A stretch of DNA of 64,000 bases from Argopecten irradians (Eukaryota > Mollusca > Bivalvia > Pectinida > Pectinidae): NCBI RefSeq assembly GCF_041381155.1, contig NC_091137.1, positions 16,239,765 through 16,303,764 of the forward strand, written 5' to 3'. Below, in pieces: positions 1 to 64,000 of this stretch. The translations under genes were made by a program, and so were the position numbers. Below the pieces are notes generated by a model. The model searched no databases and was not told where the DNA came from. It was given only the letters and a program-made list of their open reading frames with translations. How positions within the stretch are numbered: the stretch's first letter is position 1; each line of letters starts with the position of its first letter.

Positions 1-387
1 TCATTCACATTTTTACAATACAATTAGTAATTGTAAAGTGATTTCTGCAGAACTTTATGTTTTCATCTAAACTTACATAATGCATAAGAGCCAAAATTTT
101 TACAGTGAATAATGTCTGTGTTTAAACTTAAGTTTGAAAGGTATAATTTATGTTTGTCTGACCATTTGCATGATTTTTCACGGCTTAATTAATTAAACCT
201 TGTGAGTTTTAATAGATTACTGAATAAAAAATTGACATGTCGAAATTTTCGCCCAGTTACGGCAAATATAACTTTAAGGTACAACAAACATCGAATCATA
301 CTGAAACCGGCGTCCTGTATCTGAGATATTTCACATCACGTGACAGAATACTGGATTCTGATTGGCTACACACATGGGTACTATTTG
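1..387. other. AT-rich non-coding DNA, no gene seen
   Basis: No exon with convincing splice sites or recognisable protein is visible. A short open frame from 237 has no family signature. A CCAAT-type motif (reverse orientation, near 360) precedes the hairpin that follows. Confidence 0.5.
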
Positions 388-417
388 CAATAGTGCCCGG
401 GAAAGCGGGCACTATTG
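388..417. repeat. Inverted-repeat hairpin
   Basis: A 12-bp perfect inverted repeat: CAATAGTGCCCG at 388-399 and its reverse complement at 406-417, with a 6-base loop. It shares the core GGGCACTATTG with the longer hairpin at 676-725, so the two may mark parts of one fold-back element spanning about 388-725. That link is inference. Confidence 0.6.
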
Positions 418-448
418 AAGTGGCACGAAATTGAACGTGAATGTATTG

Positions 449-456
449 TGACGTCA
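449..456. promoter_or_regulatory. Perfect CRE-type palindrome
   Basis: TGACGTCA is the consensus CREB/ATF site. Several further ACGTC half-sites lie within the next 50 bases. No gene start is visible nearby, and the site lies between two hairpins, so it probably belongs to a repeat rather than a working promoter. Confidence 0.3.
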
Positions 457-675
457 CCATTACATAACGTCATAACGTTGCGCTTCGACAAAGACGTCAA
501 GATGGCGGACATGCTAACGTGTGCGGGGATGGAAGCAAATGTTGCTTTTCTGCAAGAGACAGTTACTCATGTTCTATATTGATCTACTTTTAAATCTTCA
601 TGAAGCTGAATCCCGTTTTATAAAAACACAGATTTCTGCAACAATTCATATGTTTTACTGTGATGTACTAAACCC

Positions 676-725
676 ATTATGGCCTGGTTGAGAGGGCACT
701 ATTGCCCTCTCAACCAGGCCATAAT
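676..725. repeat. Perfect 23-bp hairpin with 4-base loop
   Basis: Bases 676-698 are exactly reverse-complementary to 703-725, separated by CTAT. It is GC-richer than its surroundings and has no mismatch, which suggests recent formation or selection on the fold. It could be a MITE terminus or a small-RNA precursor. Confidence 0.75.
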
Positions 726-2197
726 AGATAAATATATCTAATTGCAATAGGATCTGTACACCGATTTTCAAGGAAAGATCCATCAGTATGCCCTTGAAAA
801 TCTGTATGAGCCATAACGTTTTCAATCTGCAATCTAGTGTTCATGCGAAATCTAGGCTAGAAGAAATTTACCAGAATTAATTTTTTTTTATCTTCGAACC
901 GAACAAAGAACAAGTATCATAGTTGAATGTTTTACAAGTTTTAGTTTTCAATTGACGAAATGGCATTTTTAGAATTCTTACCACTAAGTTATTGAAGAGG
1001 TTCGTTTCTATTTATTATCAGATCTATGAGTAAATTCATGTACTGTAGCCAATAACTTATATTTGTTTACTTATTTGTTTTGTTTTAAAACAATGTATTA
1101 TAAATAATCTTGGATAGTGTTAACATCTATATAGGCCCATGCCATTTGCAACAGCACTTACCGTTTGCACTGTTAAAGTTCTTGTTTTTATACTTTGTGT
1201 AGTAGATGAAAAAACATCTGTAGAAGTCACTTAACAATTACTAATAAAGTGTAAAAATATTAAAGGAATATTGAAGACTACAACTTGACTGCATCAGACC
1301 AGATCTGCCCATTTGACTGCACTTTAGACTTTTCAAGAAATTTTATTTTACGTCGCATATCAGAAACAAATACAACATTAGCACTGTAGTGCTATTCTCG
1401 AGACTTAATATTATTATGTTTGGCAGTACTGCCAATATTCAATTCTCAAACTGTTAGACGCTTTTGGTGGCGAATAGTGTAAGCTATTTCTTATGCCCGT
1501 CAATACGAAAATTACGGCACATATAACTTTCAATAAGATCGTATTGCCGATATAGGAATAAACATCAACACTAAACAACTTTTTGACCTACCTAATTCTT
1601 CTATAGGCTTCCATGTGTGGATCTATAATACCAAAATATATATACAACAATAAGTATTAGGGATTACATGCCATACATGCGCAAGTTAAAGGTACAATGT
1701 ACATGTAATAGCGACCATTCGCCGAATGCTAAGTACATTACTTAGTATATTGATATACATGTAAGATTACGTTATGTACCAGACGGGTGTCACAAACAAA
1801 CAAGCCTCAATGGTAACAATAGAGGCACAAAGTATAAAAAGACGCATACAACTACATTCAAAGCTAACTTTAGTTACCAATTATATTAGTGGTCTGACAT
1901 CTGAACACAAGTCCATTGACGTTACCTCCCTTTCTCCTTGTGACTATATAGTGACGATAGGATACTCATACTGTTCCTTATGCTGTTATTGGACTGTCGT
2001 TTTGGTCTTTTCACAAGATGATCAATACAATTTGAGTTAAAGAAAACGATTATTGCTGAATTCACAAAACAAATTCGATTCACCTGAGCACATGCCGTTA
2101 TCATCCTAATACAAAATGAATGAATCTGAAAACATGTTTCTCCTTGATAAAATCTATGTCCTTTTGTCACGAAATGGTATCCATGGTACCCATCCTC
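726..2197. other. Non-coding, nothing recognised
   Basis: AT-rich sequence with only short unremarkable open frames and no RNA gene or repeat that I can support. Confidence 0.5.
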
Positions 2198-2325
2198 TAT
2201 GGCCCTAGTGGTTGGTGTATCCATGGTGCCCCCTCTATCAGTATGGCCCTAGGGGTTGGTGTATCCATGGTACACATAATATATGGTCCTAGCGGTTGGC
2301 GTATCAATATGGTGCCGATCATCTA
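2198..2325. repeat. Short minisatellite, three diverged units of about 40-44 bp
   Basis: Units start at 2198, 2242 and 2282 with TATGGYCCTAG, followed by GGTTGG and a GTATCCATGG-like stretch. The third unit is the most diverged. The open frames crossing it are a by-product of the repeat. Confidence 0.65.
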
Positions 2326-3366
2326 TAACCCATAGATTGTCGTAATCTTGATTTGTGTTTTCCTACAACAGATGATTACTTTTGAGAGTGCACAAAAGGC
2401 ATGAACAATGGCACAATTTTTTATGCACTGTACATACACTTCTTCAAAGCGATGAAAGATATTGTTGTTGTATTAGGATTGCGAACACAATTATACGTTA
2501 GAAATGGTTAATAAAGTATCGGTATCAACTAATAGTATTTCTCTCATATGGTATAAAACATACATGACGCCCCAAGTATAGTATAGCTGGAAGAATATGA
2601 GCCCCGGTACGCTTAATTATCAAACCTTTAGAGAGAGGTGGCGATTTTGCCACTTGCTCTTGGGACATAGATACTTCACACATGAGACTATCAGTGGGTT
2701 TATTTGTAAACTTACACGAAATAAAATATCAGGCTCATACCGCTGTAAGTCTCATCACCTACGTACCAATTAACCTCGTCTATGTTCGATCGATCAGGCG
2801 GTTTACATACCAAGTTAATTATAAGGAATTCCATAACTTAAAATTCACCATAGGAACGCATTATAATAATTACAGAAGTTAAGGGGGAAATATTTAGTTA
2901 AAGAGACTTCCTTAGAAACCGTAATATTTTCTTAAATGGAAAAATTTAAGTTCAGGGATTCCTTTTTAAGGAATGTTCGTGAAACTGGGCTGGTTTCACT
3001 GAAGGAGTAGAACGAGTCACTTGTTTCCTTTTTTGCTGTCACTCATTAAAGTATGATCTAGTTAATCCTGCTGCGTCCGATCGTCATGTCACTTTTCCTC
3101 TGACTAAAGGTTACGCAATTTAGCAGCTCCACACATCTTATACGGAAATACTTCGTTGTAGGTTTTTTTTTAAAGAAGATGTCTCTAGGTCAGATTTCAA
3201 ATAAAAACTTACATCTACTTCATTTCTTTAGCTATTAAGGTTTTTGAGTCACAGTTAGCTACTTTTCTCTTTTCTTTTTCTATTTAATTGACTTTCTTCT
3301 TCCTAACGTCTCCCTTGACATCGCCTTAATTTTGCTTGGTCTTCATTTGAGCGCTCGCCCCTGTGA

Positions 3367-3562
3367 CGAAGGCTAGCTATAGGTCCTGTCCCCTGGTCCT
3401 GCTGACACTAATCTATAATAGCGCTCGACACAAATGGGATTGGGCGACTGGTTTGCCCGATTTCAGTATAATGTGACCGGGTGGGCAGTTCTTGTTCGGT
3501 ATCTTCGGAGACATGCTTCTTTCAGTGAGATATCACTAAAAGTGCAAAAGTACCGCTATAAC
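3367..3562 (+). repeat. Interspersed repeat, copy 1 (same family as 22820-23171)
   Basis: Shares ordered blocks with the copy near 22820-23171: CTGTCCCCTG, then GACTGGTTTGCCCG, CAGTATAATGTGA, and a GGCATGCTTCAGTGA-like block. A 148-codon open frame starting at 3434 runs through it and on into the next fold-back; it is not evidence of a protein gene. This copy lacks the A-rich tail seen in copy 2. Confidence 0.6.
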
Positions 3563-3589
3563 AAGCACAATAATCATAATTTTGCACCA

Positions 3590-3939
3590 AAGATCCTTAT
3601 AACCACTCCGTTCAATAGAGGATCTGACAATATAAGGGGTCACATTCAGTTTACGTTTATACCACGTGTACTTCAGAGCAGTTTCTACACCTTACAACAT
3701 CAATTGAAAACGTCTTTTCGCCCCAGTATACATATACAATTAGCTTTGTTGTGCACTTCGGGCGAGATGACTACATATACGAAAAATAATTTGGACAGCT
3801 TTTTCAAACTATTTCGTCCCCAGTCAAGATTCTGGCAGTGCCAATTTGATTGGCCATTTCAAAAGGTCATCTTGACGTGACCCCCTAATGGGATGTTCTC
3901 AGATCCTCTTATCAAACGTAGTGATAATAAGGATCTGTA
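3590..3939. mobile_element. Fold-back (MITE-like) element
   Basis: The left arm from about 3590 (AGATCCTTAT, GAGGATCTGA, GGGGTCAC) recurs in inverse order and orientation at about 3868-3939 (GTGACCCC, TCAGATCCTC, ATAAGGATCT). The arms are imperfect, roughly 65-70 bp, around a short interior. No transposase is present, so it is non-autonomous. Confidence 0.55.
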
Positions 3940-4173
3940 TTTTAATCAGATTGAATTTTGCACTATTAATCTAAATTTCTGTACAATGATAAAATCCTCT
4001 TTCGACAGTTGATAACAAAAAATATTGTTTCCTATTAGAATATCAAATAAAGGACTATACAAATCCGTCAAATTTTCAAAACTGTTCTTTAGTATTTAAA
4101 CTGTTGGATTTGACATATTTAGTACATCCCTTATTTAATTATAAAGATAGTTCTCTAATTTTGCAGTTTCATC

Positions 4174-4476
4174 GGTCATGGTAACCACTCGAAATGTGCA
4201 TAATTTATGAAAATGTGAAAATTTTGAGAATATTGGCAATTGTTTGCTAAGTTTTAGTTTCAGAAACCATAGAGCGCATCCTTGAACAAACTTTATATTT
4301 CTCCTAAAGATGTATTGGAAGTGAATAGTGAATACATATTCTTGATAAATATTTTCTTTGTTTAAGGATGCGCGCCATAGTTTCATAGACAAAACTTAGC
4401 AAACAAATGGCTTAAATCGTCTAAATTTTCACATTTTCATTGTGTATGCTATTTTGGTTGGTTACTATGGCAACTA
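4174..4476. mobile_element. Fold-back MITE with long inverted arms ending in X-box-like motifs
   Basis: The arms match over much of the element. GTTTGCTAAGTTTTAG and CATAGAGCGCATCC on the left are mirrored by GGATGCGCGCCATAG and AAAACTTAGCAAAC on the right, and further out AAAATGTGAAAATTTT by a matching AT-rich block. The outer ends carry CATGGTAACC on the left and GTTACTATGGCAAC at 4461-4474 on the right, resembling RFX X-boxes. An 85-codon minus-strand frame inside is incidental. Confidence 0.65.
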
Positions 4477-5180
4477 CAGCTACAAAATTAAATCAGAGAT
4501 GTACTTAAAATTTACAATACAACAAATTAATCGGTGTGAAAAACTAGAAAAAAAATAACGAAAAGTCTAACAGAAACTCTATTTTATGTGTTTGAGACGT
4601 TTGATTTCTTTATTTAGCTTATTATGATATAAAAAGAAATCAAAACATGAGAGATTTGTTGGGCTGATCGCATTGCTCTAGTCCGGATAATTAGTCCAAC
4701 ATCCGATTCAATATTTACATTTTCCAACATGGCTGCCCCCATGAAGATGAGTCGTTTCTGTATACATAAATAATGAGATTGTAAGCCAAGGGAGTATTCA
4801 TAAATGTGGAATTTGAAATTTTGTTGAAATCCAAACTGTGTAAATGTAGCTGATTAAGATTATTTTGTTGCTTGTTGTTTTATTTAAATGATTTCTTGGC
4901 GGCGAGGCGATATCTACATGTAACTGTCGATGAGGTCATCGATGGATTTGTTTATTTCAATATTCGTTGCCATCGGTAACTGTATTTTAACAGTTGCTGA
5001 CTTTAAACAATTGAACTGTTGAAATTTGATTTTCTGCATATTCCCACGCAATATTTGATAAGTTGTAGCATCGAAGTCGGATTTCAGTACAGTAAAAGAC
5101 GAGTTTGTATTGTCAAAATAATGCCAAGAACTTGTTTAATGTCTGCTAATTTCGTTGTTATGTAGTATAATAGATAAAAC
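4477..5180. other. Non-coding, nothing recognised
   Basis: AT-rich spacer between the fold-back and the tRNA-like cluster. No open frame or RNA gene that I can support. Confidence 0.45.
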
Positions 5181-5290
5181 TGTAGCGGGATTGGACTGGG
5201 TCGATCATCGATGACCAGGTAGCTCAGTCGGTAGAGCACTCGGCTTGTGTTCTGAGGGTCCCGGGTTCAAATCCCGGTCTGGCCGCTACA
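5181..5290 (+). mobile_element. tRNA-containing element with 8-bp inverted termini, copy 1
   Basis: Begins TGTAGCGG (5181-5188) and ends CCGCTACA (5283-5290), an exact inverted pair, enclosing a whole tRNA-like cloverleaf. Copy 2 at 58810-58923 keeps the same termini, the leader containing TCGATCATCGATGACCAGG, and the tRNA. This shows a mobile family rather than a lone tRNA gene. It is short for a SINE and has no A-rich tail. Confidence 0.7.
5213..5285 (+). tRNA. tRNA-like cloverleaf, probable pseudogene
   Basis: An acceptor stem (GACCAGG with TCTGGCC, one mismatch), D arm GCTC/GAGC, anticodon stem CTCGG/CTGAG and T arm CCGGG-TTCAAAT-CCCGG can all be drawn, and A- and B-box promoters are present. 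The anticodon loop has eight bases (CTTGTGTT), so the anticodon is ambiguous: TGT (Thr) or GTG (His). The odd loop and the location inside a repeated element argue for a tRNA-derived pseudogene. Confidence 0.4.
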
Positions 5291-5313
5291 TTTTCTCCTC
5301 TCTTGTTACAGAA

Positions 5314-5369
5314 TTGGCGCCCAACTAAATCTCGGGGTCGTGGGTTCGGGCCCCACGTTGGGCGCCAAT
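5314..5369 (+). repeat. Snap-back tRNA-Lys 3' half with encoded CCA
   Basis: The right part (about 5324-5368) matches the anticodon-to-3'-end half of animal tRNA-Lys(CTT), including GGGTCGTGGGTTCG and CCCCACGTTGGGCG, and ends in CCA, which is not normally encoded in animal tRNA genes. The left part, TTGGCGCCCAAC, is the exact reverse complement of the final 12 bases and looks like a tRNA-Lys primer-binding site. The whole folds into a 12-bp stem. It probably arose by reverse transcription of a mature tRNA primer. Confidence 0.6.
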
Positions 5370-5405
5370 GTAGAAGAACAGGGAAAATACACATTCCTGT
5401 TGAGT

Positions 5406-5468
5406 GCCCTGACCAGGAATCGAACCCGGGTCTCCAGCATGGAAATCTACGGCTCTACTGACAGAGCC
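5406..5468 (-). repeat. tRNA-derived fragment (SINE-like), reverse strand
   Basis: Read on the - strand it gives a D-arm-like GGCTCTGTCAGTAGAGCC, then an anticodon region, then a T arm and B box (CCGGGTTCGATTCCTGG). No matching 5' acceptor half is present, so it is a pseudogene or SINE head rather than a tRNA gene. It is the third tRNA-derived module within 290 bases. Confidence 0.5.
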
Positions 5469-6030
5469 AAAGAAGTATGCTCCATCAGCTGAGTAACGGA
5501 GACCGTGTTTAACACTATGTACAAGTCACACCAACATGCTCCTTTTACAAAACTACTGTGGGGCATATATACATGTATTCATCAGAAAGGAAAGTTATAC
5601 ACTACAGTAGCTATATATCATCAGTGTGAACAAATTATAGTGACCATTCAAACCTAATGGTGTGTTATCAAAATCTGACAAAATGTCACAAGATATAATT
5701 TTGTTGGTTATGTAATTTGTTAGTCTAGATAACCATTTGTATAGATACATGTATAAGCTGATAGCTACTGAAAAGGCTAAGAAAAGAAAGAAATCAAATA
5801 TGGGAATTGTCGATAATATGAAACACAAATATGGATACACAAATACAGTGTATGTTTTGTATATGTAATGACCCGTACCTTTCCTCAAAACTTAAATACA
5901 ATGTACCACCTGATTAGTACATAATACATATTAGCTATAACTATACATGAACATTGATATTTCCAGCCATAAGCAAGATAAGATGACATGAGAATTCACC
6001 CTTCAGTGCTGTAGCTGCATTTTATACAAA
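5469..6030. other. Spacer and probable BTBD8 5' region
   Basis: No repeat or open frame of note. The BTBD8 promoter and 5' UTR should lie here. An in-frame TGA stands about 40 bases before the chosen ATG, which supports that start, but I see no TATA box or other distinct promoter motif. Confidence 0.35.
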
Positions 6031-6152
6031 ATGGCACGACCAAAAGACAAACGCCCCCTCATTGAAAATGAGCGCTTCCTGTCACGTTGTGCAAAGGAGG
6101 AAGAAAGACTACGCCTGTCATTATCCACTGGGCTCAAAAAAGATATTGATAG
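6031..6152 (+). CDS. BTBD8: BTBD8 exon 1
   Basis: Starts at ATG with an upstream in-frame stop. Encodes a basic N-terminus (MARPKDKRPLIENERF...) of 40 codons, ending in phase 2 at AG|GTGATT. Confidence 0.8.
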
Positions 6153-9100
6153 GTGATTAATTAGTGCTCAAATAAATACTTTTGTCTGTGTGCTAGAGAA
6201 TCTTAATAAATATGTGCACAGAGAGGTATTGTTTTGTTTAACAACTAACATTATATTATGTTCATTAATATACAAATATTTCATGAGTTACTGTGCTCTA
6301 GTTCATAATATAAAACCCGAGCGGCGAGGTGATGGTAATCAACAATTGTGATATTGCTAAGGGCCAAAGGGCTAGTGCAATATTACATTTGTTGATTACC
6401 ATATCATCACCAAGGGGTAAATATTATGAACTAGAACACAGTAATCCATGATCTCTCACTGTTATTACAATGCTTATAATGCTCATAAATTCATAAAGTA
6501 CATGTAATTATATCATGGAGTCAAACAATTTATCGATAATGATCCGTACATGTTTTCAGAGCATGTACAATGATTTTTTTTAACTTTGATGCAGTTTATT
6601 AGACATGAATAATTTGCATTGATTTTGATTTATTTATTCTGATCATACACAGGTTGTTTGAGACAGGTCTGCACAGTGACATAACGCTAAAGTCAGGATT
6701 CCATGAAATAAAGCTTCACAAGTTCATTCTAAAAACCAGGTCAGTAATGACAAAAGTTATCAATGTAGATGTTGATTTCCTAAACAGTAGGTGGAGACCA
6801 GAATCCTAAGAAACAAAACTTCACATCATGGGGCAGGTGACAAAAACCTATTTTCATTCGTGCTGAGAATCAAACCCTCACTGGCTAGACTGAAGGCTTA
6901 TTTCTTAACCACTGTTTGAATCAATTATTACTAAAATGACCCATTGCAAAACACTTTTAAGCTTATTGAATCAGTTTCATGCTCAGATTACCAGTGATTG
7001 CAAGTTTCACTGTTTTGTGAAAGATGTAATATTTATATAAAAAGGAATGATACATATATAAAAATGAATGAGGTAGTTTTTATTTTATTGTAACCATCTG
7101 ACCCGAAGGGTCAGGATGACCTATAGTCGTCATGTTTCGTCCGTCGTCGTCCGCCGTCCGCCGTGCGCCGTGCGTTAACTTTTCACATTTTGAACTTCTT
7201 CTCAAGTTCTACCAGTGCGATTTGGCTGAAACTTGCATGAAATGATCCTGCCATGGTCCCGACAAAGTGTTGTTATTTTTCGGGTCGATCCGAAATCCAA
7301 GATGGCCGCCAAAGCCGCCATCTTGAAAACACATTTTGAACTTCTTCTCAAGTTCTACCGGTGCGATTAGGCTGAAACTTGCATGAAATGATCCTGACAT
7401 GGTCCCGACAAAGTGTTGTTATTTTTCGGGTCGATCCGAAATCCAAGATGGCCGCCACAGCCGCCATCTTGAAAATACATTTTGAACTTCTTCTCAAGTT
7501 CTACCGGTGCAATTAGGCTGAAACTTGCATGAAATGATCCTGACATGGTCCCGACAAAGTGTTGTTACTTTTCGGGTCGATCCGAAATCCAAGATGGCCG
7601 CCACAGCCGCCATCTTGAAAACACATTTTGAACTTCTTCTCAAGTTCTACCGGTGCGATTTGGCTGAAACTTGCATGAAATGATCCTGACATGGTCCCGA
7701 CAAAGTGTTGTTATTTTTCGGGTCGATCCGAAATCCAAGATGGCCGCCAAAGCCGCCATCTTGAAAGCACATTTTGAACTTCTTCTCAAGTTCTACTGGT
7801 GCGATTTGGCTGAAACTTGCATGAAATGATCCTGACATGGTCCCGACAAAGTGTTGTTATTTTTCGGGTCGATCCGTAATCCAAGATGGCCGCCACAGCC
7901 GCCATCTTGAAAACACATTTTGAACTTCTTCTCAAGTTCTACCAGTGCGATTTGGCTGAAACTTGCATGAAATGATCCTGACATGGTCCCGACAAAGTGT
8001 TGTTATTTTTCGGGTCGATCCGAAATCCAAGATGGCCGCCACAGCCGCCATCTTGAAAACACATTTTGAACTTCTTCTCAAGTTCTACCAGTGCGATTTG
8101 GCTGAAACTTGCATGAAATGATCCTGACATGGTCCCGACAAAGTGTTGTTATTTTTCGGGTCAATCCGAAAACCAAGATGGCCGCCACAGCCGCCATCTT
8201 TAAAACACATTTTGAACTTCTTCTCAAGTTCTACCAGTGCGATTTGGCTGAAACTTGCATGAAATGATCCTGACATGGTCCCGACAAAGTGTTGTTATTT
8301 TTCGGGTCAATCCGAAAACCAAGATGGCCGCCACAGCCGCCATCTTTAAAACACATTTTGAACTTCTTCTCAAGTTCTACCAGTGCGATTTGGCTGAAAC
8401 TTGCATGAAATGATCCTGACATGGTCCCGACAAAGTGTTGTTACATCTCTGGTTGATCCCAAATCGAAGATGGCTACCATGACACTATATCTAATTAACT
8501 TCCTACATGTTAAGGCCCTTTGGCCTCTTGTTTGAAAGAAAATTTGTTGAAAGAAATTGAAAATGATCCTGACATGGTCACGACAAAGTGACACCATATG
8601 AAATTAAATTTACTATTGCCAAGGCAGTCAGATGACCGTTAAGGCCCTTTGGGCCTCTTGTTATTTTATTGTAACCAATTTCATCATGCCTGGAATTTCA
8701 TTGCGATTTTTATATTTCTGATGGTGTTCTAAGCAGCTTGTCTTCTAAGCTAGATCATCTTAAATCTAATTAAGGCAATATTTGATTACAATTGAAATCT
8801 TTCCAAGTAAAAAATTGTAATGTACATGTATGTTATTCAAATCTGGTAGTCCCAAAAGTTAAAAATACATGTACTGTAGCTATTCCATGGAAAATAATTA
8901 CAGATGCTGAATAAGTTTTTAATGCAGATACTATATTAAACATACTTTTCATCTCAATTTAGTCAATTTACAAAAGCTAAAAATCATGCTGTTTGATGAA
9001 ATGAATCACCAAAACATGTAGCCATAGCCTTCCATTCTATATAACTTGCTTGCTAGTTATCAATTGATTATCTAAATCATTACAGGAGTCTGGAGATCTT

Positions 9101-12100
9101 CAACAGATTACATGAGGTGTGTACCGAGGCAGGAGGGGACATACTTGTGCTCCCAGAGTGGGTCAAGGTCACTGCCCTGAAGAATGCACTTAGGTAAACA
9201 ACTTTTCAATTAATCCTAATTAAGCCTCTGGTTGTTCAATGAGGCTAACTGTTATAATTACCATCCATGATTTTAAACTGTATTCAATATAATCAAAGAT
9301 ACTAATGAAACTGCTTTCTGTATCAAAACTGATACCTTCCTCAAATGAATTTTACATAATCAATGAATCTATACAACACACTGACTGATTGTGTTACATC
9401 ATTGTGTATTTGTAGACATCTATACAACACCCTGACTATGATTGTGTTACATCATTGTGTATTTGTAGACATCTATACAACACACTGACTATGATTGTGT
9501 TACATCATTGTGTATTTGTAGACATCTATACAACACACTGACTATGATTGTGTAACATCATTGTGTATTTGTAGACATCTATACAACACACTGACTATGA
9601 TTGTGTTACATCATTGTGTATTTGTAGACATCTATACAACACCTGACTATGATTGTGTTACATCATTGTGTATTTGTAGACATCTATACAACACCCTGAC
9701 TATGATTGTGTTACATCAGTGTGTATTTGTAGACATCTATACAACACCTGACTATGATTGTGTTACATCAGTGTGTATTTGTAGACTCTATACAACACCT
9801 GACTATGATTGTGTACTCATGTGTATTTGTAGACATCTATACAACACCTGACTATGATTGTGTTACATCATTGTGTATTTGTAGACATCTATACAACACC
9901 ACTGACTATGATTGTGTTACATCATTGTGTATTTGTAGACATCTATACAACACCCTGACTATGATTGTGTTACATCAGTGTGTATTTGTAGACATCTATA
10001 CAACACCATGACTATGATTGTGTTACATCATTGTGTATTTGTAGACATCTATACAACACCATGACTATGATTGTGTTACATCATTGTGTATTTGTAGACA
10101 TCTATACAACACCTGACTATGATTGTGTTACATCATTGTGTATTTGTAGACATCTATACAACACTGACTATGATTGTGTTACATCATTGTGTATTTGTAG
10201 ACATCTATACAACACTGACTATGATTGTGTTACATCATTGTGTATTTGTAGACATCTATACAACACTGACTATGATTGTGTTACATCATTGTGTATTTGT
10301 AGACATCTATACAACACTGACTATGATTGTGTTACATCATTGTGTATTTGTAGACATCTATACAACACACTGACTATGATTGTGTTACATCATTGTGTAT
10401 TTGTAGACATCTATACAACACTCTGACTATGATTGTGTTACATCATTGTGTATTTGTAGACATCTATACAACACTCTGACTATGATTGTGTTACATCATT
10501 GTGTATTTGTAGACATCTATACAACACCATGACTATGATTGTGTTACATCATTGTGTATTTGTAGACATCTATACAACACTCTGACTATGATTGTGTTAC
10601 ATCATTGTGTATTTGTAGACATCTATACAACACCCTGACTATGATTGTGTTACATCATTGTGTATTTGTAGACATCTATACAACACCCTGACTATGATTG
10701 TGTTACATCAGTGTGTATTTGTAGACATCTATACAACACCATGACTATGATTGTGTTACATCATTGTGTATTTGTAGACATCTATACAACACACTGACTA
10801 TGATTGTGTTACATCATTGTGTATTTGTAGACATCTATACAACACCCTGACTATGATTGTGTTACATCATTGTGTATTTGTAGACATCTATACAACACCC
10901 TGACTATGATTGTGTTACATCATTGTGTATTTGTAGACATCTATACAACACCTACTTGATTTGACTGATATGATTGTGTAACATCATTGTGTATTTGTAG
11001 ACATCTATACAACACTCTGACTATGATTGTGTTACATCATTGTGTATTTGTAGACATCTATACAACACACTGACTATGATTGTGTTACATCATTGTGTAT
11101 TTGTAGACATCTATACAACACTCTGACTATGATTGTGTTACATCATTGTGTATTTGTAGACATCTATACAACACACTGACTATGATTGTGTTACATCATT
11201 GTGTATTTGTAGACATCTATACAACACCCTGACTATGATTGTGTTACATCATTGTGTATTTGTAGACATCTATACAACACCCTGACTATGATTGTGTTAC
11301 ATCATTGTGTATTTGTAGACATCTATACAACACCCTGACTATGATTGTGTTACATCATTGTGTATTTGTAGACATCTATACAACACACTGACTATGATTG
11401 TGTTACATCATTGTGTATTTGTAGACATCTATACAACACTCTGACTATGATTGTGTTACATCATTGTGTATTTGTAGACATCTATACAACACCATGACTA
11501 TGATTGTGTTACATCATTGTGTATTTGTAGACATCTATACAACACCCTGACTATGATTGTGTTACATCATTGTGTATTTGTAGACATCTATACAACACCT
11601 GACTATGATTGTGTTACATCATTGTGTATTTGTAGACATCTATACAACACCTGACTATGATTGTGTTACATCATTGTGTATTTGTAGACATCTATACAAC
11701 ACACTGACTATGATTGTGTTACATCATTGTGTATTTGTAGACATCTATACAACACACTGACTATGATTGTGTTACATCATTGTGTATTTGTAGACATCTA
11801 TACAACACCCTGACTATGATTGTGTTACATCATTGTGTATTTGTAGACATCTATACAACACCCTGACTATGATTGTGTTACATCATTGTGTATTTGTAGA
11901 CATCTATACAACACTCTGACTATGATTGTGTTACATCATTGTGTATTTGTAGACATCTATACAACACACTGACTATGATTGTGTTACATCATTGTGTATT
12001 TGTAGACATCTATACAACACCTGACTATGATTGTGTTACATCATTGTGTATTTGTAGACATCTATACAACACACTGACTATGATTGTGTTACATCATTGT

Positions 12101-15100
12101 GTATTTGTAGACATCTATACAACACCCTGACTATGATTGTGTTACATCATTGTGTATTTGTAGACATCTATACAACACCCTGACTATGATTGTGTTACAT
12201 CATTGTGTATTTGTAGACATCTATACAACACCTGACTATGATTGTGTTACATCATTGTGTATTTGTAGACATCTATACAACACACCATGACTATGATTGT
12301 GTTACATCATTGTGTATTTGTAGAGACATCTATACAACACCCTGACTATGATTGTGTTACATCATTGTGTATTTGTAGACATCTATACAACACACCTGAC
12401 TATGATTGTGTTACATCATTGTGTATTTGTAGACATCTATACAACACCTGACTATGATTGTGTTACATCATTGTGTATTTGTAGACATCTATACAACACT
12501 GTGTATTTGTAGACATCTATACAACACTCTGACTATGATTGTGTTACATCATTGTGTATTTGTAGACATCTATACAACACTCTGACTATGATTGTGTTAC
12601 ATCATTGTGTATTTGTAGACATCTATACAACACTCTGACTATGATTGTGTTACATCATTGTGTATTTGTAGACATCTATACAACATCCTGACTATGATTG
12701 TGTTACATCATTGTGTATTTGTAGACATCTATACAACACACTGACTATGATTGTGTTACATCATTGTGTATTTGTAGACATCTATACAACACCATGACTA
12801 TGATTGTGTTACATCATTGTGTATTTGTAGACATCTATACAACACCCTGACTATGATTGTGTTACATCATTGTGTATTTGTAGACATCTATACAACACCT
12901 GACTATGATTGTGTTACATCATTGTGTATTTGTAGACATCTATACAACACCTGACTATGATTGTGTTACATCATTGTGTATTTGTAGACATCTATACAAC
13001 ACCTGACTATGATTGTGTTACATCATTGTGTATTTGTAGACATCTATACAACACCCTGACTATGATTGTGTTACATCATTGTGTATTTGTAGACATCTAT
13101 ACAACACCTGACTATGATTGTGTTACATCATTGTGTATTTGTAGACATCTATACAAACACTCTGACTATGATTGTGTTACATCATTGTGTATTTGTAGAC
13201 ATCTATACAACACTGACTATGATTGTGTTACATCATTGTGTATTTGTAGACATCTATACAACACTCTGACTATGATTGTGTTACATCATTGTGTATTTGT
13301 AGACATCTATACAACACTGACTATGATTGTGTTACATCATTGTGTATTTGTAGACATCTATACAACACCTGACTATGATTGTGTTACATCATTGTGTATT
13401 TGTAGACATCTATACAACACCCTGACTATGATTGTGTTACATCATTGTGTATTTGTAGACATCTATACAACACCTGACTATGATTGTGTTACATCATTGT
13501 GTATTTGTAGACATCTATACAACACCTGACTATGATTGTGTTACATCATTGTGTATTTGTAGACATCTATACAACACCTGACTATGATTGTGTTACATCA
13601 TTGTGTATTTGTAGACATCTATACAACACCTGACTATGATTGTGTTACATCATTGTGTATTTGTAGACATCTATACAACACCCTGACTATGATTGTGTTA
13701 CATCATTGTGTATTTGTAGACATCTATACAACACTGACTTTGATTGTGTTACATCATTGTGTATTTGTAGACATCTATACAACACACTGACTATGATTGT
13801 GTTACATCATTGTGTATTTGTAGACATCTATACAACACTACGTGACTCATTGATCATTGTGTGTTACATCATTGTGTATTTGTAGACATCTATACAACAC
13901 ACTGACTATGATTGTGTTACATCATTGTGTATTTGTAGACATCTATACAACACACTGACTATGATTGTGTTACATCATTGTGTATTTGTAGACATCTATA
14001 CAACACACTGACTATGATTGTGTTACATCATTGTGTATTTGTAGACATCTATACAACACACTGACTATGATTGTGTTACATCATTGTGTATTTGTAGACA
14101 TCTATACAACACCTGACTATGATTGTGTTACATCATTGTGTATTTGTAGACATCTATACAACACACTGACTATGATTGTGTTACATCAGTGTGTATTTGT
14201 AGACATCTATACAACACACTGACTTGATTGTGTTACATCATTGTGTATTTGTAGACATCTATACAACACTGACTATGATTGTGTTACATCAGTGTGTATT
14301 TGTAGACATCTATACAAACACTGACTATGATTGTGTTACATCAGTGTGTATTTGTAGACATCTATACAACACACTGACTATGATTGTGTTACATCAGTGT
14401 GTATTTGTAGACATCTATACAACACTGACTATGATTGTGTTACATCATTGTGTATTTGTAGACATCTATACAACACACTGACTATGATTGTGTTACATCA
14501 GTGTGTATTTGTAGACATCTATACAACACTGACTATGATTGTGTTACATCATTGTGTATTTGTAGACATCTATACAACACTGACTATGATTGTGTTACAT
14601 CAGTGTGTATATTTGTAGACATCTATACAAACACTGACTATGATTGTGTTACATCATTGTGTATTTGTAGACATCTATACAACACACTGACTATGATTGT
14701 GTTACATCATTGTGTATTTGTAGACATCTATACAACACACTGACTATGATTGTGTTACATCATTGTGTATTTGTAGACATCTATACAACACCCTGACTAT
14801 GATTGTGTTACATCATTGTGTATTTGTAGACATCTATACAACACTGACTATGATTGTGTTATATCAGTGTGTATTTGTAGACATCTATACAACACTCTGA
14901 CTATGATTGTGTAACATCATTGTGTATTTGTAGACATCTATACAACACTCTGACTATGATTGTGTTACATCATTGTGTATTTGTAGACATCTATACAACA
15001 CACTGACTATGATTGTGTTACATCATTGTGTATTTGTAGACATCTATACAACACCCTGACTATGATTGTGTTACATCATTGTGTATTTGTAGACATCTAT

Positions 15101-18100
15101 ACAACACCTGACTATGATTGTGTTACATCAGTGTGTATTTGTAGACATCTATACACACACCTGACTATGATTGTGTTACATCATTGTGTATTTGTAGACA
15201 TCTATACAACACCTGACTTGATTGTGTTACATCAGTGTGTATTTGTATACATCTATACAACACCTGACTATGATTGTGTTACATCAGTGTGTATTTGTAG
15301 ACATCTATACAACACCTGACTGACTATGATTGTGTGTTACATCATGTGTATTTGTAGACATCTATACAAACCTGACTATGATTGTGTTACATCATGTGTA
15401 TTTGTAGACATCTATACAACACACTGACTATGATTGTGTTACATCATTGTGTATTTGTAGACATCTATACAAACACCCTGACTATGATTGTGTTACATCA
15501 TTGTGTATTTGTAGACATCTATACAACACACTTGATTGTGTTACATCATTGTGTATTTGTAGACATCTATACAACACCCTGACTATGATTGTGTGTTACA
15601 TCATTGTGTATTTGTAGACATCTATACAACACCTGACTTTGATTGTGTTACATCAGTGTGTATTTGTATACATCTATACAACATCCTGACTATGATTGTG
15701 TTACATCATGTGTATTTGTAACATCTATACAACACCCTGACTATGATTGTGTTACCGACATCAGTGTGTATTTGTAGACATCTATACAACACCACTGACT
15801 ATGATTGTGTTACATCATTGTGTATTTGTAGTACATCTATACAACACCTGACTATGATTGTGTTACATCATTGTGTATTTGTAGACATCTATACAACACC
15901 CTGACTATGATTGTGTTACATCAGTGTGTATTCCCAAATTCCCAAACACGACCCGGTGTGAAAATGTGAAAGTATGGCTTCATCCCGGCGCCATTTTCCT
16001 ACACATGTGTGTACGATGTTACAAACAACTGCATCAGTGCATGTCGGCACGTTGAAGTTAAATCACGATCGTTTGCTCATTTTGCTGAGACAAATGTTCG
16101 TGAATTCTTCTGTATTTGAACGAATTTGATATGTAAACGTTTGCAGTTAATTTTAAATAGGACTGAGTCTGAACGGCGATCGTCCTTCCGATTCACGGCG
16201 ATTGTTTCACGTGTTTACTAAGACGGAGATGTAGTTGTGATCGTAAACAATCACCGAATTTGAATATTTTAAAATAACTATACGATTATGTAAAACTTCT
16301 GGATTAAAATGACATTGCTTATGATGTTGTTTCTTCGTTTTGATTCATTGGTGAATGTCCGCGTGACTCTTGCAAAAATTGTGCGTTTCCCTTTAGACAA
16401 ACGTTACAACTGCCCTAGTATTGTTCATATTTTGTCATAACATTTGATTTAATTTTACTCCTACGTCTTCATTATTATCATAAATACTTGAACATCTTGC
16501 TATTACCCATCTGTCATACGACTGTTACAACAATGACAGGACATTAAAAAATCCAAGATGGCGACCTCATAGATCGATGTTATCAGGCGGGTTGTCCGCA
16601 AATAAGACCCCCCACCACTTTTGACCTTTATTTCTTCTCTGGGAGGGGGGTCTTATTTGCGGTGAAATACGGTACATCAGTGTGTATTTGTAGACATCTA
16701 TACAACACACTGACTATGATTGTGTTACATCATTGTGTATTTGTAGACATCTATACAACACCCTGACTATCCAGCCTTTACTGAATGAGGACTCGGACAC
16801 AGATGTAGGTATAGTACAGGACGTTATAGGACTTCTAACATTCCATGAACCGCCTCAACCTACACAAGACTCTGAAAATACGGAGGAATATCAAGCAAAC
16901 TCCGATTCTGTGGATAAATTGTCAGATCAAATTGACTGTGACAAAAATAATGATGAAAATGCAAGCAATATAGACAATCCAGAGGGAATTTGTGATGGAA
17001 ATGAATCTGATCAGACCCCATGTTCTAAATCTATACATACTGAATCAACTAGTCCAAGTGTGAACGATGATGCTGCCACGGCTGCTGCCTGTTCTTCCAT
17101 TGAAAAATCAGATCAGCTTAGTGAATCAGAAAAGGAAAAAATAGAACCTGACATACATACGAATGGTGACAAGAATATAGATAGTTCTGAAATCGACATA
17201 GATGAAAACAAACTTGCAGAAAATCGTGTATATCCTGATTTACAGCAAGAGTTGGAGGCGAAAAATTCCAGTAAAGAAGATGATTCTTCACTTCAGGACC
17301 TGATCAAGATGACCTATGACCTCAGTATACCCTATAAAGCCTGTGACTCCCTAGGGGAATGTCTCCTTAGAGGATACCTGAAGGAGCTGGACCATGACTG
17401 TATCATATCCATCTCAGGAGCCCATTTTAAGGCACATAAGTGAGTACAGCAGCCTGTTCAAATTATTGACCTCCCAGTAATACAGCAGTCGTATTAATAC
17501 ATACATGTATAGGTACATGTAGCATGGGTGAGGCTCATCATTTAACTATTCAACTAGACCTTACCTGGTACATGTAGTTTTTTTTATCTGATTTCTTACT
17601 GTGTTTATAATTTTTATTTCACTTAGGCCTACCTGAATTAAACCACTTATTAATAATTGTCCCTGTTATGTTTAAGTTGACCTCTGTGCCTGTTTGACCT
17701 CACAAGACCAAGTTTAACCTCATTTGACCATGTATGAACCAGTTTGACCTCATATTAGGCCCTGTGTGAATTATTTTGACCTCATTTGATCCCAATGGAC
17801 CATGTGTGATATGCCAGTGTATCCTGATGCTCTCACAGGATCCAAATTTGTCACACTTGACCATTATTCTGACCAATGGTCACTTTCAATAATCATTTGA
17901 TTCTATATTTACAGGTGTGTATTATCTGCCAGGTGTGACTACTTTGCTGCCATGTTGGGAGGATCGTGGATGGAAAGTGATGCCCAAGAGATTTGCCTTG
18001 AAGGGTCTGTTCATGTTTTTCTACATTTTTGTTTTGTCTCTGCATATATATAGAAATACTGTCCCATTAGAATGTTATCAAGCATAAGTATACTGTAGGC

Positions 18101-21100
18101 TTTTGTATTTTACAGTTATTTCTAGTTTGTTATGTATTTTTATATCATCTGACTGGAAGGGTCAAGATAACCTATACTAATCATCCTTTGTGCACCGTGC
18201 GTAAACTTTCCATTCAAACGACTTTTTCTCAATAATCGAAAGGCCAAGAGTACTCATATTGGGCATAAAAGTCCTAGATATGTAATATAGGGCCTGTAGC
18301 ATACGGAGATGAAAGGCTACCAAGTTTGTTCAAATACATTTCCTTGACCTTTATTATAGGTCACAGAGGTCAAATAGGCTAAAATCTTAAAACAATTACT
18401 TGTCAATAACAATAAGAGTCCTAGAGACCTGATATTGGGCCTGTGGCATGCTGGGATACCAAATTTGTTCAAATAAATAACAGTGACCTTTATTCTTTAT
18501 TTTAAGGTCAAAATGGTCGAATAGGTCAACAGTTCTATTGTATATTGTATTAATAATCAAATGACTGTTAAGGCCCTTTGAACCTCTTGATTCGATAGCA
18601 GTTGATTGTTTTCTTAAATAGACCTGCTTGTGGTAATTCTGTAGGTTATTTTCCAGAATGAGCCCTCCTGTGATGGAGCAGGTGTTACTGTACTTGTATG
18701 GGGGAGTCCTGGACCTGGAGGCCTGCTGTCCTATAGGGGAGATTGTCATGGTAGCCGACATGTACGGTCTACATGGACTCAATTCTATTGTCACTTACAA
18801 CCTAAAGAAAACTTACTGTCATTTCTTTCACAAGGTAACATGTTTATGATATGATTGAGAATAAATGGAAGGATACAAAAGCAATGAATTAGTTTGAAAC
18901 AAGTATTAAGCAAACACAATTACCATATATAGACTTCTGAATTGATTTTCTTTGAGTTAATAATTGGCATCTCTCTCCATTTTACAAACAACAATATTTG
19001 ATCTACAGTTATTTTTAGCTGCAAGCCATCAAAAAACTTAACCACGATTTGACCTACTCCAGTAATGTTAGAGGTACATATATACATGTAGCATGATGAA
19101 ACACTTTTGAAACATTAAAAGTCATTGATGGCTATGAAACAAAAAAAACAAAGCCAGCCACCATACAATCAACAGAACTACATTTGACCTTGATCTTTTT
19201 GTCTTCCTCAGCCTTGTAGTGGTTGTGAGACAGGAGTCATAGAAACACTGACCTCAGCGCTGACCTTTAACCTCTGTGAGTTACGAGACAAGTGTATAGA
19301 ATGGATCAACACCAACATGATTAAGGTTTGGAGGACCAAAGCGTTTGCCTCTCTGCCCCCTGAAGTCCTTGATTTGGTCTGTGACTCTGCAATACAACGG
19401 CTAGTGAGTCTCCTACAATTTACAGTTTGTACTGTAAATAATTTTAAAAACAATAACTGTTTAATTTAGTACCCTTCTTGGAACCAGACAGGACTGTATA
19501 TTAGTGTCGTGTCAGTCTGTCAGGCATTGTGTCCAGACTCTATTTTTAGCTCACCTGGCCTGAAGGGCCGGTGAGCTTATGTCATGGTGCGGCGTCCGTC
19601 GTCCGTCCGTCGTCCGTCCGTCCGTCGTCCGTCCGCCCGTCCGTCAACATTTCCTTTAAATCGCTACTAGTCATAGAGTACTGCATGGATTGTAACCAAA
19701 TTTGGCCACAAACATCCTTAGGGGAAGGGGAACAGGACTTGTACAAATTTTGGCTCTGACCCCACGGGGGCAGGAGGGGCGGGGCCCAATAGGGAAAATA
19801 AAGGTAAATCCTATAAATCGCTACTTGTCCTAGAGTTCTGCATGGATTGTAACCAAATTTGGCCACAAACATCCTTGGGGGAAGGGGAACAGAACTTGTA
19901 TAAATTTTGGCTCTAACCCCCTGGGGGCAGGAGGGGCGGGAGGGGTGGGGCCCAATAAGGGAAATAGAGGTAAATCCTATAAATCGCTACTTGTCCTAGA
20001 GTTCTGCATGGATTGTAACCAAATTTGGCCACAAACATCCTTGGGGGAAGGGGGAAAGAACTTGTATAAATTTTGGCTCTGACCCCCTGGGGGCAGGAGG
20101 GGCGGGGCCCAATAGGGGAAATAGAGGTAAATCCTATAAAACGCTACTTTTCCTAGAGTTCTTCATGGATTGTAACCAAATTTGGCCAAAAACATCCTTG
20201 GGGGAAGGGGAAAAACCGGGGGCAGGAGGGGCAGGGCCCAATAGGGGAAATAGAGGTAAATCCTATAAATCGCTACTTGTCCTAGAGTTCTGCATGGATT
20301 GTAACCAAATTTGGCCACAAATATCCTTGGGGGAAGGGGAACAGAACTTGTATAAATTTTGACTCTGACCCCCTGGGGGCAGGAGGGGCGGGGTCGAATA
20401 GGGAAATAAGAGGTAAATATTCAAATTTCTTCAGAAAAGAAACAATGAACCTGTATTCAGAACATGACTTGACATTACAAACCAGGTGAGCGATACAGGC
20501 CCTCTGGGCCTCTTGTTCTATACTATATGGGTCCACCTAGGACCTATATTTGACATTTGATCTTTGTTAAAGATTGCCCAGGCTGTACTTCTTATACTAT
20601 TAGGCATTGGAACTTCATACTTGGTATGCTGATAGATGTTTTGACCTTTGACTTACATACATAGAAGAAAAACCTTATCTGGACTCCAAAATTTAATATT
20701 TTCCACTGAAGCGGTGTGTCACATACCAGAATCAATCAGGGCACAGCTACCTACGTTTTCTTTTTGACTTAAATTTCAAAACAAGCTTGTTGTCTCTCTT
20801 GTCTCTCTCTCTCTCTCTCTCTCTCTCCATGACTATGAGGCACTGAAGCATTATACTATGTACATGTATGGGTATAGATGTGTCCATCTAGGTAAAGGAA
20901 AATACAACCTTATGGTACATACAGTGGGGAACTTGAATTGTTGAATTAACCTGTTTCTAATAAGGTGAAATTTACAGCATATGCATATATGTTATCATAG
21001 TCTTATGATAGATAATAGATAATATCTATGATAATTACATTTTGTGTTATTTATATTGAAGTCAATAGTGTTCTAAGCTGATGAGTTTCTCAAATTAACC

Positions 21101-24100
21101 TGAAGTCAAAATTAGTTCAAGGAGTCGCTGTCCAATTTCTTAGTAGTGCCCTAGGCGTTTATTGACTCTAATACATGACAGTACCACAATATTTCTGAGT
21201 TTTGACTCCATTGTGGATGTGTTTCAGAGTATACAATGTGTGATGGAGGTGATGTTGGACTGTCAGAAGTTGAACCGTAACATTCCGCGGCTGAAGTGGT
21301 GTGAACCTGTCCTATCGGCTGTCACCAGACTTATGGACAGTTGTATTGAGTACACAGCCAAAAAATTCATCTGTCTCCTCAACAGTGGCAAACTCAGGGA
21401 CATTGATACGGTAACAATCTCTGCTTTATTACTATCTAATTCAAATTTAAAGTGAGAGTTATTCCCCTTCCATTTTACAAACTCTTGTTTAACTTGTTCT
21501 CAGAATCCTGGTTTAGATCTCCATATGATCAATTGATATTATCTCCAAAATAAAATCTGCATATACAGAATAATCTACATCTGTGTACAGCAAAAAATCA
21601 TAATAAAAAGTAGAGAATCCACTGTGTATTGGAGATAACCCTGGAAATCATGGATTTAGTTTTGAAAAGATCTGAAAATCCAAAGTGGTCGCAGTACTAG
21701 CTATAGTGGCTCCTGATGGGGTCAAAATTTAAAAATCGTCAATGAAAATTGGTAAATTGGGATTTTTGTTGACACTCACTGAATATATATATATAATGGT
21801 CATAACTTTTGAAGAGGTCTTGAAATCCAAAATGTCACTACAAAGTTACCTAATACCTACATGTACATTAGCTTAAGGTCAACTTAAATCAGCAGGGAGG
21901 CTCCTTATTTCAGATATCAAACTATTCAAGGTTTTTTGTTAAGATGACCTTGTGTACACTGCTTCCACAGCTAATTTTAACTGACCATTCCAGGGTTCTT
22001 CATTGCTTTAGTCAAGTCAATGCAATCTTGTGTCAAGAAGGAAACATACTTTTGAAGGTCTTTGTAAAATGGATTCTAAGTACTTTTAACTACAATATAC
22101 CTGTGGTTGTTCTGGGTTTTTTTCGGTTTTTTTTAACAATGAATATGATATATAATACCATCCTGTGATGGTTTTGGTCCACAGACTCTGGCCTACCAGA
22201 TGGGGCTGTTAGAAGAGATATTTGGTACTGTGATCAGATCGCTGCCAGTTTCAGGTGCGTGCCAGGTGTTTGAACGTCTGCACGCACTCAACAAGGCGTC
22301 AACGTCAGAAGAAATGGAGCATGTTTGGAGTGAGGTTTGTTGAAAATGAAGTAATTTTTGAAGTTAATAAAATTGATTTTGACTTTGAAAAGTTAATAAG
22401 TATTTAAGTCATTTATTTTGTAAAAATTCATTGACTTCAAGGTTTTTTATTATAATAATAATGATTGCATAATGATTTTGTATTTTTATTTTCAATGTAA
22501 CAAAATAAAATATATTCTTAAATTTGTGAGTCATTACTACTATAAAAGATGTCAGTATTGAAGTTAACTCTACAGTCATTGAAATAATTTCAACTGATGT
22601 GATTTCTCTGTATTGTTATCAATAGGAGTTCTGTGCCTTTATCCGATCTCTATACAAAATGTGTGAGGACTTCATGAAGCTCCACATCCACCAGATGGCG
22701 CTTACTAAGGACTGGGATTTACTGAATAAGGAGCTTCAAACTCACCTCATGGAAAGTGAGTCGAAACTGATCCTTTGATAATTACACACTCTTACTGTGT
22801 CATTGTATTTCTATTGGAAGGCTCTGGGTTCTGTCCCCTGACCGAGACACACCAAAGTCTATATAATGTAGTTTCTGCTCCCGCTTAGTGCTCAGCAAAT
22901 AGGGAGTGGGATGACTGGTATGCCCGTTGTCAGTATAATGTGATCGCGTGGGGTGTGTTGCTTGGTGTCTTTGGCGGCATGCTTCAGTGATATAGCACTA
23001 TAAGAAGGGCAACAGTTCCACTATACAAGAAGACTCAACACGAACATATCGCAGTCTCCCAAAACATGCACCTCGTACTTCACACATGCTACACGCTGCA
23101 TACATGGAAGGTCGTCCTTACATGATCCTGGCTGTTAATAGGACGTTAAAATAATCAAACAAACAAACAATTGTTATCTTTATATCATGTGACCATGTAG
23201 GAGTTCTAGATGTTTGTCTTAGTAAAGAAATGGAAAAAATGCCTTGATAAGTTGACAATCTGTTTTTGCAAAAAATTATTATAATCTTACCTGTCTTATA
23301 TTTCAAATGTCAAACATTTTTTATTCCCAGATTCCAGCTTTGTTGTATTAGACATGTCTGTTAAAGAGAAGAAAATGGGACCTAGATTTGCACGAATGCA
23401 AAAGGTAAATTCAGTTGAATGTCAATATTAACTGTTAATTCAAACAAAAAGCAAAATTTTGGCAATGTCTCTTTTAAATGAACTCTAAGAAAGATCTAAA
23501 TCGCAGATTTGATAATACATGACAGTTGAAGCAGAAACACAAATGATGAAGGAAGACAATTTTATGATTTGTGCCTTATCCAGGCTTCGAACTCATGACA
23601 TATATCACCCAATTGCGTAGCCAAACACACTTGTGGCATATACATGTAACACCACTTGTGTAACAGCCATGAACTATTGTGTATACGTGTCAGATTTATC
23701 TTAATACCTTGATATATAATGTTAACCATGTCCGTCCTTTCATGTTAAGACAGAGGGATCTATGTGTAAAACACATTTCTATTTAATGAATTATTTTTTT
23801 GTACAGAAAAAAACTGAAGTTCAGGAGCAAAAAACAACACTTAAAGCTCGGCCTATATTAACAAGTGACCAGAATCGTATATTGTCTGGACAAAGTAAAC
23901 TGCGTGGAAAGTCACCTGAAGGTAAAACCGATATTAAGTTGGCAGGGAAGTCTTCACTTCAGAGTCAGTCTAAAGGAGGGAGTAAGGTGTCACAGAGCAA
24001 ACCTGGGAAATCTACTGTAGTCACCACCTCAAGGTCACTACGGTCTGTACAGAGGGGAGGAAGACCCAGCCATCCAACTTGTTCTGATGGAAAACACTGT

Positions 24101-24655
24101 GAGAGTTCTTCAAAAGGAAATGAAAGTGAAGACACAAATATTGAATCTCCGACACAATCTGGTGTCACAGGGAACAATGACCTTGACAGAGTTTGTCTAC
24201 CAGGCCAGAGCTTCTTTGGAGTTTCTGGTGAAGACCAAGAAACATATTATTCAAATATGTCAGCTGCTGAAGCTCACATGTCAGATCAGACCACTGAAGA
24301 ACAGAATTTGAATCTTAATGCTCAAACGTCACTTAATGCTGAAGGTCACTGTTCAGCAATTTTACCAAATGATGAAGGTCAGAAATCAGCAACATCATTG
24401 GATGATGAAACTCAGAGATCTCTAACATCACCATATATGGAAGGTGAAGGGTCAGTGATATCACTGAATGCTGGAGGTCAAGGGTCAGCAATGTCACTGA
24501 ATGCTGAAGGTCAGTGTGAGGAGGAGTATGATGGAGAAATATTGAACTCGGTGCCACATAACATACAAATCACTGCTGTGCTACCAGATCCTATAGTATT
24601 CAATGTAGAACTTATCCCAATTCTTAATGTCTCATTTTATGAAAATGCTTCATAA
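6031..24655 (+). CDS. BTBD8: BTB/POZ domain protein BTBD8 (12 coding exons, 951 aa)
   Basis: Twelve exons with GT-AG introns join without a frame break: 6031-6152, 6653-6739, 9086-9193, 16747-17439, 17915-18004, 18657-18834, 19212-19403, 21228-21410, 22185-22334, 22626-22755, 23331-23404, 23807-24655. A first, short BTB fold covers about residues 41-115, followed by an acidic Ser/Asp/Glu-rich insert to about 300. A second, canonical BTB follows at about 315-430 (AHKCVLSARCDYFAAMLGG, then MVADMYGLHGL), then a BACK-like helical region to about 650 and a low-complexity tail. The second BTB and the YCHFFHKP junction closely resemble vertebrate BTBD8. Known for the family: the long vertebrate product (APache) binds the clathrin adaptor AP-2 and acts in synaptic-vesicle recycling; transfer of that role to this protein is inference. 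Intron 3 is filled by a minisatellite built from the exon-4 acceptor, and introns 2, 5 and 7 carry HINE-like elements. Confidence 0.88.
6283..6451. mobile_element. Fold-back MITE in BTBD8 intron 1
   Basis: The 23-bp arms at 6290-6312 and 6422-6444 are exact inverse complements. The match extends with few mismatches to CATG ends at 6283 and 6451. Inner arms (GATGGTAATCAACAA with TTGTTGATTACCAT) make most of the element palindromic. Confidence 0.7.
6653..6739 (+). CDS. BTBD8: BTBD8 exon 2
   Basis: Acceptor ACACAG, donor AG|GTCAGT. Encodes LFETGLHSDITLKSG followed by FHEIKLHKFILKTR, the start of the first BTB fold (SDI.L and LHKFIL are the usual landmarks). Phase 2 at both ends. Confidence 0.85.
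6860..6925 (-). repeat. Decayed tRNA-like sequence in BTBD8 intron 2
   Basis: On the - strand, AGTGGTTAAG resembles a Leu/Ser-type D arm and GGGTTTGATTCTC resembles a B box. No cloverleaf closes. Probably an old tRNA-derived SINE head. Confidence 0.3.
7080..7096. repeat. 17-bp direct repeat, left flank of element 7097-8660
   Basis: TTATTTTATTGTAACCA occurs here and again at 8661-8677, exactly at the two ends of the HINE-like element. It is consistent with a target-site duplication. Confidence 0.75.
7097..8660 (+). mobile_element. Helentron/HINE-like non-autonomous element with tandem core
   Basis: It starts TCTGACCCGAAGGGTCAGG and has a GTCCGTCGTCCGCCG simple-sequence stretch. A 146-bp tandem array follows, then an inverted copy of the start (GTCAGATGACC). 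It ends GTTAAGGCCCTTTGGGCC plus TCTTG, a hairpin next to the 3' end. Subterminal inverted repeats, a tandem core and a 3' hairpin are features of HINE/DINE-1-type elements and resemble bivalve 'pearl' elements (family knowledge). A second, internal copy of the tail stands at about 8508-8531, suggesting nesting or a composite. Confidence 0.7.
7187..8500. repeat. 146-bp tandem array, eight units plus one diverged partial
   Basis: ATTTTGAACTTCTTCTCAAG recurs at 7187, 7333, 7479, 7625, 7771, 7917, 8063, 8209 and 8355, an exact 146-bp period. Each unit contains the palindromic pair AAGATGGC...GCCATCTT. Minus-strand frames of 63 codons recur with the unit, but 146 is not divisible by three and they are not genes. 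The last unit decays after about 8442. Confidence 0.9.
8661..8677. repeat. 17-bp direct repeat, right flank of element 7097-8660
   Basis: Exact second copy of the 17-bp sequence at 7080-7096, starting immediately after the CCTCTTG terminus. Confidence 0.75.
9086..9193 (+). CDS. BTBD8: BTBD8 exon 3
   Basis: Acceptor TTACAG, donor TTAG|GTAAAC. Encodes SLEIFNRLHEVCTEAGGDI then LVLPEWVKVTALKNAL, continuing BTB 1. Phase 2 out, so the next codon (AG|A, Arg) is completed by exon 4. Confidence 0.85.
9362..15932 (+). repeat. Minisatellite of 51-53 bp units made from the BTBD8 exon-4 splice acceptor
   Basis: The unit runs ACATCTATACAACACCCTGA-CTATGATTGTGTTACATCATT-GTGTATTTGTAG, with small indels in the ACACCCTGAC stretch and a CATTG/CAGTG variant. 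Dividing the length by about 52 gives some 125 units. The unit's end (GTGTATTTGTAG) is the exon-4 acceptor and its beginning is the first 24 bases of exon 4, so exon edge and intron end were amplified together. The unit contains no stop in two frames, giving fortuitous frames of up to 190 codons. The array is most degenerate at its right end. Confidence 0.93.
15917..15932. repeat. 16-bp flanking duplication, left copy
   Basis: TACATCAGTGTGTATT is repeated at 16673-16688, on the other side of the 740-bp insertion. Both copies carry the minority CAGTG variant of the array unit, supporting duplication of one target. Confidence 0.6.
15933..16672. mobile_element. 740-bp insertion interrupting the splice-acceptor array
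   Basis: Unrelated sequence with minisatellite on both sides. Near its right end is an inverted pair, CCGCAAATAAGACCCCCC and GGGGGGTCTTATTTGCGG, forming a strong hairpin just before the junction GAAATACGG. No protein is encoded. With 16-bp flanking duplications it looks like a non-autonomous transposable element; I cannot name the family. Confidence 0.65.
16673..16770 (+). repeat. Last units of the splice-acceptor array, ending in the true exon-4 acceptor
   Basis: After the insertion the array resumes with one partial and one complete unit. The final TTTGTAG at 16740-16746 is the functional acceptor, followed by the original of the repeated exon edge. Splicing to the previous acceptor (exon start at 16694) would add 53 bases and reach a TGA within the exon-4 edge. 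Confidence 0.85.
16747..17439 (+). CDS. BTBD8: BTBD8 exon 4: end of BTB 1, acidic insert, start of BTB 2
   Basis: Begins with the repeated edge (RHLYNTLTIQ) and ends at CACATAA|GTGAGT. About 180 residues rich in Asp, Glu, Ser and Asn follow the edge, then YKACDSLGECLLRGYLKELD and DCIISISGAHFKAHK, the opening of BTB 2. Phase 2 in, phase 2 out. Confidence 0.88.
17440..17914 (+). other. BTBD8 intron 4 with TTTGACCTC-type motifs
   Basis: Between about 17680 and 17880 the words GACCTC, TTTGACC and TTTGACCTCA recur about seven times on the + strand. They resemble nuclear-receptor half-sites (AGGTCA on the - strand) but may simply be a decayed minisatellite. Confidence 0.35.
17915..18004 (+). CDS. 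BTBD8: BTBD8 exon 5
   Basis: Acceptor TTTACAG, donor AAGG|GTCTGT. Encodes CVLSARCDYFAAMLGGSW and MESDAQEICLE, the BTB-2 core, close to the vertebrate BTBD8 segment. Confidence 0.9.
18146..18589 (+). mobile_element. HINE-like element in BTBD8 intron 5 (short relative of 7097-8660)
   Basis: Starts ATCTGACTGGAAGGGTCAAG and ends AAATGACTGTTAAGGCCC...CCTCTTG, with the same termini and tail as the 7097 element. It has no tandem core, and I see no flanking duplication. Confidence 0.6.
18657..18834 (+). CDS. BTBD8: BTBD8 exon 6
   Basis: Acceptor TTTTCCAG, donor CAAG|GTAACA. Encodes MSPPVMEQVLLYLYGGVLDL and MVADMYGLHGLNSIV..YCHFFHK, the end of BTB 2. An earlier AG at 18645 would run straight into a stop. 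Confidence 0.9.
19212..19403 (+). CDS. BTBD8: BTBD8 exon 7
   Basis: Acceptor CCTCAG, donor CTA|GTGAGT. 64 whole codons (PCSGCETGVIETL ... LPPEVLDLVCDSAIQRL) with the BACK-like helical pattern following BTB 2. Confidence 0.88.
19548..20515 (+). mobile_element. HINE-like element, second family, with a tandem core of about 157 bp
   Basis: Starts AGCTCACCTGGCCTGAAGGG, then a GTCCGTCGTCCGTCCG stretch. Five tandem units follow, with ATGGATTGTAACCAAATTTG at 19685, 19842, 20008, 20165 and 20294. The inverse of the start (CCAGGTGAGC) comes next, and it ends GGCCCTCTGGGCCTCTTG. The sequence differs from the 7097 family but the layout and tail are shared. It lies in intron 7. Confidence 0.7.
20802..20827. 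repeat. (TC)n microsatellite
   Basis: About 13 TC dinucleotides in BTBD8 intron 7. Confidence 0.95.
21228..21410 (+). CDS. BTBD8: BTBD8 exon 8
   Basis: Acceptor TTTCAG, donor ACG|GTAACA. 61 whole codons, SIQCVMEVMLDCQKLNRNI through LLNSGKLRDIDT. Matches the helical region after BACK in BTBD8. Confidence 0.87.
22185..22334 (+). CDS. BTBD8: BTBD8 exon 9
   Basis: Acceptor TCCACAG, donor GAG|GTTTGT. 50 whole codons starting TLAYQMGLLEEIFGTVIRSL. Confidence 0.85.
22626..22755 (+). CDS. BTBD8: BTBD8 exon 10
   Basis: Acceptor CAATAG, donor GGAAA|GTGAGT. Encodes EFCAFIRSLYKMCEDFMKLH through LQTHLME, ending in phase 1. Confidence 0.83.
22820..23171 (+). repeat. Interspersed repeat, copy 2, with CAAA-type tail
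   Basis: Same family as 3367-3562, but more complete. It ends GGACGTTAAAATAATC followed by (AAAC)n, as expected of a retroposed SINE-like element. It lies in BTBD8 intron 10. I see no clear pol III boxes, so the class is uncertain. Confidence 0.6.
23331..23404 (+). CDS. BTBD8: BTBD8 exon 11
   Basis: Acceptor TTCCCAG, donor AAAG|GTAAAT. Encodes SSFVVLDMSVKEKKMGPRF then ARMQK. Confidence 0.83.
23585..23660 (-). repeat. Possible decayed tRNA-like fragment
   Basis: On the - strand a B-box-like GAGTTCGAAGCCTGG is present without a convincing cloverleaf. Probably an old SINE head in intron 11. Confidence 0.25.
23807..24655 (+). CDS. BTBD8: BTBD8 exon 12, low-complexity C-terminal tail and stop
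   Basis: Acceptor TTTTGTACAG. 282 codons plus TAA. A basic Lys/Ser/Gln-rich start (KKTEVQEQKTTLKARPIL) leads to an acidic part with degenerate repeats of about 14 residues around AEGQ/DEGQ (NAEGHCSAI, NDEGQKSAT, NAGGQGSAM, NAEGQCEEE). Vertebrate long BTBD8 has a much longer tail, so this may be a shorter form or one splice version. Confidence 0.75.
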   Translation, partial: KKTEVQEQKTTLKARPILTSDQNRILSGQSKLRGKSPEGKTDIKLAGKSSLQSQSKGGSKVSQSKPGKSTVVTTSRSLRSVQRGGRPSHPTCSDGKHCESSSKGNESEDTNIESPTQSGVTGNNDLDRVCLPGQSFFGVSGEDQETYYSNMSAAEAHMSDQTTEEQNLNLNAQTSLNAEGHCSAILPNDEGQKSATSLDDETQRSLTSPYMEGEGSVISLNAGGQGSAMSLNAEGQCEEEYDGEILNSVPHNIQITAVLPDPIVFNVELIPILNVSFYENAS

Positions 24656-26328
24656 CTTGAAATGAAATCTTGCATTTGAAATATCTTTTTGTCTTTATTC
24701 TAGTTCTTAATTATTATGGAGTTCTTATTGATAAATGAATATCTTCATAGTTTAATATATACCGGTAGTTATATACAAATGTACTAGCTTTTCTATATCA
24801 ACTGTTAATGGAAAGATAAAATTTCAGCTCTTTCATCAGTGTGATGTTTGTCATTAAAATGAAATTCTTTATTCATATTGGCATATTCTAAACAGTGTTG
24901 CTTTTGATACTTTTTAATTAATTTTATTTCATTTTGGACCCTTTATTAGAATGGTTGTGTAATACTTCAAATTTAAATTTCTCTTAGTTCTAAAATATAT
25001 GCTTCAGTAAATACATATTCATGGTACAAAAGAAACATATACAAATTACCATGCTAGTTATCTGTAACCAATAAACATATAATGTATTTAATACAGTTTA
25101 TACAATTATATACCTGCATGTATGTACAAATGTAGTCCCTATATATATATATACATAGAACAAAACCAATTAAATTCCTTTCTTGATGTAGTACACAAAT
25201 TTTCCTTTAAGCTGGTTTGACGTAGCCATTTAAAGTTTATGCATAGAACAGAATCACTGATATATATACATTTATTATGTCATTTGACATTAAACAACTG
25301 ATTTGTAGGCAGTTTATAACTTAAGATTTAAGATTGAGTTTCTAAGTCACCAGTAAACATTTAAATATCTTTCCCATTTGTAAGATTTGTGTAGTTTAAT
25401 TTATATACTTCTACCAAAGACAGTTTAAATGAATCCTCCTGATTCACTGAACCAATATCATTGAAAATTTTCACAAACTTTTCATAACCAAATGACTAGA
25501 ATTGTGATAAACTTATAAATAATTTATCACTAATATTTACCCAGTCCCATTGGTAATAGATATGATAGTATAAACATAGATATAGCTTGTTGCAATTGTA
25601 TTTTTCATTTGTAATATATGTACATGTTTTTTTTATTTTATCAAAATTGTAAATCTATATTGGCATGAAGTTTCAGGAAATATGACTTTTCTTTGCACAT
25701 CAAAAAAAATGAACATTGTTACAGTGTACTATCATGCAGACCAAAATGCCCACGTTATTGTTTCTTGATTCATTACCTAATTGTAATTCCCGCTCTGATT
25801 GAATTGAATTTAAATGCATATTAATAAAGTATATGCACCTTTGAAGCACAGTAATCAGTATACCACTAGACTGTTTACCACCATTGAAGTTCTCTATTTT
25901 ATTAATGGAATCATCCGTACTCATGATTTATTAGTAAAGGAAACATGTATTTGTAGCATGCATGCAGATATACAAGTTATCAGTCATGTAATGTTTTATA
26001 TCATAATATGACTGTTTATTGTTAAAATTGTAGATACATATTTGAAGTCCCTCCTATTTACAAATCATATTTCAGAAAAAAATAAAATTAATGTATATTT
26101 TCCTTTTTGATTTTTTTTTTTACTTTATTCCTAAGATCCATTCATGAATGTTTAAGCCTACTATATTAAATAGTTTGATCTAGTGAAATACAAATGCCTT
26201 TTGATGTAGATAATTAAATATCTTCTGTGTATCCATTTGTGTAGGAATCTACTGTGATAGATGAATGTTGTGATGTTTAAAGCCTTTGTGTCTGTGATTC
26301 TGACAATGACATTTTTAATTTCAATAAA
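24656..26328 (+). other. Probable BTBD8 3' UTR with candidate poly(A) signals
   Basis: AT-rich, with no repeats of note. AATAAA occurs several times, for example near 25070 and at 26323-26328. Which one is used cannot be told from sequence. Confidence 0.4.
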
Positions 26329-26993
26329 GAAATACCTGGTACCTAAAATATGGAACAAGATTGTCAATTTTTGTCATTTATCTAATATCATGATTGTGAA
26401 AAACTGAAAATACAACTTTCTGAAACAAATTACAATTTTGCATGTGATTACATTGGTTTTGTAGCATACAATTCTAATTTCATTTATATACATATGTATC
26501 TTACAAACCAAGTATGGTACAGTATTAGAAGACGGTAGGGAGAACAGGAAAGACCATCAGCAAGCACACATTAAAGATGTTTTATTGAATACAGTCAAAC
26601 TTTATTATTTTTAAACATATAGTGTTGTATAGTTAGTAAGTTAAAAAAAAACTGCTCCAATATTTACAAAATCGTTGTGACTGTGTTGTTTTGTGCCATT
26701 AGTCAGTTAACCATTAAGGCCCATATTGGCCTCTTGTTAAATATAAAGGTTTGTGTCCATGTATTTATTTACTTGTAATAGTAAACAAGTGTAAAATTGA
26801 TTTTTAATGAGGTAATTAAGGCAATATTACATTGGCATATAATGGCAAACAGAACAATCATGATATTATAAAGGTGCAAATTTCCTGGTGATATAGATTG
26901 GTTACTTTAAAGTTGTGTAATAGCCCAGACTTGTATGGTATTTGTTTGTATAAATTTTGTAATAATTTTCATAATATATATATTTTTTGTTTA
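26329..26993. other. Intergenic AT-rich DNA with a solo HINE tail
   Basis: The only recognisable item is at about 26709-26737: ACCATTAAGGCCCATATTGG followed by CCTCTTGTT, the conserved 3' tail of the HINE-like elements standing alone. Confidence 0.45.
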
Positions 26994-27356
26994 AAGATGC
27001 TCCACCGCCGACAATTGGTATTTTTTCACTATCAAAAACAAGAGCAGACGATTTTGTATTTTTCTTCAGTTACAAAAGTTACTTACTTTACACCATTACC
27101 ACCATGGAAAAGTTTGAGCTTCCAATTTTTTCTTCAAATAAAAAATATGAAAAATCATTAATTGTATCCCGAAAAAATTCCCTGGCACTATATCCTATAT
27201 GGAATGAAGTACTGATTGCGCATGTACCTAAGGCAAAATAAATTATTTTGTATAATTTTTGGTTAATTAGACATATAACGGTATATACACGATTAAACAC
27301 CAATTATTGTTCATATAATGAATATCATTTATGCGCTGTCAGCGGTGGAGCATCTT
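26994..27356. mobile_element. PIF/Harbinger-like MITE, 363 bp, TTA target duplication
   Basis: The termini AAGATGCTCCACCGCCGACA and the inverse of AAGATGCTCCACCGCTGACA differ at one base. The flanks are TTA at 26991-26993 and TTA at 27357-27359, the 3-bp duplication typical of PIF/Harbinger transposons. Overlapping open frames of 71-87 codons on both strands belong to the element and are not genes. Confidence 0.7.
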
Positions 27357-28208
27357 TTATTCCTGGAATAAGTCTGTGATGAACTTTTTTCATTATCATG
27401 TGTTGTATGTTGAAAATATATAAGGAAACAATTGTGTTGTTCATATTATCTTAATACAGATGTTATTGTGATACAGCCTTAATTTGTTGTGTTAAAGAGG
27501 TTAAGTTTTAGTTTATGAAACAATTAAAAATATTTTTTTTGTTGCAAAAATGGTGAAAACATTATTATACTGTCATTGAAAAAATTGAGGAAACTACTTA
27601 ACACTTCTTTTTTTGTTGCTTCCTTTGAAAAATGAGAAAAAATATAACTCATCTTTCTTTGTAAAAAGTAGTTATATAATATATGTTATTTAATGTGTAC
27701 TAGTCTTGTAAGTCTTACAGCGACATAGGAAAAGTATGATATCATGTATTGATATGGCTTAATCAAATTGAAAAGTACCAAATATACTGTATGATGATTT
27801 AATTACCAAGACAATCTGTCCAGAGGCCTTCATAGTGGTTCCTGTATAGTGAATCAATATAATATTACATGTACTGTAATTGTACTTCCATATTAATATG
27901 TTATCTATATATACTTAACATTTTATTTTGAGATTTGTGATCTCACTCGAACCTTTACACTTAAAATGATCACCAGATGTATATTGTATGGAATAGAATT
28001 GCATGCAGACCAAAGGATAATATTGTCCGAGTCAGTCATTGAGATGTTGATTTCTAGTCATTAGATATCCATCGGTTGTAACAGAACACCATGTAGTTTG
28101 CTTGTGTTACGGGGTGTAATTGGCAAAATCACAATCAATTTTCAATACAGATATTACAAAAATTTCATACAGATGTATAACGATCACTATCACTCTATTA
28201 TACACCTC

Positions 28209-28273
28209 CGTATAAAGACCACCTGACTATAATGAACATTTTCCCTCTGTCCCATGGGTGGTCTTTATAGACA
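28209..28273. repeat. Short hairpin element with TATAAAGACCACC arms
   Basis: TATAAAGACCACC on the left and GGTGGTCTTTATA on the right form a 13-bp inverted pair around a loop of about 35 bases. It looks like a minor interspersed repeat. Confidence 0.5.
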
Positions 28274-29353
28274 GGTTTAAATGTATACATTATACTTCAT
28301 GTAGTTGTATGGCATTTTTTGAATTCTTTTATATATTGCACTGCTGAATTTATCATTGATATTTAGATTCTTACAGTTATTGTAAAACAGATAGGTGTAT
28401 AAGCAGTGACATGACATTGTGTTATTTACATGTTTGTAGACTTACAGTTGTATGTTCACTGGGTTCAAGAATTCTTCATCCATTGAACAGTTCACAGGGT
28501 CATTTAATGATGTGTCAGATTTAAGAGATAGAGGTAAGCTGGGGTTCCCAAAAAAAAGCACGACCTTTACAGTCAGTTTAAACTTGCTAGCCTAATATAT
28601 TTGTAAACTTAGCCACATAGTCATTGTGGCCTATCGAACCAGTTAATATATCCCAATGCTTTGTCCAGTTTTCATCCAGCTATCATTTTTGGCTTTTTGA
28701 ACATTTTTTTCCCCCAAAATTAAGAGACCACTAGACTACATGTAGAGGCCTGAATCGTGCTTGAATGAAATGCAGTTTGTTTATATAATCTTGTATGTAT
28801 TAGTCAGTGATTTAGTTGTGAGCCAATATGGTTTCTTGTTAATTGATATTTTGTTTATATGAAGTTGTTTGTTGTTTATTTTTATATTGTACAATTCATT
28901 TTCTAGCTATAATTTTATAGAGACACACTTTCCAATCAGAAAAAATATATTTTTGTTGTTGTAATTTAACTTATTATATAAGTTGTTCTGAAGAACTCCT
29001 TGTTTTTGCCAATGATTCTGTTAGATTTCTATTTAGACTGTTGTTGTTCTTTTCTTTATTTTTTAGCTAATATAATATTTGAGAGATAGCAGGTCTTCTG
29101 TACGTAGTGCACCTCCATTGAGTCTACATTTTTGTGAGTTACTTTAGAGTATACAGTATCATGTACAGATTACTGTAAATCCAAGTTTGATGTTGCTGAA
29201 CATTTACATATGTATTTGAAATCTTTTTTCATATTCTTAAAAAGTTCTAACCCCATATTGAATATCTTATTTCAGGTTTAAGGAGCCAATAAACTTATTC
29301 AGCAAATTGATGATTTCACCATCTTTATTTTTCCTATAAGGTACAAACTTGCC
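28274..29353. other. Intergenic, nothing recognised
   Basis: AT-rich sequence up to the edge of the large satellite. An AATAAA stands near 29288 with no gene attached. Confidence 0.45.
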
Positions 29354-32300
29354 TGACAGTCTATAAACATAAAATACAGCACAGGTGTCCTAATGTTTTA
29401 GTTATCTGATGGGTTATGACAGTCTATAAACATACAATACAGCACAGGTGTCCTAATGTTTTAGTTATCTGATGGGTTATGACAGTCTATAAACATACAA
29501 TACAGCACAGGTGTCCTAATGTTTTAGTTATCTGATGGGTTATGACAGTCTATAAACATACAATACAGCACAGGTGTCCTAATGTTTTAGTTATCTGATG
29601 GGTTATGACAGTCTATAAACATACAATGCAGCACAGGTGTCCTAATGTTTTAGTTATCTGATGGGTTATGACAGTCTATAAACATACAATACAGCACAGG
29701 TGTCCTAATGTTTTAGTTATCTGATGGGTTATGACAGTCTATAAACATACAATGCAGCACAGGTGTCCTAATGTTTTAGTTATCTGATGGGTTATGACAG
29801 TCTATAAACATACAATGCAGCACAGGTGTCCTAATGTTTTAGTTATCTGATGGGTTATGACAGTATATAAACATACAATGCAGCACAGGTGTCCTAATGT
29901 TTTAGTTATTCTGATGGGTTATGACAGTCTATAAACATACAATGCAGCACAGGTGTCCTAATGTTTTAGTTATCTGATGGGTTATGACAGTCTTAATATA
30001 AACATACAATGCAGCACAGGTGTCCTAATGTTTTAGTTATCTGATGGGTTATGACAGTCTATAAACATACAATGCAGCACAGGTGTCCTATTGTTTTAGT
30101 TATCTGATGTGTTATGACAGTCTATAAACATACAATGCAGCACAGGTGTCCTAATGTTTTAGTTATCTGATGGGTTATGACAGTCTATAAACATACAATA
30201 CAGCACAGGTGTCCTAATGTTTTAGTTATCTGATGGGTTATGACAGTCTATAAACATACAATGCAGCACAGGTGTCCTAATGTTTTAGTTATCTGATGGG
30301 TTATGACAGTCTATAAACATACAATGCAGCACAGGTGTCCTAATGTTTTAGTTATCTGATGGGTTATGACAGTCTATAAACATACAATACAGCACAGGTG
30401 TCCTAATGTTTTAGTTATCTGATGGGTTATGACAGTCTATAAACATACAATACAGCACAGGTGTCCTAATGTTTTAGTTATCTGATGGGTTATGACAGAG
30501 TCTATAAACATACAATACAGCACAAGTGTCCTAATGTTTTAGTTATCTGATGGGTTATGACAGTCTATAAACATACAATACAGCACAGGTGTCCTAATGT
30601 TTTAGTTATCTGATGGGTTATGACAGTCTATAAACATACAATACAGCACAGGTGTCCTAATGTTTTAGTTATCTGATGGGTTATGACAGTCTATAAACAT
30701 ACAATGCAGCACAGGTGTCCTAATGTTTTAGTTATCTGATGGGTTATGACAGTCTATAAACATACAATGCAGCACAGGTGTCCTAATGTTTTAGTTATCT
30801 GATGGGTTATGACAGTCTATAAACATACAATGCAGCACAGGTGTCCTAATGTTTTAGTTATCTGATGGGTTATGACAGTCTATAAACATACAATGCAGCA
30901 CAGGTGTCCTAATGTTTTAGTTATCTGATGGGTTATGACAGTCTATAAACATACAATGCAGCACAGGTGTCCTAATGTTTTAGTTATCTGATGGGTTATG
31001 ACAGTCTATAAACATACAATGCAGCACAGGTGTCCTAATGTTTTAGTTATCTGATGGGTTATGACAGTCTATAAACATACAATGCAGCACAGGTGTCCTA
31101 ATGTTTTAGTTATCTGATGGGTTATGACAGTCTATAAACATACAATGCAGCACAGGTGTCCTAATGTTTTAGTTATCTGATGGGTTATGACAGTCTATAA
31201 ACATACAATGCAGCACAGGTGTCCTAATGTTTTAGTTATCTGATGGGTTATGACAGTCTATAAACATACAATGCAGCACAGGTGTCCTAATGTTTTAGTT
31301 ATCTGATGGGTTATGACAGTCTATAAACATACAATGCAGCACAGGTGTCCTAATGTTTTAGTTATCTGATGGGTTATGACAGTCTATAAACATACAATGC
31401 AGCACAGGTGTCCTAATGTTTTAGTTATCTGATGGGTTATGACAGTCTATAAACATACAATGCAGCACAGGTGTCCTAATGTTTTAGTTATCTGATGGGT
31501 TATGACAGTCTATAAACATACAATGCAGCACAGGTGTCCTAATGTTTTAGTTATCTGATGGGTTATGACAGTCTATAAACATACAATGCAGCACAGGTGT
31601 CCTAATGTTTTAGTTATCTGATGGGTTATGACAGTCTATAAACATACAATGCAGCACAGGTGTCCTAATGTTTTAGTTATCTGATGGGTTATGACAGTCT
31701 ATAAACATACAATGCAGCACAGGTGTCCTAATGTTTTAGTTATCTGATGGGTTATGACAGTCTATAAACATACAATGCAGCACAGGTGTCCTAATGTTTT
31801 AGTTATCTGATGGGTTATGACAGTCTATAAACATACAATACAGCACAGGTGTCCTAATGTTTTAGTTATCTGATGGGTTATGACAGTCTATAAACATACA
31901 ATGCAGCACAGGTGTCCTAATGTTTTAGTTATCTGATGGGTTATGACAGTCTATAAACATACAATGCAGCACAGGTGTCCTAATGTTTTAGTTATCTGAT
32001 GGGTTATGACAGTCTATAAACATACAATGCAGCACAGGTGTCCTAATGTTTTAGTTATCTGATGGGTTATGACAGTCTATAAACATACAATGCAGCACAG
32101 GTGTCCTAATGTTTTAGTTATCTGATGGGTTATGACAGTCTATAAACATACAATGCAGCACAGGTGTCCTAATGTTTTAGTTATCTGATGGGTTATGACA
32201 GTCTATAAACATACAATGCAGCACAGGTGTCCTAATGTTTTAGTTATCTGATGGGTTATGACAGTCTATAAACATACAATGCAGCACAGGTGTCCTAATG

Positions 32301-35300
32301 TTTTAGTTATCTGATGGGTTATGACAGTCTATAAACATACAATGCAGCACAGGTGTCCTAATGTTTTAGTTATCTGATGGGTTATGACAGTCTATAAACA
32401 TACAATGCAGCACAGGTGTCCTAATGTTTTAGTTATCTGATGGGTTATGACAGTCTATAAACATACAATGCAGCACAGGTGTCCTAATGTTTTAGTTATC
32501 TGATGGGTTATGACAGTCTATAAACATACAATGCAGCACAGGTGTCCTAATGTTTTAGTTATCTGATGGGTTATGACAGTCTATAAACATACAATGCAGC
32601 ACAGGTGTCCTAATGTTTTAGTTATCTGATGGGTTATGACAGTCTATAAACATACAATGCAGCACAGGTGTCCTAATGTTTTAGTTATCTGATGGGTTAT
32701 GACAGTCTATAAACATACAATACAGCACAGGTGTCCTAATGTTTTAGTTATCTGATGGGTTATGACAGTCTATAAACATACAATGCAGCACAGGTGTCCT
32801 AATGTTTTAGTTATCTGATGGGTTATGACAGTCTATAAACATACAATGCAGCACAGGTGTCCTAATGTTTTAGTTATCTGATGGGTTATGACAGTCTATA
32901 AACATACAATGCAGCACAGGTGTCCTAATGTTTTAGTTATCTGATGGGTTATGACAGTCTATAAACATACAATGCAGCACAGGTGTCCTAATGTTTTAGT
33001 TATCTGATGGGTTATGACAGTCTATAAACATACAATGCAGCACAGGTGTCCTAATGTTTTAGTTATCTGATGGGTTATGACAGTCTATAAACATACAATG
33101 CAGCACAGGTGTCCTAATGTTTTAGTTATCTGATGGGTTATGACAGTCTATAAACATACAATACAGCACAGGTGTCCTAATGTTTTAGTTATCTGATGGG
33201 TTATGACAGTCTATAAACATACAATGCAGCACAGGTGTCCTAATGTTTTAGTTATCTGATGGGTTATGACAGTCTATAAACATACAATGCAGCACAGGTG
33301 TCCTAATGTTTTAGTTATCTGATGGGTTATGACAGTCTATAAACATACAATGCAGCACAGGTGTCCTAATGTTTTAGTTATCTGATGGGTTATGACAGTC
33401 TATAAACATACAATACAGCACAGGTGTCCTAATGTTTTAGTTATCTGATGGGTTATGACAGTCTATAAACATACAATGCAGCACAGGTGTCCTAATGTTT
33501 TAGTTATCTGATGGGTTATGACAGTCTATAAACATACAATGCAGCACAGGTGTCCTAATGTTTTAGTTATCTGATGGGTTATGACAGTCTATAAACATAC
33601 AATGCAGCACAGGTGTCCTAATGTTTTAGTTATCTGATGGGTTATGACAGTCTATAAACATACAATGCAGCACAGGTGTCCTAATGTTTTAGTTATCTGA
33701 TGGGTTATGACAGTCTATAAACATACAATGCAGCACAGGTGTCCTAATGTTTTAGTTATCTGATGGGTTATGACAGTCTATAAACATACAATGCAGCACA
33801 GGTGTCCTAATGTTTTAGTTATCTGATGGGTTATGACAGTCTATAAACATACAATGCAGCACAGGTGTCCTAATGTTTTAGTTATCTGATGGGTTATGAC
33901 AGTCTATAAACATACAATGCAGCACAGGTGTCCTAATGTTTTAGTTATCTGATGGGTTATGACAGTCTATAAACATACAATGCAGCACAGGTGTCCTAAT
34001 GTTTTAGTTATCTGATGGGTTATGACAGTCTATAAACATACAATGCAGCACAGGTGTCCTAATGTTTTAGTTATCTGATGGGTTATGACAGTCTATAAAC
34101 ATACAATGCAGCACAGGTGTCCTAATGTTTTAGTTATCTGATGGGTTATGACAGTCTATAAACATACAATGCAGCACAGGTGTCCTAATGTTTTAGTTAT
34201 CTGATGGGTTATGACAGTCTATAAACATACAATGCAGCACAGGTGTCCTAATGTTTTAGTTATCTGATGGGTTATGACAGTCTATAAACATACAATGCAG
34301 CACAGGTGTCCTAATGTTTTAGTTATCTGATGGGTTATGACAGTCTATAAACATACAATGCAGCACAGGTGTCCTAATGTTTTAGTTATCTGATGGGTTA
34401 TGACAGTCTATAAACATACAATGCAGCACAGGTGTCCTAATGTTTTAGTTATCTGATGGGTTATGACAGTCTATAAACATACAATGCAGCACAGGTGTCC
34501 TATTGTTTTAGTTATCTGATGGGTTATGACAGTCTATAAACATACAATGCAGCACAGGTGTCCTAATGTTTTAGTTATCTGATGGGTTATGACAGTCTAT
34601 AAACATACAATGCAGCACAGGTGTCCTAATGTTTTAGTTATCTGATGGGTTTTATGACAGTCTATAAACATACAATACAGCACAGGTGTCCTAATGTTTT
34701 AGTTATCTGATGGGTTATGACAGTCTATAAACATACAATACAGCACAGGTGTCCTAATGTTTTAGTTATCTGATGGGTTATGACAGTCTATAAACATACA
34801 ATGCAGCACAGGTGTCCTAATGTTTTAGTTATCTGATGGGTTATGACAGTCTATAAACATACAATGCAGCACAGGTGTCCTAATGTTTTAGTTATCTGAT
34901 GGGTTATGACAGTCTATAAACATACAATGCAGCACAGGTGTCCTAATGTTTTAGTTATCTGATGGGTTATGACAGTCTATAAACATACAATGCAGCACAG
35001 GTGTCCTAATGTTTTAGTTATCTGATGGGTTATGACAGTCTATAAACATACAATGCAGCACAGGTGTCCTAATGTTTTAGTTATCTGATGGGTTATGACA
35101 GTCTATAAACATACAATGCAGCACAGGTGTCCTAATGTTTTAGTTATCTGATGGGTTATGACAGTCTATAAACATACAATGCAGCACAGGTGTCCTAATG
35201 TTTTAGTTATCTGATGGGTTATGACAGTCTATAAACATACAATGCAGCACAGGTGTCCTAATGTTTTAGTTATCTGATGGGTTATGACAGTCTATAAACA

Positions 35301-38300
35301 TACAATGCAGCACAGGTGTCCTAATGTTTTAGTTATCTGATGGGTTATGACAGTCTATAAACATACAATGCAGCACAGGTGTCCTAATGTTTTAGTTATC
35401 TGATGGGTTATGACAGTCTATAAACATACAATGCAGCACAGGTGTCCTAATGTTTTAGTTATCTGATGGGTTATGACAGTCTATAAACATACAATGCAGC
35501 ACAGGTGTCCTAATGTTTTAGTTATCTGATGGGTTATGACAGTCTATAAACATACAATGCAGCACAGGTGTCCTAATGTTTTAGTTATCTGATGGGTTAT
35601 GACAGTCTATAAACATACAATGCAGCACAGGTGTCCTAATGTTTTAGTTATCTGATGGGTTATGACAGTCTATAAACATACAATGCAGCACAGGTGTCCT
35701 AATGTTTTAGTTATCTGATGGGTTATGACAGTCTATAAACATACAATGCAGCACAGGTGTCCTAATGTTTTAGTTATCTGATGGGTTATGACAGTCTATA
35801 AACATACAATGCAGCACAGGTGTCCTAATGTTTTAGTTATCTGATGGGTTATGACAGTCTATAAACATACAATGCAGCACAGGTGTCCTAATGTTTTAGT
35901 TATCTGATGGGTTATGACAGTCTATAAACATACAATGCAGCACAGGTGTCCTAATGTTTTAGTTATCTGATGGGTTATGACAGTCTATAAACATACAATG
36001 CAGCACAGGTGTCCTAATGTTTTAGTTATCTGATGGGTTATGACAGTCTATAAACATACAATGCAGCACAGGTGTCCTAATGTTTTAGTTATCTGATGGG
36101 TTATGACAGTCTATAAACATACAATGCAGCACAGGTGTCCTAATGTTTTAGTTATCTGATGGGTTATGACAGTCTATAAACATACAATGCAGCACAGGTG
36201 TCCTAATGTTTTAGTTATCTGATGGGTTATGACAGTCTATAAACAACAATGCAGCACAGGTGTCCTAATGTTTTAGTTATCTGATGGGTTATGACAGTCT
36301 ATAAACATACAATGCAGCACAGGTGTCCTAATGTTTTAGTTATCTGATGGGTTATGACAGTCTATAAACATACAATGCAGCACAGGTGTCCTAATGTTTT
36401 AGTTATCTGATGGGTTATGACAGTCTATAAACATACAATGCAGCACAGGTGTCCTAATGTTTTAGTTATTGATGGGTTTGACATCTTAAAACATGCACAT
36501 GGTTATTACTGATGGTTATGACAGTCTATAAACATACAATGCAGCACAGGTGTCCTAATGTTTTAGTTATCTGATGGGTTATGACAGTCTATAAACATAC
36601 AATGCAGCACAGGTGTCCTAATGTTTTAGTTATCTGATGGGTTATGACAGTCTATAAACATACAATGCAGCACAGGTGTCCTAATGTTTTAGTTATCTGA
36701 TGGGTTATGACAGTCTATAAACATACAATGCAGCACAGGTGTCCTAATGTTTTAGTTATCTGATGGGTTATGACAGTCTATAAACATACAATGCAGCACA
36801 GGTGTCCTAATGTTTTAGTTATCTGATGGGTTTATGACAGTCTATAAACATACAATGCAGCACAGGTGTCCTAATGTTTTAGTTATCTGATGGGTTATGA
36901 CAGTCTATAAACATACAATGCAGCACAGGTGTCCTAATGTTTTAGTTATCTGATGGGTTATGACAGTCTATAAACATACAATGCAGCACAGGTGTCCTAA
37001 TGTTTTAGTTATCTGATGGGTTATGACAGTCTATAAACATACAATGCAGCACAGGTGTCCTAATGTTTTAGTTATCTGATGGGTTATGACAGTCTATAAA
37101 CATACAATGCAGCACAGGTGTCCTAATGTTTTAGTTATCTGATGGGTTATGACAGTCTATAAACATACAATGCAGCACAGGTGTCCTAATGTTTTAGTTA
37201 TCTGATGGGTTATGACAGTCTATAAACATACAATGCAGCACAGGTGTCCTAATGTTTTAGTTATCTGATGGGTTATGACAGTCTATAAACATACAATGCA
37301 GCACAGGTGTCCTAATGTTTTAGTTATCTGATGGGTTATGACAGTCTATAAACATACAATGCAGCACAGGTGTCCTAATGTTTTAGTTATCTGATGGGTT
37401 ATGACAGTCTATAAACATACAATACAGCACAGGTGTCCTAATGTTTTAGTTATCTGATGGGTTATGACAGTCTATAAACATACAATGCAGCACAGGTGTC
37501 CTAATGTTTTAGTTATCTGATGGGTTATGACAGTCTATAAACATACAATGCAGCACAGGTGTCCTAATGTTTTAGTTATCTGATGGGTTATGACAGTCTA
37601 TAAACATACAATGCAGCACAGGTGTCCTAATGTTTTAGTTATCTGATGGGTTATGACAGTCTATAAACATACAATGCAGCACAGGTGTCCTAATGTTTTA
37701 GTTATCTGATGGGTTATGACAGTCTATAAACATACAATGCAGCACAGGTGTCCTAATGTTTTAGTTATCTGATGGGTTATGACAGTCTATAAACATACAA
37801 TGCAGCACAGGTGTCCTAATGTTTTAGTTATCTGATGGGTTATGACAGTCTATAAACATACAATGCAGCACAGGTGTCCTAATGTTTTAGTTATCTGATG
37901 GGTTATGACAGTCTATAAACATACAATGCAGCACAGGTGTCCTAATGTTTTAGTTATCTGATGGGTTATGACAGTCTATAAACATACAATGCAGCACAGG
38001 TGTCCTAATGTTTTAGTTATCTGATGGGTTATGACAGTCTAAAAACATACAATGCAGCACAGGTGTCCTAATGTTTTAGTTATCTGATGGGTTATGACAG
38101 TCTATAAACATACAATGCAGCACAGGTGTCCTAATGTTTTAGTTATCTGATGGGTTATGACAGTCTATAAACATACAATGCAGCACAGGTGTCCTAATGT
38201 TTTAGTTATCTGATGGGTTATGACAGTCTATAAACATACAATGCAGCACAGGTGTCCTAATGTTTTAGTTATCTGATGGGTTATGACAGTCTATAAACAT

Positions 38301-41300
38301 ACAATGCAGCACAGGTGTCCTAATGTTTTAGTTATCTGATGGGTTATGACAGTCTATAAACATACAATGCAGCACAGGTGTCCTAATGTTTTAGTTATCT
38401 GATGGGTTATGACAGTCTATAAACATACAATGCAGCACAGGTGTCCTAATGTTTTAGTTATCTGATGGGTTATGACAGTCTATAAACATACAATGCAGCA
38501 CAGGTGTCCTAATGTTTTAGTTATCTGATGGGTTATGACAGTCTATAAACATACAATGCAGCACAGGTGTCCTAATGTTTTAGTTATCTGATGGGTTATG
38601 ACAGTCTATAAACATACAATGCAGCACAGGTGTCCTAATGTTTTAGTTATCTGATGGGTTATGACAGTCTATAAACATACAATGCAGCACAGGTGTCCTA
38701 ATGTTTTAGTTATCTGATGGGTTATGACAGTCTATAAACATACAATGCAGCACAGGTGTCCTAATGTTTTAGTTATCTGATGGGTTATGACAGTCTATAA
38801 ACATACAATGCAGCACAGGTGTCCTAATGTTTTAGTTATCTGATGGGTTATGACAGTCTATAAAACATACAATGCAGCACAGGTGTCCTAATGTTTTAGT
38901 TATCTGATGGGTTATGACAGTCTATAAACATACAATGCAGCACAGGTGTCCTAATGTTTTAGTTATCTGATGGGTTATGACAGTCTATAAACATACAATG
39001 CAGCACAGGTGTCCTAATGTTTTAGTTATCTGATGGGTTATGACAGTCTATAAACATACAATGCAGCACAGGTGTCCTAATGTTTTAGTTATCTGATGGG
39101 TTATGACAGTCTATAAACATACAATGCAGCACAGGTGTCCTAATGTTTTAGTTATCTGATGGGTTATGACAGTCTATAAACATACAATGCAGCACAGGTG
39201 TCCTAATGTTTTAGTTATCTGATGGGTTATGACAGTCTATAAACATACAATGCAGCACAGGTGTCCTAATGTTTTAGTTATCTGATGGGTTATGACAGTC
39301 TATAAACATACAATGCAGCACAGGTGTCCTAATGTTTTAGTTATCTGATGGGTTATGACAGTCTATAAACATACAATGCAGCACAGGTGTCCTAATGTTT
39401 TAGTTATCTGATGGGTTATGACAGTCTATAAACATACAATGCAGCACAGGTGTCCTAATGTTTTAGTTATCTGATGGGTTATGACAGTCTATAAACATAC
39501 AATGCAGCACAGGTGTCCTAATGTTTTAGTTATCTGATGGGTTATGACAGTCTATAAACATACAATGCAGCACAGGTGTCCTAATGTTTTAGTTATCTGA
39601 TGGGTTATGACAGTCTATAAACATACAATGCAGCACAGGTGTCCTAATGTTTTAGTTATCTGATGGGTTATGACAGTCTATAAACATACAATGCAGCACA
39701 GGTGTCCTAATGTTTTAGTTATCTGATGGGTTATGACAGTCTATAAACATACAATGCAGCACAGGTGTCCTAATGTTTTAGTTATCTGATGGGTTATGAC
39801 AGTCTATAAACATACAATGCAGCACAGGTGTCCTAATGTTTTAGTTATCTGATGGGTTATGACAGTCTATAAACATACAATGCAGCACAGGTGTCCTAAT
39901 GTTTTAGTTATCTGATGGGTTATGACAGTCTATAAACATACAATGCAGCACAGGTGTCCTAATGTTTTAGTTATCTGATGGGTTATGACAGTCTATAAAC
40001 ATACAATGCAGCACAGGTGTCCTAATGTTTTAGTTATCTGATGGGTTATGACAGTCTATAAACATACAATACAGCACAGGTGTCCTAATGTTTTAGTTAT
40101 CTGATGGGTTATGACAGTCTATAAACATACAATACAGCACAGGTGTCCTAATGTTTTAGTTATCTGATGGGTTATGACAGTCTATAAACATACAATGCAG
40201 CACAGGTGTCCTAATGTTTTAGTTATCTGATGGGTTATGACAGTCTATAAACATACAATGCAGCACAGGTGTCCTAATGTTTTAGTTATCTGATGGGTTA
40301 TGACAGTCTATAAACATACAATGCAGCACAGGTGTCCTAATGTTTTAGTTATCTGATGGGTTATGACAGTCTATAAACATACAATACAGCACAGGTGTCC
40401 TAATGTTTTAGTTATCTGATGGGTTATGACAGTCTATAAACATACAATACAGCACAGGTGTCCTAATGTTTTAGTTATCTGATGGGTTATGACAGTCTAT
40501 AAACATACAATGCAGCACAGGTGTCCTAATGTTTTAGTTATCTGATGGGTTATGACAGTCTATAAACATACAATGCAGCACAGGTGTCCTAATGTTTTAG
40601 TTATCTGATGGGTTATGACAGTCTATAAACATACAATGCAGCACAGGTGTCCTAATGTTTTAGTTATCTGATGGGTTATGACAGTCTATAAACATACAAT
40701 GCAGCACAGGTGTCCTAATGTTTTAGTTATCTGATGGGTTATGACAGTCTATAAACATACAATGCAGCACAGGTGTCCTAATGTTTTAGTTATCTGATGG
40801 GTTATGACAGTCTATAAACATACAATGCAGCACAGGTGTCCTAATGTTTTAGTTATCTGATGGGTTATGACAGTCTATAAACATACAATGCAGCACAGGT
40901 GTCCTAATGTTTTAGTTATCTGATGGGTTATGACAGTCTATAAACATACAATGCAGCACAGGTGTCCTAATGTTTTAGTTATCTGATGGGTTATGACAGT
41001 CTATAAACATACAATGCAGCACAGGTGTCCTAATGTTTTAGTTATCTGATGGGTTATGACAGTCTATAAACATACAATGCAGCACAGGTGTCCTAATGTT
41101 TTAGTTATCTGATGGGTTATGACAGTCTATAAACATACAATGCAGCACAGGTGTCCTAATGTTTTAGTTATCTGATGGGTTATGACAGTCTATAAACATA
41201 CAATGCAGCACAGGTGTCCTAATGTTTTAGTTATCTGATGGGTTATGACAGTCTATAAACATACAATGCAGCACAGGTGTCCTAATGTTTTAGTTATCTG

Positions 41301-44300
41301 ATGGGTTATGACAGTCTATAAACATACAATGCAGCACAGGTGTCCTAATGTTTTAGTTATCTGATGGGTTATGACAGTCTATAAACATACAATGCAGCAC
41401 AGGTGTCCTAATGTTTTAGTTATCTGATGGGTTATGACAGTCTATAAACATACAATGCAGCACAGGTGTCCTAATGTTTTAGTTATCTGATGGGTTATGA
41501 CAGTCTATAAACATACAATGCAGCACAGGTGTCCTAATGTTTTAGTTATCTGATGGGTTATGACAGTCTATAAACATACAATGCAGCACAGGTGTCCTAA
41601 TGTTTTAGTTATCTGATGGGTTATGACAGTCTATAAACATACAATGCAGCACAGGTGTCCTAATGTTTTAGTTATCTGATGGGTTATGACAGTCTATAAA
41701 CATACAATGCAGCACAGGTGTCCTAATGTTTTAGTTATCTGATGGGTTATGACAGTCTATAAACATACAATGCAGCACAGGTGTCCTAATGTTTTAGTTA
41801 TCTGATGGGTTATGACAGTCTATAAACATACAATGCAGCACAGGTGTCCTAATGTTTTAGTTATCTGATGGGTTATGACAGTCTATAAACATACAATGCA
41901 GCACAGGTGTCCTAATGTTTTAGTTATCTGATGGGTTATGACAGTCTATAAACATACAATGCAGCACAGGTGTCCTAATGTTTTAGTTATCTGATGGGTT
42001 ATGACAGTCTATAAACATACAATGCAGCACAGGTGTCCTAATGTTTTAGTTATCTGATGGGTTATGACAGTCTATAAACATACAATGCAGCACAGGTGTC
42101 CTAATGTTTTAGTTATCTGATGGGTTATGACAGTCTATAAACATACAATGCAGCACAGGTGTCCTAATGTTTTAGTTATCTGATGGGTTATGACAGTCTA
42201 TAAACATACAATGCAGCACAGGTGTCCTAATGTTTTAGTTATCTGATGGGTTATGACAGTCTATAAACATACAATGCAGCACAGGTGTCCTAATGTTTTA
42301 GTTATCTGATGGGTTATGACAGTCTATAAACATACAATGCAGCACAGGTGTCCTAATGTTTTAGTTATCTGATGGGTTATGACAGTCTATAAACATACAA
42401 TGCAGCACAGGTGTCCTAATGTTTTAGTTATCTGATGGGTTATGACAGTCTATAAACATACAATGCAGCACAGGTGTCCTAATGTTTTAGTTATCTGATG
42501 GGTTATGACAGTCTATAAACATACAATGCAGCACAGGTGTCCTAATGTTTTAGTTATCTGATGGGTTATGACAGTCTATAAACATACAATGCAGCACAGG
42601 TGTCCTAATGTTTTAGTTATCTGATGGGTTATGACAGTCTATAAACATACAATGCAGCACAGGTGTCCTAATGTTTTAGTTATCTGATGGGTTATGACAG
42701 TCTATAAACATACAATGCAGCACAGGTGTCCTAATGTTTTAGTTATCTGATGGGTTATGACAGTCTATAAACATACAATGCAGCACAGGTGTCCTAATGT
42801 TTTAGTTATCTGATGGGTTATGACAGTCTATAAACATACAATGCAGCACAGGTGTCCTAATGTTTTAGTTATCTGATGGGTTATGACAGTCTATAAACAT
42901 ACAATGCAGCACAGGTGTCCTAATGTTTTAGTTATCTGATGGGTTATGACAGTCTATAAACATACAATGCAGCACAGGTGTCCTAATGTTTTAGTTATCT
43001 GATGGGTTATGACAGTCTATAAACATACAATGCAGCACAGGTGTCCTAATGTTTTAGTTATCTGATGGGTTATGACAGTCTATAAACATACAATGCAGCA
43101 CAGGTGTCCTAATGTTTTAGTTATCTGATGGGTTATGACAGTCTATAAACATACAATGCAGCACAGGTGTCCTAATGTTTTAGTTATCTGATGGGTTTTG
43201 ACAGTCTATAAACATACAATGCAGCACAGGTGTCCTAATGTTTTAGTTATCTGATGGGTTATGACAGTCTATAAACATACAATGCAGCACAGGTGTCCTA
43301 ATGTTTTAGTTATCTGATGGGTTATGACAGTCTATAAACATACAATGCAGCACAGGTGTCCTAATGTTTTAGTTATCTGATGGGTTATGACAGTCTATAA
43401 ACATACAATGCAGCACAGGTGTCCTAATGTTTTAGTTATCTGATGGGTTATGACAGTCTATAAACATACAATACAGCACAGGTGTCCTAATGTTTTAGTT
43501 ATCTGATGGGTTATGACAGTCTATAAACATACAATACAGCACAGGTGTCCTAATGTTTTAGTTATCTGATGGGTTATGACAGTCTATAAACATACAATGC
43601 AGCACAGGTGTCCTAATGTTTTAGTTATCTGATGGGTTATGACAGTCTATAAACATACAATACAGCACAGGTGTCCTAATGTTTTAGTTATCTGATGGGT
43701 TATGACAGTCTATAAACATACAATGCAGCACAGGTGTCCTAATGTTTTAGTTATCTGATGGGTTATGACAGTCTATAAACATACAATGCAGCACAGGTGT
43801 CCTAATGTTTTAGTTATCTGATGGGTTATGACAGTCTATAAACATACAATGCAGCACAGGTGTCCTAATGTTTTAGTTATCTGATGGGTTATGACAGTCT
43901 ATAAACATACAATGCAGCACAGGTGTCCTAATGTTTTAGTTATCTGATGGGTTATGACAGTCTATAAACATACAATGCAGCACAGGTGTCCTAATGTTTT
44001 AGTTATCTGATGGGTTATGACAGTCTATAAACATACAATGCAGCACAGGTGTCCTAATGTTTTAGTTATCTGATGGGTTATGACAGTCTATAAACATACA
44101 ATGCAGCACAGGTGTCCTAATGTTTTAGTTATCTGATGGGTTATGACAGTCTATAAACATACAATGCAGCACAGGTGTCCTAATGTTTTAGTTATCTGAT
44201 GGGTTATGACAGTCTATAAACATACAATGCAGCACAGGTGTCCTAATGTTTTAGTTATCTGATGGGTTATGACAGTCTATAAACATACAATGCAGCACAG

Positions 44301-47300
44301 GTGTCCTAATGTTTTAGTTATCTGATGGGTTATGACAGTCTATAAACATACAATACAGCACAGGTGTCCTAATGTTTTAGTTATCTGATGGGTTATGACA
44401 GTCTATAAACATACAATGCAGCACAGGTGTCCTAATGTTTTAGTTATCTGATGGGTTATGACAGTCTATAAACATACAATCAGCACAGGTGTCCTAATGT
44501 TTTAGTTATCTGATGGGTTATGACAGTCTATAAACATACAATGCAGCACAGGTGTCCTAATGTTTTAGTTATCTGATGGGTTATGACAGTCTATAAACAT
44601 ACAATGCAGCACAGGTGTCCTAATGTTTTAGTTATCTGATGGGTTATGACAGTCTATAAACATACAATGCAGCACAGGTGTCCTAATGTTTTAGTTATCT
44701 GATGGGTTATGACAGTCTATAAACATACAATGCAGCACAGGTGTCCTAATGTTTTAGTTATCTGATGGGTTATGACAGTCTATAAACATACAATGCAGCA
44801 CAGGTGTCCTAATGTTTTAGTTATCTGATGGGTTATGACAGTCTATAAACATACAATGCAGCACAGGTGTCCTAATGTTTTAGTTATCTGATGGGTTATG
44901 ACAGTCTATAAACATACAATGCAGCACAGGTGTCCTAATGTTTTAGTTATCTGATGGGTTATGACAGTCTATAAACATACAATACAGCACAGGTGTCCTA
45001 ATGTTTTAGTTATCTGATGGGTTATGACAGTCTATAAACATACAATACAGCACAGGTGTCCTAATGTTTTAGTTATCTGATGGGTTATGACAGTCTATAA
45101 ACATACAATGCAGCACAGGTGTCCTAATGTTTTAGTTATCTGATGGGTTATGACAGTCTATAAACATACAATGCAGCACAGGTGTCCTAATGTTTTAGTT
45201 ATCTGATGGGTTATGACAGTCTATAAACATACAATGCAGCACAGGTGTCCTAATGTTTTAGTTATCTGATGGGTTATGACAGTCTATAAACATACAATGC
45301 AGCACAGGTGTCCTAATGTTTTAGTTATCTGATGGGTTATGACAGTCTATAAACATACAATGCAGCACAGGTGTCCTAATGTTTTAGTTATCTGATGGGT
45401 TATGACAGTCTATAAACATACAATGCAGCACAGGTGTCCTAATGTTTTAGTTATCTGATGGGTTATGACAGTCTATAAACATACAATACAGCACAGGTGT
45501 CCTAATGTTTTAGTTATCTGATGGGTTATGACAGTCTATAAACATACAATACAGCACAGGTGTCCTAATGTTTTAGTTATCTGATGGGTTATGACAGTCT
45601 ATAAACATACAATGCAGCACAGGTGTCCTAATGTTTTAGTTATCTGATGGGTTATGACAGTCTATAAACATACAATGCAGCACAGGTGTCCTAATGTTTT
45701 AGTTATCTGATGGGTTATGACAGTCTATAAACATACAATGCAGCACAGGTGTCCTAATGTTTTAGTTATCTGATGGGTTATGACAGTCTATAAACATACA
45801 ATGCAGCACAGGTGTCCTAATGTTTTAGTTATCTGATGGGTTATGACAGTCTATAAACATACAATGCAGCACAGGTGTCCTAATGTTTTAGTTATCTGAT
45901 GGGTTAACACGTCTATAAACATACAATGCAGCACAGGTGTCCTAATGTTTTAGTTATCTGATGGGTTATGACAGTCTATAAACATACAATGCAGCACAGG
46001 TGTCCTAATGTTTTAGTTATCTGATGGGTTATGACAGTCTATAAACATACAATGCAGCACAGGTGTCCTAATGTTTTAGTTATCTGATGGGTTATGACAG
46101 TCTATAAACATACAATGCAGCACAGGTGTCCTAATGTTTTAGTTATCTGATGGGTTATGACAGTCTATAAACATACAATGCAGCACAGGTGTCCTAATGT
46201 TTTAGTTATCTGATGGGTTATGACAGTCTATAAACATACAATGCAGCACAGGTGTCCTAATGTTTTAGTTATCTGATGGGTTATGACAGTCTATAAACAT
46301 ACAATGCAGCACAGGTGTCCTAATGTTTTAGTTATCTGATGGGTTATGACAGTCTATAAACATACAATGCAGCACAGGTGTCCTAATGTTTTAGTTATCT
46401 GATGGGTTATGACAGTCTATAAACATACAATGCAGCACAGGTGTCCTAATGTTTTTAGTTATCTGATGGGTTATGACAGTCTATAAACATACAATGCAGC
46501 ACAGGTGTCCTAATGTTTTAGTTATCTGATGGGTTATGACAGTCTATAAACATACAATGCAGCACAGGTGTCCTAATGTTTTAGTTATCTGATGGGTTAT
46601 GACAGTCTATAAACATACAATGCAGCACAGGTGTCCTAATGTTTTAGTTATCTGATGGGTTATGACAGTCTATAAACATACAATGCAGCACAGGTGTCCT
46701 AATGTTTTAGTTATCTGATGGGTTATGACAGTCTATAAACATACAATGCAGCACAGGTGTCCTAATGTTTTAGTTATCTGATGGGTTATGACAGTCTATA
46801 AACATACAATGCAGCACAGGTGTCCTAATGTTTTAGTTATCTGATGGGTTATGACAGTCTATAAACATACAATGCAGCACAGGTGTCCTAATGTTTTAGT
46901 TATCTGATGGGTTATGACAGTCTATAAACATACAATACAGCACAGGTGTCCTAATGTTTTAGTTATCTGATGGGTTATGACAGTCTATAAACATACAATG
47001 CAGCAATGCAGCACAGGTGTCCTAATGTTTTAGTTATCTGATGGGTTATGACAGTCTATAAACATACAATACAGCACAGGTGTCCTAATGTTTTAGTTAT
47101 CTGATGGGTTATGACAGTCTATAAACATACATACAATGCAGCACAGGTGTCCTAATGTTTTAGTTATCTGATGGGTTATGACAGTCTATAAACATACAAT
47201 ACAGCACAGGTGTCCTAATGTTTTAGTTATCTGATGGGTTATGACAGTCTATAAACATACAATACAGCACAGGTGTCCTAATGTTTTAGTTATCTGATGG

Positions 47301-50300
47301 GTTATGACAGTCTATAAACATACAATGCAGCACAGGTGTCCTAATGTTTTAGTTATCTGATGGGTTATGACAGTCTATAAACATACAATACAGCACAGGT
47401 GTCCTAATGTTTTAGTTATCTGATGGGTTATGACAGTCTATAAACATACAATACAGCACAGGTGTCCTAATGTTTTAGTTATCTGATGGGTTATGACAGT
47501 CTATAAACATACAATCAGCACAGGTGTCCTAATGTTTAGTTATCTGATGGGTTATGACAGTCTATAAACATACAATCAGCACAGGTGTCCTAATGTTTTA
47601 GTTATCTGATGGGTTATGACAGTCTATAAACATACAATACAGCACAGGTGTCCTAATGTTTTAGTTATCTGATGGGTTATGACAGTCTATAAACATACAA
47701 TACAGCACAGGTGTCCTAATGTTTTAGTTATCTGATGGGTTATGACAGTCTATAAACATACAATGCAGCACAGGTGTCCTAATGTTTTAGTTATCTGATG
47801 GGTTATGACAGTCTATAAACATACAATACAGCACAGGTGTCCTAATGTTTTAGTTATCTGATGGGTTATGACAGTCTATAAACATACAATGCAGCACAGG
47901 TGTCCTAATGTTTTAGTTATCTGATGGGTTATGACAGTCTATAAACATACAATGCAGCACAGGTGTCCTAATGTTTTAGTTATCTGATGGGTTATGACAG
48001 TCTATAAACATACAATGCAGCACAGGTGTCCTAATGTTTTAGTTATCTGATGGGTTATGACAGTCTATAAACATACAATGCAGCACAGGTGTCCTAATGT
48101 TTTAGTTATCTGATGGGTTATGACAGTCTATAAACATACAATGCAGCACAGGTGTCCTAATGTTTTAGTTATCTGATGGGTTATGACAGTCTATAAACAT
48201 ACAATGCAGCACAGGTGTCCTAATGTTTTAGTTATCTGATGGGTTATGACAGTCTATAAACATACAATGCAGCACAGGTGTCCTAATGTTTTAGTTATCT
48301 GATGGGTTATGACAGTCTATAAACATACAATGCAGCACAGGTGTCCTAATGTTTTAGTTATCTGATGGGTTATGACAGTCTATAAACATACAATGCAGCA
48401 CAGGTGTCCTAATGTTTTAGTTATCTGATGGGTTATGACAGTCTATAAACATACAATACAGCACAGGTGTCCTAATGTTTTAGTTATCTGATGGGTTATG
48501 ACAGTCTATAAACATACAATACAGCACAGGTGTCCTAATGTTTTAGTTATCTGATGGGTTATGACAGTCTATAAACATACAATGCAGCACAGGTGTCCTA
48601 ATGTTTTAGTTATCTGATGGGTTATGACAGTCTATAAACATACAATGCAGCACAGGTGTCCTAATGTTTTAGTTATCTGATGGGTTATGACAGTCTATAA
48701 ACATACAATGCAGCACAGGTGTCCTAATGTTTTAGTTATCTGATGGGTTATGACAGTCTATAAACATACAATGCAGCACAGGTGTCCTAATGTTTTAGTT
48801 ATCTGATGGGTTATGACAGTCTATAAACATACAATGCAGCACAGGTGTCCTAATGTTTTAGTTATCTGATGGGTTATGACAGTCTATAAACATACAATGC
48901 AGCACAGGTGTCCTAATGTTTTAGTTATCTGATGGGTTATGACAGTCTATAAACATACAATGCAGCACAGGTGTCCTAATGTTTTAGTTATCTGATGGGT
49001 TATGACAGTCTATAAACATACAATGCAGCAGCACAGGTGTCCTAATGTTTTAGTTATCTGATGGGTTATGACAGTCTATAAACATACAATGCAGCACAGG
49101 TGTCCTAATGTTTTAGTTATCTGATGGGTTATGACAGTCTATAAACATACAATGCAGCACAGGTGTCCTAATGTTTTAGTTATCTGATGGGTTATGACAG
49201 TCTATAAACATACAATACAGCACAGGTGTCCTAATGTTTTTAGTTATCTGATGGGTTATGACAGTCTATAAACATACAATACAGCACAGGTGTCCTAATG
49301 TTTTAGTTATCTGATGGGTTATGACAGTCTATAAACATACAATGCAGCACAGGTGTCCTAATGTTTTAGTTATCTGATGGGTTATGACAGTCTATAAACA
49401 TACAATGCAGCACAGGTGTCCTAATGTTTTAGTTATCTGATGGGTTATGACAGTCTATAAACATACAATGCAGCACAGGTGTCCTAATGTTTTAGTTATC
49501 TGATGGGTTATGACAGTCTATAAACATACAATGCAGCACAGGTGTCCTAATGTTTTAGTTATCTGATGGGTTATGACAGTCTATAAACATACAATGCAGC
49601 ACAGGTGTCCTAATGTTTTAGTTATCTGATGGGTTATGACAGTCTATAAACATACAATGCAGCACAGGTGTCCTAATGTTTTAGTTATCTGATGGGTTAT
49701 GACAGTCTATAAACATACAATGCAGCACAGGTGTCCTAATGTTTTAGTTATCTGATGGGTTATGACAGTCTATAAACATACAATGCAGCACAGGTGTCCT
49801 AATGTTTTAGTTATCTGATGGGTTATGACAGTCTATAAACATACAATGCAGCACAGGTGTCCTAATGTTTTAGTTATCTGATGGGTTATGACAGTCTATA
49901 AACATACAATGCAGCACAGGTGTCCTAATGTTTTAGTTATCTGATGGGTTATGACAGTCTATAAACATACAATGCAGCACAGGTGTCCTAATGTTTTAGT
50001 TATCTGATGGGTTATGACAGTCATAAACATACAATGCAGCACAGGTGTCCTAATGTTTTAGTCATAAACATACAATGCAGCATGGTGTCCTAATGTTTTA
50101 GTTATCTGATGGTTAACAGTCTATAAAACATACAATGCAGCACAGGTGTCCTAATGTTTTAGTTATCTGATGGGTTATGACAGTCTATAAACATACAATG
50201 CAGCACAGGTGTCCTAATGTTTTAGTTATCTGATGGGTTATGACAGTCTATAAACATACAATGTAGCACAGGTGTCCTAATGTTTTAGTTATCTGATGGG

Positions 50301-50367
50301 TTATGACAGTCTATAAACATACAATACAGCACAGGTGCCCTAATGTTTTAATTATCTGATGGGTTTC
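29354..50367. repeat. 21-kb satellite array of a 63-bp unit, about 333 copies
   Basis: The unit is GACAGTCTATAAACATACAA-TGCAGCACAGGTGTCCTAAT-GTTTTAGTTATCTGATGGGT-TAT. Copies are nearly identical through the core. The main variant is CAATGCAGC versus CAATACAGC, the latter concentrated near the two ends and in internal clusters. Rare indel units occur (for example near 36245, 36470-36520, 47005, 47130) and truncated units near 50020-50120. Stops occur in all frames, so it is non-coding. It fills the space between the converging BTBD8 and CDK9 genes. Confidence 0.97.
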
Positions 50368-51190
50368 AGTGAGAGAACAGAGGTTAAAAGTTTTCATTAG
50401 ATTTTCAATTTATGATTACATCATGACTCAATGACTGACCTACCTTTTGACCTTTATCAAATTAAGAATTCATTTAGGTATGCTCCCAGATTTTATGAAC
50501 TCTATGATTGGTCAAGACTTTACAAATGTATACAGGTGTGTCATGAATTGGCCTACTTTTTTATATTTGACTGTGAATAGGTTGCATCATCTGGTAAAAC
50601 TCGGTACACTTCTTCACAGCATACTTTAAGCCAGGTCTCGAGACCTACATACGTACTTTTGGAGATGATACTGGGCAGGTACACTAAAAACTAAAACTCT
50701 TGCATAGATCACTTTAAGATTATTTTAATCAAGACATGTGACACTCTTGTTGATACATAGCCAATACAGTGTGTTCCTGATAAAAATATTCACATTGACA
50801 TTCTAGAGTGACAAGTTACAGCACATTCTATGTGTAACCCACCATAAAAGAAACACATATAGTTATTATTAAAAGTAAAAACTTGATCCAGTTGGATTTA
50901 GCTGAAAAACATTGCTACCTGGAAATTTATTTCCAGTTTGAATGTGGAAACTATACATACAAAATATTATTTCTTATTAAAAAAAGATAGATTGATGCAA
51001 AACTTTCAATATACAGTATTTGAAAAAGAATGTACAAGCATTGCTCTAAAATTGAAAAAAAGAATATATCCATAAAATGATGTAAAATTAAAACATATAG
51101 AATAAGACCAGTTGTTCTTGTTAGATTCCGTCAAACAACTAGAATTGTAAGCCAATGGCTCACCAGTGATCCATACACAAATTATGTTCA
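50368..51190. other. Intergenic, nothing recognised
   Basis: Small open frames only, with no splice-consistent exon. Confidence 0.45.
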
Positions 51191-51520
51191 TTTTGACATT
51201 TCATTTGGTTACCATGGCAACCAAATGAGAGCTGATGTCTTAAAAAGTATAACCATTGTACTTTTATAGCCATTTTCAGCTAATTAATCTGAAAATTTCT
51301 AAATTTTACTAATCAGAAAAGTTTTTGATAATGATCTGGTTACCATGCCAACCAAATTCAAATATTGGGAAAATATAGCCTTCATGTTTATCTGTGTTCT
51401 CAAAAATTTCTTTTAAGTTTCATTGAAATTGGTCCAGTAGTTTAGGAGGAGTTGGCTGGACAAGATTAGAGGATGACAGAAGTTTATACACCCTGACGTT
51501 TTGTGGGTCATATAAACATT
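51191..51520. repeat. Diverged repeat with near-palindromic X-box motifs
   Basis: Contains GTTACCATGGCAAC at 51208-51221 inside a near-palindrome (51202-51227), a second version GTTACCATGCCAAC at 51339-51352, and then a stretch containing GAAATTGGTCCAGTAGTTTA and CACCCTGACGTTTTGTGGGT. I associate that stretch with old dispersed repeats in invertebrate genomes. The X-box matches the RFX consensus. Confidence 0.4.
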
Positions 51521-52894
51521 ATCATATAATCCTGTTCAGGATCAGTATACAAGTGATAGAAAATTAGTATTACCAAACGAGACACATTTCAGTACACTGT
51601 CAAGAAAAAATATGCGATTTTGTCCTCACATTCATGTACATGTATTACACAATAATTACAAAACATATAAAAAAAAACTCAAACTGCAAAAAAATTGTTG
51701 CTTATCTGTACAAAATGTGTTTTGGTTTTTTTAGTTTGGACAAAAATAATATGTAATGAACATTCACACATGTAAATACTGGAACACATTTTCTGTGGAT
51801 GTTCAAATTAGAGTCTACAATATACCCAGGTCATGTTTATATCGAGGAAATTAAAGCCCAACATGTGTTACTATTATTAATAATGAAAAGGGATTATCAT
51901 ATTTAGGAACACAATTTTAATTTATGTGGATCAGAATCTGTTTCTCAACTATGTGAAAGCCAGATTCAAGATATTATATTTCTAAAGAAGTCTCAAAAAA
52001 TTAAAATGGTCATTGCCTTTAAAATTGTAGAGCGAGTAACCATTTTCATTATCTGGTCAATATAAAGACTACATCAGTCCCTGTGAGATTGCCTATACCT
52101 TGCACATGTATATATATTTAACATCACTGTTTGAAGTCTATAGGTAAAAGATGACAGAACTTTTAAATGAAAAATAAATGTAAAGAAACTATAACTTTTA
52201 AAAAATGTACAACAGTACTAGTATGTAAACCAAGATAAAAGTTTAACATAATTGTCAGATAAAATTACTGGAATCTTTTAAAAAACAAACAAATTAAAAC
52301 TGGTGAGAATAAATTGTTTATGTCATTAATATAATCGCACATGGACTCTCACACTTACAAGGCCTGCTTGTAGACAAATTCATATCTAGTCCATATCTTT
52401 AGCTACTTCTACACAAATTAATAACTAGTCCATATCTTTAGCTATTTCTACACAAATTCATATCTAGTCGATATACTTATCTGCTTTTAGACAATTTCAT
52501 ATCTAGTCGATATGTTTACCCCAATCGAGATTCAATGATTCCTTGAATGTGACAGTTTGAGACAATCAAAAATCATATCGTTAAAATAAAAAAAACTCTT
52601 ATGAGTAAAATAAAATCTTGTCATTCTGTCAAGGAAAATATTTTTATCAACCACCTAAATACAGTTAATTTGTTGTATTTTTCATGAAATAGAGATTAGT
52701 TTGAGCATTTTCAGTTCCTGAATATCCCTCATCCATATTGATCAACTATTTGCCAGAGTCATTTTCAATTTTTTTTGTAACTAAATAGACTCATTACTAC
52801 TCATTACAGATGATTTCAATGTTAAATATTGATTATAAACATAAATGGGTCCTTTTAAAACAGAATACTTAAGCAAATAAACCCATTGATAGCA
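51521..52894 (-). other. Probable CDK9 3' UTR and intergenic DNA
   Basis: AT-rich. A short local repetition of TTCATATCTAGTC with TATCTTTAGCTA occurs at about 52376-52515 (roughly 50-bp units, three to four copies). No further exon is seen. Confidence 0.4.
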
Positions 52895-53751
52895 CTAATA
52901 AACACGCTCTACATGCAGGTCAGGGTTGTGTGGGGGTCGTTGGACATTCTGATTCTGTGCGTGTGGCATTGGCCTATAACCTGGTCGCCTGGGTGGTGCC
53001 AGGAACTCGAACATGGACGTCTTGTGCTGTGATAACATTTCAGACAAGTCACTAGGCATTGGATCTGTCCAGAAGAAATCGTGGTTCAAAGCGCTGTCAC
53101 TGTCCAGTCGCTTTGAGGGGTCAAGGGTTAAAAGTTTGTCTAGGAGGTCAAGAGCATACTGATCCTTTACATATGCTTTAAGTCTCTCTTTCACTTTACG
53201 CTTTTGACCTTGAGGAAGATCCAGCTGTGCAAATAGATCCAGTTTATCAACATTGGGCCAAACCTCTTTAGTAACTGACCCACATAACTGACTGATCAGC
53301 TGAAGTTGATTCTGTTCTGTCTTGCCCTGCATGATGGGCGCCCGTGTCCACATTTCTGCCATGATACATCCACCACCCCACATATCAATGGGTGGTCCAT
53401 AGTTTCTCTCCCCTAGCAGCAGTTCGGGAGGCCGGTACCACAAGGTTACCACACGATTAGTGTATTTGTTGGGCTGCCCCGCCTTCTGAACACTAAAGGC
53501 CCGGGCCAGTCCAAAGTCTGCCAGCTTTAGAACACCATGTTTAGTGATGAGGATGTTGGCTGCCTTCATATCACGATGTAGAATCTTATTACTGTGGATG
53601 AAGTAGAGGCCATTAAGCAGCTGCTGCATGACCTTCTTAATCTCGCCAAGATTGAACTTCACATTAGCGTTACTCAAAAGTCCTGCCAGGTCATGTTCAC
53701 AAAACTCAAAGATCAGGAAGAAGGTGCTTTTAAATCTGTTGTACTGGGAGG
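52895..53751 (-). CDS. CDK9: CDK9 exon 4 (kinase C-lobe and tail)
   Basis: Acceptor CCTATTACAG. Encodes SQYNRFKSTFFLIFEFCEHD onward to VERVY and TAG. The frame stays open further upstream but that part is intron. Confidence 0.95.
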
Positions 53752-56244
53752 CTGTAATAGGGATAGAACCGACATTAGAAAATCTCAACATTCTGTATAG
53801 CTTTATAATTGCTAAAAACCATACATATCAGTATATATGTATGCAGCTCTGTCTAGAGCCTAGGATAATGAATTGCAGAAGACTACTTACTATTTTTAAT
53901 TTGATTATGATGTTACCTTTTTGTGCAAATGATTTTCCATATTAAAGACACAAATCCTTATCCATACAAAACTAAATCAACACAAGCTATAAATTTCAAA
54001 CACATGGTATATTGTAACCTATTCAATGTCATTCATTTATAAATAAGAATATAAACTCATTACCACATTTTGATTGGTTTTAAAGAAATATCTTTGAAAA
54101 TACTTGCTCTTATTAATTACCTTTTGTGCGGCAGATCTCTATAAGGTCAACAACATTTTCATGTCGTAACAGCTGGAGAATCTTTATCTCCCTCAAAGCT
54201 GTAATCGGAAACTGCAATAAAAAGAATATTTTCTCTCTTACACACTCATAACAACTTTCCTAGTCTGATGTCTACAGATAATTTAAAGCTCTTATGCATC
54301 TAACATCTGTCATGTTCATCATAGATAATATCAGGTTACAATTACAAGTCAATCATCACAACATTTGGTCTATGGGATCCTACACTATTATGGGAAATTG
54401 CTCTAACAAAACATTGTGTCATCTTAATTATTTCAAATTTGTAGGCAACAGAAAAGTACAATTATTATAATTATTTAAATTCATGTCAACATAATGAAAA
54501 AGAAGTCTATTATTCTTTCCTATAACATTACATTGTTTTCTTAACATATTAAGATTTCTTTAGAATTTTTAAACAGTATCAATTGTACAATTATTATAGT
54601 AATGAGATATAATATATAATAAGAGAATAGGATATAAATATTCAGAAAAAAGCAATGCTGACTCGCCGTTAGATGATGAAAATTATACATGTATATGATC
54701 AAAAAATGTGCTTACTCCTTCTTTTTCATTTTCCATCAATACTTTCTTCATTGCTACAAGTCTTTTGGTTTTCCTGTCTCTGGCTTTAAACACTTCCCTA
54801 GATATAAAAAAAATTGTATATGTATATTAAATTGTTATATAACTGATAATCTCATGAAACAAATGAAATGAAATCTGTAATTAAAATGAGATGTTATACA
54901 TACCTATTATTCTAACTAGTTACATTGATGGATGTTATATGCCCTCAAGTAGCCGAAGATACTCTGGCCCTGACACCAGACTTAGACATTATGACAGATA
55001 CATGTAGTAGATGTCTGATTTAGGGCCAGAGAGCACAACTACATGAAAAGTTAGAATTTGCCAACACCGTTTGGTATCGGGCTAGGTCATCTCCTATTAA
55101 GACTCTTACCGGGTACCTTACATCTTTACAACAAATGAATAATCTTCTCTGAATCATAGCCATCCATTTCGTCAAGTAATAAAGTATGGACATTCTATTG
55201 TGTCAACACAGTACATATAGTTTCTTTTCTGCGACATTAAATTTCCCTCCTCATCATTGCCATTTCTCATAGCATGCAAATCGCCTTTAATCTCAATGGA
55301 TTGTTATATTTCGGTAAATAAATTATTCATTTGTTGAAAAAATAAGGTAAATGACACTTCCCGGTTGTCAGTCTGAATAGAGATGACCTGGCCTGATACC
55401 AGAGGGTGTCAACGAATTCCATCTTTTCCTGTAGTAATGCGCTCTGGGTACTATTTTATACTAGACTTCTATTTGTCATAATGTCTAAGTCTGGTGTCAG
55501 GATCAGAAATATCGCTGGCTAGCACTTGGATAATGTTTTCAAATGTTTCAATCACACCTCCGTAATTGTTGGAATATTGTATATAGATGGAAATTGGATT
55601 TTGCTCTTTCATCAATACAACTTCACAGAAATAATTTAGATTGCTGATCTGAGTACAAGCGGATAGCAATTACACATGTTGGAATACATATATTACAAAG
55701 AGTTGTATGTTTGGTGATAAACAAAAATGTGTGACTTGCCAGTTACATAGTACATAATCAGGTTTGGCACAACCCTGTACTATGGGTAACATTCCTGCAT
55801 TTGAGTTACAGTTACCCATTTAAGTAATCATTTAATCACCCAAATGATATTCTACGTGTTTCAGTATAATTCATTAATTGGTGTTGTGACAGTATAACTA
55901 AGATCCATAAAGATATTTATCTAACCTTACACATATTCAGTTTTGACCAGATATTAAACAAAATCAATAATGTAACTAGCTTATAGTGACCCGTCACCCT
56001 GTACACATTTATGAGAAATCACTCGAATGGCATGAAAAGAAGAAAACTCTTTGTACTGAGAGAGAGAATAACGTAACTACCCAAATGTTCCCTGTCCAAT
56101 TTTGGCCAGTTTTTCATATTTGCCAGAATCTTCGCAGTAGGGGAATTCTAGATCTTCGTAGCGATACGATGAATGTCCTCCACTAGTGGGGTGGGCCCCT
56201 CCCGAGTATCCAGAAGCACTTTCTCCCCCACCACCACGCTGCAT
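52895..56244 (-). CDS. CDK9: Cyclin-dependent kinase 9 (4 coding exons, 397 aa)
   Basis: Exons, in order on the - strand: 56244-56081, 54797-54716, 54211-54121, 53751-52895; all have GT-AG introns and join in frame. Visible landmarks are the glycine loop GQGTFGEVF, the catalytic Lys region VAMKKVLMENEKEG, the namesake PITALRE helix, CEHDLAGLL, catalytic HRDMKAAN, DFGLARAF, the T-loop threonine in KYTNRVVTLWYRPPE, and the CDK9-type end LAPPRR...VERVY. Known role: with cyclin T it forms P-TEFb, which phosphorylates the RNA polymerase II CTD, NELF and SPT5 to release paused polymerase in the nucleus. It is 25 residues longer than the 372-residue human main form, mostly in a Gly/Ser-rich N-terminus. 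The ATG at 56244 is chosen because the frame continues upstream only to a TTG. Confidence 0.96.
54121..54211 (-). CDS. CDK9: CDK9 exon 3 (PITALRE helix)
   Basis: Acceptor TTATTGCAG, donor AAAG|GTAATT. Encodes FPITALREIKILQLLRHENV then VDLIEICRTK. Confidence 0.95.
54716..54797 (-). CDS. CDK9: CDK9 exon 2 (ATP-binding region)
   Basis: Acceptor TATATCTAG, donor AAGGA|GTAAGC. Encodes EVFKARDRKTKRLVAMKK and VLMENEKEG. Confidence 0.94.
54950..55521. mobile_element. Fold-back MITE in CDK9 intron 1
   Basis: The arms at 54950-55000 and 55470-55521 are inverse complements, with a 25-bp exact core (GACACCAGACTTAGACATTA-TGACA) and weaker matching inside. It has no coding capacity for a transposase. A 66-codon frame at 55469-55669 is incidental. 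Confidence 0.7.
56081..56244 (-). CDS. CDK9: CDK9 exon 1 (N-terminal extension and glycine loop)
   Basis: Starts MQRGGGGESASGYSGGAHPT, then YRYEDLEFPYCEDSGKYEKL and AKIGQGTF, ending TTTGG|GTAGTT. ATG context has A at -3. Confidence 0.9.
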
Positions 56245-56360
56245 TTTAATCTTGAGTGTGTACACTTCCAATAAACAGGAAGTGCCTACTGCGTCATCAA
56301 ATACTGTGTAGATCGAGAAATATTAAAACCGGATGTCGTAAATGAAATCCGGATACATTG
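56245..56360 (-). promoter_or_regulatory. Probable CDK9 5' UTR and promoter with ETS-type sites
   Basis: Three ETS-like cores lie within 80 bases: CAGGAAGTG near 56277, ACCGGATGT near 56329 and ATCCGGATA near 56348. No TATA box is obvious. ETS clusters without TATA are common at housekeeping promoters, so this fits, but it is inference. Confidence 0.4.
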
Positions 56361-56533
56361 AAAATATTACGACTGATATAAGCGGACATTTATTTTTTAA
56401 TGCTATCATTGTTAAAACACACTAAAGTGATGGTTTTAAGATAAGACAATATAAGATAAGTTTATTTCTGGATCAGGACTTGTGTGAGTAAGTCCTCTAT
56501 ACTAGACTCATTTATACAAATTCATTACAAATC

Positions 56534-56556
56534 AATCTAGTAGTGCATATAAATTA
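56534..56556. repeat. 23-bp direct repeat, left copy, flanking the SGNH insertion
   Basis: AATCTAGTAGTGCATATAAA-TTA is repeated exactly at 57868-57890. Confidence 0.85.
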
Positions 56557-56563
56557 CCTGAAT

Positions 56564-57005
56564 GGACCTGAACGGGACCTGAAGGAGGACCTGAACGGGG
56601 TTTTAGAGTATTAAATGCATATTTATATGCAATATCTCTTTATTATATGCTAGAATATATATTAATACACATCTTGATGTCTTTTTTTGTGAAAATTTTT
56701 TTTTGAAGACTTAATTATAAAGCTCGACAAAAAGGTCGCTTACCGTACCGATAATATGGCGGACCTGAACGGGACCTGAAGGAGGACCTGAACGGGGTTT
56801 TAGAGTATTAATTCGTGTATGGAAGCAATATATCTTTGTTTTATCCAATATTATTCACTAATAAACTATATTAATGCTATTTATGAGTAAAAAAAAACTC
56901 TTAATTTCAAAGCTTGTAGAAAAGGGTCGCTTACTGTATAGTTAATGCCGATATGGTGGACCTGAAGACAACATGAACTGAATGGACATGAGTGAAGTTT
57001 TCAGT
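56564..57005. repeat. Tandem repeat of about 197 bp, two close units and a diverged third
   Basis: A 51-bp block beginning GGACCTGAACGGGACCTGAA is identical at 56564-56614 and 56761-56811. A weaker version starts at 56958. AAGGTCGCTTACCGTA/AGGGTCGCTTACTGTA blocks precede units two and three. Confidence 0.75.
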
Positions 57006-57418
57006 AATTTCTCATTTTTTTTAGTAAAAAACTGAATTAATTTATGTATATACACATACATGTATACAGATATATCAATGTAAAGGTGATTGACTCTTGT
57101 TAGCTAATAGCAAGTAATGCTAACCTAATATTTATAGTCAAAAAATAAAATACGATAGGACACAGAGTGAATTAAATCATTTATTTATTAGAATATATAT
57201 ATATAAACATTATTTACATACACATCAGTTCACATAATACATGCATAGATATAAAATACATCATTAATTTATTATTTATCAATACACAATTATTTTACAT
57301 GGTACATTTGTACATTTCACATTCACATATCTAATTCATCAAAACATTTTGCACGGTATTTACAGATAATGTTCAAAAAGTACATTACAGAAGTAAAATG
57401 TCAATATGTACACATACA

Positions 57419-57865
57419 TCACAAAAACATTGGCCTACGCACTGAAAGGAACTGTGTCTGGAGTCCGGTGTCATTAAGATGTACAAGGTCGTGGAGGTAG
57501 TGGTCGGGGAACTTCACATGGATCCTGATAAAGTTGAGCTTCGTCTGTGTCAATCGGTTGATCTTGTTCCGTTGCTTGTTGAAAGATGTCTGTGTCAGGC
57601 CTGGGGACTTGGTGAAGTTTCCTCGTCGGAGAATCTCTGCGAAGTAAATCTTCTGTATGCCGGCTCGAAGTAGGTCTGTCTGAAGTGTCTGGAGTCGCTG
57701 AAAGATCTCGTTGGGGGATGAAGTAGCAGAAATGTCGTTACCTCCAAGCTGAACTACAACAACGTCGGGTCTGTACTCTATGAGATCTTGTAGAAGATGA
57801 CTTGGAATCGAATCCAAACGCATACCACCCTTGCCGAAGAATCGAACAGTACCAGGGACATACAT
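57419..57865 (-). CDS. SGNH/GDSL hydrolase-like protein, truncated (148 aa)
   Basis: An uninterrupted 148-codon frame. The centre, YRPDVVVVQLGGNDIS, matches block III of SGNH hydrolases (GxND), and the C-terminal HDLVHLNDTG matches block V (DxxH), carrying the catalytic His. The N-terminal block I (GDS, nucleophile Ser) is missing, because the insertion begins at residue 1. As it stands the protein is unlikely to be an active esterase. SGNH domains occur in some LINE ORF1 proteins and in mollusc-specific families, so an origin in a mobile element is plausible. Expression is doubtful: any promoter would have to lie in flanking host DNA. Confidence 0.55.
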   Translation of the reverse strand: MYVPGTVRFFGKGGMRLDSIPSHLLQDLIEYRPDVVVVQLGGNDISATSSPNEIFQRLQTLQTDLLRAGIQKIYFAEILRRGNFTKSPGLTQTSFNKQRNKINRLTQTKLNFIRIHVKFPDHYLHDLVHLNDTGLQTQFLSVRRPMFL

Positions 57866-57867
57866 AA

Positions 57868-57890
57868 AATCTAGTAGTGCATATAAATTA
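57868..57890. repeat. 23-bp direct repeat, right copy
   Basis: Exact match to 56534-56556; see the insertion between them. Confidence 0.85.
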
Positions 57891-58380
57891 TCAATAAAAT
57901 ATTATATTATAATATAAAACGTGTACATTGTCAGTTTAATAAATTCAACACTTTCGGCTCTGTAGTTAAAGAATAGTTCTTGGTTTCTCCAGTATCGGTC
58001 CAACTCATTATTGAACATATATACACCGTATTGATATTTGTTGCCGAAATAACGCGTTGAGGTAATTTGTTCCAGATTAGGCCTAATGTTGATCTTATTA
58101 AAAAAAAGTTTTTACGTAAGCTAGTTGTGGCTCGTTTTGAAAAAATATTTTTTGTGTTGACACGACGATTGTGGCGTTGATTGATATCATCCCATAAAAC
58201 AATTGAACTGCTGCATTCCTTGTCGTATATTTCATTTATACATCGTAATTTTGTAAAATTCTATCATGCATGTCTCCCCTTACTGTTCTGAAGGATAGCA
58301 TTGGTAAACATAGTTTTCATACTGTAAATATTTGTATATGAAATGACTAACAGACGGGAAATGGTTGTGCGATTGAACAA
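57891..58380. other. Intergenic, nothing recognised
   Basis: AT-rich sequence without a supportable gene or repeat. Confidence 0.45.
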
Positions 58381-58381
58381 A

Positions 58382-58410
58382 ATTGGCGCCCAGCTAAACG
58401 TACGTGGCGG
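58382..58410 (+). repeat. tRNA-Lys primer-site-like sequence, degraded copy
   Basis: TTGGCGCCCAGCTAAACGTA resembles the left half of the snap-back module at 5314-5325 (TTGGCGCCCAACTAAA), but the tRNA half is lost or replaced. Confidence 0.4.
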
Positions 58411-58413
58411 TTG

Positions 58414-58505
58414 TGGAGATTTAACACAAAATCTGAGTGTACTCTAAATACACAGCGAAGCGGTTTATGATGAGAGTACACTCAGATTTTTGTGTTATAT
58501 CTCCA
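58414..58505. mobile_element. Small fold-back element
   Basis: The arms at 58414-58445 and 58472-58505 (TGGAGATTTAACACAAAATC and inverse) pair over about 32 bases with small gaps around a 26-base loop. Confidence 0.65.
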
Positions 58506-58809
58506 TAATTTAAAAAATCTATTCAAATTAATCCTTATAATTCAATTTACTAAAGATAATCTCTTCAATATTCAAAATTCATTTTGGGACTCTCTTGTCT
58601 ATGAAATAATTACGCCGTCATCTCAGCCAATCAGAATCAACGTTACAAACGACGACGCCATTTTTTTCCTGTATGGGCTGATACATGTAGCGTAAATTTT
58701 TAAGCCAATGAAAATGCTCGCAACAAGCAAAATTGAAATATAAATGTATATATATGCTAGGGTCTCTTTATATCTTCGAGGTCGAAGACTTTGGAAAAGG
58801 AGAGAGGAG

Positions 58810-58923
58810 CGTAGCGGGATTTGACTGAATCGATCATCGATGACCAGGTAGCTAGCTCAGCAGTAGAGCGTTCGGCTATAGTGTTCGGAGGTCTCGGGTT
58901 CGAATCTCGGTCTAGCCGCTACA
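58810..58923 (+). mobile_element. tRNA-containing element with inverted termini, copy 2
   Basis: Starts CGTAGCGG and ends CCGCTACA, with the leader TCGATCATCGATGACCAGG as in copy 1 (5181-5290). The copies differ by several substitutions and a small insertion in the D arm. Confidence 0.65.
58842..58914 (+). tRNA. tRNA-like pseudogene within the element
   Basis: The T arm and B box (TCGGGTTCGAATCTCGG) are intact. The D arm is altered to AGCTAGCTCAGCAGTAGAGC and the anticodon arm TTCGGCTATAGTGTTCGGA folds poorly. Not expected to be a functional tRNA. Confidence 0.3.
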
Positions 58924-60916
58924 TTTCCTACTCTCCTGTTGGTCAAAGTAATAAAGAACTTCAACTTTAATTGGTAGACATACAAAAAGACGAGTCACAA
59001 TTCATATAATCGGGGTTATATTTATTTAAATCGAGAAACACTTATATCATGAATATTAAAAAAATACGCTCAATTTTTTTTATCTTTCTTCTCCATTTAC
59101 GGCCATAAATATCACAGAAACAACAACGGAAACGCAGATTGCTGGAATAGGGAAGCTATTGTAAGACAATGACACGAAGCAAATATTAAATGGATGAAGA
59201 AGACATTCTTATTAAAATAAAATGAATACCGAGATTATGCGCCCGCCATAGGAACCAAATCTAGAAAAATGTGGCAACAAGCAATGATAGTCAACAGGGC
59301 AGAAATGGTTTGAGTCAAAGAGATATTTTATTTTTTAACATAACATCTGTTAGAAGACGTAGATTTGCTGCGGTAATGGAAACAAAGGAACAATGGACGA
59401 AGAAGGAAAGCAAACAGCATAAAGCAAAAGGAGGGGCAAAATTGATCAAGCTACGACAATTCTCATACCAAAAATTGACAATGGGGTTTTTCATATAGCC
59501 CAATGATTGATGAGATATGGAGAGAAATACTATTTACCTATAAATTGTTCCATGCAAACATATACCTCGATGGTCTCGTTTACCGTCACAAATACATGCC
59601 TCCTTACGGATGTGCATAATGTCAACAATGTTTCTCAAACGGCCTTTTGCTCTGTTTACTATCAGTGCTTACCTTGTAAACAATATCCATTGGTTCTTGT
59701 TCACATTTTAGTCAGCATTCCCCGGATGACATTGTGTGTGATAAGGCCCTTAAACAACTCATTTAAAATTAAGCTTGACAAATACTTTGAAAACAAGACT
59801 TAGTATATGATGTTTTTAGATAAGTACAACAAATATATTTAAAATGGATGAAACATTGAAAAAAAAGTATGACAATATTTGAAAATGAAGTATGATTGTA
59901 AAAGAATGAGAGAGTGTAGAATGAGAAATATGTGTAAAATGCGAGGACGAAAATGATGTAAAAATATAAGTTATTATTTCTATCGATATATTAGCGCGAA
60001 AAAAACGTATGTTGAATGAAAGACGTGTTTGTGACAAAATGGTTATAAAATATTTTATGTAAAAAGACAATGTATTACATGTTGTATATACATGTATGAT
60101 AATAAAACAGTATAAAAATAGCGATAGCTATTGAATGAAAGATGAGTAAGAAGGTTTACCATGTACAAGCTGTTAATATGTAAAAATGTTTTATGACCTA
60201 AAATAAAAAAAAATACCACGATTTCCAAGCTAGAAAGCGATAACAAAGCACCCATCAAAGCATTGATGTAGCCCGGAAAATTCCCAGATGACAAAATTGA
60301 TGGCATACGTAAATGTTTTCTAGGATGTAGCGGTAGAGGAGCTAACGGCCTTAGAGAAAGAAGAATCATCAGCAAACATCACGGATACCAATATGGATAA
60401 CCTCAAACGTTTTTATCACTTTTACAAGCAGACAATGAACTTTAATATATGAAATACTAAATCAATAACTTCGTACATTTTTTTTCGTGGAATTTGCAAT
60501 GTTTTATAGATGTAAATAGAACACAATTTTACATACTGAGAAAATATTGTTTTGTCTTTCAAGTCGATAACGCTTCATGTAGTTGCTATAGAAACATAAG
60601 GGCTTGGTTATTTGATAACAGAAATAGGTTCCAAACCATGTAGCACATTTTGTCAAAAGTTATATAAGCTACATAACAATTTACGAGTGCACAATTATAT
60701 CCAAGGGTAATACCGATGTTTAAACACGTTTCATCAACTTAGATCACAGGTACTTGGCAATATTCTCTGAAGTAATATATATATTACCAAGTCATGCTGT
60801 CAGATTATATTTTTATCAAGTGCCCGTGCCTAGATACATTGAACTACACCTCATAAGTACTGTCATCTTTGTATTTCTAATTATACCACTCATCATTTTA
60901 TAGCAGTGCAATATTA
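58924..60916. other. Intergenic, no supportable gene
   Basis: Short open frames at 59271-59498 and 59507-59803 lack splice context and family signatures. On the - strand around 60310-60380 a frame reads MFADDSSFSKAVSSS, reminiscent of a reverse-transcriptase FxDD motif, but too little surrounds it to call a LINE. Confidence 0.4.
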
Positions 60917-61616
60917 CAGGGTGTCCCATAAATTATGTTGTAAACACTTTCAAAGGTCATAATTTTCTTTAATACAGCACGTAAAGCACCAGGACTTCAT
61001 CTCCAAAAAGCCTGCAATCATAAAATTTAATATTTTGAATAACAAACAGATTTACAAACAAATTTAGGTAATCTTAGCAACGATTTTCTTTAAAGACACA
61101 TTTTTGAAAAATGCTCAAAACGACGCTATCGTTGATATTTGAGCATTTGAACACTAGCATTTAAGATTTGTTCTTATTCTACAATGCCTAATTAATGCAT
61201 TGGACCACAGGCGTTTGTAATTTCTATATGATTCGATCCGAGTTTTGATTATCATTAATATTCATTATATATTACAAACGCCTGTGGTTGGACACTATTT
61301 TCTGGTGTTGGTGATTATTTTCTGTATTTCTGGTAGCACTCACAAAGAATTGAGTTGTTGAGTACTGGGTCATTACATGACCAACAACACTGTTTTACAA
61401 AGTATAACACATTTCACAGTTTCTGTATAATGCCCTCTTGACGTGCCAATATCTTAGAAATAATGACGTCATTGTAACGTCAATGGTTTTCAGCAAAAAC
61501 CAAATTACAAAACGTTTGACTGTATGTCTTCATATACCTAAATATCTTTTTTGTTGTTCATGTATGTCAAAAGTAATACCATTTTGAAAGTGTAACTTGA
61601 TTTATGGGACACCCTG
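60917..61616. mobile_element. Tc1/mariner-like MITE, 700 bp, TA target duplication
   Basis: The termini CAGGGTGTCCCATAAAT and its exact inverse lie between TA (60915-60916) and TA (61617-61618). No transposase frame, so non-autonomous. It carries an internal CRE-like TGACGTCA and a nested hairpin at 61204-61288. Confidence 0.75.
61204..61288. repeat. Perfect 18-bp hairpin nested in the mariner-like MITE
   Basis: ACCACAGGCGTTTGTAAT at 61204-61221 and its exact reverse complement at 61271-61288, with an AT-rich 49-base loop. May be a smaller MITE inserted into the larger one. Confidence 0.7.
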
Positions 61617-62361
61617 TATAAACACTCATGCTTCTTGTTGATTTGCAGTTAATCCCTATATGTCAGTCAATGTTTAAGGTGACGGCCAATTTTTGTAATA
61701 TGTCACTTACTTACAAGTGATGAAAGTTGGAATACGTGGGTATACAATTAGTATACAGTTATTTGGTATTTTCATTTCAATAACACAACTCAAAATACTA
61801 TGTGCTATTTCACCCGACACTGAGGGAGATCATATATTCATAACCTGCTAACTAGTTTTTGTTTTGAAATCATAATGAATGGAATAATCTGAATATTCTA
61901 TGGCAACATTATACTTTAGTAACTGGTAGCCCATATTGTTTTCCTCTTGTGGTCCAACGTTTTCTTTTTGGCTTGTAAAATTCCAATATAAAAACAACTA
62001 CATGTATATGGTATATCATGAAGTATGTTTATTGAAAAGAAATTGATTCTTATATGACAAAAGAAGTAGATACATTGATACAAATTATATATTTATGACC
62101 ATTTTATTTCAATTTAATCAGGATTGATATTGTCCAAACGAATCATTTGTAGCAAACAATCACAGAAGAATGTCACAATCGTTACAATGAGACCAACAAG
62201 TGTCGTATCTTGCATGGCTTATTTGTGTGTAATTCTCTGATTAATGGATTATAAATTTACTCTAATTTTCTATGATTGTATTCTGCGGTTACGACATATG
62301 AACAACACAACTTGGTTGTATAAATTACTGAAATGTCATTAAAACATCAGTTTACTAGAGT
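61617..62361. other. Intergenic or 3' UTR of the next gene, nothing recognised
   Basis: AT-rich. May include the 3' UTR of the minus-strand gene that ends at 62362. Confidence 0.4.
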
Positions 62362-62477
62362 TTACACAGTAAATGGACACGTATCTAGTATCTGTATGTC
62401 TGCGCAGCCGTAGAACTGCTCCTGTTGACCACATCCAATACAACAGTCATCCTTCCCATCACACCCCCAGCTGTTAC
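62362..62477 (-). CDS. Last exon of a probable AA15 lytic polysaccharide monooxygenase (partial)
   Basis: On the - strand an acceptor CCTCTTACAG is followed by codons for NSWGCDGKDDCCIGCGQQEQ and FYGCADIQILDTCPFTV and a TAA. The entering phase would complete a Gly codon (G|GT), giving GNSWG. The pattern GNxWG...GCGxQExFxxCADIxI is the C-terminal signature of AA15 (chitin-binding type-4 / LPMO_10) proteins of arthropods and molluscs, secreted copper enzymes that oxidatively cleave chitin or cellulose. The copper-binding His exons and signal peptide must lie beyond the right edge; none is visible between here and 64000. Identification rests on 38 residues, with a Cys-rich insert (CDGKDDCC). Confidence 0.6.
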
Positions 62478-63887
62478 CTGTAAGAGGATTGGTGTATCAT
62501 ACACAAAGATAACAAATACTGTTAGTCTGATGTAATGGTATGTTAAAATTATTCCATTTCAACTAAATTTATCATTGACATAATTGGTCACAATAAGTTT
62601 AAATCCACATGTTAGTGTAGCCAAGGACGTATATGAGATCACTTATAAATCCTTGGTGTAGCGATCAGATTTGGAAAACATCATGGTTTCTTGCTACCTT
62701 AGGCCATGGCACTAAAATAATGTAACCTTGGGTTAACTACCAGACAATGTTGGAAAATACAGAAATTATTGCTATTATACATTATGCGAATACTATGTTT
62801 TCTATATCACTGGATATAATGTTCCTGGTAAATTGTTGTGCTGGATTCACTTTCATTGTTGAAGATAATAAAACATGATAATATGATAACAATTCTGGGT
62901 AAATAGTTGACCTTGGTAGATACTTTGCAATCGGTTTTCAATGTGATATGATATCATGAGTTTTGCAATGTAAAATTCAATTTACATATCTAAAACATCT
63001 AAAATATCCGTTCAAAAGTATGATACATGTACATATTTTGACTGTATTACTCAACTTGTTTTCAATTAAGCAGATTTAAGAGTATATTCCCGTTTCAATA
63101 TACTACTATTAAACTAACGGAAGTATATTTTTTTACCTGGGATACAATAAAAATATTTGATCATCAAGTAAACCTGGGTGCTCATCAGTATATGACCGAC
63201 CGTCGCGGCTGGTCATAGCACTTGCATAATCATACATAATGATTATGCTTAGTTTACACTTAAAATATAATGTCCAATCCATACTGCCAGTTCCTCATAT
63301 TTATTACTTAGGGTTCCACAATTTTACATCAGCATCTCACATTCACCAATTACACTCCATGTATAAATATATATTCCAATGGGCTTACTATAACCTTTTG
63401 TCACTTCTAGAACTTCTCTAACTACTAGTCTAGATTTTGGGCTCTAAGACCCTACTATACAAGTCCCTGCCACACCTGGTAGAAGACACCCTAATCAGAC
63501 TCCCTAAGGATCTCTAGGTTTTGCCTGACAGGCCTAGTCTGTGTTTCTTATACATCTTTATCCTAATATATTAATGAAACCATATAGTACACAACCGATA
63601 TAAAGGTTGCAAATTAAAGATAACTTTATCTTCTTTCTAATGATATAGAAAATATATAGAACTATTATTAATTACAAATGTTACATTAGAAATACTGACT
63701 TTCACATACTAAACATTACTGTAAAAGCTATACAGCTTCCAAACTATACTGCCTATTGAATTGTAACTCAGTATATCAATAATACACATCTTGCTGTATC
63801 CAATGCTTAGTAAATTACATTATTCACTATTATAATTCTTTACTTATTACTTGTTTTAAATATATAAAACAAACACATTTATTTTAG
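62478..63887. other. Intron or intergenic DNA, with one GC-richer decayed patch
   Basis: Mostly AT-rich. About 63430-63560 is GC-richer (CTAAGACCCTACTATACAAG, CCACACCTGGTAGAAGACAC) and looks like an old dispersed repeat; no frame is open through it. Confidence 0.4.
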
Positions 63888-64000
63888 CTCTTCCTGAGAC
63901 CTGCTATCATGTGGTCACCACGGGGGTCAACCCTTCCCTTCAGCCAGGGGTACTGACTCAGCATGGTCCCTCTATCCTGACACTACACAGTGGACAGTCT
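63888..64000 (+). CDS. Candidate partial exon at the right edge, unrecognised
   Basis: After an acceptor-like TTTATTTTAG, one frame stays open to the window end: LPETCYHVVTTGVNPSLQ then PGVLTQHGPSILTLHSGQS. The segment is distinctly GC-richer than the AT-rich DNA before it, as exons here are. I do not recognise a family. It could equally be part of a repeat, and it lies where an intron of the minus-strand LPMO-like gene is expected. Confidence 0.3.

Follow-up and report, generated by a model that had tools for sequence, protein, structure and literature searches.

A tandem array of 53-base units spanning the intron 3/exon 4 junction fills most of an intron in a BTBD8-like gene of the bay scallop

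Repeated or duplicated splice sites have been described in several human genes. In passages of two articles on CBS, a 31-bp VNTR (c.1444_1467+7) is placed across exon 13 and intron 13 and is present in 16-21 copies (PMC2630376, PMC1395315). The same gene harbors 844ins68, a duplicated junction of which the distal copy is strongly favored, such that normal mRNA results (PMC2630376); the sentence on 844ins68 in that article says “donor,” but the title of the work cited there refers to 3' splice site selection. Arrays of dual-specific splice sites are described for UBC and VCX3A in the relevant passages of a third article, which further puts the number of human introns located within tandem repeats at 792 (PMC10809524). 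A first-pass annotation of the scallop locus analyzed here had taken its self-copied splice-site array to be an undescribed class, a claim that is too strong given that the CBS 31-bp VNTR, 844ins68, UBC, and VCX3A, as far as these passages go, all carry repeated or duplicated splice sites. Among the literature matches listed there was no acceptor array of the size reported below, which is weak evidence of absence, with subscription papers falling mostly outside the search.

The window (64,000 nucleotides, the whole stretch of DNA analyzed) comes from the bay scallop, Argopecten irradians (Pectinidae), and its host gene is BTBD8-like. Twelve exons over 6031-24655 join into one continuous reading frame, with exon 3 meeting exon 4 at 9193/16747. 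In a protein search that scored only the 7,988 candidates with the most words in common with the query, the top match among 22 hits was “BTB/POZ domain-containing protein 8-like [Argopecten irradians]” (951 aa, 100% identity), and the gene model with exon 6 starting from 18657 likewise had 951 aa, as in the NCBI protein. Pfam analysis of the first 673 residues identified a BTB domain (3.6e-20) together with a weak BACK match. At the exon 3/4 junction the NCBI protein of A. irradians reads R/HLYNTLTIQP, as made by the last acceptor of the array; the NCBI model may rest on prediction and not on reads over this junction.

Other features of the gene and its surroundings were recorded as well. Tandem units of 146 bases (7184-8474, intron 2) and ~157 bases (19652-20341, intron 7) sit, as judged by eye, in apparent dispersed mobile elements with GGCCTCTTGTT-like ends. 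The last BTBD8 exon contains a 33-base coding repeat (24440-24513), and a similar peptide is repeated more often in the Mizuhopecten protein. Beyond the stop codon, a possible further exon was seen by eye at 28421-28533 (open frame, AG before, GTAAGC after), which is absent from the annotated protein. At 5213-5286 lies a tRNA-like sequence, possibly belonging to a SINE, whose anticodon is undefined, and protein kinase open frames, which we take to resemble CDK9, adjoin BTBD8 on the minus strand (52895-56322).

Intron 3 contains a tandem array that is far beyond chance. TRF reported a period of 53 bases and 123.9 copies (Table 1), and cyclic alignment to the consensus, which covered 9367-15936 and thereby ran four bases into a neighboring insertion, yielded 125 pieces, 124 of them near-full units; the 28-base piece at 12485 was excluded from unit counts. 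A full unit opens with 24 bases equal to the start of exon 4; the remaining 29, which finish in TAG, match the end of intron 3. TAG ends 121 of the 125 pieces, and 114 contain CTGAC. The 12-base acceptor GTGTATTTGTAG occurs exactly 122 times on the + strand of the window, always inside intron 3: 120 copies lie within the array and 2 past the insertion. The array makes up 87% of the intron and is preceded by 173 bases of other intron sequence. Its leftmost unit begins within the exon-derived part, a start that simple duplication alone does not predict and that counts against the minisatellite reading given below. Outside one hypervariable point, discussed below, the units are 99% identical to the consensus. 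The first-pass annotation had described about 125 copies of the intron 3/exon 4 junction within the intron, the last continuing into exon 4 in phase (AG/A, Arg); the unit counts agree with the former, the last unit does run into exon 4 in that phase, and its 24 exon bases match the repeat unit. It had given the array as one stretch, 9362-16770; the array is not continuous to exon 4, as the insertion separates it from the last two acceptors.

Table 1. Positions of the features of BTBD8 intron 3 and its flanking exons, counted from the first base of the window
Feature	Position	Strand	Remarks
BTBD8 exon 3	9086..9193	+	Donor AG/GTAAAC; gene model and the same protein in database entry P0001
BTBD8 intron 3	9194..16746	+	7,553 bases
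53-base minisatellite	9367..15932	+	124 near-full units and one 28-base unit; TRF and cyclic alignment
Left copy of 16-base direct repeat TACATCAGTGTGTATT	15917..15932	+	Flanks the insertion
Insertion within the array	15933..16672		740 bases, between the flanking 16-base direct repeats
Right copy of 16-base direct repeat TACATCAGTGTGTATT	16673..16688	+	Flanks the insertion
Penultimate acceptor, last base	16693	+	Insertion sequence lies further upstream
Last full array unit	16694..16746	+	Contains CTGAC, with 33 nt from its A to the final base of the real acceptor
BTBD8 exon 4	16747..17439	+	16747-16770, its first 24 bases, correspond to the exon part of the unit

The insertion is probably a transposable element. 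At unit column 40, both of its flanks have G, the rarer base there (16 of the 124 units), as in a target-site duplication; the 16-base repeat is no proof of one, because the flanks are array units anyway. No second copy of the insertion was found within the window. Exact acceptors between the insertion and exon 4 number two, ending at 16693 and 16746, and the remaining 120 lie at least 862 bases upstream of the real acceptor. At 16693, the CTGAC, ATGAT, and GTTAC of the unit were lost to the insertion, and a CTTAT from the insertion lies at 38 nt.

We put a probability of roughly 0.7 on the reading that the array is a junction-spanning minisatellite that is removed as an intron, with the last acceptor mostly used and with no regulatory role that need be assumed. 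A tandem duplication across the intron 3/exon 4 junction would have come first, and unequal exchange or slippage would later have amplified it to ~125 copies; the identity of the units and the greater age of the exon edge are the directly observed parts of this history. The spliceosome would mostly pick the last acceptor, and the array would leave as intron. That acceptor is favored probably because the exon next to it is the real one, complete with enhancers and a donor, the upstream copies presumably being without an exon-defining donor. Exon definition over an exon of 693 bases is an atypical case, which counts against this reading. Judged from the protein model, neither the annotated protein nor the conserved exon edge could be produced without the last acceptor.

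The sequence of the units bears on how they might be spliced. AGGT, GTRAGT, GGTRA, and GTATG each occur 0 times in 9367-15936, and the units are therefore not readily exons of their own. The real acceptor has 10 pyrimidines in 16 positions, and the gene's ten other acceptors have 9-13. Its sole strict yTnAy match with the A at 18-45 nt is CTGAC at 33 nt, within the exon-derived part of the preceding unit, which is hence the candidate branch point of the last acceptor; a looser GTTAC lies at 19 nt. CTGAC at 33 nt is the single strict match for 102 of the 122 acceptors, the real one included, and 8 acceptors have no strict match. The motif is a weak guide, because 2 of the gene's 10 other introns are without a strict match as well. 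Since the only strict match is copied exon sequence, the array may by now supply the branch point on which the intron depends.

Three described arrangements of splice sites were considered and set aside. Recursive (ratchet) splicing points read AG/GT, and there is no AGGT in 9367-15936. The dual-specific sites of UBC type are likewise missing from that interval, which has 0 AGGT and 0 GTRAGT and in which the sites read TAG/ACA. NAGNAG-type tandem acceptors do not fit the spacing: 102 of the 121 gaps between exact acceptors measure 51-53 bases, and the smallest is 28.

Use of an upstream acceptor would cut the protein short. All 121 upstream acceptors with the exact 12-mer lead to an early stop, 6-163 codons past exon 3, in keeping with the premature stops proposed by the first-pass annotation; the stop falls within the added stretch for 120 of them and within exon 4 for the acceptor at 16693. 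That last case had been singled out as adding 53 bases and bringing a TGA into frame, and reading the sequence confirms both; the proposal that upstream acceptors are used is weakened, in that the acceptor at 16693 has lost the unit's own CTGAC, ATGAT, and GTTAC and has only the CTTAT at 38 nt, and the other 120 lie far from the real one. Any leak to upstream copies would thus give transcripts with early stops and probably mRNA decay.

These same facts could be arranged into a field of decoy or poison acceptors, in which upstream copies partly capture exon 3, the stop-bearing transcripts are degraded, and the amount of BTBD8 made depends on array length, much as the first-pass annotation proposed. 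Such a role would draw on the 121 upstream sites that share the real acceptor's 12-mer (the criterion by which they were counted), on the stop that follows every one of them, and on the CTGAC that most acceptors share with the real one at the same distance. We nevertheless regard it as unlikely. The near-identity of the copies is explained by homogenization and is therefore no sign of selection on splicing. One hypothetical read-through protein had no match at E 0.001 among 6 candidates, which says little because such forms are rarely annotated. The locus is a natural test of spliceosome choice among ~120 near-identical acceptors, where CBS 844ins68 offers two copies, and it exemplifies repeat growth across a coding boundary without destruction of the gene.

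Most of the variation in the array is held by a single hypervariable point, AACAC/TGAC. Substitutions and deletions in the 124 units affected 107 of 620 cells in columns 13-17 versus 47 of 5,952 elsewhere (Fisher odds ratio 26, the cells not being independent). Insertions were less focused, with 12 unit-columns in columns 10-18 and 15 in the other 44 columns. The point has 18 alleles and a heterozygosity of 0.84, compared with 0.28 for the next most variable column outside it. Near-full units measured 53 bases in 69 cases, 52 in 27, 51 in 13, and other lengths in 15. The unit phase of 51, 52, or 53 bases given in the first-pass annotation thus stands as a matter of lengths, with the correction that it mostly stems from one spot, since columns 10-18 alone explain 40 of the 55 off-length units. 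By eye, the three largest lesions before 15091 start right after AACAC or one base on: two are fillers (units at 10937 and 13824), and the third is a deletion of 25 bases (unit at 12485). Lesions near the spot were also seen by eye in the ragged part of the array, at 15301 and 15515, and lesions of at least 2 bases away from the spot occur in the units at 9367, 12269, 14566, and 15721. The order of variants along the array gave no sign of block duplications, the longest repeated block (5) being not unusual relative to shuffles.

Tentatively, such a pattern might reflect a weak point at AACAC/TGAC, just upstream of the branch-point-like CTGAC, that was repeatedly broken and healed by end joining and that drove the amplification of the acceptor, although we think this doubtful. 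If it were so, the 1-3 base mixed-sequence scars, the fillers, and the 25-base deletion would be traces of breakage at one place, repair scars would pile up at one base position in germline sequence, and the array would be a record of recurrent breakage whose scars set most of the 51/52/53 phase. Two possible causes of the hypervariability were tried and rejected. A hairpin was not indicated, as DNA folding gave nothing unusual for one unit (z-score 0.01), two units (0.59), or a stretch of the opposite strand (1.02). Copying via a branched lariat RNA does not fit either: none of the 124 units shows a change at column 20, the candidate branch A, and the variable positions are 3-5 bases upstream of it.

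Errors of assembly could in principle have produced the copy number or the unit variants, as short-unit arrays are difficult to assemble and the stretch 15091-15936 is ragged (its 16 units are 2.9% off-consensus outside the core versus 0.5% in the preceding 108), yet we judge this quite improbable. Alleles at the hypervariable point are equal between neighboring units in 33 of 123 pairs, against 18.4 +/- 3.8 in shuffles (p 0.00025); such clustering between neighbors is unlike random error and argues for inheritance rather than read error. A 63-base array in the same window, used as a control, has 6 variant bases in all among 248 units, and is a lenient control because its units were picked by an exact 15-mer and exact 63-base spacing. 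This second and larger array (29354-50365; ~330 copies by TRF) lies downstream of the BTBD8 stop codon, and its unit has splice-site-like words as well, CACAG/GTGTCC and CTAATGTTTTAG.

The exon edge is older than the array. Exon 4 continues from the split Arg codon with CAT CTA TAC AAC ACC CTG ACT ATC, giving R/HLYNTLTI, and the corresponding edge in two other scallops is RLLYSTLTIQP. All 18 aligned homologues, which range from scallops through oysters, mussels, and limpets to echinoderms such as crinoids, retain the LY pair (the alignment omitted P0019-P0022, the weakest four among the 22 hits, and its rows are related, not independent). The exon edge is therefore old coding sequence and the array its copy, in keeping with the self-copied array of the first-pass annotation. 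The reverse history, in which a pre-existing intron satellite supplied the exon edge and the exon start is exonized satellite, has in its favor that the array is far larger than the edge, but was set aside as close to refuted by this conservation and by a BLAST of the unit against the window (9367-16780 masked), which gave no convincing match (best E 0.72).

For the choice of the last copy, CBS 844ins68 is the closest precedent found; it has only two copies and is not an array. In UBC and VCX3A, as in the scallop array, every unit of a tandem repeat contains a splice site. Their sites are each AGGT and can serve as either donor or acceptor, and what remains after splicing is coding units, whereas the scallop array has acceptors only, has no AGGT, and breaks the protein when upstream sites are used. 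The CBS VNTR is alike in that its tandem units span an exon-intron junction, by coordinates with 24 exon and 7 intron bases per unit, and its copies reportedly act as alternative donors. The scallop unit similarly contains a junction of its host, with 24 bases of exon 4 and 29 intron bases, and many copies adjoin the real junction: 124 near-full units are followed by the 740-base insertion, after which a single full unit abuts exon 4. The two differ in side and scale: the CBS VNTR lies on the donor side, with units of 31 bases in 16-21 copies, whereas the scallop array lies on the acceptor side, with units of 53 bases in ~125 copies and an insertion. Given the CBS VNTR as precedent, the scallop array is therefore a larger, acceptor-side form of a known, junction-spanning kind.
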